A DNA stretch of 41,255 nt, taken from NCBI GenBank assembly GCA_913058215.1, contig CAJXQE010000013.1, positions 1-41,255 on the forward strand, written 5' to 3'. Source of the stretch: an uncultured Verrucomicrobiales bacterium (GTDB lineage Bacteria; Verrucomicrobiota; Verrucomicrobiia; Verrucomicrobiales; DEV007). Under the pieces are notes generated by a model. The model saw nothing but the letters and a program-made list of their open reading frames with translations, did not search any database and was not told the origin of the DNA. This document shows, in pieces, positions 1 to 41,255 of the stretch. The first letter of the stretch is position 1. The number at the start of each line of letters is the position of its first letter. The position numbers and the translations under genes are program-made.

Positions 1-48
1 CGAGATCAGCCTCGGTCTCGTGGGCTCGGAGATGTGTATAAGAGACAG
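1..48 (+). other. Illumina Nextera i7 adapter (not genomic)
   Basis: Positions 30-48 are the 19-bp Tn5 mosaic end AGATGTGTATAAGAGACAG and 15-29 are the Nextera read-2 adapter GTCTCGTGGGCTCGG. Positions 1-6 (CGAGAT) are the tail of the P7 primer and 7-14 (CAGCCTCG) sit where the 8-base i7 index goes; from memory they match Nextera index N710. This is untrimmed library adapter, so native sequence begins at about 49. Confidence 0.97.
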
Positions 49-49
49 C

Positions 50-1144
50 TCAAATAGTATCTTTGCTTTCGCCATCTCCAAAACCGATCGAAGGGTCCTC
101 GTAAATATTCACAAAGCTGTCCCCAATAACGACGAGGGGGGAGTTTGAATCACTGGCAACAGGTTTGCCCGTTTTTCTATCGAGAATTCGATTCAAGGTT
201 TGGGGCTCAGGATCGAAGTAGTCGACGGATTTAGAAAGCCCAAGCATCTCAACAAGGTCGCCTTTTGACTCGCGGGGAACTGAATCGACTTTTGTCTCCA
301 GGCTTTTGCTGAGACCTTCCAAACTCACTGACTTCGCTACAAAAGTTGCTGCGACTTTCATCGCGGGGGAAGTCCAGTGAGTGTCCTGTCGCAGGAAAAC
401 AGGTTCCCGGTTTTTCATTTCCCTGAACGTTGGGATTAGATCAATTACTTCAATCCCACTTTCGCGAAACTGACCCAACAATTTCCCGTAGTCCGGATGA
501 AGAAATTCACCGTCTTTTCCGGTGACTCCTTCCGGCTGAATCATCGGTTTGGTTGGAACGGGAACCAGTGTCAAACGGATGCCCCTTTCCTTGAGTTGCT
601 CAGCAAATTTCAGGACCACCGCCCTTGCCGGATTCCATTGAGCCCGATCCGGATTTTTGATGACACTATCAGGCTCGGGGCGGAGGGGGCCGTATCCAGT
701 CAGCGCATCGAGTTCAGGCTGATAGTAAAGCCAGCCCTCGCTTCCGAGGTGGACCTTGCGGTTTCCATCGCGCAGCCACAACAGCTGTCTGGCCTGATCC
801 ACCCTTCGGCTCGCATTACGAAAATCCGCATCCTTTACTCCGCGTTCAAACGCCTGGAGGTGATCGCGAATTGAAGGTTCGGTCCTTTCAATGCCGGAGC
901 TGAGTTTCCGCTTTTCTCTAAGAACATTGGCGGCCTCAACGCTGTCGGTATTCGCAATTTCAACGATGGGAATCCAGCGTTCGGACGCAGGTTTGCTGAA
1001 CTCGTTCGCCGTTCGCCAGAGTGGCGGTACAGAAATGGCAATGAAGAAGAGTAATGAAGTAATTATGCACCACCGCTGCGAAAGAGTGACCTCGCTCTTG
1101 AGGCCCTCTTCCGATTCGTAGGGGTTGCGCATTTTCTCTGACAT
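50..1144 (-). CDS. AlgJ/AlgX-like SGNH O-acetyltransferase, C-terminus probably missing
   Basis: Predicted periplasmic, membrane-anchored protein that completes O-acetylation of an exopolysaccharide, partnered with the MBOAT encoded 3 bp upstream. One N-terminal membrane segment (about residues 27-43) precedes an AlgJ/AlgX-type domain. The family catalytic triad is visible as D254-T-H256 and S343 in a GDSF motif. Family members normally continue roughly another hundred residues after GDSF, but here an in-frame TGA at 50-52 ends the protein at residue 364, two bases from the adapter. The stop is thus either a true truncation or an end-of-contig error, and I treat the gene as 3'-incomplete. The start is ATG at 1144. 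The substrate is unknown: 'alginate' in the family name need not apply here. Confidence 0.8.
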   Translation of the reverse strand: MSEKMRNPYESEEGLKSEVTLSQRWCIITSLLFFIAISVPPLWRTANEFSKPASERWIPIVEIANTDSVEAANVLREKRKLSSGIERTEPSIRDHLQAFERGVKDADFRNASRRVDQARQLLWLRDGNRKVHLGSEGWLYYQPELDALTGYGPLRPEPDSVIKNPDRAQWNPARAVVLKFAEQLKERGIRLTLVPVPTKPMIQPEGVTGKDGEFLHPDYGKLLGQFRESGIEVIDLIPTFREMKNREPVFLRQDTHWTSPAMKVAATFVAKSVSLEGLSKSLETKVDSVPRESKGDLVEMLGLSKSVDYFDPEPQTLNRILDRKTGKPVASDSNSPLVVIGDSFVNIYEDPSIGFGDGESKDTI

Positions 1145-1147
1145 GGA

Positions 1148-2569
1148 TTAAAACTGAAAATAGAGGAATGGATTGAAGCCCTGGAGGAACATCATGCGGA
1201 CCGCGATGAAGAGCAGGAGAAAGCTGAAGGCGACTTTTACCGGAGTGATCCGGCGGAGTAATTGTTTGGTTCCCGGGATGAGCCAGGTGGCCATGGCACA
1301 AAGAGTGAGGAACAACAGGTTCGCCGGTTTTAAGAGGGAGGCCTGCAAGAGTTCGGATACTTCTGCAGTCCTGGCGAAGCCGAACATGGAGGAGAGGTAT
1401 CGAATCGCGACATCGAGATTTTCCGCCCGGAAGAAAACCCAGGTGATTAATATGATACCGAATGTAAGGGCGACCTGAACCGGCTTCGGCATTTTTGCAT
1501 ACCACGAATCGCGTCCCATCCGTCTTTCAAATGCGAGCATAATTCCGTGGATCGCACCCCAGATGATGAAGGTCCACTGAGCTCCGTGCCAGAGCCCGCC
1601 GATCAGCATCACGACCATGAGATTGGCAGCCGTCCGATAGCGACTGATTCGATTTCCTCCCAGCGGGATATAAAGATAGTCCCGTAGAAAACTCGACAGG
1701 GAAATATGCCACCTGCGCCAGAAGTCAGTAATGCTGCGTGAGCGGTAAGGGGCATTGAAGTTCTCCGGGAAACGGAAGCCGAACATTCGCCCAAGTCCGA
1801 TCGCCATGTCGGAGTAGGCGGAGAAATCAAAGTAGATCTGAAAGGCGTAGGCGATCACACCAATCCAGGCAGTCAACGGATTGAGAGCCCCTTCTCCAGC
1901 GGCAAAACAGGAGTCGGCAATCGTTCCTACCGGGTTGGCGAGAATGATTTTTTTTGCAAAACCAAAATTGAAACGGGTGAGCCCTTCCACAAAGCCGGAG
2001 GCGGTGTGTTCCCGGGAGTGGAGTTGATCCGCGACGCTTCCGTATCGGACAATAGGACCGGCGACCAACTGCGGAAACATTGACACATAGCAGGCAAAGT
2101 CGATGAAGTTTCGCGCAGGTTTGGCATGCCCGCGAAAGAGGTCGATGGAATAACTCATCGACTGAAAGGTGTAAAACGAGATCCCTACCGGCAACACGAC
2201 GGAGTAGAGAAACTGCGGAAGCTCCAGGTCGCCTTGTCCGGCAAATCGAAGCACGGAGCTGACGTTTTCTGCGAAAAAGATCGAGTATTTGAAAAAAGCG
2301 AGGACAGACAGGTTGGCGATGACCGAGATCCAGAGGCCTGTCTTTCTCTGTTTCGAACCGGCTCCCTCTGCCGTGATAATTTTCCCGCAGGCGTAGTCAA
2401 TCGCTGTCGATCCCAGCATCAGGAGGGTGAACCACGGATTCCACCACCCGTAAAAAATGTAGCTCATCACCGTGAGCGTCAGATGTTTCAGCGAACGCGG
2501 CGAGGCGTAGTACAGCAGCAGAGCCAGCGGCAGAAAATAGAAGAGGAAAATGTGGGAGGAGAAAACCAC
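1148..2569 (-). CDS. MBOAT family O-acyltransferase (AlgI/DltB-like)
   Basis: Polytopic inner-membrane acyltransferase of 473 residues, the usual AlgI length. It is expected to move acetyl groups across the membrane for a cell-surface polysaccharide. The AlgI/MBOAT core is clear: a YFDFSAYSDMAIGLGRMFG-type segment near 246-264, an RRWHISLSSFLRDYLYIPLGG segment from 285, and the catalytic histidine H328 in GLWHG. The start read here is GTG at 2569 with no obvious ribosome-binding site, so it is moderately certain. The stop lies 3 bp before the AlgJ/AlgX-like gene, implying co-transcription. A 55-bp gap separates it from tsaB upstream, so it may be the distal part of the glgP-tsaB transcript or have its own promoter. 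Confidence 0.9.
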   Translation of the reverse strand: MVFSSHIFLFYFLPLALLLYYASPRSLKHLTLTVMSYIFYGWWNPWFTLLMLGSTAIDYACGKIITAEGAGSKQRKTGLWISVIANLSVLAFFKYSIFFAENVSSVLRFAGQGDLELPQFLYSVVLPVGISFYTFQSMSYSIDLFRGHAKPARNFIDFACYVSMFPQLVAGPIVRYGSVADQLHSREHTASGFVEGLTRFNFGFAKKIILANPVGTIADSCFAAGEGALNPLTAWIGVIAYAFQIYFDFSAYSDMAIGLGRMFGFRFPENFNAPYRSRSITDFWRRWHISLSSFLRDYLYIPLGGNRISRYRTAANLMVVMLIGGLWHGAQWTFIIWGAIHGIMLAFERRMGRDSWYAKMPKPVQVALTFGIILITWVFFRAENLDVAIRYLSSMFGFARTAEVSELLQASLLKPANLLFLTLCAMATWLIPGTKQLLRRITPVKVAFSFLLLFIAVRMMFLQGFNPFLYFQF

Positions 2570-2624
2570 AGGCTTGAAGGATGGATAGCCACAATACTAA
2601 GAAATTCCACACTTACACAAGTTT

Positions 2625-3269
2625 TTAAGGGGCCTTCTTTTTCTTTGGTTTCGTGATAAACGGAGGCCTCAGGTAATGAGGTTCAAGGGGAGGGGAGATT
2701 TCCTCACAGCCCTCAGTAGAAATTATTGTCGCTGCTTTTCTTGCGATCAACTCCGCGACCGGTTGAGTCAAGGTGACGTCGTCGAATTGATCGGCCATCT
2801 TCTTGTCAGGAGTTACGACCGGTAGATTTCCCGATCTGGCGGATTGAAGCTTTTCAGCGAACGGTTCCATCTCGATCAACTCCGGTTCGCCCTGCAATTT
2901 CCCTTCGCGAATGGAGGCAATGAATCCTGTGTTTCTTCTCGCGTCGCCGATCACAAGATAATTACTGCAACCAGGGAGATAGGCTTCGAGCGAGGACAGA
3001 CCCAGAGCGCGGGTGCCGAGGGATATAGCAAGCCCGTTGGCGACAGCAATTCCCACGCGAACCCCGCTATACGATCCGGGACCTAGCCCGACAGCAACAG
3101 CGTCGAGTTTTCGATCACATTTTTCGAGGGCCTCTTCGACCGGCTGAAAAATCACCGAGTTGTGGGACCGGTCGGTATGAAAGGTTGAGGACCAGACAAG
3201 CTCCTTCCGTGACTCGTCCCAGAGTGCCAGGCTTGCATTCGGCGTCGATGTTTCAAGGGCGAGAATCAT
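2625..3269 (-). CDS. tsaB: tRNA threonylcarbamoyladenosine biosynthesis protein TsaB
   Basis: Cytoplasmic partner of TsaD and TsaE in making t6A at position 37 of ANN-decoding tRNAs. The 214-residue protein has the ASKHA-fold opening MILALETSTPNASLALW and the family hallmark GLGPGSYSGVRVG near residue 63, which in TsaB contributes to the TsaD-dimer interface rather than catalysis. A short Lys/Pro-rich tail ends the protein. Its ATG overlaps the tsaE stop by 4 bp (ATGA), indicating translational coupling. TsaD and TsaC are not in this window. Confidence 0.93.
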   Translation of the reverse strand: MILALETSTPNASLALWDESRKELVWSSTFHTDRSHNSVIFQPVEEALEKCDRKLDAVAVGLGPGSYSGVRVGIAVANGLAISLGTRALGLSSLEAYLPGCSNYLVIGDARRNTGFIASIREGKLQGEPELIEMEPFAEKLQSARSGNLPVVTPDKKMADQFDDVTLTQPVAELIARKAATIISTEGCEEISPPLEPHYLRPPFITKPKKKKAP

Positions 3270-3682
3270 TGGCGAGTTACAGTGTGTTCTCCATTTTCTG
3301 TGATGGATAAATTTAACCAGATCGTATTTTCCGGAAGAAGAAAATCAAATTTGTCCGCCCATTCCACTACAAGAATACCCTCCTCATCGAGATATTCCTC
3401 CCAACCAATTTTCAGCAGTTCCTCTGCTTCATCGATGCGATAAAAGTCGAAGTGAAAAACCGGAAGAGATCCGGAGCGGTATTCATTCACCAGTCCGAAA
3501 GTCGGGCTGGTGACGGGATCACTGCAGCCCTGTGAGCGCACAATGCCTTTTGTGAAATGAGTTTTCCCCGCGCCGAGTTGCCCGACAAGAGCCAGCACCG
3601 AACCATTCTTCAGACCGGCTCCGAACGCTTCTCCGGCTGAGATCATTTCGTTTTCACTCCTCGTTGTCGCGACGATACTCAT
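3266..3682 (-). CDS. tsaE: tRNA t6A biosynthesis ATPase TsaE
   Basis: Small P-loop ATPase (138 residues) that powers turnover of the TsaBD complex in t6A synthesis. Visible motifs in order: GQLGAGKTHF (Walker A), TSPTF (switch I-like), HFDFYRI, and VVEWADK (Walker B-like region), all canonical for the YjeE/TsaE family. An upstream in-frame start at 3748 exists, but the ATG at 3682 leaves a 4-bp gap after the thiL stop and gives the normal family length, so I prefer it. It overlaps tsaB by 4 bp. Confidence 0.92.
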   Translation of the reverse strand: MSIVATTRSENEMISAGEAFGAGLKNGSVLALVGQLGAGKTHFTKGIVRSQGCSDPVTSPTFGLVNEYRSGSLPVFHFDFYRIDEAEELLKIGWEEYLDEEGILVVEWADKFDFLLPENTIWLNLSITENGEHTVTRQ

Positions 3683-3686
3683 GGCT

Positions 3687-4598
3687 TCATTTGGAAAAGT
3701 GTTCCCACCCACCTTCCAATGGCTCTTCAGTTTTCTCAATGACCTCACCGATGATCGTTAGCGGAGTATCCGGAAACTTTGACTCCCAGGCTTCGCCCAG
3801 CTCCCCGACGAAATGAGTCGGTAAAGTCATTAATAATTCGTAATCCTCACCTTCAGCTAAAGCTGCTTTTAAATCCGCATCCTTGTGAACAGGGATATCC
3901 GCGCGATCGACTCGATACCCGAGCCCGGCCCCCGACAGGAGTCGCGGGAGATCTTTGGCGAGGCCGTCGCTGAGGTCCATCATCGAAGTGGGCTTCCACC
4001 CTCCTTCGCAGATCCATTGCGCCTCGGCAATTCGCGGCTGAAAGCTGAGATGACGTCCGCTTTTAAATGAGCCGCCGAGTTTCCCCGTCACCGCTAAGAG
4101 ATCTCCTTTCGCTGCGGTGCCCCGAAAAACGCAGTGATCCTTTTTGACGCGGCCCGTCAATGAAATGGAAACAACGGCACCTTTCGATGGCAAAGAAGAA
4201 GTCTCCCCGCCGACGATGCTCACGGAAAATTCGCGAGCCAGATCTTCCATTCCACGATACCAGCCTTCAATGTCCGAAACTTTCTGATCCTCCGAAAGGA
4301 CGAGAGTCACCAGAGCATGCAGAGGGATACCTCCCATAGCGGCGATGTCGCTGATCGCCCTCGCGAGTGCTTTTCGTCCCACCAGTTCGGGTTCAGTGTC
4401 TTCAGTGAAATGAACTCCCTCGACGATGCAGTCCGTTTTGAGAAGGGAGTAAAATTGATCATCCAGTTCCACGACGGCGCAGTCATCGCCGGCACCTTTG
4501 ATGACTGAGTCGCCAAGAGGCAGGGAACGGGTGAGTTGCTCCACCAGTTTGATTTCACCCACATCGCCAAGCCGCCGACTGGATTCCCCATCCTTCAT
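3687..4598 (-). CDS. thiL: thiamine-monophosphate kinase ThiL
   Basis: Catalyses the last step of thiamine diphosphate synthesis: ATP-dependent phosphorylation of thiamine monophosphate. The 303-residue product matches the PurM/ThiL fold. It has the N-terminal GDVGEIKLVEQL helix, the GAGDDCAVV nucleotide/metal motif near residue 36, a DIAAMGG motif, the VGGETSS segment and a MDLSDGLAKDLPRL motif in the second half. Its ATG overlaps the stop of the upstream CPBP gene by 4 bp. No THI-box riboswitch is seen ahead of it, and its position inside a non-thiamine operon suggests constitutive expression. Confidence 0.93.
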   Translation of the reverse strand: MKDGESSRRLGDVGEIKLVEQLTRSLPLGDSVIKGAGDDCAVVELDDQFYSLLKTDCIVEGVHFTEDTEPELVGRKALARAISDIAAMGGIPLHALVTLVLSEDQKVSDIEGWYRGMEDLAREFSVSIVGGETSSLPSKGAVVSISLTGRVKKDHCVFRGTAAKGDLLAVTGKLGGSFKSGRHLSFQPRIAEAQWICEGGWKPTSMMDLSDGLAKDLPRLLSGAGLGYRVDRADIPVHKDADLKAALAEGEDYELLMTLPTHFVGELGEAWESKFPDTPLTIIGEVIEKTEEPLEGGWEHFSK

Positions 4599-5446
4599 AT
4601 TTTATCCACCGGTGAAGGTTGATTGAGAAGTAGGACCACATTCGCAGTGTTGAAAAAAGCGTGAATTCCCACGGGTACCCAAAGACACCCGGTGATCTCA
4701 TAGGCGAGTGTCAGGAAGAGAGCAAAAACCCAAAGGGGAAGAAGAGCGGGCAAGTTGCTGTGCGCTACCGCGAAAATGGCGCCAACAACGACGGCCGCAA
4801 AGATGGGGCTGGTGTATTTTTTGACCACACCATACATGTAGCCGCGAAAGAGAAATTCCTCAACGAGAGGGGCGGCGATGCAGGCCGCGATAATGGAAAG
4901 ACCGAGATGCAGAGTCGAAGTGGAATCTTTGAACATCTCAACCGGCTCCTGCTCATCGAGCTCTCCAAATATTCCATCGAGAAAGTTTTGAGAGAGTCCG
5001 CCCAGCAGCACGTTGCAGAGGAATACAGCAATGATTCCTCCGAGAATTGTGAAAACGACAATCATCGGAAAAGTCATCCGATACAGACCGCAGACTTCTC
5101 GCACCCTCTGTCCGCGGCCCCAGGCAAGTATTGCGTAGGTTAAGACTCCAACGAATCCGACGACTCCGATATTCACCAGCATCATCAAGATCTGGTTTGT
5201 TTCGCTGATTTCATTGGGATCCACTTCGGGAATCTCAATCAGCACAGCCAGTATCGGATTGACTAGGTAGATAAATGCCGGGAACAGCATCAAGAGCAGA
5301 TCGATGCGATCGAAATACTGCGGCTTCAAAGCTGTCCGTCCACGGATCCTGCGCAGCACTTCGTAGACTGCGATTCCGAGAACCAATGTCGATAAGACAA
5401 TGATCTCGAAATCGAAGAGAACGTATTTTGCTGCCAGTTCTTCCAT
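4595..5446 (-). CDS. CPBP family intramembrane metalloprotease (CAAX/Abi-like)
   Basis: Polytopic membrane protein of 283 residues with the CPBP glutamic protease signature: E196-E197-F-L-F-R201 in one transmembrane helix, H229 in a later helix and H262 in GIHAFFN. These are the expected catalytic or metal-binding residues. Substrates of bacterial members are mostly unknown; some process peptides or provide bacteriocin immunity. I start at ATG 5446, just after the glgP stop. A longer in-frame version from 5539 would overlap glgP by 77 bp and adds a non-hydrophobic, Pro/Arg-rich stretch, so it is unlikely. It overlaps thiL by 4 bp. Confidence 0.87.
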   Translation of the reverse strand: MEELAAKYVLFDFEIIVLSTLVLGIAVYEVLRRIRGRTALKPQYFDRIDLLLMLFPAFIYLVNPILAVLIEIPEVDPNEISETNQILMMLVNIGVVGFVGVLTYAILAWGRGQRVREVCGLYRMTFPMIVVFTILGGIIAVFLCNVLLGGLSQNFLDGIFGELDEQEPVEMFKDSTSTLHLGLSIIAACIAAPLVEEFLFRGYMYGVVKKYTSPIFAAVVVGAIFAVAHSNLPALLPLWVFALFLTLAYEITGCLWVPVGIHAFFNTANVVLLLNQPSPVDKI

Positions 5447-5462
5447 GGGGTCTGTCCGGATG

Positions 5463-7937
5463 TCAGACCTTAATGGAAGGTAGTTTCCAGATCTCGTCGG
5501 CGTATTCCTGAATGGTCCGGTCGCTGGAGAATTTTCCAACGCGGGCGGTATTCAAGATGGCGCTGCGGGCCCAGCCGTCGCGGTCGCGATATGCAACATC
5601 GACTTTCGCTTGTGCTTCGACATAGGAATCGAAATCCGCGAGAACCAGATAGGGATCGCCGCCATCGAGAAGGCTGTTTCGGATTCCGTCAAAAGTTCCG
5701 CGAGGAGCAAAAGTGTCTGAGCAGAGCCATTCGATCACAGCCTGCAGTTCTTGATGGGACCAGAAATAGTCCATCGAGCTGTAGCCGCTTTTCCACTTTT
5801 CTTCCACTTCATCGACGGTCATACCGAAGATGAAAATGTTGTCGTCGCCGACTTCCTCAAGGATTTCCACATTGGCACCGTCCAGAGTTCCGATTGTGAG
5901 CGCACCGTTGAGAGCCAGCTTCATGTTCCCGGTTCCTGAAGCTTCTTTGCCTGCTGTGGAAATTTGTTCGGAAAGATCAGCCGCCGGAATGATGGTCTCG
6001 GCAACGCTGACTCCGTAGTTGGGAATAAAAGCTACCTTCAGCTTGTCCTGGATTCTTTTGTCATTGTTGATCTTCTCGCCGACCGCATTGATGGCGTAGA
6101 TGATTTCCTTGGCAAGGGTGTAGCCCGGGGCTGCCTTTGCACCGAAAACGAAAACGCGTGGCACGATGTCCAGATCCGGATTCTGAATCAGCCTGCGATA
6201 CTGTGTCAGGATATTCAGCAGGTTGAGGTGCTGGCGTTTGTACTCGTGGAGACGCTTGATCTGCACGTCGAAAAGCGCATCCGGACTCACTGTGACTCCA
6301 CAACGGGTTTGAATCATCTCCGCAAGACGCACCTTGTTGCGCCGCTTGATGTCCATGAACTCCGTCCGCCACGAAGCATCGTCGACGTGGTTTTCCAAAT
6401 CGCGGAGGCGATCGAGATTTGCCGGCCAGTCATCGCCGATACTGCGATCGATCAAGCCGGAAAGTTCCTGGTTGCAGGCTTTGAGCCAACGACGCGGGGT
6501 GATTCCGTTCGTCTTGTTAATGATCTTGCCCGGATACAGCTCGTCGAAGTTGGAAAAGAGATCCTTCTTCAACAACTGGGTGTGAAGAGCAGCCACTCCG
6601 TTCACAGTATGACTTCCCACGACCGCGAGATAGGCCATCCGGATTTGCTGTGGTTGGCTTTCTTCAATGAGAGAAAGCTCGGCAATCTTCTGAGCATCGC
6701 CGGGCCATTTTTTATCGACCACATCTTCGAGGAACTTGCGGTTGATCTCGAAAATGATCTGCAAGTGACGTGGAAGTACTTTCTGGAAAAGAGGAACACT
6801 CCATTTCTCCAGAGCTTCCGGAAGGAGAGTGTGGTTGGTGTAGGAAAAAGTCTTCTGACAAATTCCCCATGCTTGATCCCATGGAAGCAATTCTTCGTCC
6901 AGAAGGATTCGCATCAATTCCACAACAGCAATTGCCGGGTGAGTGTCATTCAGCTGAATCGCAGCTTTGTCAGGAAGGCTGTCCCAGGTGTTGTTGGAGA
7001 GGCGATGGCGTCTCACGATGTCGCGCAGGGAACAGGTGACAAAGAAATACTGCTGCACAAGTCGCAGCTCTTTACCGGCTTCGGTGGAGTCGTTTGGATA
7101 AAGGACTTTGGAGATTGATTCGCTCTCCGCTTTTTCCCGCACTGCTTCTACGTAACCGCCACGGTTGAAGACATCGAGATCGAAGTCCTTTGAGGCTCGA
7201 CTTTCCCAGAGGCGGAGATAATTCACGGTCGAAGCGGTGTATCCCACAATAGGAACGTCCCACGGGACGCCGAGAATGGAACGGGTATTCGCCCATACCG
7301 GGCGGCCTTGACCGAGTTCGTCGAACTGCATTTCGACATTTCCGTAGATAGGAACTTCCACTGCATATTCCGGGCGGCAAATCTCCCAGGGATTTCCGAA
7401 ACGCTTCCATTCGTCTGGATGTTCGGTCTGTTTTCCCTCATCGAAGCCTTGTTTGAAAAGTCCGAACTCGTAATTGATTCCATAACCCACTGCCGGCAAA
7501 TCGAGCGTGGCGAGAGAATCCATGAAACAGGCGGCGAGACGACCAAGACCGCCGTTTCCGAGACCGAGGTCCGGTCCTTCGTTTACAAGGTTGTCGAAAT
7601 CCTGACCGAGATCAGAAACGGCTTCACGGGTGACTTCGAGTAATTGCAGATTGACGAGATTATTTTCGAGAAGTCGTCCCATCAAGTATTCGAGGGAGAG
7701 GTAGTAGGCGCGGCGCACATTCTTTTCGCGATGATCGCGGCGTACGTCACAGGCGCGTTCAAGCATGCGGTCTCTCACCGTCAGGCAAATGGCACGCCAC
7801 CAATCGTGATTGGTCGCGGTCTCAGGGCCGTGAGCCTGGTTGCGGATCAGATGGGACAGGATGTCCTTTTTTACCTGCTCCTTTTTCTCTGCTGTTGCTG
7901 CGGAGATGTCATTCGATGTCTGCGTTTCTGCTTCCAT
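5463..7937 (-). CDS. glgP: glycogen/starch/alpha-glucan phosphorylase
   Basis: Cytoplasmic GT35 enzyme that releases glucose-1-phosphate from the non-reducing ends of glycogen or maltodextrin using PLP. The 824-residue length is standard. Visible landmarks are [14 protein letters not shown] and [12 protein letters not shown] in the N-terminal half, [16 protein letters not shown] mid-protein, and the PLP site [14 protein letters not shown] with the Schiff-base lysine at about residue 673. The start is ATG 7937 with an AGGA element 9 nt upstream. It heads the compact minus-strand operon running into the CPBP protease, thiL, tsaE and tsaB. No other glycogen genes are in the window. Confidence 0.97.
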
Positions 7938-7994
7938 GATAGTGTTCCTATATACTCAAAAAAGGGGATCGTAAAAATTACGTTTCCTAAATAA

Positions 7995-8462
7995 TTATCT
8001 GATCTGCTCAAGGGCTTCTTCCAAAACAGTTCTGACAAATTCACCAATTCCGAATTCGGTGGAATCGCGAGGTCCTGCCACGTTGAGATTTTGGATTCTG
8101 TTATCGTCGATAAATTCAACCAGCGCCCTCGCTGGATTCTTTGTCTTTGCTTCCGAGACGTGAATGAAAGGCCGCTTCCACTGTTTGCAGAATTTCGCGG
8201 TTAGTCCCGATCCGCCTGTTAAAACAGCTGCCCGGGAAAAAATCACCGTTCCGTCACTGTCCCGCACATTCCATTCCGTTCGGAGCGAATAATTCCCGGA
8301 CTGCGTTTCCTTCAGCCGATATTCATCGGGAATAGGCCCGTCTTCGGCAAGTCTGCCGAGAGGACACCATCCTCCGTGTGGAATCTTGTGTTCGAGAGCA
8401 AAATCCAAAGCGGCCCGGTCCGCGCCGGTCTGGCCTCCGGAGATGATCTTTTCGAGGATCAT
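7995..8462 (-). CDS. putative molybdenum carrier / YpsA-like Rossmann (SLOG superfamily) protein
   Basis: A 155-residue cytoplasmic protein of the putative molybdenum carrier family, related to the SLOG/LOG nucleotide-binding Rossmann fold. The opening IISGGQTGADRAALDFA, followed by HGGWCPLGRLAEDGPIP, is the family signature. A GGSGLTAKF segment and a NVAGPRDST segment complete the fold. ATG 8462 is chosen because GAGGG lies about 6 nt upstream; a TTG at 8501 would add 13 residues. Function is not established for the family: ligand binding (nucleotide or cofactor) is inferred. It is separated from glgP by 57 bp. Confidence 0.85.
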   Translation of the reverse strand: MILEKIISGGQTGADRAALDFALEHKIPHGGWCPLGRLAEDGPIPDEYRLKETQSGNYSLRTEWNVRDSDGTVIFSRAAVLTGGSGLTAKFCKQWKRPFIHVSEAKTKNPARALVEFIDDNRIQNLNVAGPRDSTEFGIGEFVRTVLEEALEQIR

Positions 8463-8542
8463 CGCAGCCCTCGATTCAACAGGGGTAAGCCAACGATTCA
8501 ACCCTCTTGGATTGAAACGTTGATTTGGGTCCGTTCAGCGAG

Positions 8543-9223
8543 TTACTCGCCGATTTTCAGCAGCTCTACCTCAAAGATGAGAGCGCTGTGTGGTTTGATT
8601 TTCGGTGGTGATCCGCGTTCGCCGTAGGCGAGATCGGATGGAATGTAAAAACGAAATTTACTTCCCATAGGCATCAACTGCACTCCTTCTGTCCAGCCGG
8701 CGATGACGCGGTTGAGTGGAAAAGAAGTTGGTTCTCCGCGATCAACGCTGCTGTCGAATACAGTGCCGTCGAGCAGAGTTCCGTGATAGTGGACGGTTAC
8801 TGTATCAGTGGCGGCTGGCTTGTCTCCTTCGCCAGCTTTCATGACTTCATATTGAAGGCCGCTGTCGGTGGTGACGATGCCTTCTTTTGCTCCGTTCTCC
8901 GCAAGAAACTTGGTTCCTTCTTCTTTCATTTTCGCGATCTGCTGTTTAGCCATGGTTTCAAAGGCTTTGTCCATTTCCTCTTCCGTAAGAAGGGAATCTT
9001 TACCGGCGAGCACGGCTTTGAATGCGGAAGTGAATTGTTCCAGGTTCAATTCGACGCCCCGCGATTTCATTTGCTGGGCAATGGAGTGACCGTAGGCGTA
9101 GCTGATCTGGTCGATCAGTGACTCTGGTTTGGCGGCGGGCGAATCTTTGTCCTGTGATACTGCGCTCATGGATGTAAGGGCTAGTGTGATAAGCGCAAGT
9201 GCGCCGGTGAGTTGCAGGTTCAT
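8543..9223 (-). CDS. secreted FKBP-type peptidyl-prolyl cis-trans isomerase
   Basis: Mip/FklB-like periplasmic foldase of 226 residues. A Sec signal peptide covers about residues 1-23. An FKBP-N helical dimerisation domain follows (about 32-105, with QISYAYGHSIAQQM), then a complete FKBP catalytic domain (about 115-226) with VTVHYHGTLLDGTVFDSS, the VIAGWTEGVQLMPMGSK core and LAYGERG...PHSALIFEVELL. Aromatic pocket residues (Y, F, W) are retained, so activity is likely. The gene is monocistronic or leads the short YpsA-like unit 80 bp downstream. Its leader holds a terminator-shaped hairpin at 9248-9280. Confidence 0.93.
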   Translation of the reverse strand: MNLQLTGALALITLALTSMSAVSQDKDSPAAKPESLIDQISYAYGHSIAQQMKSRGVELNLEQFTSAFKAVLAGKDSLLTEEEMDKAFETMAKQQIAKMKEEGTKFLAENGAKEGIVTTDSGLQYEVMKAGEGDKPAATDTVTVHYHGTLLDGTVFDSSVDRGEPTSFPLNRVIAGWTEGVQLMPMGSKFRFYIPSDLAYGERGSPPKIKPHSALIFEVELLKIGE

Positions 9224-9247
9224 TGTTTGTTGATTGAACTGGTTAAT

Positions 9248-9280
9248 AAAAAAGCCGCCTATTATTGAATTGGAGGCGGC
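9248..9280 (-). terminator. terminator-shaped hairpin in the FKBP leader
   Basis: Inverted repeat GCCGCCT (9254-9260) / AGGCGGC (9274-9280) with a 13-nt loop. On the minus strand it is followed by six T residues (9253-9248), the form of an intrinsic terminator. It lies only 24 nt before the FKBP start codon, so it may be an attenuator, or it may end a short upstream transcript. Confidence 0.5.
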
Positions 9281-9545
9281 AAAGGAGCGTCACACTAGGG
9301 CCGAAAATGGATTGGTCAAGAATTGCTGCACACTCTCCTATAAGGAATCCTTAACGCTTGTTTTATATGGTAAATATGGTAAGTATATACAGTTAAGTCT
9401 TTGAGTTGTATTCGGCAAATCGGGTGACAGGGAAGAGAGAAAATGAGGTTTTTTTATAAGCTTTCGTTTTTAGATCGTTAAAGAGTGTTAGAATCAAGTG
9501 TGGTTGTATCAAAAGTGAGAAATTTTAAAAAAATGATTCTTTAAT

Positions 9546-9574
9546 TTGAAAAGATTATCAAGTTAAGTTAGATT
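9546..9574 (+). promoter_or_regulatory. candidate sigma-70 promoter for the amidase gene
   Basis: TTGAAA (9546-9551), a 17-bp spacer, then TAGATT (9569-9574), 19 nt before the amidase ATG. Match to consensus is moderate (5/6 and 4/6) in an AT-rich background, so this is tentative. Confidence 0.3.
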
Positions 9575-9593
9575 TCGTGAGTTCAATATCATT

Positions 9594-10205
9594 ATGAGAC
9601 CAGCAAACCATTTTTCTGCCTTCATCTTTGCCTGTTTGATTGCCGTTTTCGGTGCAGGCAATGCACTCGCTTTTAAAACGGTCGTCATCGATGCCGGTCA
9701 TGGTGGTCGCGATTCGGGAGCTTCGGATTCACTGGTATATGAAAAGCACATCAATTTGGATGTGGCCCGTCGATTGGAGAGAACGCTGAAAGAAGCGGGA
9801 TTTAAAACAATAATGATTCGAAGAAACGATGAGTTCATCGGTCTCGAACAACGCGCAAAAATTGCCAACAAGTATCGAAACGCAGTTTTCATCAGTGTTC
9901 ATTTCAATTCCGCCTGGAGAAAAGAAGCGCTTGGTATTGAGACTTTTTACCGGGCATCTTCGAGCGCGAAGTTCGCTGATTATGTTCAGAAGGAGTTGAT
10001 CAAAAATGTCGGAGCGACAGATCGCGGAGTAAAAACTGCGAACTTTGCAGTTCTCCGTCATTCCAGAAATCCTGCTGTTCTTGTCGAAGGTGGATTTATC
10101 AGTAACAAAACCGAGCGCAGCGCGATGCTTGATCCGCAGTATCGCCAGGTTGTTGCCGACAGCATTGCCCGCGGGTTGATGCAGTTCAATCGTCGCTCAC
10201 TCTGA
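9594..10205 (+). CDS. N-acetylmuramoyl-L-alanine amidase (Amidase_3)
   Basis: Exported zinc amidase that cleaves the lactyl-amide bond between muramic acid and the stem peptide of peptidoglycan. The 203-residue protein has a signal peptide (about 1-26) and then a bare Amidase_3 domain with no SPOR, LysM or AMIN domain. The zinc ligands and catalytic glutamates are all visible: H36 in VVIDAGHGG, E50, H103 in SVHFNSA and E165 in LVEGGF. Because it lacks a regulatory helix insert or cell-wall binding module, it is a minimal version. The Nnr gene follows 21 bp downstream on the same strand. Confidence 0.93.
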   Translation: MRPANHFSAFIFACLIAVFGAGNALAFKTVVIDAGHGGRDSGASDSLVYEKHINLDVARRLERTLKEAGFKTIMIRRNDEFIGLEQRAKIANKYRNAVFISVHFNSAWRKEALGIETFYRASSSAKFADYVQKELIKNVGATDRGVKTANFAVLRHSRNPAVLVEGGFISNKTERSAMLDPQYRQVVADSIARGLMQFNRRSL

Positions 10206-10226
10206 GGCACGAACGGATTTAGGCAT

Positions 10227-11699
10227 ATGCTGGTCACCTGCCAAGAGATGGCAGACGCTGAGGCCCGGCTTTTCGCCACGGGTGTAGAAGCTGAGCCACT
10301 AATGGAAAAAGCGGGCTTGGGTTGCGCCCGGGCAATTCGTGATTTTTATCGCGGACCGGGTAGAGCCGTTTTGTTCTGCGGAAAGGGAAACAACGGCGGC
10401 GATGCACTTGTTGCGGGCCGCTGGCTTCGGCAATGGGGGTGGAACGTTTCCGTGGATCTGTCGCATGATCCCGCAGAAATGACGGATCTTGCCCGGAAGA
10501 AGCTCGAAGAGTTGAGCAGTTTTCAGGGAGGATCGACTGATGTGGAAGGGAGTCAGTTCGTGCTGGTCGACGGTTTGCTGGGGATTGGAGCGAAGGGGGC
10601 CATTCGCGGAAAAATCAGGGATTCGGCGGACAGGCTGAATGGTTTGAGGAGAGAGGAAAACGGAGACACCTTCGCGATCGATATTCCTTCGGGATTGGAC
10701 GGGGATACCGGGGAACCTTTTGAAGGCGCCGTGATCGCCGATTTGACTTTGTCCATCTGCGCGCCGAAACGGGGAATCGCCGGGGACGGCGCGGTGAATC
10801 ATGTCGGTAGGATCGTGGAAATCCCACTTCCAGAAATCCCGGTGGACTCGAAGCAGGGCGATTTACAGTTGCTCTTACCGTCCAATCTAAGACCACGATT
10901 GCCACGACGGGATTTCGATTTTCACAAAGGGAAAGCAGGACGCCTTGTCATTGTCGCCGGGTCCCGTGGTTTAAGCGGAGCCCCAGTTCTATCCTCACTC
11001 GGTGCTTCGCACAGTGGTGCCGGTCTGACTTCTCTCCTTGTTCCGGAGAACATCTATTCGATTGTCGCATCAACAGCTCCCGCCGAGGTGATGGTGAGAC
11101 CCTTTTCCTCGATCAATGAGATTTCAGATTTTGAGGCCGATGTTCTCGCGATCGGTCCGGGGCTGGGTAAGGAAATGGCTGACCAACTGGTTGAGCTGAT
11201 TGCAAATGACCCGCGGCCGGCCGTAATTGACGCAGATGCGTTGAATGCGCTTAGCAGGAAGCCTGAGTTGCTGGGGAAACTCCCTGAAGGAAAACGAATG
11301 CTGACTCCTCATCCCGGGGAGTTGAAACGACTTTCCGGGAAAACCGGGGATCGTGTTTCTTTAACAAGAGATCTTGCTACTGAGTGGGGAGTGACGCTTC
11401 TGCATAAAGGGGCCCGGACGGTGATTGCGACCCCGGGGAAACCGGTAGCCCTCAATACAAGCGGTCACCCGGGAATGGCGAGTGGGGGAATGGGAGATGT
11501 GCTGACCGGAGTTTGCGCGTCACTGCTTGGTCAGGGGCTCGGAATGCATGATGCTGCCTGTGTCGGGAGTTGGATACTGGGACGGGCCGCTGAAATTGCT
11601 GTTCGGGACGAAGGTATTTCACGAAATTCGGTGACAGCTGTGTCAGTGGCAAATCGAGTCGGATGTGCTTTTTCCGATTTGGAAAATTCAGTCCTTTAG
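10227..11699 (+). CDS. nnr: bifunctional NAD(P)H-hydrate epimerase / dehydratase
   Basis: Metabolite-repair enzyme that restores damaged NAD(P)H hydrates. Residues about 1-205 form the YjeF_N epimerase with FCGKGNNGGDALVAGRWL near 50. Residues about 225-490 form the ADP-dependent dehydratase (ribokinase-like) with IGPGLG, DADALN, TPHPGE and the GGMGDVLTG motif near 421. Total length 490 is typical of the fused form. The 3' end overlaps the convergent ybeY gene by 12 bp, leaving no room for a conventional terminator. The NAD(H) link to the NADase-type genes at 30-39 kb is probably coincidental. Confidence 0.95.
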   Translation: MLVTCQEMADAEARLFATGVEAEPLMEKAGLGCARAIRDFYRGPGRAVLFCGKGNNGGDALVAGRWLRQWGWNVSVDLSHDPAEMTDLARKKLEELSSFQGGSTDVEGSQFVLVDGLLGIGAKGAIRGKIRDSADRLNGLRREENGDTFAIDIPSGLDGDTGEPFEGAVIADLTLSICAPKRGIAGDGAVNHVGRIVEIPLPEIPVDSKQGDLQLLLPSNLRPRLPRRDFDFHKGKAGRLVIVAGSRGLSGAPVLSSLGASHSGAGLTSLLVPENIYSIVASTAPAEVMVRPFSSINEISDFEADVLAIGPGLGKEMADQLVELIANDPRPAVIDADALNALSRKPELLGKLPEGKRMLTPHPGELKRLSGKTGDRVSLTRDLATEWGVTLLHKGARTVIATPGKPVALNTSGHPGMASGGMGDVLTGVCASLLGQGLGMHDAACVGSWILGRAAEIAVRDEGISRNSVTAVSVANRVGCAFSDLENSVL

Positions 11700-12125
11700 C
11701 CTGGATAAAATATCGTCCTGAATCCGGTGCATATGGGCACGTTCAGGTTCACTCAAATCGGTGTGACCGTTGAGGTGAAGAAATCCGTGGATGATATAGA
11801 GCAATGTTTCCTCGGTGACGGAGTTTCCATGCTCTTCTGCAACGCTGCGAGCGGTGTCGACGCTGACGAGGATTTCTCCGTGATGAAAGGTAATGACATC
11901 TGTCGGAGTCGGGTCGTCCATGAATTCCCCGTGCACTCGTGCAATGGTTTCGTCATTAACCAGAGTGACTTCGACTTCTTCAAGAGAGGGTAGAGCGGGC
12001 TCTTCCGTTCCAGGTTTTTCGAGGCAATGAGGAAGGGCTTCGATTGATTTCTCCGTGAGCCATTCTCCGGAAATACCTGCCATATCGCATTGAAAAAACA
12101 ATTCGACTGACGGAATTGCTGCCAT
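11688..12125 (-). CDS. ybeY: endoribonuclease YbeY, variant third metal ligand
   Basis: Single-strand metallo-endoribonuclease for 16S rRNA 3' maturation and ribosome quality control; 145 residues. The TPTDVITFHHGEILVSVDTA core and the metal helix IIHGFLHLNGHTDL are clear. In most YbeY the third zinc ligand is the second histidine of HGxLHLxGxDH; here that position is D123 (H113, H117, D123). To my knowledge Bacteroidota YbeY proteins also carry Asp here (GYKDK), so activity may be intact. Adjacency to a 7TM-HD gene (24 bp upstream) is a widely conserved arrangement and supports both calls. Confidence 0.9.
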   Translation of the reverse strand: MAAIPSVELFFQCDMAGISGEWLTEKSIEALPHCLEKPGTEEPALPSLEEVEVTLVNDETIARVHGEFMDDPTPTDVITFHHGEILVSVDTARSVAEEHGNSVTEETLLYIIHGFLHLNGHTDLSEPERAHMHRIQDDILSRLKD

Positions 12126-12149
12126 CTCTAAAGTGGAGCAGATCTGAAA

Positions 12150-13784
12150 TCAGGCACCCGTTTTGACCGGTGATTCCTTTTCCTGATCGTTACTGCTTCC
12201 TGCTGCTGTCTTCTTTTCTTCGCCTGGCTCCGTGGCCGATTTCTCGGGCGCTTTACCGGGAGTCTTCTTCAAGCGCGAAGTCTTCTTCCCACTGTTTTTC
12301 TTCGGAGCCTCCTCTTCCAGTTTCGGATATTCGATCCGGCTGTGCATCATGCTGCGAAGCGTAGTGGAAAAAGTTTCTTTAATCACGGCGAGGTCTGCCA
12401 AAGTAAGAGCAGCGCTGTCCAGTTGCTGATCGTTGAGACGGTCGCGGACAATATCCTCGATCAGTTCCTCAATCTTCTTCGGCGTGGGTTTCTGGAGACT
12501 TCGGGAAGCGCTTTCCACTGCGTCAGCCAGGCTGATAATCGCACTTTCACGCGTTCTTGGAGTAGGGCCGGGATAGCGGAAACTCTCTTGTTTGACGTTT
12601 GGAATATCCTCTTCGTGAGCATTTCCCTCTTCGACTTGTGCTTTGATCTCGTCGCGCTGCTTCAAGGCTCGATGATAGAAAAAGCGAATCAGGGAAGTGC
12701 CGTGGTGTTCGCGAATCACATCAATGACTTCACGTTTCAAATTGTGCTTCAGAGCCATGTCGACTCCGTCTTTGACGTGAGCCATGACAATGAGAGAGCT
12801 CATCGTGGGGGTAAGGTCATCATGAGGATTGTGACCTTCGCCAATGTTCTCGACGAAATACCCCGGCTTCTTCATTTTTCCAATGTCGTGAAAGTAGGCG
12901 CAGACCCGGCACATCACGGCATTGGCTCCGATCGCTTCGGCAGCAGTTTCGGCGAGGGTCGCGACGACGAGACTGTGATGATAGGTTCCCGGCGCTTCGA
13001 TCGTCATTTTCCTCAAAAGAGGGTGATTCAAATCTGCCAGTTCGATCCAGGAAACGTCGGTGGTAATCCGGAATGCTGCTTCAATCAGGGGAAGCAGTCC
13101 GCTTACGATAATAGCGGTGATGGTTGAGACAAGAATGGCAGCCAGCGCCTGCTTTCCGATGACTTCCCATTGCTCCGAAGTTGCGGAAAATCCTGGCCAT
13201 TGAATTTGTCCTAAAGTGATTGCGAGAAGAACGCAGGCAACACCGGCATACATTCCGGCCGTTACGAGGCGACTGCGGCGGCGAACCCGGTTGGTCAGAT
13301 AAATCGCAACGAATCCGGTGATCATCGAGAAAATGATAAAGAGAAAGGCCTCGTCTTTAGCCACCGTCATTCCACCGAACAAGCTGGCGTAAACCACCGC
13401 GAAAGTTCCATGGCGACGACCGATCAGCAGGGAGATGACCATTGGCGCAAAAATAAACGGAGCGACGAACAGTCCAAAGCCTCCATCCGGCGAAAAAGTA
13501 ATCGCAATGTGCTCGCTGAAATTCACGAGAAGCAACTGGGCCAGCATCACGGAAAGCATGAGCGTGACCCGTGAATTCATCCGGAAAGTCTGGGGAAGGC
13601 TTACGTGCCAGTGAATCATGAGCGTCGCAATAATGACGCTGACCACCACAGAAGTCTGCAGTGGTTTCTTTTCGAAAATGGAACTGGGATCCGCAGAAAA
13701 ACAGATCCATGCCGACACGAGAGCAGCAAAGATCACGAAGAGCAGGCCACAGATCTGCCAACCCGATGCGAACATCGTGCGCAT
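12150..13784 (-). CDS. 7TM-HD family phosphohydrolase (PgpH-like), lacking the extracellular sensor
   Basis: Membrane HD-domain protein of the PgpH family, whose characterised members hydrolyse cyclic-di-AMP. About six or seven hydrophobic segments occupy the first half. The HD domain follows with HHSLVVATLAE, the CAYFHDIGKMKKP His-Asp motif, EGHNPHDDLTP and an REHHGTSLIRFFYH segment. A Lys/Pro/Glu-rich tail of about 50 residues ends it. I choose ATG 13784 because AGGAG sits 6 nt upstream, giving 544 residues; in-frame starts at 13868 (ATG) and 14006 (TTG, overlapping queA) are alternatives. Family members near 700 residues have a large extracytoplasmic 7TMR-HDED domain, for which there is no room here. 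Confidence 0.88.
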   Translation of the reverse strand: MRTMFASGWQICGLLFVIFAALVSAWICFSADPSSIFEKKPLQTSVVVSVIIATLMIHWHVSLPQTFRMNSRVTLMLSVMLAQLLLVNFSEHIAITFSPDGGFGLFVAPFIFAPMVISLLIGRRHGTFAVVYASLFGGMTVAKDEAFLFIIFSMITGFVAIYLTNRVRRRSRLVTAGMYAGVACVLLAITLGQIQWPGFSATSEQWEVIGKQALAAILVSTITAIIVSGLLPLIEAAFRITTDVSWIELADLNHPLLRKMTIEAPGTYHHSLVVATLAETAAEAIGANAVMCRVCAYFHDIGKMKKPGYFVENIGEGHNPHDDLTPTMSSLIVMAHVKDGVDMALKHNLKREVIDVIREHHGTSLIRFFYHRALKQRDEIKAQVEEGNAHEEDIPNVKQESFRYPGPTPRTRESAIISLADAVESASRSLQKPTPKKIEELIEDIVRDRLNDQQLDSAALTLADLAVIKETFSTTLRSMMHSRIEYPKLEEEAPKKNSGKKTSRLKKTPGKAPEKSATEPGEEKKTAAGSSNDQEKESPVKTGA

Positions 13785-13987
13785 GGCGGTCTCCTGAGGT
13801 TTGCGGCGTTTCTTGCCACTGGAGAAGCCACGGTTTTTCAACCGTTGCTGGGAAAAGAAGTGAAACATGTGCGTGGTGATTTCCCCGAGTGGAGAGTGAA
13901 TCGTGTTTGGTGTAAGTGTGTCGCGCTGTTTCACATTTTTACTCCGGTTTTCGGAGAGAAACAACTGAATTTCACAAAAATAACTGT

Positions 13988-14968
13988 TCAAACGATCAGC
14001 ATGCAATCGCCGTAGCTGAAGAAGCGATAGTGCTCTTTTACGGCTTCTTCGTAAGCTTTCATGATCAGTTCCCTGTCGGCAAGAGCACTCACCAACATCA
14101 TGAGTGTGGACTTCGGTAAATGGAAATTCGTTAGCAAAACATCGACCACACCAAAATCGTGGGGAGGAAAAATGAAGATGTCAGTCTCTCCAGTCTGCGG
14201 TTTGAGAGGATTCCCGCTTTGTTCGAAGCAGGACTCCAGCACCCGCACCGTTGTTGTTCCGATAGCGACTACCCGGTCCGCAGAATTGATCTGCTCACAG
14301 GCGCGGGGGGAAAGCGTGTAGCGTTCGGAATGCATGTGGTGCTCCGCCAGGTTTTCCACTGAAACCGGCCGGAAAGTCCCGATGCCAACATGCAAAGTCA
14401 CGAAGGCATGATTCCACTTTTCCAGGTCTCCATCAGAAAAGTGAAGTCCGGCTGTCGGTGCCGCGATGGCTCCCTCTTCTTTGGCGAACACCGTCTGATA
14501 ACGTTCTTTGTCCGAATCCTCATCCGCTCGCTCGATGTAAGGCGGCAGTGCGAGGTGGCCGAGGTTTTCTTCATCGGGTTCCCGGTCGAATTCAATGATC
14601 CTCTCACCGCCCTCCTCCAGAATCTCGAGGATCGTTCCGGTAGCGTCGCCGATCTCGATCGTTTTTCCCTCCCGCAATTTCCTGCCGGGCTTCACCAGGC
14701 ATTTCCAAACGGTTGGGCTGATTGCTTCGATCCGCAGGATCTCCTTTCGACCGTCATTGGAAAAGTAGCGAGCCGGCACGACCCGGGTATCATTCAATAC
14801 CAGTAGATCACTCTCCTTCAGGTAATCTCCGAGGTCGCTGAATTTGCGATGCTCAATGAGTCCGCTCTCTTTGTGAACGACCATCATGCGCGAATCACCG
14901 CGACGATCCGGGGGACGCTGGGCGATCAACTCCGGTGGGAGATGATAATCAAAATCGCTGGTTTCCAT
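13988..14968 (-). CDS. queA: S-adenosylmethionine:tRNA ribosyltransferase-isomerase QueA
   Basis: Converts preQ1 at tRNA position 34 to epoxyqueuosine by transferring and rearranging the ribosyl group of SAM. The product is 326 residues, within the usual 320-370 range. Family landmarks: FDYHLPPELIAQRPPDRRGDSRM at the N-terminus, LNDTRVVPAR, the YQTVFAKEEGAIAAPTAGLHF block, LHVGIGTFRPV, HSERYTLSP and TTTVRVLES. The start is ATG 14968. It is transcribed with the 7TM-HD gene downstream and probably the alpha/alpha-barrel gene upstream (36-bp gap). Confidence 0.95.
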   Translation of the reverse strand: METSDFDYHLPPELIAQRPPDRRGDSRMMVVHKESGLIEHRKFSDLGDYLKESDLLVLNDTRVVPARYFSNDGRKEILRIEAISPTVWKCLVKPGRKLREGKTIEIGDATGTILEILEEGGERIIEFDREPDEENLGHLALPPYIERADEDSDKERYQTVFAKEEGAIAAPTAGLHFSDGDLEKWNHAFVTLHVGIGTFRPVSVENLAEHHMHSERYTLSPRACEQINSADRVVAIGTTTVRVLESCFEQSGNPLKPQTGETDIFIFPPHDFGVVDVLLTNFHLPKSTLMMLVSALADRELIMKAYEEAVKEHYRFFSYGDCMLIV

Positions 14969-15004
14969 GGCCTGAAAAAGGCTGCAACTTTCGCTCGGAA
15001 ATTC

Positions 15005-16132
15005 CTAGCGGCAACGCGAAAGCGTCTGAATCGCGAAAGCAGTTCCGTAGGCCTGGTGATAGGAATAGAAGGGGAAATCCCACCATGAGCCGTCTTTTTC
15101 CTGCAAGTTCATGAGCACACCGGCGAGACTTTCGGCGTGTTTTTCCCGGAGATCATCGGGAAGCCTTTCGAGGCAGAGACCTGCATAGTAGTGGCCGTAG
15201 TAGTAAAAATAACCGGCCACAGAAAACCAGGCTTCGTGGGGAATGGGACGCTTCCGTCCGATGTCGAGCCAGCCATTCCGTTTCCAAAGCCGATCGAGCC
15301 ATTCGTCGATCACCTCCGTGGTGATGGTTTCATCGCCCCATATTGCGAGAGCATAGTTGCAGGCCTGAGAGCGACCGAGGCTGCCACCGGCACGATTGAT
15401 TCCATACATCGGACGGGTCCGCATGTATTCTCCGTAGAGATAACTGTTGTCAGATTTTCGCTGGCGATTCACCGCAGCAATAGCGCGGTCGATCAATTCC
15501 TGAGGAACTTCGACTCCTTCGATTTCGCGGACTTCATGAAACGCGACAAGCACCGTCGCTCCCACAAAACTGATTGAACTGGAGGCGGGCCTCGCCGTCC
15601 CGACTCGAAAGTCGTAATAGCCCCAGCCGCCATCGACAGATTCATAGCGCCCGAGGCGGTCAATCTGCGTGGCCATTACCTCGCGAATCAGCGCCTGGTG
15701 TTCCGGATCTTTCGTTGAACGCTTGTGCATTCTTACGAGAGCCTGCAGACCATAAGCATGAGTCCACACGTTGTACATCGCGTCTGCTGCAGCGCGCCGG
15801 ACTTTGGGAAGTTCCTCCAGAATGTAGGTTTCCCCGGCGGCAAGAGCATCGGCTTCGGGGCCGGGCTTGTCGGCCAGTCCGGATTCGATCAGAGCTGTCA
15901 CGCTCATCGCGGTGATGGCAGACCGGAAAGCGTGGTGAGCACCGGGAACAGGAGCGTAAATGTTGAGGCCTTTGGTTTGCCGGGGCGAGCCCCAGCTTCC
16001 ATTGTCGTTCTGATCTTTCAGTAGAAAATCGACGCCGCGGCGAATGGCCTGATCAACCTCCTCCGATTCCGCAAAAACAGAAACGGGAGCCGCGAGGGCC
16101 AAGGCCAGGAAAACTGGTAGGAGATTCCGCAT
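15005..16132 (-). CDS. secreted prenyltransferase/squalene-oxidase-repeat (alpha/alpha barrel) protein
   Basis: Exported protein of 375 residues with a signal peptide (about 1-21) and an alpha/alpha-toroid of the terpenoid cyclase/protein prenyltransferase superfamily. Repeats with Gly-Ser-Trp features are visible: NGSWGSP near 44, GGWGYYDF near 176 and DGSWWDFPFYSYHQAYGT near the C-terminus. The squalene-hopene cyclase DXDD acid motif is not seen, so a cyclase reaction is not supported; PVC genomes carry many such secreted toroids of unknown role. It follows the efflux-adaptor gene by 22 bp and probably shares its transcript. Confidence 0.8.
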   Translation of the reverse strand: MRNLLPVFLALALAAPVSVFAESEEVDQAIRRGVDFLLKDQNDNGSWGSPRQTKGLNIYAPVPGAHHAFRSAITAMSVTALIESGLADKPGPEADALAAGETYILEELPKVRRAAADAMYNVWTHAYGLQALVRMHKRSTKDPEHQALIREVMATQIDRLGRYESVDGGWGYYDFRVGTARPASSSISFVGATVLVAFHEVREIEGVEVPQELIDRAIAAVNRQRKSDNSYLYGEYMRTRPMYGINRAGGSLGRSQACNYALAIWGDETITTEVIDEWLDRLWKRNGWLDIGRKRPIPHEAWFSVAGYFYYYGHYYAGLCLERLPDDLREKHAESLAGVLMNLQEKDGSWWDFPFYSYHQAYGTAFAIQTLSRCR

Positions 16133-16154
16133 CAGGAAATTGCGTTTCGAGGTG

Positions 16155-17822
16155 TTACTTCTTCGCAGCTGCAGCAGTCGGCTTCTTCACCGGAGCCTTG
16201 GATGCCGGAGCTGCTGCTGAAATTTCCACCTCGGCGCCTGCTTTCAGGCCTTCGAGGATTTCCGTCATCTTGTCGTTGGAACGACCGGTTTTCACCTTCT
16301 GCTTTTTGCCACCCTTCAGAGTGACGAACTCTTCATCTTTCTCCTTCTTCACCGCACCTTTCGGAACGAGTAGGGCTTTTTCATTTTTATAGACTTCGAT
16401 CTCCGCCTTGGCGTTCATACCCGGCAGAGCGGTGATCTCTTTCCCGGGATTCAAAGTAAAGACAGCGTCAAAGGTGTTGTTCGAAAAGGGCACAAACGAA
16501 ACTTCTTTGACTGAGGAATTCAGTTCCTCATCCGTATTCCAGGTCAACTTGGTTTTCGCCTTCTGACCTTTCTTGAGATCTTTGAGTTTGTTCTCCGGAA
16601 CGGACACCCGCAACTGCAGCTTGTCAGGATCCACAACGGTCATGACGATTTCCTTGGGAGTCAGAGTGCCGCCGGGGATCAGTTTTCTTTCCACGGTTGC
16701 CGCGGTGGTCCACTTTCCGCGCTGGCTCATTCCATAGTAAACGATTCCATCCTGAGGCGCTCTCACTGTCAGCATCTTCAAGTCGCCTTCCATGTCGGCG
16801 ATTTTCTTCTCAGCCTTATGCAAATCTCTTTCCATCTTGGAGACTTCGAGACGCTTTTGCTCAAGACCTGCCCGCAGAGACTGTTCACCGCTTCGCCATT
16901 CGATTCGTTTGCTCTCCAGATTGCGTTCCATCAATTCTTGTTCACGGGGGATAAGGGTGTTCAAATTCCGGTCTGTTCTCGATTTTGTCTGTTCCAGCAT
17001 CCACTTGTAGCTGTCGACGGAGTGCTGGGAACGCTTGAGAACAATCTCTTCAGTTTCTTCGGTGAGGTCATCCAGCTCATACATTTTCTTCAGCTGATTC
17101 AGTTCCTCTTCGGCGTAGGCGAGATAATTTGCGGTCGACTTCAGATCTTCGTGAGCATCGCGGATTCGCATGGGCTTGCTGACGTCTTCGAAGTAGGCAA
17201 AGTCCTCTTCCGTTTTCATTTTTGACCGGCGGCCGGATTCAAGGTTCAGCGGCGTTGTCTTTTCCAGTTTCTCCAGATCGCGCCTCCCTGACTCCAAAGC
17301 CATGTGTTGTTGGGGCATTCCGGCCTTTTGGTCTTCGATCGCTTCCTTCAGCTTGTCGGTTTCGAGTTCGATCAGGATATCCCCCTTATTAACTTTCGTT
17401 CCATGGGGCACCGCCTTGATCACGGACAAACTGCCCGAGGCTTTTGGTCGAAGTGCGACGCGCGCTTCGGAGGTGCTTTCGACAACACCTGACAACTCGA
17501 GTTTTACTTCGAATTCTTCGGCCTTCACCTTGTGAGTCTTGGCTTCCTCTTTCTTCGCTACTTCCTTTTTCTCTTCGGGCTTGGCCTCGGCTTTCTTCCC
17601 GGCTTCTGCAGGTTTAGCTTCCTCTTTCTTTTCGGCAGCAGCAGGCTTGGCGGCCTTCTTTACAGGAGCCTTTTTTTCTTCAGGTTTCTTTTCGGGAGCT
17701 TTCTTTTCCTCAGCCTTCGGCTTTGAAGCTGGTTTTTCAGGGCCGGCAGATTGCGCAGGCGCTGTCAGGAAGACCATCGCAAACACAGCGAACAGGCCCA
17801 TAAGAGAGGGAAAAGATTTCAT
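16155..17822 (-). CDS. HlyD/MFP-type periplasmic adaptor with Lys/Glu/Ala/Pro-rich N-terminal region
   Basis: Exported adaptor-like protein of 555 residues. A signal peptide (about 1-26) leads into a low-complexity stretch rich in K, E, A and P up to about residue 95, likely extended or wall-spanning. A biotinyl-lipoyl-like half-motif follows (ALRPKASGSLSVI, VNKGDILIELETDKLKEAI), then a long charged coiled-coil hairpin (about 190-345), the second lipoyl half (APQDGIVYYG) and beta-barrel/MP domains (KAEIEVYKNEKALLVPKGAV). Such adaptors normally pair with an ABC or RND transporter; none is adjacent here. Confidence 0.8.
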   Translation of the reverse strand: MKSFPSLMGLFAVFAMVFLTAPAQSAGPEKPASKPKAEEKKAPEKKPEEKKAPVKKAAKPAAAEKKEEAKPAEAGKKAEAKPEEKKEVAKKEEAKTHKVKAEEFEVKLELSGVVESTSEARVALRPKASGSLSVIKAVPHGTKVNKGDILIELETDKLKEAIEDQKAGMPQQHMALESGRRDLEKLEKTTPLNLESGRRSKMKTEEDFAYFEDVSKPMRIRDAHEDLKSTANYLAYAEEELNQLKKMYELDDLTEETEEIVLKRSQHSVDSYKWMLEQTKSRTDRNLNTLIPREQELMERNLESKRIEWRSGEQSLRAGLEQKRLEVSKMERDLHKAEKKIADMEGDLKMLTVRAPQDGIVYYGMSQRGKWTTAATVERKLIPGGTLTPKEIVMTVVDPDKLQLRVSVPENKLKDLKKGQKAKTKLTWNTDEELNSSVKEVSFVPFSNNTFDAVFTLNPGKEITALPGMNAKAEIEVYKNEKALLVPKGAVKKEKDEEFVTLKGGKKQKVKTGRSNDKMTEILEGLKAGAEVEISAAAPASKAPVKKPTAAAAKK

Positions 17823-17860
17823 AAAATAAAGCGAGCGGTTAAGACTTGTTAATTATCTTG

Positions 17861-17877
17861 GTTATAAAAATTATAAC
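17861..17877. promoter_or_regulatory. perfect palindrome with embedded -10 hexamer upstream of the adaptor gene
   Basis: GTTATAA-AAA-TTATAAC is a perfect 7-bp inverted repeat 39 bp upstream of the adaptor ATG. On the minus strand it contains TATAAT (17875-17870), an ideal -10 box, but I see no good -35 at 16-18 bp. It may be a promoter element overlapping an operator. Confidence 0.35.
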
Positions 17878-17941
17878 TATACGCCGCATTCCGGCATTTG
17901 GGAAAGATAAAAATAGCGAAGGATGAGCGCAATTTGTAAAG

Positions 17942-18382
17942 CTAGCGATGGTATGGCTCGCCTTTGATCATCGTGTGAACGCGATACACCTGCTCAAGGA
18001 ACACGACGAGCGCCAGCTCGTGTTGCATGGTGAGGGAACTCAATCCCAGAACCAGATCCGACTTCTTCCGCAGCTCTTCGGTATGGCCGTCAGCTCCGCC
18101 AATCAAAACGGCGACACGCTTGACGCCGTCCATCTGCCAGTTCTTTACTGATTTTTCAAGCTGGGCGGTAGTGAGTGATTCCCCCCGTTCGTCCAAAGCA
18201 ATCCGGAAACAGCCTTCGCTGGCATTCAGCAGATTGGCGCTGTTCTTTTCTTTCCCTGATTCTTTCCATTGATGGATCAATTCGACCGATGAATAGCGCT
18301 GTAATCGCTTCAAATATTCTGCCACTCCGGTCTTCGCATAAGCGAGCGACGGTTTTCCGATGGCGAGAATTTTCCACTTCAT
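17942..18382 (-). CDS. rlmH: 23S rRNA pseudouridine-1915 N3-methyltransferase RlmH
   Basis: SPOUT-class methyltransferase that modifies pseudouridine 1915 in helix 69 of 23S rRNA. ATG 18382 gives 146 residues, close to the 155 of E. coli; the longer frame from 18430 adds a non-conserved stretch. Family landmarks: the IALDERGESLTTAQLE block, the AVLIGGADGHTEEL SAM-knot segment, LSSLTMQHELALVVFLEQVYRV and the conserved C-terminal GEPYHR. It is divergent from tcdA with only 49 bp between the preferred starts, so the two promoters overlap or lie inside the genes. Confidence 0.95.
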   Translation of the reverse strand: MKWKILAIGKPSLAYAKTGVAEYLKRLQRYSSVELIHQWKESGKEKNSANLLNASEGCFRIALDERGESLTTAQLEKSVKNWQMDGVKRVAVLIGGADGHTEELRKKSDLVLGLSSLTMQHELALVVFLEQVYRVHTMIKGEPYHR

Positions 18383-18431
18383 AAGCGACTGCAACTTGCA
18401 TCTCCTTTCATTCTTCGCAAGATTCCACACC

Positions 18432-19250
18432 TTGAAAGAAGAACTCTCCCAAGATTATATCGACCGCTTTTCCGGTTTGGGCCGCCTTTATGGCGAAGCT
18501 GCGTTACCGCGTTTGCAGGCCGCTCATGTCGCCGTAATCGGAATCGGAGGCGTCGGATCGTGGGCAGCTGAGGCATTGGCACGCTCCGGTATCGGGAAAA
18601 TTACTCTCGTGGATCTCGATGATGTCTGCGTCACCAATGTCAATCGCCAGCTTCCTGCGCTGCAAACTGAATTCGGAAAGTCCAAAGTTTCGGTTGTAGC
18701 GGAGCGGCTCCGGCTCATCAATCCAGAGCTCGAAGTCCATGAGGTCATCAAATTTTTTACCGAAAAGACCGCAAATGAGATATTGGAGCCGGCGTTCGAT
18801 TGTGTGATTGATGCAATCGATCAGCTGGAGCATAAGGCGTTTTTGATCGGGACCTGTTTCGAGAGAAAAATTTCTATCGTTGCGTCCGGTGGAGCCGGAG
18901 GGAAAAGTAATCCCGCTTCCGTCAGCACCGATGACCTTGCCTGTGCTTCCAATGACGGTTTGCTGAAAATCCTCCGGAAAATGTTGCGGACGGATTTTGG
19001 ATTCCCTCTTGAGCCCACCCGGACTCCGTTTGGGATCCGCGCCGTCTACAGTAAAGAAAAAGCGCGCTATCCATGGAGTGATGGATCAGTCCGGGCCGAA
19101 CCGGAAGAGGGAAGCAGGCTGCGCTTGAACTGCGACAGCGGATTCGGGACCAGCGCCCAGGTTACCGGGACCTTTGGATTCGCGGCGGCAGCAGAAGCAG
19201 TCGATTGCGTCCTGAAGCTGACTCCGAAGCCGGTGTGGACGAGCAAGTGA
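18432..19250 (+). CDS. tcdA: tRNA threonylcarbamoyladenosine dehydratase TcdA
   Basis: E1-like enzyme that uses ATP to cyclise t6A to ct6A at tRNA position 37, acting after TsaB/TsaE, which are also encoded here. The Rossmann motif GIGGVGSWAAEALARSGIG and the E1-type segments VDLDDVCVTNVNRQ, DAIDQLEHKAFLI and SGGAGGKSNP are all present. I prefer the TTG start at 18432 (272 residues) because it matches the short N-terminus of E. coli TcdA before the RF-G-RLYG motif. An in-frame ATG at 18360 would overlap the rlmH start. Confidence 0.9.
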   Translation: MKEELSQDYIDRFSGLGRLYGEAALPRLQAAHVAVIGIGGVGSWAAEALARSGIGKITLVDLDDVCVTNVNRQLPALQTEFGKSKVSVVAERLRLINPELEVHEVIKFFTEKTANEILEPAFDCVIDAIDQLEHKAFLIGTCFERKISIVASGGAGGKSNPASVSTDDLACASNDGLLKILRKMLRTDFGFPLEPTRTPFGIRAVYSKEKARYPWSDGSVRAEPEEGSRLRLNCDSGFGTSAQVTGTFGFAAAAEAVDCVLKLTPKPVWTSK

Positions 19251-19354
19251 ACAGGGTCAAATCGACGAAGCAAGCCTGTTGATTCGTCGGCGCTATTACG
19301 TTGGGATTCGGCTTTCAGCCTGGATGCGGGAGTCGTTAGAATTTGAGCAAGCTC

Positions 19355-22300
19355 ATGATTCACCTTTCCCGATTGCTGCTACTCTTGATTGTCGCCTCCG
19401 TTTTCTGTTTTCCCCCCAGGACGGCAGATGCGGCAGACAAACCCAACATCGTCTTCATTCTTACCGACAATCAGGGTGCCTGGCAGCTGGGCTGCTATGG
19501 GAATCCGGATTTCCAGACTCCTAACATTGATCGTATCGCAAAGGAGGGCGTTCGCTTCACCAATGCCTTCGCTAACAATGCCGTGTGTTCCCCGACGCGT
19601 GCGACTTATCTTACGGGGCTGACTCCCAGTCAGCACGGAGTCCATCGATACCTGGGAAAAGGTGGCCTTCAGATCGGACCGAACGCGAAATACACCCTCG
19701 AAGAATTCACCACTCTGCCGGAGGTTCTTCATCGCGAAGGATACGTGAATGGGCTCTCTGGAAAATGGCATCTCGGTGACAACGCCAATCCTCAGGATGG
19801 ATTTTCCTTTTGGGTAACTAAACAGCACGGGCATTCGCTGGGCTTTCTAAATCAGGAAGTGCTTGAGGACGGGGAATTCAAGATCATTGAAAAGCATCTC
19901 TCCGAATACTGGACTGATCGAGGAATTGAATTCATCGATAAAACTCAAAAGGATAATCCTGACAAACCCTTCTTTCTCTTCCTTGCCTACAACGGTCCCT
20001 ACACACTGACCGGTGCCGTCCAGGAACCCGTGCCTTCCCCCTGGTCCGATCCCTATGTTGATAGCCAGCTGCCCTCTTTTCCCCGGCCGGAAAAGATTCA
20101 TCCCTGGCAGCGCAATCAGCACAATCTGATCGGAAATTTACAGGTTGGCAGGAACTTGGCGGGACAGGTCACTGCCGTGGATTCCGGTGTGGGCCGGATC
20201 ATGGCTGAATTGAAAAAACGGGGGCTCGATGAAAATACTTTGGTTATCTATGCCGCTGATCAAGGCGCTGTGGCAGGTCATGCCGGGTTCTGGGGAATGG
20301 GTGATCATTCGAAGCCGCTCCATGGACGCGACGGCACCATGCATATTCCTATGATCTTCCGGTGGCCCGGGAAAATCCCCGAGGGGAAAGTGGAAGATGG
20401 GATTGTGACCAATTACGATTTCATGCCGAGTGTTCTCAGTTTGTTAGGGATGGAAATGCCAAAGGAGCCACTCGTTTCCCCCGGTCGGGATTTCTCTCCG
20501 GCGCTTCGCGGGAAGACTCTTGAGAAATGGGACGATCTTGTCTTTTACGAGTTTGAAAATGTTCGTTCGGTTCGCACCAAAGAATGGAAATACACAGAAC
20601 GCCTCGGCGAGGATCCAGAAGTGGAACTGCATGACCTCAAGGCCGATCCGGATGAACTGAACAATCTCGCCAGGGCTGAGAATCATCGGGAAACTCAGGT
20701 GGAACTCCAGCAGCGTCTTCACGCCTGGTTCAAGCAAAACAGCGATCCTCAATGGGACCTTTGGAACGGTGGCGATAGCAAATCGAGAATTGGAGTCCGG
20801 GCAGAGATCAAAGCCGGAATCAAAAAGCGGGAGGAAGCGGCAGCGGATCCGTCGCCAAAACATGCCGGAGTAAAATTACAGGGACTGCATGCTTATGCGG
20901 ATAAGGAGAGTGTCGAGGCAGGTGGTACGATCAACTTCCAGGTGAGTAGCGAAATTCCCTATCGTTATCGGGTGACCAAACTCGGCCTTAAAGTCGATGA
21001 TCGAAGCAGTGATGTTCTTATTCACGAAGCTCCCAAACCCTTTCCCGCCGATGAGCAGGAAATTCATCCGGGATCCTATGTGAAACTGAAAAAGAGCCTT
21101 CCCGCCGAAGAGGAGTTGAAGGCGATTACTTTCGAATGTTGGATTCGACCATGGAGCCTGAAAAAGTGGCAGGGGATCCTGACACAGCACGACCATCCGG
21201 AAAACTGCGGCGTCGGTTTGTTTTTGAACGGGAGTGGCCAGCCTGTGTTTCTGATTGGTTCAGGAGGGGAGTATGAAAAAGGAGCGCAGGTAGTAGGGCC
21301 GAAATTGGGCCTTCGAAAATGGCATCACCTCGCTGCAAGCTGGGATGGGGAAAAAGCAGTTCTTCACCTTGATGGGAAACCGGTCGGAGAGTGGTCGGCG
21401 CCGGAAGGCTCCACGCCCCGAAAAGCAGGAGCGGCAAATCTACGGATCGGCGCCTATGGGAGTGCCGGCGAAGTTTCCAATTTCTTTGACGGGGATATCG
21501 CCTTGCCGGCCATCTATGGAAAAGCACTCAAGGGAAACGAGATTGCGATTCGAGTAAAAGCACGGGGGCTTTCAAAACCGGAGGACGATTCGCTCATCGC
21601 CTTCTGGCCACTCGATGAAGAGCGGGGTGTTTCAATCGAGGATGGAACGGGGAATGGATTTGACGGTGAAATTATCAATCACGGCACCTGGATGACCGGT
21701 GGTCCTTCTTTCGATGGAGCAAGCGTTGGGAGATACGATACCAGTTATGACCCTGACAAAGATACGGAACGGGGTCATGCCTTGCGGCTCGCTTCGGATG
21801 ACTTGTATGATTGTAAGTGGGACTCCCGGCACAGTTTTCAAATTCCGAAGAACGCAAAGTCAGGTATCTATTCCGCCTGGTTCGATTTCAAAAAGGATGG
21901 AGTGGACTACAACTATCCTGTCACATTTATTGTAAAAAAATCAAAGGCGGCAAAGACAGCACCTCTTGCTGTGATGTGTTCCACGACTACGTGGCGAGCC
22001 TACAATGGTACGCCATTTGCCCTGAATAATAATGAGCTGAATCCCAATTTTGGAACATCAGGCTCGAAGAATGATCCGGCGAATCCGACTGCCTACAATT
22101 TCTACCGGGACCATTCCTCGGGACAGCCTTCCTATCAAGTTGGGCTGCGGCTTCCCTGGCCGGCAGCCGGTCCGGGAGTGATCTACGGGGCTGCCGAAGT
22201 CGGCTATTCTCACTTGATGCGTGCGGAGCGATTCCTTCACGTTTGGCTGGAAAAGCAGGGTTACGACTTTGACGTTATCACCAATTTGGATCTCCATCGC

Positions 22301-25300
22301 GATCCGGATTTGCTCAAGGGATACAAGAGTCTGCTCATCAATGGTCACGACGAATACTGGTCGCGGGAAATGTATGAGGGGCTTGATCAGTATTTGAAAG
22401 CCGGCGGGACAAGCGCAGTGCTATCCGGCAACACCATGTTCTGGAGGATTACGGTCGACGACGAACTCGGTGTAATCGAATGCCGGAAGTATGGCCCGAA
22501 TATTGGCGGGCGGAAACTCGCCAATGTTGGCGAGATCTATCACAGCTTCGACAAGCAGCGCGGCAGCCTGATGAGGAACTGCGGTCTTCCGCCCTGGCAG
22601 AATATAGGGCTCGAATGCAGTGGCTGGTGGGGTGGCGCCAACAACGGGGTCTATACGGTGAATGAAAAAGCACAGGAACATTTTCTCTTTCAAAAGCCGG
22701 AGAAGATTGATTTCTCCGACCGTCAGATTTTCGGCGGCGCCAGGACCGGTCCACGAAAGGCCGGTGGGCACGAGGGAGACATTCGGCTCAGCTCATTCAG
22801 TCCGCCCACAAAAATCCCCGAGGGAACGAACTTTCCGGAGGAGCCTGAGGGGATCGAAACGCTTGCCAGCTTGAAGCGGAAAAATGCAAGGGTGCTCGAT
22901 TATTTCGCCAATTTCGGAGTTCAAGAAGACGCCACTCTTGTCGACATGATTTACTGGAAGCGGCCGCAGGGTGGAACGGTTTTCAATGCCGGAGCGATCA
23001 GTTTCGGTTGGGCACTGGACGCAGATCCGAAACAAACCAAGCTGATGAGAAATGTTCTCTTTCATCTGGCCGGAGTGAAGGCAAGGACACCCTATGATCC
23101 TGAATGGATGGAGCAGGAGAAGACACAGAAGAAGAAGAAACCAGCCGCTGCCGTCGCCGATTCTAAAACAGAGATTACGCCGGAAACGGATCACGCATTA
23201 ATTCTGCCGGCAGCTGCCGCTTCTTTGGATGGTGGATCTGTCAGGGTGAATCCGTCTCATGGTGCCCTTGCTTACTGGAAGACAGAGAAAGATGCGGCAA
23301 CTTGGAAAGTGCGCGGTGCTAAGAACGGAACTTATGCGGTGGTGATCGATTACGCTGTTCCTGCGAAATTGGCGGGTCAGGAGTTTGTCGTCAAAGCCGG
23401 TGATTCTGTGCTGAAAGCAAAGGCGGCATCCAGTGGCGGGTGGGGGAAATGGGTCGTGAGGATCGTTGGGGAAATCGAGATCAAGAAGTCCGATCTTTCC
23501 ATCAGCCTTTCTCCATCGGCAAAAGTGAAGGGAGATGACTTGCTGGATTTGCGCTCCCTCCAATTGATCCCCACAAACTCGCCCCGCCTCAAGAATCTGA
23601 AGGTGGCTGCGGCAAAGGTGGTTGATGCTAACGTTCCGACAACGCGGAGGCATCTGGCAGGCAACAAGCCGGCTCCGATCAATCCGGCAAGGGATGGCGT
23701 TTTCACTCTGACAGGGGCAAGGGCCAGTTTGTATGGCGATTCTCTATCATTGATCGAAAGCGCTGAGCCGAATCATCCTGAAGCGTCCATCGGGAAGTGG
23801 AGCAGGAAAGGGGACCGAGCCGAGTGGGAGCTGCGCGGTTTGAAAGCGGGACGCTATGACTTGCTGGTGGACTGGGCCATGCCGCGGGTTCCCGGAGGCT
23901 TGCAGAAAGTGGAGGTGGATTTGGATGGGCAGGACCTTTTCAAGGGCAATATTCGCACCACGGAAGGAGTGGATAAATATGCCGCCTACGTCATCGGAAC
24001 TGTCGAGTTGCCGGCAGGTGATCGCCGGCTTTCTTTTGGCCCGGCAGGTCTTGCGGAAACCTGGGTGCGCCTGCGGAGTTTGCGTTTGGTTCCTGCAGCG
24101 GAGGAAGGTGAATTCACAATGCCGGATCTGAAAGTGCCGGAGGGTTTTATTATCGAGCCTGTGGCGATTCCACCTTTGGTTTCTCATCCGATGATGGCCT
24201 GTCTCGATGATCGCGGTCGGATGTTTGTTTCCGAATCTGCAGGAACAAATGCAAAAGCTCCTGAGTTGCTGGAAACCCGGCCGCACAAAATATTGATGCT
24301 GGAAGACGAAGACGGCGATGGAGTTTTCGACAAGTCGACTGTATTTGCCGACAAGATGGTTCTACCGAACGGAGCGCAGTGGCACGATGGATCGCTCTAT
24401 GTCTGTTCGCCGCCATACATTTGGAAACTCACGGATACGGACGAGGACGGCGTTGCGGATGAGAGAACTCCGGTTGGCGGAAAGTTTGGCTTCAACGGAA
24501 TGTCTTCGGCATTTCACGGGCCAGTGCTCGGTCCGGATGGACGGATGTATTGGTGCGGCGGCCAACACGGCTGGACTCTGGGGGATACTTCTCCGGGACT
24601 CGATTTTGATGGGCCGTGGGTCAGTCGCGGCCCCGGCGTCTTTTCCATGTGGCCGGATGGAAGTGATCCGGAAAATCGAGCACAGGGAGGTCTTGCGAAT
24701 CCAGTTGAGGTGACTTTCTCCAGTGAAGGGGAAGTGTTCGGAACCGTGGCAGTTTACGAGAATCTGAATGGCCGAACGGATGCCCTGCTTCACTGGATTC
24801 ACGGAACTGTCTACAACTTGAAACGAAGAGGTCCGCAGGTTCACCCGAGCACGAGTAGGTCAAACCTTCCGCCTATGAGCCGGCGCGGTTGGGTGGCTCC
24901 ACCGGGACTGACACGTTACCGAAGCGGTGGTTTTGCCAATGGCTTCGGCGAGGAATATCGCGATGATATTTTCCTGACGGAATTCAATACCCACCGGGTC
25001 TATCGCATCAAGCCGGAGCGAGTTGGGGCGAGCTACCAGTCGACAGACGAAGTTTTTCTGGAATCCACCAGTCCCTACACCCATTTCACCGACACTTTCG
25101 AGGATGTAGATGGGAGTTTGTTAGTCGTCGACACCGGTGGTTGGTTTTTGTACGGCTGCCCTACCTCGGCGATTGAGCGCCCGGAAATTAAAGGGGGGAT
25201 TTACCGGATTCGAAGGAAAGACTCGAAGCCGGTTGATGACCCGGGTGGGCGAGATCTGGATTGGTGGAATCCATCGGTCGACTGGCTCGATGATCCACGC

Positions 25301-27121
25301 TTCGTCGTTCGCGACCGGGCGAAGACAGTGCTTGCCAAGCAAGGCGAATCCATTATTCCGAAATTACACCGGGTTCTGCTCGACGAAACAAGCTCGGAGC
25401 GACAGCGGAGGGAGGCGGTCTGGACCTTGACGAGAATTGATCATGACAAAGCGAGGGAAGCGGTTTCCGACGGGCTCTCTGATTCTTCCGCATCGGTTCG
25501 TCTTTCAGCCGCACGAAGTTCGAGTGTTCACCGACATCCCGAGACGATAGGGGCACTCATAGCAGTCCTCGAAGCCGGGGATGAGCCACAGATCATTCGC
25601 GAAGTTGCCACGGCTCTCGGTCGGCTCGGTACCGCAGGCGGTCCCGTGCAGAGTCTCATGAAAGCCGTTCGGAAGAATGGGGGAACCGATCGCTATCTCG
25701 ATCATTCATTGATTTATGCGCTCATTGAAATCGATCACGAAAACTACACGCGTTCCTTCCTCGAAGACAAAGATCCGAATGTTCGGCGCGCAGCCTTGAT
25801 CGCTTCTTCAGAAATGAAATCCAGCAAGCTGACAGCCGTGCATCTCGCTCCCCATTTGGCCGCTGATGATCCTGATCTCCGCGCAGAAGCTCTTCGCCTT
25901 GCGATTGCCCGCCCGGAATGGGGAGGCGAACTGCTCGGTTTTTTAAAAACCTCACTGGAGGCTGAGCCGGTCCCTCCTGCGATTGGAGAAGCGCTCCTGG
26001 CTTTTGTGGAAAACGAAGAAGTGCAGGGATTGGTCGGGGATTCCCTTAGCTCTCCTTCCAAGCGAGCATTGGCTCTCGAAGTGGTCAGTCAATCAGAGTT
26101 GAAGGCAGTTCCGGAGAGTTGGAAAATTTCCCTGGGGAAATTGCTTCGATCTTCACCTGATCAGCAATTGGTCGAGGCGATGGGAAAGTTGAAACTTTTC
26201 GGGAAAGGGAAAGATGAAGCGCTCGAAAGCTCGCGTCTCGGGATTGTGTCTGATCCCAAACAGGATTCTGCAACCCGCCTCGCAGCGATAGAGTTGGGTC
26301 TTTCCCGAAACTCCGGACCACTGCCGGAACCCGTTTTCAGCCTGCTTACCGATCAGCTTAATCCGGGGGCCTCAACAGCGAATCGAATCCGTGCCTCCAG
26401 AATATTGGGGGAAGTCAAAATGACACCGGGCCAGGAGTTAGTTTGTGCAGCGCTCACTGCCCGTTGTGCGCCGCTTGAGATAGGATCTCTTTTGAATGCA
26501 TTCGACAAGAATTCTGATCCGGAAGTTCTGGGTGCTCTTGCCGCGGGACTCGCTGATTCGCCCGGACTGTTTGGCGTGTCGGCTTCGAGACTGCAGTCCA
26601 TTTTCGGGGTCAACCCCGCAGCTGAGCTTCTGATCGTAAAACTAAGCGAAGCAGAATCTCAACGGGATGCGCGGATTGATGAGCTCTCTCAATCTATCGC
26701 CGGCCACATCGGTGATGCGGAAAAAGGCAAAGCGGCTTTCGACAAGGCGACCTGTAGGGTTTGTCATAAATCGAAAGGGGAGGGAGGCGTGATCGGACCG
26801 GAACTCACTACCATCGGGGCGATTCGGTCCAGCCGCGACCTGCTTGAGGCGATTGCCTTTCCCAGTGCAACCTTCGCCCGTGAGTATGAGCCTTTCATTG
26901 TAACAATGCAGGATGGCTCGATAAAAGCTGGCAGGCTGGGAGAAGAAACCGAAGATTCCCTGGAGTTGATCGATGCTGCCGGCCAGGTCACGAAGCTTGC
27001 CAATGGAGAGATTGCCAGCCGTGAGATGGCCAGCGTTTCCATGATGCCTCCCGGATTGGAACGGCTTTTGACTCCCAAAGAACTCGCAGATCTGGTCGCC
27101 TATTTGAAGAGCTTGAAGTGA
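19355..27121 (+). CDS. giant sulfatase / DMFase-like / PVC dehydrogenase-cytochrome fusion
   Basis: A single unbroken frame of 2,588 residues, predicted secreted (signal peptide about 1-26). Order of domains: Cys-type sulfatase (about 29-455) with formylglycine site C78-S-P-T-R and GKWHLG; an N,N-dimethylformamidase-beta-like module (about 510-1245) starting HAYADKESVEAGG, with an inserted LamG domain (about 585-728) and a C-terminal part containing GYSHLMRAERFL and GHDEYWS; two beta-sandwich repeats (about 1280-1404 and 1448-1581); the PVC membrane-bound-dehydrogenase beta-propeller (about 1586-1956); HEAT repeats (about 1980-2430); and a c-type cytochrome with C-R-V-C-H at 2467-2471 and a SMMPP methionine loop. 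A TTG at 19343 is an alternative start. The natural substrate is unknown; a sulfated glycan is plausible. Confidence 0.9.
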   Translation: MIHLSRLLLLLIVASVFCFPPRTADAADKPNIVFILTDNQGAWQLGCYGNPDFQTPNIDRIAKEGVRFTNAFANNAVCSPTRATYLTGLTPSQHGVHRYLGKGGLQIGPNAKYTLEEFTTLPEVLHREGYVNGLSGKWHLGDNANPQDGFSFWVTKQHGHSLGFLNQEVLEDGEFKIIEKHLSEYWTDRGIEFIDKTQKDNPDKPFFLFLAYNGPYTLTGAVQEPVPSPWSDPYVDSQLPSFPRPEKIHPWQRNQHNLIGNLQVGRNLAGQVTAVDSGVGRIMAELKKRGLDENTLVIYAADQGAVAGHAGFWGMGDHSKPLHGRDGTMHIPMIFRWPGKIPEGKVEDGIVTNYDFMPSVLSLLGMEMPKEPLVSPGRDFSPALRGKTLEKWDDLVFYEFENVRSVRTKEWKYTERLGEDPEVELHDLKADPDELNNLARAENHRETQVELQQRLHAWFKQNSDPQWDLWNGGDSKSRIGVRAEIKAGIKKREEAAADPSPKHAGVKLQGLHAYADKESVEAGGTINFQVSSEIPYRYRVTKLGLKVDDRSSDVLIHEAPKPFPADEQEIHPGSYVKLKKSLPAEEELKAITFECWIRPWSLKKWQGILTQHDHPENCGVGLFLNGSGQPVFLIGSGGEYEKGAQVVGPKLGLRKWHHLAASWDGEKAVLHLDGKPVGEWSAPEGSTPRKAGAANLRIGAYGSAGEVSNFFDGDIALPAIYGKALKGNEIAIRVKARGLSKPEDDSLIAFWPLDEERGVSIEDGTGNGFDGEIINHGTWMTGGPSFDGASVGRYDTSYDPDKDTERGHALRLASDDLYDCKWDSRHSFQIPKNAKSGIYSAWFDFKKDGVDYNYPVTFIVKKSKAAKTAPLAVMCSTTTWRAYNGTPFALNNNELNPNFGTSGSKNDPANPTAYNFYRDHSSGQPSYQVGLRLPWPAAGPGVIYGAAEVGYSHLMRAERFLHVWLEKQGYDFDVITNLDLHRDPDLLKGYKSLLINGHDEYWSREMYEGLDQYLKAGGTSAVLSGNTMFWRITVDDELGVIECRKYGPNIGGRKLANVGEIYHSFDKQRGSLMRNCGLPPWQNIGLECSGWWGGANNGVYTVNEKAQEHFLFQKPEKIDFSDRQIFGGARTGPRKAGGHEGDIRLSSFSPPTKIPEGTNFPEEPEGIETLASLKRKNARVLDYFANFGVQEDATLVDMIYWKRPQGGTVFNAGAISFGWALDADPKQTKLMRNVLFHLAGVKARTPYDPEWMEQEKTQKKKKPAAAVADSKTEITPETDHALILPAAAASLDGGSVRVNPSHGALAYWKTEKDAATWKVRGAKNGTYAVVIDYAVPAKLAGQEFVVKAGDSVLKAKAASSGGWGKWVVRIVGEIEIKKSDLSISLSPSAKVKGDDLLDLRSLQLIPTNSPRLKNLKVAAAKVVDANVPTTRRHLAGNKPAPINPARDGVFTLTGARASLYGDSLSLIESAEPNHPEASIGKWSRKGDRAEWELRGLKAGRYDLLVDWAMPRVPGGLQKVEVDLDGQDLFKGNIRTTEGVDKYAAYVIGTVELPAGDRRLSFGPAGLAETWVRLRSLRLVPAAEEGEFTMPDLKVPEGFIIEPVAIPPLVSHPMMACLDDRGRMFVSESAGTNAKAPELLETRPHKILMLEDEDGDGVFDKSTVFADKMVLPNGAQWHDGSLYVCSPPYIWKLTDTDEDGVADERTPVGGKFGFNGMSSAFHGPVLGPDGRMYWCGGQHGWTLGDTSPGLDFDGPWVSRGPGVFSMWPDGSDPENRAQGGLANPVEVTFSSEGEVFGTVAVYENLNGRTDALLHWIHGTVYNLKRRGPQVHPSTSRSNLPPMSRRGWVAPPGLTRYRSGGFANGFGEEYRDDIFLTEFNTHRVYRIKPERVGASYQSTDEVFLESTSPYTHFTDTFEDVDGSLLVVDTGGWFLYGCPTSAIERPEIKGGIYRIRRKDSKPVDDPGGRDLDWWNPSVDWLDDPRFVVRDRAKTVLAKQGESIIPKLHRVLLDETSSERQRREAVWTLTRIDHDKAREAVSDGLSDSSASVRLSAARSSSVHRHPETIGALIAVLEAGDEPQIIREVATALGRLGTAGGPVQSLMKAVRKNGGTDRYLDHSLIYALIEIDHENYTRSFLEDKDPNVRRAALIASSEMKSSKLTAVHLAPHLAADDPDLRAEALRLAIARPEWGGELLGFLKTSLEAEPVPPAIGEALLAFVENEEVQGLVGDSLSSPSKRALALEVVSQSELKAVPESWKISLGKLLRSSPDQQLVEAMGKLKLFGKGKDEALESSRLGIVSDPKQDSATRLAAIELGLSRNSGPLPEPVFSLLTDQLNPGASTANRIRASRILGEVKMTPGQELVCAALTARCAPLEIGSLLNAFDKNSDPEVLGALAAGLADSPGLFGVSASRLQSIFGVNPAAELLIVKLSEAESQRDARIDELSQSIAGHIGDAEKGKAAFDKATCRVCHKSKGEGGVIGPELTTIGAIRSSRDLLEAIAFPSATFAREYEPFIVTMQDGSIKAGRLGEETEDSLELIDAAGQVTKLANGEIASREMASVSMMPPGLERLLTPKELADLVAYLKSLK

Positions 27122-27266
27122 GCAGACTCCTCTGGTAAATCGTCAAATTTGGAGCCACCAATTACCCAACTGATGCGAGCGCATAAAGTCGTGGGATTGG
27201 TAGGAAGGCTTGCTGGGAATCGTTATCCCTGAACGGGGCATCGACTCTGCGGTTTCGAATCTTGCG

Positions 27267-27295
27267 AAAAAGTTATTCGGCCGAGCGCCGAATAA
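27267..27295 (-). terminator. intrinsic terminator of the FecR/sigma operon
   Basis: Perfect 9-bp inverted repeat TTATTCGGC (27273-27281) / GCCGAATAA (27287-27295) with a 5-nt loop. On the minus strand it is followed by C and TTTTT (27271-27267). It lies 11 bp after the FecR stop. It also separates that operon from the convergent sulfatase gene. Confidence 0.75.
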
Positions 27296-27306
27296 GGAGA
27301 ATTGCC

Positions 27307-28950
27307 TTATTGCGAGGCGACTAAGACCCGGACTTGGTCGAGTTGTGCTTTGCCACCTTTGAGGCGGAGATTCACGGTGCGACGATCTTCGCTGAGGAGG
27401 ATCCAGTCGTTCCCTGAATCAAGACCGCGGCCGGAGATTTCCTCCACTCCGATGTGAGAGATTGAGGTTCCGACTGCGGCATCACTGGAAGCAAGACGTT
27501 CCGATGAGAAAATGACTCCGACTACCGGTTGATCAAAAGTGAGTGAAGCTTCCACTTCTTCGCCATTGTCGGTCACCTTGCCTTCGGGCCAGAGTTGCAG
27601 AAGGTAGCTTGTCAGTTTGCCCCCGGCTTGAAGTGCCTGTCCCGGATTCACCACAGCGTCAGCAAATTTTCCGACCGAAATCTGATCGACTTCAAGATCC
27701 TGTTCCGGCTCAAAGGATTCTTTTTCCACATAAACCTGAACTCTACCGGAGATACCTTTTGTTGGCTGGATTTCTGTTCCCGGCATTTCAATGCTCACGT
27801 CGCCAAGGTTGTTTTCAACACCGGCGACCAATGCCCAGGCTTTCTCAAAAGCACGTGGATTGTAAGGGACATCCAGAAGCTGATCGCTGTTGTTGTCGGC
27901 TCTAACTGCTTCGAATTGATAAATCTCACGACACTTCCCGCTGTCGTCGAGACAAACTCCGGCATCTCCGTCAAAAACGAGCGCCTCTGTGGAAAGACTG
28001 GAGCGGGCGTCGATTCCGATCATCTTTCCGGGCTCGGAAATACTGAGACCTTTCGACCTCAATGTGAATCCCATGTCTTTCGCTTCGGCGCGGGCGACTG
28101 CCAGGCCGGAGTGAACAACTGCACTGTGATCACTTTCGAGTTCAAAAATTGCGGGACCCTGAACGGTCATTTCGTTCCCGTTGGGAAAGCGGAGAGAAAC
28201 AAGCCCGGTTTCCAACTCGTAAGTGCCGGAGCGGAAACTCGAACCGTCAGTCAGTGGAGAGTCAGCCGACCAGAGTGCATCGGAGGAAACCTTGGACATT
28301 TGAGCAAGCACTGCGCCTTCCTCTTCATTGGAACCGGTCGCGAAAACCACCACCATAAAAGCGGTGATCGCAACGGCCGCGGCCACTGCGGTCAGTTCAA
28401 GAGCTGCTTTGCTCCACGCCCCGGGAAAATCGAGAATGCCGGTTTCTTCGGGATCCTGCGCCGCAATTTCCTCTTCAAGACGCACGGAGAAATCTTCGAC
28501 AAAATGATCCTGTGTGGTTTCCGCCCACATTCTCGTTTCAAGCGCTTCGATAAAGGACTCTTCGGATTTTGATGCGCTGACGGCCTGGCGCAACCACTCG
28601 TCCTCCATCATTCGAACGCGAAGGTCCGCGAGCCGATCCGGATTATCTTCCAGATAGCGAGCCACCCGGTTCAAGTCGTAGGAACTGTGATTCCCGTCAC
28701 ATGCCAGATCGAACAATTCGGCCTCGGTCTGAGGAGCCTGTCCGACACGAAGAAGCAGATCATTCGAAGCAATCGGGGCATCGTTGTGGACAGCCTGACG
28801 GAGCATCTCGGAAAATTCGAGTTCTTCACGCACTTTTGCCGCCAGCTTCGGATCATCCGATGCTGCCGCTGCCAGGGCATTCAGATCGCCCGGCTCATCT
28901 CCATTGAGAAGCGCTTCCAGCACTGTCTCGATTGGCTTATGCGTGTTCAT
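27307..28950 (-). CDS. FecR-like transmembrane sigma regulator
   Basis: Predicted anti-sigma or sigma-regulatory membrane protein of 547 residues. Acidic cytoplasmic part (about 1-180) with two related helical segments ending in LRQAV; one membrane helix (about 183-206); a periplasmic FecR domain (about 230-325) with a TGLVSLRFPNGNEMTVQGPAIFEL core; and a C-terminal beta-rich domain of about 100 residues. ATG 28950 is preferred because AAGAGGAA lies just upstream; a TTG at 28986 overlaps the sigma gene stop. Encoded right after an ECF sigma factor, it probably controls that sigma. No TonB receptor is nearby, so classic Fec-type iron signalling is not implied. The signal sensed is unknown. Confidence 0.83.
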   Translation of the reverse strand: MNTHKPIETVLEALLNGDEPGDLNALAAAASDDPKLAAKVREELEFSEMLRQAVHNDAPIASNDLLLRVGQAPQTEAELFDLACDGNHSSYDLNRVARYLEDNPDRLADLRVRMMEDEWLRQAVSASKSEESFIEALETRMWAETTQDHFVEDFSVRLEEEIAAQDPEETGILDFPGAWSKAALELTAVAAAVAITAFMVVVFATGSNEEEGAVLAQMSKVSSDALWSADSPLTDGSSFRSGTYELETGLVSLRFPNGNEMTVQGPAIFELESDHSAVVHSGLAVARAEAKDMGFTLRSKGLSISEPGKMIGIDARSSLSTEALVFDGDAGVCLDDSGKCREIYQFEAVRADNNSDQLLDVPYNPRAFEKAWALVAGVENNLGDVSIEMPGTEIQPTKGISGRVQVYVEKESFEPEQDLEVDQISVGKFADAVVNPGQALQAGGKLTSYLLQLWPEGKVTDNGEEVEASLTFDQPVVGVIFSSERLASSDAAVGTSISHIGVEEISGRGLDSGNDWILLSEDRRTVNLRLKGGKAQLDQVRVLVASQ

Positions 28951-28982
28951 TTTTCCTCTTGGTCCTAATTCTATACTATCGC

Positions 28983-29528
28983 TCAAGCTCCTGAGAGCTG
29001 CAATCGTTCATCCATACACTTCCGCAGCGAGGTCCGGACCCTTTCGAGGGCCTTCCTGACTGCGGGAGGATTCATTTCAAATTTTTCGGCAATGTCCTGA
29101 GCGGAATGGTCTTCTTCGTATCGTGCCTTCAGCATTCCAAGGCTCTTTTCGGGCAGTCCTTTGATGCATTCACGCAAGGCATTCATTTTCGCCAATCCGC
29201 GGTCGCCCAGTTCCTCCTCTTCCTCTTCCGGAACAGAAGTGGTGGAAAGCAGCACATCGGTTAAATTATCGGACAAAATTCGTTTTCTCCGGGCGTTCTT
29301 GCGGCGCTCGTTGATCACCAGGTTCCGGGCAATACCCCGAAGCCAGGCCCCGAAATCTCTTTCGTGGTCGAATTCACTCAATCTATTGTAGGCAACAATA
29401 AACGCCTCTTGCGCCACATCATCGACCCAGAGCGGGTCCACCCCCAGCGAGCGGACGAATCCGCGTAATCCTGCGTGGTGTTCCCGGACCTGTTCGACAA
29501 ACATTTCTCTGTCGTCCGTTGATGCCAT
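28983..29528 (-). CDS. ECF-type RNA polymerase sigma factor
   Basis: Sigma-70 family factor of 181 residues with region 2 (about 15-90; VDDVAQEAFIVAYNRL and FGAWLRGIARNLVINERRK) and region 4 (about 120-175; LPEKSLGMLKARYEEDHSAQDIAEKF, then a recognition-helix segment NPPAVRKALERVRTSL). No region 1.1 or 3. It matches the group of ECF factors common in Planctomycetes and Verrucomicrobia that are paired with FecR-like membrane regulators. The start is ATG 29528. The next gene (FecR-like) is 32 bp downstream. Confidence 0.93.
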   Translation of the reverse strand: MASTDDREMFVEQVREHHAGLRGFVRSLGVDPLWVDDVAQEAFIVAYNRLSEFDHERDFGAWLRGIARNLVINERRKNARRKRILSDNLTDVLLSTTSVPEEEEEELGDRGLAKMNALRECIKGLPEKSLGMLKARYEEDHSAQDIAEKFEMNPPAVRKALERVRTSLRKCMDERLQLSGA

Positions 29529-29606
29529 GTTACCAAGAGACTTTGTCTCATGCCGCAGAGGCGTGACAGCTTATTTTATAAAAGTTTTCCCCTTTTATTG
29601 CCATGA

Positions 29607-29634
29607 TTGACAGCTTTCGGGAAATCGCTACATT
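29607..29634 (+). promoter_or_regulatory. sigma-70 promoter for tRNA-Thr
   Basis: Consensus TTGACA (29607-29612), a 16-bp spacer, then TACATT (29629-29634). Transcription would start near 29641, about 33 nt ahead of the tRNA 5' end. A perfect -35 at a sensible distance makes this the best promoter in the window. Confidence 0.6.
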
Positions 29635-29673
29635 CGCCCTCGCGAAATCAGATCGATTTCCCGCAAAAAAGAC

Positions 29674-29748
29674 GCCGATGTAGCTCAGGGGTAGAGCAAT
29701 TCACTCGTAATGAATAGGTCGTGAGTTCGAATCTCACCATCGGCTCCA
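29674..29748 (+). tRNA. tRNA-Thr (anticodon CGU), CCA encoded
   Basis: Cloverleaf reads cleanly. Acceptor stem GCCGATG (29674-29680) pairs with CATCGGC (29738-29744). The D-arm GCTC...GAGC and the anticodon stem ATTCA/TGAAT with loop CTCGTAA (29704-29710) give anticodon CGT, decoding ACG as threonine. The T-arm is GTGAG-TTCGAAT-CTCAC. Discriminator U is followed by genomically encoded CCA (29746-29748). A 9-bp perfect hairpin, GGCTCCAGC-TTT-GCTGGAGCC (29742-29762), overlaps the 3' end and would compete with the acceptor stem in the precursor. Two degenerate repeats derived from its 3' end follow directly. Confidence 0.97.
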
Positions 29749-29853
29749 GCTTTGCTGGAGCCGCTAAAGAAAAAAAGTCGAACTTACGAAGTCACTAGCA
29801 CGCAGATCCCGTCACAATGTGATGGGATAATTCAATTCCGACCATCGGCTCCA
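29749..29853 (+). repeat. tRNA-Thr-derived relic repeat A (105 bp)
   Basis: Unit ending in an exact copy (29841-29853) of the last 13 bases of the tRNA, ACCATCGGCTCCA. A degenerate T-loop TTCAATT precedes that copy. Further upstream come an internal inverted repeat (ATCCC...GGGAT) and TAGC-type D-arm traces. It aligns well with relic B but cannot form an acceptor stem, so it is not a functional tRNA. Confidence 0.75.
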
Positions 29854-29870
29854 GTTTACTGGAGGTTTTT
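29849..29870 (+). terminator. intrinsic terminator behind the tRNA relic
   Basis: CTCCAG-TTTA-CTGGAG hairpin (29849-29864) followed by G and TTTTT (29866-29870) on the plus strand. It is the first hairpin with a U-tract downstream of the tRNA, so the primary tRNA-Thr transcript probably runs through relic A to this point. Confidence 0.65.
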
Positions 29871-29962
29871 AAAAATCATTGAACCGACGAAGTGACTGCG
29901 GTGTTAGCTCGCAGGTCCTGTCGCGAAGCGATTGGTCAATTCGAATTTCACCATCGGCTCCA
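29854..29962 (+). repeat. tRNA-Thr-derived relic repeat B (109 bp)
   Basis: Second tandem unit ending in the same 13-mer (29950-29962), with a nearly intact T-arm (TTCGAAT loop) and a TTAGCTC D-arm trace. It shares the blocks CGAAGT-GACT, CGCAG-TCC and ATTC-ATT with relic A. The anticodon arm and acceptor 5' strand are lost. It ends 28 bp before the stop of the nSTAND gene and so marks the left edge of the putative island. Confidence 0.75.
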
Positions 29963-29990
29963 TGACCCTCAAGTCGTCTTGACATCCAAT

Positions 29991-32900
29991 TCAACGATCG
30001 GATTTTTTGAACAACTTTTGAAAAAGGTTCGCCTTTGTTTTCTTTTGAGGAGTAACGACCTTGTTCACTGTCTTGAAGGATCCGACTTTTTCATTCCGGA
30101 TCCAGGTAATTACAGGCCATTCGGAATTATCTATCGAAATTTTCATTTCCGACCGGACTTCTCCGCTGACATCCTTCACGTCATTGGAATGGTTTATTTC
30201 CAGTATGCTGGAAATCATCCACTGCCCACTTTCCTCAAGAAACTCGACTTGCGGCCTCTGGTTGATTTGGAGTTTTCGAACAGGGTAAAGTTGATTATAG
30301 CCGTCCAACAACTCAAATGCTTCCGCACGGGGAATGATCCCATCGGAAAAATAGTCGATTCGATCAGCGAAGTATTTCGATTGACTTTGAATCCATCGCC
30401 TAGCTTCTAATGAGATCCCTTTGAAGTCTTCTTTATAGCTTTGCCCTGCTAATACGTACATGTCATGAGTCATTTTGGCCAGCCACTTTTCTCGCTCTTC
30501 GGTATTTGCATTTGAGAACAAGAGTTGGTTTCTTTGGCTAAACAGAAATTCAAAAATTTCCAAATCGGAGACAGGTTGGCTAGATCTTCCAGAGCGCACG
30601 AATCGCTTGAATTTTGCTTCGCCAATATTGCCGTAAACGATTCGGAAAAAACTTTTTGAAACTCCATGTGAGACCTTCCCATTTTTGATGAGTTCATAAC
30701 CGTAGAGTGCCTCGATCCCGATCGAATCCATTTCGGAGCTGGTAATCAAAACTGGAGCACGCAACCAATAATCTGCCTCTTCAAGATCTCTGCGGGATGC
30801 TTCAATTTTACGTTGGATATCATCACGGCTCAGATCGGTGCTGCCATCGAGATAATCATTGCCATATTCGGCGAACATTTCCCACTGGTTCCGAGTTCCT
30901 CTACCTGCTCCAGCTTCTAAAAATTCTTGTACTAATTCTTTAGCCGCTTGTTCTCTTGATTCCTGACTCTTGACGCCTATGGGAAGAGCAATCGGAGTCT
31001 TAGTAGTGGATTCGCCTTTCAAGTCGAGCAACGATTTTGTGAGGCCGTCGATTTGCTCTTGTAGTTTTAGGTTTTCCGCTTCAACGAAGGGTAGACGGTT
31101 CGCATCGGCTTCGACGAGGAGAAAACGTCTCATACTAGCTTCATGCTCTTTTGAAACCTTCTCAAGCTCTGCTTTCTCCATAAAATAATCGGCACGATCA
31201 TCTTCGACCTGTTGAAGGCTAGCTTCCAAAAACTTATTTAGCTCCTTTAACTCTTCGTCCTTGTCATTGAGTGCTGCGAGAGTAGAGGTTTCTCTCTCTT
31301 TGGCTAGTTTAGCTGCAATTTCCGCGGCCTTTGCAGCACCTTGGAGACGATTCGCCTTCGAGCCGATTGTAAGTACGGTGGAAACCGAAACAACAAGAAT
31401 GGCCAATGAAAACCATGCAACCGCAATAGCTGCCTTGCGCTTGGATTTTTCAGATTTTTTTATGGCGTCGTTTGCTTTTCGAATCTCTGCTTCTGCCCTT
31501 GCCTTTTCTTCCTCGGCCTTCTTCTTCTCCTCACCCGCTTTTCTTTTCTCTTCTTCCGCATTTTTCTTGGCTGTCCTGACAAGCGTTTCCGATTCCTCTA
31601 CTTTCTCGAAAAACCCTTTTTGCAGAGCCAGAAGTCTCTCTTTTTCTATATGAGAGGCTTCGAGTGTTTCCTTAAGCTGACGTTCTGCGGATTCCTTCGC
31701 TTTACGAGTCTCGTCAAGTTGATCGACGGCCTCATCCTTTGTGACTCGCAACTCTTCTTTCAGCCTGTCTCTGGCTGTTTTGATTTTTTCTTGCTCCACT
31801 TCCCTCGCTCTTTTGAGAACAGCATCCTCTTCTTCACGAACCCTCTTACTCTGAGAGGCGACTTCGGCGAATCGATCGTGAATAATCTCAACGAAAATTT
31901 TCTTATCGCGCTCTTCAACCTGGAGTAGTCGTTTGGTCACCAACAATTCCACTGGGACTTTCCCGATTGCTTTCTCGAGAGTGTCTTGCAATTGAAGGTT
32001 CCGGTGCTCGTTGTTGTCGACCAGATGCCCTTCGACTTCGCGTTTCACATTTGCGACCACTTTTTCAAGAGGACTCAACTCAACCAGTTCGAAAATAGTC
32101 TCATCTTCTGATTGGGGGGCCGTTTTGGTCGGGGCATATTTTTCATCTGAATAGGGAAAGTGAGATCCGGCCTTCAACTCATGCGGTCTACTCGAAGAAG
32201 GCTGAAGCACCTCTTCGTTGAGAAGTATTTGAAGCTGGCCTTCTCCAAAATCTTCTTTAATCTTCGCCAAGGAACACGTGCGCTTGCTTCCCTCATCTCT
32301 ACCGAATGCGTCAAGTAGCGCTGATCGAACCCTTTCGCCAAGGTCGTTGAATACGTCGTGATAATAGGACTCGAAAATAAGATCGAATTTCTCTTCAATC
32401 TGGTCCTCGGAAATCGTCTTCCTCCCTGCTTTGAGTCTATCTTTGTTGAGTCGGTCGCAGACCATACTCAGCAATGCGGGAACAATGCGGACCGGGATCT
32501 TTGATTCAGCAGCGAGATCCAGGTCATAAATCGTATCGGGGAGTTCATTGAGGCGATCCGCAATGATTTCCGCGACAGGTTTTGCGATCAAATCAGGCGC
32601 TGGTTTTTGGATTGCCTCCAAGGCTTCCTTCTGGCCAAGCGGCTTCAATTCCATTCTTCGCCGCATGGCGCTGGGAAGCTGTGTCGCCAAGCGATCAAAA
32701 AGAAAAAGATAGTCCGCCCGAAGACTCAGCAGAATTCGATAGGGTGGTAGACCTTCTCCAGACGAGTCAAAATAGCGGGCCCGGATCTTCTCCGCTTCCT
32801 TTTGGTTTTTCTTGGTGGTTGAATCAAAAATCTGAACAAACTCCTCAGGTATTCGATTTTCTGCTAAATCAGCCAATTGATTGAGAAATTCCGCGCTCTG

Positions 32901-33368
32901 CTTTGACCAGCGCTCCGAGCTTCCCTTGGTGAATACTTCTTCGAACTGATCGAACACCAGAACTACCGACGCTCCGTCGAGGCTCTCGCTTAGAATACCT
33001 TTGTCGTTGTCGTTGAACCAAGCCCATAGATTCCTCGGCCACTTACCTCTATCTTTCTCAACAGGTACGACATCATCAATCTTGCTCCAGATTTGATCGA
33101 GGAGGCTCTCGGAATCTTCCCCGAACTGGAGACGGATATAGACAGGTGTGAGCCATTTCTTTCGGAGGTCGGGAAAAAGGCCCGCTCTTATCAGGGATGT
33201 CTTTCCCAGCCCGGAGTCTCCAAAAAGAACGGTCAACACGTTGCGTTGCAATCTCCGGCGGAGGTCCGATTTTTCATAAGTCCTACCGAAGAACTTATGT
33301 GAGTCCGCTTCGCTGAAGGATTCCGGCCCGAGCCAGGGGGATTCCAATTTTGAATCTACCTCACTCAT
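29991..33368 (-). CDS. nSTAND1 NTPase with coiled coil, one TM helix and an unknown C-terminal domain
   Basis: Large signal-transduction ATPase of the STAND class (1,125 residues). The N-terminus matches nSTAND1 proteins: HKFFGRTYEKSDLRRRL, Walker A GDSGLGKTS (50-58) and Walker B VVLVFDQFEEVF (about 135-146), followed by a winged-helix-like region to about 480. A long charged coiled coil (about 500-640) leads to a single membrane helix (about 646-670), then a second coiled coil (about 675-790) and about 330 residues I do not recognise. The ATG overlaps the stop of the SIR2-TIR gene by 4 bp (ATGA), so the two are translationally coupled. Its role as sensor or scaffold is inferred from the class; no TPR, WD40 or other recognisable repeat sensor is seen. 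Confidence 0.87.
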   Translation of the reverse strand: MSEVDSKLESPWLGPESFSEADSHKFFGRTYEKSDLRRRLQRNVLTVLFGDSGLGKTSLIRAGLFPDLRKKWLTPVYIRLQFGEDSESLLDQIWSKIDDVVPVEKDRGKWPRNLWAWFNDNDKGILSESLDGASVVLVFDQFEEVFTKGSSERWSKQSAEFLNQLADLAENRIPEEFVQIFDSTTKKNQKEAEKIRARYFDSSGEGLPPYRILLSLRADYLFLFDRLATQLPSAMRRRMELKPLGQKEALEAIQKPAPDLIAKPVAEIIADRLNELPDTIYDLDLAAESKIPVRIVPALLSMVCDRLNKDRLKAGRKTISEDQIEEKFDLIFESYYHDVFNDLGERVRSALLDAFGRDEGSKRTCSLAKIKEDFGEGQLQILLNEEVLQPSSSRPHELKAGSHFPYSDEKYAPTKTAPQSEDETIFELVELSPLEKVVANVKREVEGHLVDNNEHRNLQLQDTLEKAIGKVPVELLVTKRLLQVEERDKKIFVEIIHDRFAEVASQSKRVREEEDAVLKRAREVEQEKIKTARDRLKEELRVTKDEAVDQLDETRKAKESAERQLKETLEASHIEKERLLALQKGFFEKVEESETLVRTAKKNAEEEKRKAGEEKKKAEEEKARAEAEIRKANDAIKKSEKSKRKAAIAVAWFSLAILVVSVSTVLTIGSKANRLQGAAKAAEIAAKLAKERETSTLAALNDKDEELKELNKFLEASLQQVEDDRADYFMEKAELEKVSKEHEASMRRFLLVEADANRLPFVEAENLKLQEQIDGLTKSLLDLKGESTTKTPIALPIGVKSQESREQAAKELVQEFLEAGAGRGTRNQWEMFAEYGNDYLDGSTDLSRDDIQRKIEASRRDLEEADYWLRAPVLITSSEMDSIGIEALYGYELIKNGKVSHGVSKSFFRIVYGNIGEAKFKRFVRSGRSSQPVSDLEIFEFLFSQRNQLLFSNANTEEREKWLAKMTHDMYVLAGQSYKEDFKGISLEARRWIQSQSKYFADRIDYFSDGIIPRAEAFELLDGYNQLYPVRKLQINQRPQVEFLEESGQWMISSILEINHSNDVKDVSGEVRSEMKISIDNSEWPVITWIRNEKVGSFKTVNKVVTPQKKTKANLFQKLFKKSDR

Positions 33369-34972
33369 GTAGTGACTTCTCCCCAGAATGCTTGAATCTT
33401 CTCCGAGAAGTCCTTGTCAGGTAACCCATCCGGTAGCCGCGTGTGAGTGATTTTCTGAATTTTCTCAGGAACGTTCATGTGTTTCGATTTGGTCGTCTTC
33501 AGCAGAACGGGAAAAAAGAATTTAGTAGCGGGTGCTAAAGGAATTTTGGCGGCGATTTGCCATTCCGTGAAGTAGTATCCCTTCTTTTCGGCGAGACACT
33601 CCTTAGAGATGATTGGTAGAAACGCCGTACAACGGGAAATCGCGTCAGTCATTTCCAGTTCCCATGATGATCCGGACCCGGTTTGCTCCAAATCAAACCA
33701 GGCGGGGATTCCCAAGCTATCCAGTTGTTGCTTGATCGCCTTCGCAACTACTAGATCTTTTTTCCGCGAGTAACTGATGAAGATGAAATCACCCAAAGGA
33801 GGTGTCTTCTTTGGGGGTACGAATTTAGGGTGCTCTTGGTTCTGACTTGGCAATCCTCCTTGTAATTCATATGCTGCCCAACGCTCAGAAAGTTCGTGAA
33901 TAAATAATTCCAAACCACCCGTAGCCAACTCCACAGCGGAAATTCTACTGGGGCCGAGAGTTCGGATGAATTGAAAGATCAAAGTGTCCTTCGGTGTAGT
34001 CCAGTCAGCGAAATAATTGCGATTTGCCACCTCTTCCAAAGGGCCTCGGTTCGCGATCCTTAGAAGAAATCGAGCCAACCAGTTTTCGCACTGTAGCCCT
34101 AGAAAAAGAAGATTTTTGCCCTCGAAACACTGACCCACAATTTCGGGGCAACCATCATTCAGCTCCATGATCCAGTTCAGCAGGTCATTATCCCAAATTG
34201 CAAAAGTATGCGGTTTCTTGACTTTACTGGTTCCCAATAAGTGAAAAACCTGACAGGCATTCCTGTCCGTTTCAGCGTTCTGAAAATCGTCATCGAGCAA
34301 TTCCGAATCAAGATCATCAATCATCTCGTCCGGCATTTTACTGTTGAGCGAAGAGCGAACCTTTTTCGCATGATTTGGCCAGAAGCTGCCAATTGTTGCC
34401 TCACGCCCCGCCTTCTTTAGTGCAGTTTCGAGTTTGTCGTTGAAATTGGTTGTGAGGTACGTCCGAAACCCGCGAATCGACGCAAGTTGGTCTATCATCG
34501 GTGGAAACCGGAATTTCATTTTCCGCGCCTCTTCTTCAATGTGCTGATACGCGTCGTTGAGTCTCAGCTCGGATTCCCCATCTCCATCCTGTTTCCCCTC
34601 TTCGTAGTAGCGACTCACCGCCTCTTGAAGAGCTGCGCGGCCTACTCGATTTCCCAAATCGGCATCAAGTTTCCAGCGTTTCAGTAGCCGGAAAGATAGA
34701 TCTCTGTAAAAACAGGGGCCGTCCGAGGAAGGGTCGTCCGCGTCGTATCTAAGCAAACCGCCTCCCAGCACAGGAACTACATTTCCTACCGCAATATCGC
34801 GAAGAAGGCGATCCCACTCCGATTCCTTTAGAGCTACTGGCATCGCGATTCCGGCCGATTGCGATTTTGCAGTCCGTTTTCTGGCCACCTTCTTCTTAGT
34901 AGGGGCTTTCTTCTTGGGCTGTGCCTTTTTGGCAGATCTCTTTTTTGTAGTTGTTCGTTTGGTAGATGGCAT
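33365..34972 (-). CDS. SIR2-TIR fusion with Lys-rich N-terminal tail
   Basis: 535-residue protein carrying two domain types that, in known defence proteins, degrade NAD+. Residues 1-42 are a Lys/Ala/Pro/Thr-rich tail resembling a histone H1 tail. Residues about 50-370 are SIR2-like: VPVLGGGLL (67-74), TTNFN with N176, QVFHLLG with H244, and LLFLGLQCENW. Residues about 394-535 are TIR: DFIFISYSRKKD, IPAWFDLEQTGSG and W437-E-L-E440, where E440 fits the catalytic glutamate. It is the first gene of the pair with the nSTAND1 ATPase. NAD+ depletion on activation is the favoured hypothesis; alternatively one domain may be a nucleotide-binding regulator. Confidence 0.85.
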   Translation of the reverse strand: MPSTKRTTTKKRSAKKAQPKKKAPTKKKVARKRTAKSQSAGIAMPVALKESEWDRLLRDIAVGNVVPVLGGGLLRYDADDPSSDGPCFYRDLSFRLLKRWKLDADLGNRVGRAALQEAVSRYYEEGKQDGDGESELRLNDAYQHIEEEARKMKFRFPPMIDQLASIRGFRTYLTTNFNDKLETALKKAGREATIGSFWPNHAKKVRSSLNSKMPDEMIDDLDSELLDDDFQNAETDRNACQVFHLLGTSKVKKPHTFAIWDNDLLNWIMELNDGCPEIVGQCFEGKNLLFLGLQCENWLARFLLRIANRGPLEEVANRNYFADWTTPKDTLIFQFIRTLGPSRISAVELATGGLELFIHELSERWAAYELQGGLPSQNQEHPKFVPPKKTPPLGDFIFISYSRKKDLVVAKAIKQQLDSLGIPAWFDLEQTGSGSSWELEMTDAISRCTAFLPIISKECLAEKKGYYFTEWQIAAKIPLAPATKFFFPVLLKTTKSKHMNVPEKIQKITHTRLPDGLPDKDFSEKIQAFWGEVTT

Positions 34973-35288
34973 TTCGCAACTAGGTGAGAATGGCCTGCCG
35001 TTTTCTACAATATTGAGAAAAAATGCAAGCGTTTTCTTTCGGGTGTTTCGAACGAATGGCGCTGATATAGATGAACATGAAGCGGTGTATTGAAGGTTTA
35101 GTTTGAGAAAATGATGATGTAGAGAAGCTCGATGCGGGGGGACGGTTTCATCGCTTGTTTCTCAAAAAACCTCCCAATAGGTATTCTCGCTTCCCGAATA
35201 TAGAGGGGATTTCGTTAAAGATTTCTGAAAGCGGTGCGCTTTATACTGGAAAAACGCGGATTTTTTCAAGAAGGTTCCGGTAATCATT
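34973..35288. other. divergent intergenic region of the putative defence locus
   Basis: 316 bp between the divergently transcribed SIR2-TIR and SLOG-4TM genes. It holds the imperfect hairpin at 35094-35172 and a TATACT -10-like hexamer at 35242-35247 on the plus strand without a convincing -35. No open frame or tRNA-like element is visible. Confidence 0.6.
35094..35172. other. 79-nt long imperfect hairpin / candidate structured RNA or operator
   Basis: Outer stem of 15 pairs with one 2-nt bulge: A-GGTTT-AG-TTTGAGAAA (35094-35110) against TTTCTCAAA-AAACC-T (35158-35172). Inside it, AAG plus CGATG (35125-35134, with a CT bulge) pairs with CATCG plus CTT (35149-35156), closing a G-rich loop. 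Neither strand has a U-tract after it, so it is not an ordinary terminator. Confidence 0.5.
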
Positions 35289-37730
35289 ATGACAGAATCC
35301 AGCGAGCCACAGAAATCCCTGCCATCCAGACCGGATCTTGTCCTGCGAATTGGCTTTGCCGGGAACCGTGATTTACCTTTGGATGCCAAGGGAATGATTC
35401 CCGATTCCATCAATTGGCTTCTGGATCGAATCGCACACCGCCTCGCTGAGTTTGCCCCCGGGGTTGAGGACCCCCAGACTCCCCCTGATTCTCCGGATCA
35501 CATTTTGCAGTTCTATTCTAAGAAGCGGCCGATTCTGCGATTGGTCAGTGGAATTGCTGAGGGGGCGGACACGGTGATTTCGAAGGAATTCAAACGACGA
35601 AAAGGAGCATCGAAAGAGGAAGTCGGTAAAACGCATTTCCGTCAGTCCGCCATCCTGCCCTTTTCGGTTGAAGCCTACCGGGACTCGCGCGATTCGGAGG
35701 CGCAGGAGACTTTCGATGAACTCTTCGAAGACTGCACCCACGTGATTGTCTCGGACGGTCCGGAGAAACCGTATCCCTTTGGAGTGAGCAGAGGGGATAA
35801 GGAGAAGGAATCTACGATTGATAAAGATCGGCGGGCCTATGCGTATCGGGCTCAATCCGAACTGATCCTGCGCAATTGTGACCTCGTGATAACGATGGCG
35901 GACCGCTCCCGCAGTGGAGGAGCAGGTGGCACGCTGGAAACCATTCGTGAGGCTCAGCATTTTCAGCTTCCGGTGGTTCATTTTGATCTGCAGTCTATTG
36001 GGAAAAAAGACGAAGACGGAAAAGAAGTTCGCGAGATCTCCGGAATCCGAATTACTTTGATCGAACCGGGTGAACCTTTCAAAGGTGCGTTTCTTGATGA
36101 GGAGTTTTTCACCTTCGGGGAAAACAATTATGATGATCAGACCAAAGTCGAAGGCGAACTCGACGAGTGGATCAAGGTAATCGTCGCCGGTCCAAATTTG
36201 GGCCTTGGAAGTGAGCATGGAGAGGACTCATCTCAGCAGCATCTGGAGTTTTTAGCGGAGTTCTTCGATGATTCGACCATGCCTCCGAAGAAAGGCGGAA
36301 GGGCGTTTGTGGTGAATCAACTCGGGCTGGGATGGAAGAATTTTGTCAGAATCGCGGGGATCGCGGCGAAGTGGTATCACACTGTTGTGTTACCTCCCGT
36401 GCGGAAATGGTGGCGGGGATTGAACGGGGAGTTGAAAGCGATCAAGGGAGGTGAAAGTCAGCTGCTTCAGACGGACGATACACAGAAAAACCATCCAAAA
36501 TCGAAACAGGAAGAGATTCCGGAGAAGCGGGCTTCCGAGGAAGCCTTGCAACCAATCCTCGCATTTCGAAACAGAAGTAAGTATTTGAATTACTACTACT
36601 CTGATCTCTACCGGGGAGCTTTTACTCTCAGCTATGTCCTCGCTGTTGTCGCGGTCCTCCTGGCGGGATTGAGCCTGGTGATTATCGGCGAAAAGAAAGA
36701 GTTCAGAGAGATTGCTGTGGAGATGTTTTCGGAGACGGGTTCTAAAACTGCGGTGCTGGTGGATGGGCACGGGAATGATGAGCATGAAAGGCCATCGAAC
36801 AATCCTGATGAGATAAGCAAAGAAGATTCCGGTCACGAAGGGGGGCACGGCTATCTACGGACTTTGGCTATCATTGTTGCCCTCAAGCTCTTCGTCGTGT
36901 GTCTGATTTTTGCACTGACATCGATCGGGAACAGGCGAATGTGGAATGAGCGGGCCATCAACTATCGCTACCTCGCGGAACGGCTCAGGCCTATGTTTTA
37001 CCTGCCTCTTCTGGGGAGTTTTCAACCGCCGGCGGCGGGCACGGCGCAATATGCATCGCGAGCACTCGCCCAGGGTATTTTCGACTGGGTTTTTGATGCG
37101 TTTGTCAGGGCCTTAAATCCGGAAGTGGTGTTTGCTGCTGATTCGGGAAGGGATGGGAAGGTCATTCATTTGAAGCCAGCGGTCGCACGTCAGAAAGTGA
37201 AAGACGCCCTGATTGGCTATCTCGAAGATAAAGACACCCAGCGCGGTTATCACCGGAAGACATCGAGAGAGAATCACGGTTTGTTAGAGTTCATCGAACC
37301 GGCTGCTCAATGGCTCAGTATCTCGGTGATTCTGATGGTGATCTTCGATATTGTCTTAATCTGCCTTGAGGGAGGATTTCATGACAAGGCTCCGGGAGAA
37401 ATTGCGACTCGTTTAGCTCCCTGGGCAGCATTCTTTACCGCACTGGTTCCTGCGGCGGTGGCGGCCCTGAATGGAGTTCGATTCCAGAGCGAGTGCCAAC
37501 GCCTTTCGGATCGTTCAGAAATGATGATCGGGATTCTCGACAATCACCTTCAGCGTTTCAATCGATTGGAGACGAGAATGGAGAAGTATCAAACCGCCGG
37601 GGAGAAATCATCTAATCCCCATTCGTGGAATACGGATGTGTTGCTGGCGACTGAGGGCTGTGTTCAGGATCTTGTCCGCGAATCTGCGGAGTGGACGGTT
37701 CTCTATTCGAAATCCATGCCGGAAAATTAG
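35289..37730 (+). CDS. SLOG-domain protein fused to a four-TM predicted effector
   Basis: 813 residues. The N-terminal half (about 15-330) is a SLOG-like nucleotide-binding Rossmann domain: LRIGFAGNRDLP, LRLVSGIAEGADTVISKEF near 83-101, and the later NCDLVITMADRSRSGGAGGTLETIREA block. The C-terminal half has four membrane helices in two pairs (about 447-468 and 525-548; 677-695 and 710-728), resembling SMODS/SLOG-associating TM effectors (SLATT-type). In the nucleotide-centred conflict systems described for SLOG proteins, ligand binding is proposed to trigger membrane disruption; that role is inferred here. It is divergent from the SIR2-TIR operon and convergent with the TIR gene (68 bp between stops). 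Confidence 0.82.
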   Translation: MTESSEPQKSLPSRPDLVLRIGFAGNRDLPLDAKGMIPDSINWLLDRIAHRLAEFAPGVEDPQTPPDSPDHILQFYSKKRPILRLVSGIAEGADTVISKEFKRRKGASKEEVGKTHFRQSAILPFSVEAYRDSRDSEAQETFDELFEDCTHVIVSDGPEKPYPFGVSRGDKEKESTIDKDRRAYAYRAQSELILRNCDLVITMADRSRSGGAGGTLETIREAQHFQLPVVHFDLQSIGKKDEDGKEVREISGIRITLIEPGEPFKGAFLDEEFFTFGENNYDDQTKVEGELDEWIKVIVAGPNLGLGSEHGEDSSQQHLEFLAEFFDDSTMPPKKGGRAFVVNQLGLGWKNFVRIAGIAAKWYHTVVLPPVRKWWRGLNGELKAIKGGESQLLQTDDTQKNHPKSKQEEIPEKRASEEALQPILAFRNRSKYLNYYYSDLYRGAFTLSYVLAVVAVLLAGLSLVIIGEKKEFREIAVEMFSETGSKTAVLVDGHGNDEHERPSNNPDEISKEDSGHEGGHGYLRTLAIIVALKLFVVCLIFALTSIGNRRMWNERAINYRYLAERLRPMFYLPLLGSFQPPAAGTAQYASRALAQGIFDWVFDAFVRALNPEVVFAADSGRDGKVIHLKPAVARQKVKDALIGYLEDKDTQRGYHRKTSRENHGLLEFIEPAAQWLSISVILMVIFDIVLICLEGGFHDKAPGEIATRLAPWAAFFTALVPAAVAALNGVRFQSECQRLSDRSEMMIGILDNHLQRFNRLETRMEKYQTAGEKSSNPHSWNTDVLLATEGCVQDLVRESAEWTVLYSKSMPEN

Positions 37731-37798
37731 GTTCAGCCGTTTGAGCAAGAGAGAATGTGAACGGGCGACCTATTACGTTTGCTGTGGACTCGACAAGA

Positions 37799-39217
37799 TC
37801 ATTCTTGATCGATAAATACTGGATTCCGCCGTTCCTGGAGGACTTCGACGACATTGTTAACGACACGATTAACTCTGTCTTCCAACGGGGTCTGACTGTT
37901 GAGATGTTCGTGAGCAGCATGTGCTCCCCGCAGTCCAACGATGGGGCGGCTTCGGTTTCCCGTGAGAAAGGGAAGTACCGGGACTTGATTGTTTAGCGCG
38001 TAACTCCACTCGGTAGTGCAACCCGGGCTCTGTTCGTATCCCTCGCTGAGCAATGCCACGAGGAGGGTGGCGTTTTCCAGAGCTTTATTCATTTCATCGA
38101 GCCAAATGTCCCCCGATCGGTTCTCAACTTTGTATTCCCAGCAGTTCACTCCGCGATCTTTCAGGGTGCTCACGATCCCGTCGATGAGTTCGCGGTTCCC
38201 CAGTTTTTCATCGTGGCTGATGAAAACGAGATGTTCAGCCTTTTTAAAGGTTCGCTGACTCAGCATTCTCAATCCTTCCCGTTCACTGCTGAATGACTCG
38301 GATTTCCTTGAGACAGCAGACGCCCGGTCTGATATCCGGTGAAACTGAAGTTCGTCGTCAATTCCCACCACAGAAATCGTGTCTTTCTGATATCCTGCGG
38401 GATGACCCTGGAGAATATCAGGCATTAAGGCAGGATCCTTTCCGGAGCTTAACCGGATGGTGGGAATCATCAGGGAATGTGCGGCAAGATAGAGAGGCTG
38501 AAATTTCGGATTGCTGACGTCCGCGACGAGCAAGCCGATGGAACGCAAGGATTGAAACAGCTCAGCATCTGTCTGACAAAACTTCTCAAGCGATTTTGGC
38601 TCATCGAAGTTGCCCTTTACCAATGCTTCTCCGATCAAATTAATTTTCGGAGCATTTTCACTTTCTTCGTCGATCAGGTAGGCCGTTCGGGAAGGGGGAG
38701 TCCAGAGTTCAGGCACACGGCATCTTTTCACTCTCTCCAGCCATTGCGTGACCTCGGTTTGAAGTTGAGAATCCTCCTGATTATTTCCGAGGCGGGCTCT
38801 GAGGTCCTCAAAATCCCTCTCAACAGATGTACAATTAGGGACTTCTAAAAGGTGGCTTTTGAAGCGGGTGGCACGATCCAGCAGGACAAAACAGGGCAGA
38901 CCCAAACGCTGAGCGAGCCGTAGCTCAAAGAGAATGTAAGGTGAGCACGCTTTGTATCTCCAGTCGCCGGAAGCACTGTTGTCAATTGCGGCTTCGTTAT
39001 CGGGGATGCATGCAGGAAGACAGCATAGAAAAACGTCAGCCTTTCGCATGATCGTTTCCATACGGCTGATAAAATAGGGCTTATCTTCTTCCGAGCTTGG
39101 TTCGGGCTGGTCGATGATCAATTGGCAGTCGTCGGCCACCGTTCTCCACAGCATTTCATTGATCGGTAAGTAGTCCGGATTCCAGGGATGGCTGAAGTAG
39201 ATCTCAAATTTCGACAT
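37799..39217 (-). CDS. TIR-domain protein with two additional TIR/deoxyribosyltransferase-like regions
   Basis: 472 residues. The C-terminal TIR domain (about 328-465) is clear: HLVFISHDEKLGNRELIDGI, RGVNCWEYKVENRSGDIW, W372-L-D-E375 fitting the catalytic glutamate position, and ATLLVALLSEGYEQSPGCTTEW. Residues 1-145 (FEIYFSHPWNP; YFISRMETIMRKADVFLCCLP; LFELRLAQRLGLPCFVLLD) and about 190-258 (INLIGEALVKG; SIGLLVADVSNP; LYLAAHSLMIPTIRL) look like related alpha/beta nucleoside-deoxyribosyltransferase or TIR-like folds. No signal peptide or TM helix is seen. It may be an NADase effector, or a producer or sensor of an NAD-derived signal. The stop lies 68 bp from the SLOG-4TM stop. Confidence 0.8.
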   Translation of the reverse strand: MSKFEIYFSHPWNPDYLPINEMLWRTVADDCQLIIDQPEPSSEEDKPYFISRMETIMRKADVFLCCLPACIPDNEAAIDNSASGDWRYKACSPYILFELRLAQRLGLPCFVLLDRATRFKSHLLEVPNCTSVERDFEDLRARLGNNQEDSQLQTEVTQWLERVKRCRVPELWTPPSRTAYLIDEESENAPKINLIGEALVKGNFDEPKSLEKFCQTDAELFQSLRSIGLLVADVSNPKFQPLYLAAHSLMIPTIRLSSGKDPALMPDILQGHPAGYQKDTISVVGIDDELQFHRISDRASAVSRKSESFSSEREGLRMLSQRTFKKAEHLVFISHDEKLGNRELIDGIVSTLKDRGVNCWEYKVENRSGDIWLDEMNKALENATLLVALLSEGYEQSPGCTTEWSYALNNQVPVLPFLTGNRSRPIVGLRGAHAAHEHLNSQTPLEDRVNRVVNNVVEVLQERRNPVFIDQE

Positions 39218-39564
39218 GGGAAAAGGTTGTTTAAATCCTTACTAAATGGACTGTTGGCTCACTATGGAAAATCATCTGAATCAAGTGCAAGGCCAATCTT
39301 TGGAGAAGTGTGGAGTTTGCGAGGTGTGATTAGATTATTTTCTCTGACAATACAGCAGATTTCCTGTGTCGCGGATTTGTAAACTTTATCAACAGGGACC
39401 GGACAATTAAAGCGACAGCGTGGCACGGGCGGATCTGATTAATGATTATTTCCTCCAACAACCGTTTCCGGCTTGCCCTGTTTCTCTGTGCCCGGAAACT
39501 TATCCTTCCCGCCATGCTCGAAATGTGCAGAATGCCAATTACGAACTGTGAACCTCATTGCCGA
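39218..39564. other. intergenic region without recognised gene
   Basis: 347 bp between the TIR gene (minus) and the lipoprotein gene (plus). It is moderately AT-rich. No copy of the tRNA-Thr 3' end was found, so a right-hand island junction cannot be placed here. An in-frame extension of the lipoprotein frame back to 39442 exists but lacks signal-peptide character. Confidence 0.5.
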
Positions 39565-39960
39565 ATGAAAAACTCATCCCTCTTTGTCATTCTCCTGCCT
39601 CTGCTCTTTCTTGTTGCTTGTGGATCGAAGCCGAAGAATCTGATTTATTCGGGAATGACCACGTCGCGACTGGTGGAAAAATATGGGGAACCGGTTCGGA
39701 AAGAGTCATCAGAGGATGGCAATGAAACCTGGTATTACAAAGCTCAGAAGATTGTCAAAACGACGTCGCAGGAGGATTGGAGTACTGACACTGCCAGCCC
39801 TAATTTTTCGGGTGGCCACGGAGATGTTGGAAGCTCATCGACTGGCTCATCAGTTTCGTGGAGCCGAACGGCGAATGCGGAGACCGTGGGGATTCCGGTT
39901 CGGAACGGGGAAGTGGTGAGGTCTCCCCCCGAAGATTTGCAAATTCTTGGTTCCCCTTAG
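39565..39960 (+). CDS. small lipoprotein, BamE/SmpA-like
   Basis: 131-residue predicted lipoprotein. The signal peptide MKNSSLFVILLPLLFLVAC has the lipobox LVAC-G, placing Cys19 as the lipidated residue. The mature part begins with a short BamE/OmlA-like motif (LIYSGMTTSRLVEKYGEP...GNETWYY), where Gly-Met-T and the YGEP turn are typical. A Ser/Gly-rich stretch follows, with no further recognisable domain. ATG 39565 is chosen over 39442 because only it gives a proper signal peptide. Assignment to the Bam complex is not supported; many small lipoproteins share this fold. Confidence 0.75.
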   Translation: MKNSSLFVILLPLLFLVACGSKPKNLIYSGMTTSRLVEKYGEPVRKESSEDGNETWYYKAQKIVKTTSQEDWSTDTASPNFSGGHGDVGSSSTGSSVSWSRTANAETVGIPVRNGEVVRSPPEDLQILGSP

Positions 39961-40046
39961 GATTTCCGCTTAGGTGTCATCAAGGCAGGCGCAATGATGT
40001 TCTGCCATTTTCTCCGATTCTGTGAGAATAATGGGCTGACTGTCTT

Positions 40047-41236
40047 ATGCCCAATCCTTTCCAATTGAGATCCTTTTTTGTCCTCCTCCTTCTTTCTGCA
40101 TCCCTTGGAAGCTTTCCAGCCGGGGCTGTCGCGGAGCCCATCTTCCATTCAGATTTCGAGCAGCCTGATTCGCTGAACAACTGGCACCCGTTCCAGCCGG
40201 GGCAGGCTCCTGCTGTTTCCCTCACGAAATCCGGGCAACTCCGCGGGGAAAGATCTCAGGATGCCGGCCTGGTAGCTTTGTCTCATTCCTTTGACTCCCC
40301 AAAGCAGCGTGTCCTGATTGATTTTCGTCTGGCAGTTTCTCACGGGAACGGTCGGACTTTCCACATTTGGACACAGGAGCCGAAGGGCAAGGATGCCAGC
40401 CAGTTGAATCTTTGTGTGCAGAGCAACGGCCGATTGCAGCAGTTCGACGGCTTTAGCCGTACATGGGAGAATGTGGGGCAGGTGAAAATTCCACCGACTC
40501 TGGATGAATCAAATCCAGTCTGGACACGGATTGAAGCCCTGCTTGATGCCCAGTCACACGGGATCGAAATTCGGGTTTCGGAACCTGGCAGTGATGTTCT
40601 TCCTGAGAAACCGACGGCTACGCTTGTTGCCTACCGGATGAACCTTTTGATCGATGGAATCAGTTTTGTTTCGGGAACCCGGATTGCGGAAGGGGCCTTT
40701 TATCTGATCGATGAGTTGAGCGTTCAAGGCGGAACCGATTTGCCGGAACCCGGGCCGGCACCGGCTCCGCCGGAGATGTTTCCGCTTTGGAGTGGTCCGG
40801 AATTGTCGGCTGATCCGGGAAAGCTTCCTGTTCCGGAGGGCATTGAGCATCGCCTGATTCATCGACCGGATGCCGACGGCTATAAATTTCTTCACGGCGC
40901 GGCCATTCTCGAACACGAAGGCGTTTTCTATGCTAACTGGGCGGCGAGTCCGATTGATGAAAACAGTGCCGCTGAGACTTTACAAGGAAAGCGATCTACT
41001 GATGGCGGGAAAACCTGGTCAGATTTGGAAGTTATCGGGCCGGGGTTCAAAGGTGAGGACCGTCATAGCCATGGGGTTCTTTTTGAACACAAGGGAGAGG
41101 TGTGGACGATTGCTGCCCGGTTCGGCGTCGGGGTGCCGGGGCGGAAATTTCAGGGGTTGAAAGCTGAAGCTTTTGTTCTGAATTCGAAAACCGACAAATG
41201 GGAATCGCGCGGAATCGTGATGGAGAACTGTTGGCC
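40047..41236 (+). CDS. secreted Asp-box/sialidase-like protein, 3' truncated by contig end
   Basis: Open frame from ATG 40047 with no stop before the adapter, about 396 codons visible. The signal peptide (PFQLRSFFVLLLLSASLGSFPAGAVAE) ends near residue 30. A LamG-like beta-sandwich follows (about 31-235: IFHSDFEQPDSLNNWHP; VLIDFRLAV; YLIDELSV), then a Pro-rich linker (PEPGPAPAPPE) and the start of a BNR propeller (HGAAILEHEGVFYANWAASP; Asp-box-like RSTDGGKTWSDLEV). This architecture suggests an exo-sialidase or other glycan-active secreted hydrolase. The catalytic Arg triad cannot be verified because the rest is missing. Confidence 0.82.
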
Positions 41237-41255
41237 CTGTCTCTTATACACATCT
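41237..41255 (+). other. Nextera mosaic-end adapter (not genomic)
   Basis: CTGTCTCTTATACACATCT is the reverse complement of the 19-bp Tn5 mosaic end used in Nextera libraries. It truncates the sialidase-like gene; native sequence ends at 41236. Confidence 0.97.

Follow-up and report, generated by a model that had tools for sequence, protein, structure and literature searches.

The SLOG and SLATT domains were reportedly named by Burroughs et al. in 2015. SLATT proteins have been predicted to be pore effectors responsive to nucleotide signals, and neighbourhoods joining TIR and SLATT genes have been described in phages (PMC9503650, PMC7159879). In Thoeris, the TIR protein ThsB is accompanied by ThsA effectors, which are SIR2-SLOG proteins in type I (PMC11204291), TM-macro proteins in type II and caspase-like proteins in type IV (PMC12847820). 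Avs5 carries nSTAND3 and an active SIR2 on a single chain, and mutating either the Asn or the Asp abolished immunity (PMC12931631). In DRT10 a SLATT protein is needed for phage defence (PMC12632851), and in Swarozyc the DUF4062 domain is reported to be a TIR-like NADase that assembles with the phage portal (PMC13174449). A pneumococcal co-selection analysis linked ypsA variants to a DUF4231 gene (PMC11368177), and ypsA is a SLOG-superfamily gene according to the title of a reference. Here, we describe a locus that draws on several of these parts, and we propose, with a probability of about 0.45, that it is an immune locus in which STAND-triggered TIR signalling would act on a SLOG-gated membrane effector.

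The locus and its relation to known systems

The window is the whole stretch of DNA that was analysed, 41,255 nt long, and its positions 29991-39217 hold four genes, here called A to D. A check of the open reading frames of the window found all four, with the coordinates and strands originally given for them:

29674..29748, plus strand: intact tRNA-Thr(CGT), left of the gene block
29796..29853, plus strand: degraded tRNA-Thr 3'-end copy 1, last 28 nt 75% identical
29905..29962, plus strand: degraded tRNA-Thr 3'-end copy 2, last 28 nt 89% identical
29991..33368, minus strand: gene A, STAND NTPase of the nSTAND1 type, 1125 aa
33365..34972, minus strand: gene B, fusion of a SIR2-like part and a TIR domain, 535 aa
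34973..35288, no strand: divergent B-C intergenic region, where the putative promoters of B and C are expected
35289..37730, plus strand: gene C, predicted SLOG domain and two DUF4231/SLATT-type two-helix membrane units, 813 aa
37799..39217, minus strand: gene D, protein with a C-terminal TIR domain, 472 aa

Like Thoeris, the locus places TIR enzymes beside a SLOG-domain protein or membrane effector, and we infer the same logic of a TIR messenger acting on a receptor-effector. Yet SLOG is here fused to SLATT helices, SIR2 is fused to TIR instead of SLOG, and a STAND ATPase is coupled to them. The SIR2 and SLOG domains that share one chain in type I ThsA are split between B and C, and the PADLOC ThsA match to B reaches 11.6 bits (E 0.031) over 26 residues only. 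A TIR protein in the locus, as in type I, is found twice (TIR_2 in B and D). Pfam lists no macro or caspase family, as in the type II and IV effectors, for A-D; its ThsB_TIR family matches some neighbours of C elsewhere but gives no entry for either B or D at E values up to 1. As in Avs5 and other SIR2-STAND and Avs systems, SIR2 and a STAND ATPase come together with a variable C-terminal sensor, but here on two chains (A and B), with nSTAND1 instead of nSTAND3, an added TIR domain and an incomplete SIR2 motif. DRT10 ties SLATT to a reverse transcriptase and an ncRNA, not to TIR, and its accessible text does not mention a SLOG domain. Swarozyc resembles the locus in its TIR-like NADase, and DUF4062-nSTAND1 or DUF4062-NACHT genes lie close to four relatives of C, whereas A-D in the window have no DUF4062 match in Pfam. 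No CD-NTase family, expected of CBASS, is listed for A-D. The predicted nucleotide-centred SLOG/SLATT conflict systems of the Aravind group share SLATT as a nucleotide-responsive effector with TIR nearby; the accessible parts of those predictions describe no SIR2-TIR protein, nSTAND1 partner or four-gene set. The prediction that SLATT is an effector regulated by nucleotides is an earlier one; the set A-D was not found in the published literature.

A and B form a conserved pair

Gene A matches nSTAND1 in Pfam (E 1.8e-24), with a P-loop GDSGLGKT at residue 50 and a Walker B motif VVLVFDQFEE at 135. Hydropathy predicts a single TM helix at residues 648-666, and the C-terminal region is a putative sensor. 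The reading frames of A and B overlap by 4 bases. An nSTAND gene adjoins the B relative, or sits one small ORF off, in all 11 B relatives (pooled as 5 + 5 full-length + 1); G166, which has only a TIR remnant next to its SIR2 part, and G000:C135, where the B-like gene is truncated by the contig end, were left out of this count. For the relative in L017/L044, a reading of 1128 aa was shortened to the ATG at L017:7736, its first 280 residues looking like a spurious upstream extension. Distances between copies of A agree with those between copies of B (Mantel r 0.967, 14 pairs, 0 of 5000 permutations as high, host relatedness not being corrected for). A and B are a conserved, co-inherited pair, as their coupling in the preliminary description had implied.

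Gene B matches TIR_2 (E 3.4e-15) and SIR2_2 (E 4.5e-9). The SIR2_2 match covers residues 171-309, the family model spans about 35-386 and the TIR domain lies at 397-508; a phmmer search of B against PDB sequences gave one match only, at E 0.68. TIR NADases have their catalytic glutamate within the TIR domain. This residue, E470 in the window copy, is retained in the 14 testable copies of B, and D has CTTEW at the same site as read from its sequence; NAD+ cleavage is predicted for both. The SIR2 catalytic Asn and Asp, on the other hand, are kept together in none of 15 copies of B, so that a role for this domain as an NADase is doubtful. In the window copy the motif reads TTNFN (the Asn is kept and the Asp has become Asn), and the His in VFHLLG is present. 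The TIR domain was kept, whereas the catalytic motif of SIR2 appears to have decayed. The SIR2-like part probably serves as a nucleotide-binding module that is altered or no longer catalytic.

One might speculate that B is the direct killer: assembled by A into an NADase, it would drain the cell's NAD+, as in Avs5 and other STAND-linked NADases, and C and D would have no more than a modulating or backup role. The retained TIR glutamate and the SIR2 Asn and His of the window copy are consistent with this, as is the fact that in 9 of 11 pair loci the B relative adjoins an nSTAND gene and C is lacking. This is at odds with the incomplete SIR2 catalytic residues in all 15 copies, and with the finding that relatives of C lie near TIR genes far more often than controls do, which suggests that C is a receptor for a TIR product. 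We thus regard direct killing by B as unlikely.

C combines SLOG and SLATT, and D has one TIR domain

The window copy of C has no significant Pfam family. Its SLOG domain, assigned from family motifs and the topology of the model, lies at about residues 14-260, and hydropathy places four TM helices near residues 449, 525, 668 and 709. In an alignment of 26 family members, DUF4231 is matched in 17 and SLATT_1 in 6 at E <=0.01, the window copy matching neither. The AlphaFold2 model (pLDDT 77.5, pTM 0.79) predicts an N-terminal alpha/beta part and a pair of long helical hairpins; with the whole model, Foldseek found no match in PDB at E <0.001 (best E 0.055). Judging by relatives, family motifs and model topology, C is a SLOG domain followed by duplicated DUF4231/SLATT hairpins. 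This is the order of the SLOG-SLATT (DUF4231) family, SLOG motifs and then SLATT/DUF4231 two-helix units, and the nucleotide-processing enzymes expected nearby are also found, in the form of TIR genes. The domain types first assigned to A, B and C (nSTAND1 with a TM helix, SIR2-TIR and SLOG with four TM helices) are therefore borne out.

Gene D had been presented as a multi-TIR protein. One TIR domain stands, at residues 331-430 (TIR_2, E 2.1e-17). The two further regions, said to be TIR- or deoxyribosyltransferase-like, are unconfirmed, and the first 325 residues carry no assignment: there is no Pfam family in them, single-sequence hhalign of the N-terminal part, run against TIR and SLOG alignments, stayed at probabilities of 3% or lower, and the AlphaFold model, made with no alignment, has a pLDDT of 35.7. 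D was searched in the phylum sample and in plasmids. The other 386 genomes of the sample gave matches to the TIR domain only and no full-length relative, and plasmids gave no match at E 1e-5.

Recurrence in other genomes

The C model matched 34 of 387 phylum-sample genomes, the window's own included, and in viral_contigs 33 stretches fitted a pattern with none confirmed. We viewed the neighbourhoods in 28 of the 34 genomes (again including the window's own), leaving out the weak matches in G073, G120, G186, G258, G334 and G345 and the second weak matches in some genomes. Dropping partial matches (8 of 37 loci in the species-wide scan and 9 of 28 in the phylum set) left 48 full C loci. In 25 of these (18/29 in the species-wide scan and 7/19 in the phylum set), a TIR gene is found no more than 5 kb from full-length C, as against none of 17 random 19-kb control regions, which had no TIR, STAND, SIR2-TIR or C match. 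Homologues scattered without co-occurrence, the outcome named beforehand as fatal to the proposal, were thus not what we found. These controls are random regions and not defence islands, and closeness is no proof of a joint pathway since defence genes cluster anyway. The TIR match counted in L151 is a fragment of 106 aa overlapping the C frame, and in L053 and L114 the TIR gene closest to C is B itself. By HMM search, 20 of the 48 loci have no TIR and no nSTAND gene closer than 5 kb.

Two loci, L049 and L114, hold all four kinds of gene; they come from a gammaproteobacterial MAG and from another genome in the window's class. The A, B and C kinds are joined in L053 and L020, which belong to an acidobacterial MAG and to a relative from the window's family. 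Hence the set recurs, whole or in part, outside its own genome. Yet it is not the constant single module that had been suggested: the A/B pair is present in 3 of 48 C loci, full C in 2 of 11 pair loci, and D has relatives in its TIR domain only.

It is a real possibility that the island holds two or three independent defence units, the A/B pair and a C-D unit (SLOG-SLATT plus TIR), with no signal between them. No SIR2-TIR gene was found in 45 of the 48 full C loci, and in 6 of the 11 pair loci the examined flanks showed no SLOG protein (the contigs of two of these six are just 9.2 and 13.3 kb long). Strand switches between B, C and D point the same way, as does the tRNA-Thr, a variable site able to collect unrelated cargo. 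But B and C are head to head in the window and in L114, and in the window, L020, L049, L053 and L114, which span several lineages, A, B and C are at most 8 kb apart; both observations argue for a link.

A neighbour of C begins with DUF4062, fused to nSTAND1 or NACHT, at four C loci (L047, above the Pfam cut-off, and L157, L160 and L162, slightly below it). The matches to the C model in L112, L113 and L115 were rejected as SLOG proteins with four TM helices; these are TPR + SLOG + cyclase-like proteins (Pfam TPR-S for L112) and were tallied apart.

A model for the locus

In the immune reading that we favour, the STAND ATPase A would detect an infection cue, assemble and gather its partner B, which would act via its TIR domain, with D as a second TIR enzyme. 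The TIR domains of B and D would cleave NAD+ to an ADP-ribose-type messenger. Binding of this messenger by the SLOG domain of C might then lead the duplicated SLATT hairpins to assemble or open in the inner membrane, arresting growth ahead of phage release. D stands apart by its strand, and no full-length relative of it turned up in the genomes searched; these points speak against A, B, C and D being one pathway.

More tentatively, A and B might be a STAND-licensed generator, the decayed SIR2 serving as a nucleotide-binding part or scaffold and the TIR domain as the enzyme, that drives a SLOG-gated four-helix SLATT effector. This would be a distinct branch of TIR immunity whose end point is failure of the membrane instead of loss of NAD+, and its inputs (TIR, DUF4062 and SLOG-cyclase) would be mixed and matched across phyla. 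A SIR2-TIR protein with an nSTAND1 partner, its SIR2 catalytic motif seemingly decayed and its TIR domain kept, would add a two-chain design to the known ones. The SLATT pore is still called a prediction in the accessible literature. Since the C family has SLOG and SLATT on one chain and a TIR gene near about half of its loci, it allows the opening of a SLATT channel by a TIR product to be tested.

The tRNA-Thr site and base composition

The preliminary description had placed the genes next to tRNA relics. The wording is right, since two degraded 3'-end copies lie beside the intact tRNA-Thr(CGT), the second separated from the 3' end of A by some 30 bases. Downstream of tRNA-Thr the content differs among congeners and includes an integrase, which supports a site of variable content. 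Proof by an empty site failed: the TPR gene found 3' of tRNA-Thr in 7 congeners is placed elsewhere in this genome.

Defence cargo commonly shows a patchy distribution and a variable tRNA site. Both features, together with the patatin genes beside C in L053, L161, L162 and L164, make it very improbable that the cluster serves nucleotide-stress signalling outside defence, such as a response of the membrane to the level of NAD+ or ADP-ribose, even if some C loci have ordinary contexts, as in L051 where C adjoins a TrkA-N protein.

Lower GC had been claimed for much of 30-35 kb. This is true of A (0.466) and B (0.483) relative to positions 1-29600 (0.525); the values of C (0.519) and D (0.505) confine the low GC to the A/B pair.

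Gene content and detection of the block

The preliminary description had placed four open reading frames, and our check of the window's ORFs found that placement exact:

29991-33368, minus strand: A, nSTAND1 ATPase, 1125 aa
33365-34972, minus strand: B, SIR2-like and TIR, 535 aa
35289-37730, plus strand: C, SLOG and SLATT/DUF4231 hairpins, 813 aa
37799-39217, minus strand: D, TIR, 472 aa

The source genome is an assembly of 7.67 Mb in 595 contigs, of which the window is contig C13 (41,255 bases). Pfam assigns nSTAND1 to A, SIR2_2 and TIR_2 to B and TIR_2 to D, and finds nothing significant in the window's C. PADLOC matched B and D partially and with low scores, leaving A and C without any match, and NCBIfam returned nothing above cut-offs for A-D. 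Hydropathy predicts one transmembrane helix in A and four in C.

A family of SLOG-SLATT proteins

A scan for C with a four-member alignment as query, one genome per species, gave 37 loci, and we built family alignments of 20 and 26 members. Both conserve a GVTGHR-like start, a SPLAEGADR-like block, a D-LIA-WDG-like block with GGT and, after the second helix, a RW-DYR-LAE-LR-like block. DUF4231 matches 17 of the 26 aligned members and SLATT_1 matches 6. In the structure predicted from the 26-member alignment, an alpha/beta N-terminus precedes two long helical hairpins. We call C a putative SLOG domain with two SLATT units, the SLOG name resting on family motifs and background knowledge of the superfamily, because Foldseek gave the model no PDB match with E < 0.001. 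Among plasmids, tblastn with C found one protein, annotated DUF4231, in two Caballeronia records; at the locus read, the genes after the C relative encode a TIR protein, an uncharacterised protein and an nSTAND-WD40 protein. Two SLOG-SLATT genes can share a locus, flanking a TIR gene in L055 (9986-18218) or in tandem in L058 (1860-5504).

The SIR2-TIR/nSTAND pair

Searches with B matched 7 of the 95 genomes of the relatives set (the window's included), among them five loci with an adjoining nSTAND gene (three of them in G075, the other two in G042 and in G047). An eight-row alignment of B, not wholly blind to C because two of its rows (L049 and L053) were taken from C loci, matched 63 of 387 phylum genomes, mostly in the TIR part only, and added five full-length relatives (G360, G237, G159, G147, G384). 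The plasmid search gave one more relative, in Paraburkholderia. An nSTAND gene lies beside B in 11/11 loci, with a small ORF intervening in G237 and G159. The distances of A and B, uncorrected for host kinship, correlate at r 0.967 over 14 pairs (these 11 loci, the window, L049 and L053), a value reached in 0 of 5000 permutations. DQFEE occurs in A in all 14 pairs and the P-loop pattern in 13, the exception being L049.

The SIR2 motif never combines Asn and Asp in the 15 copies of B: it is TTNFN in the window, and Asn is absent from the other 14. In Avs5, N110A and D112A each alone reportedly eliminated immunity (PMC12931631). All 14 copies of sufficient length retain the TIR glutamate. Together, the incomplete SIR2 pair and the constant glutamate point to the TIR as the likely enzyme of B, and the SIR2 part may be structural or altered. 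The window's own genome holds a second, diverged SIR2-TIR gene (L023, contig C135, 25-1122, minus strand), truncated by the contig end, with the SIR2 motif STTFD.

Loci combining the pair with C or other SLOG proteins

Loci holding the pair and C or a C-like gene
L049; MAG of a gammaproteobacterium; order B, A, an ORF after a stop and in frame with A, C, TIR gene; single strand
L114 (G147); genome from the window's class; A and B on minus, C on plus, B and C head to head, an arrangement shared with the window; extra TIR genes by A
L053; MAG of an acidobacterium; order patatin, C, B, A
L020 (G047); genome from the window's family; B, A, convergent C-like gene (E 1e-13) with degraded GGT motif

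In G237, G159 and G384 a protein with TPR, SLOG and cyclase-like parts stands near the pair in place of C. Such proteins, with a SLOG-like and a class III cyclase-like part, lie near pairs or C at:

L112, 362-2389
L113, 2307-4352
L115, 3186-5525
L043, 2929-4695

Pfam finds TPR-S in L112 and L043 and the cyclase only in L043, slightly below cut-off, the other assignments being read from the sequence; a second type of nucleotide sensor or signal maker is possible. Full-length C accompanies 2 of the 11 pair loci, the SLOG-cyclase type 3, and neither 6, of which G042 and one G075 locus are on short contigs. Several TIR genes surround the pair in L111-L114, most with a predicted transmembrane helix, and the one scanned has TPRs.

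Neighbourhoods of C and a possible mechanism

To survey the neighbours of C, we built our own HMMs of C, TIR, nSTAND and the SIR2 part and ran them on all ORFs of at least 100 aa. C is full-length in 29 of the 37 species-scan loci and 19 of 28 phylum-set loci; four of the latter (L112-L115) were originally chosen via B, all being matches of the C search as well and only L114 having full-length C.

Neighbours of full-length C (species scan; phylum set)
TIR gene within 2 kb: 16/29; 7/19
TIR gene within 5 kb: 18/29; 7/19
nSTAND gene within 5 kb: 2/29; 4/19
SIR2-TIR: 2/29; 1/19
TIR or nSTAND: 18/29; 10/19

Pfam verified TIR in all eight C neighbours submitted and in the TIR genes of L049, L153 and L114. 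The 17 controls, 19-kb regions taken from phylum-set genomes only and none of them defence islands, were all free of HMM matches.

The best reading of A-D, at a probability of 0.45, is that a STAND trigger would start TIR signalling, which would act on a SLOG-gated SLATT membrane effector. Its main rival, that these are independent units sharing one island, is somewhat less probable. TIR or nSTAND accompanies 28 of 48 full-length C genes and neither accompanies 20. Much of the best reading is covered by prior ideas. PMC7159879 and PMC9503650 treat SLATT as a predicted pore effector that responds to nucleotides and describe TIR-SLATT neighbourhoods, and PMC12632851 describes a need of DRT10 for a SLATT protein. 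In the literature searched, where many subscription papers are outside the scope and absence is weak evidence, we found no description of a SIR2-TIR fusion, and among the matches listed no title or abstract opening describes the A-D set.

In L047, one of the 20 loci lacking both neighbours, C is followed by a DUF4062-NACHT gene whose DUF4062 match is above the Pfam cut-off. In L157, L160 and L162, also near SLOG-SLATT, a strong nSTAND1 match and DUF4062 slightly below cut-off share a chain. These four loci show putative TIR-like alternatives beside C. L163 has a deoxyribosyltransferase match below cut-off and a TPR-S region. Patatin-like phospholipase genes adjoin SLOG-SLATT genes in L053, L161, L162 and L164, as if a second membrane-damaging effector used the same signal.

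The tRNA-Thr site and the contig ends

The window's tRNA-Thr(CGT) (29674-29748, plus strand) is intact and is followed by two degraded copies of its 3' end (29796-29853 and 29905-29962). Of the 33 genomes of the genus, 32 gave a match to the sigma-gene/tRNA stretch. Each of the 14 matching loci examined carries tRNA-Thr(CGT), and the sequence of one of them stops at the tRNA. Among the 13 with downstream sequence, seven have a TPR gene of a single family near the tRNA, and G011 has it about 7 kb off; a tyrosine integrase directly follows the tRNA in G007 and G014 (L209, 958-2202; L210, 915-2189), and three others have different genes there. The window's genome carries the TPR gene on a separate contig, in a different setting. 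A search for the right end of the insertion did not find it: the window has no tRNA copy on that side. The content of the site therefore varies among congeners, and mobility of the A-D block, which the preliminary description had suggested, is not proven.

An ORF of 2592 aa (19343-27121) reads by eye as sulfatase-like, with several further domains after that and a haem motif, CxxCH. Adapter words, which we take to be Nextera transposase sequence, stand at both contig ends (30-48 and 41237-41255). They are an artefact of assembly trimming, and the final residues of the last ORF (40047-41255) are adapter-derived.
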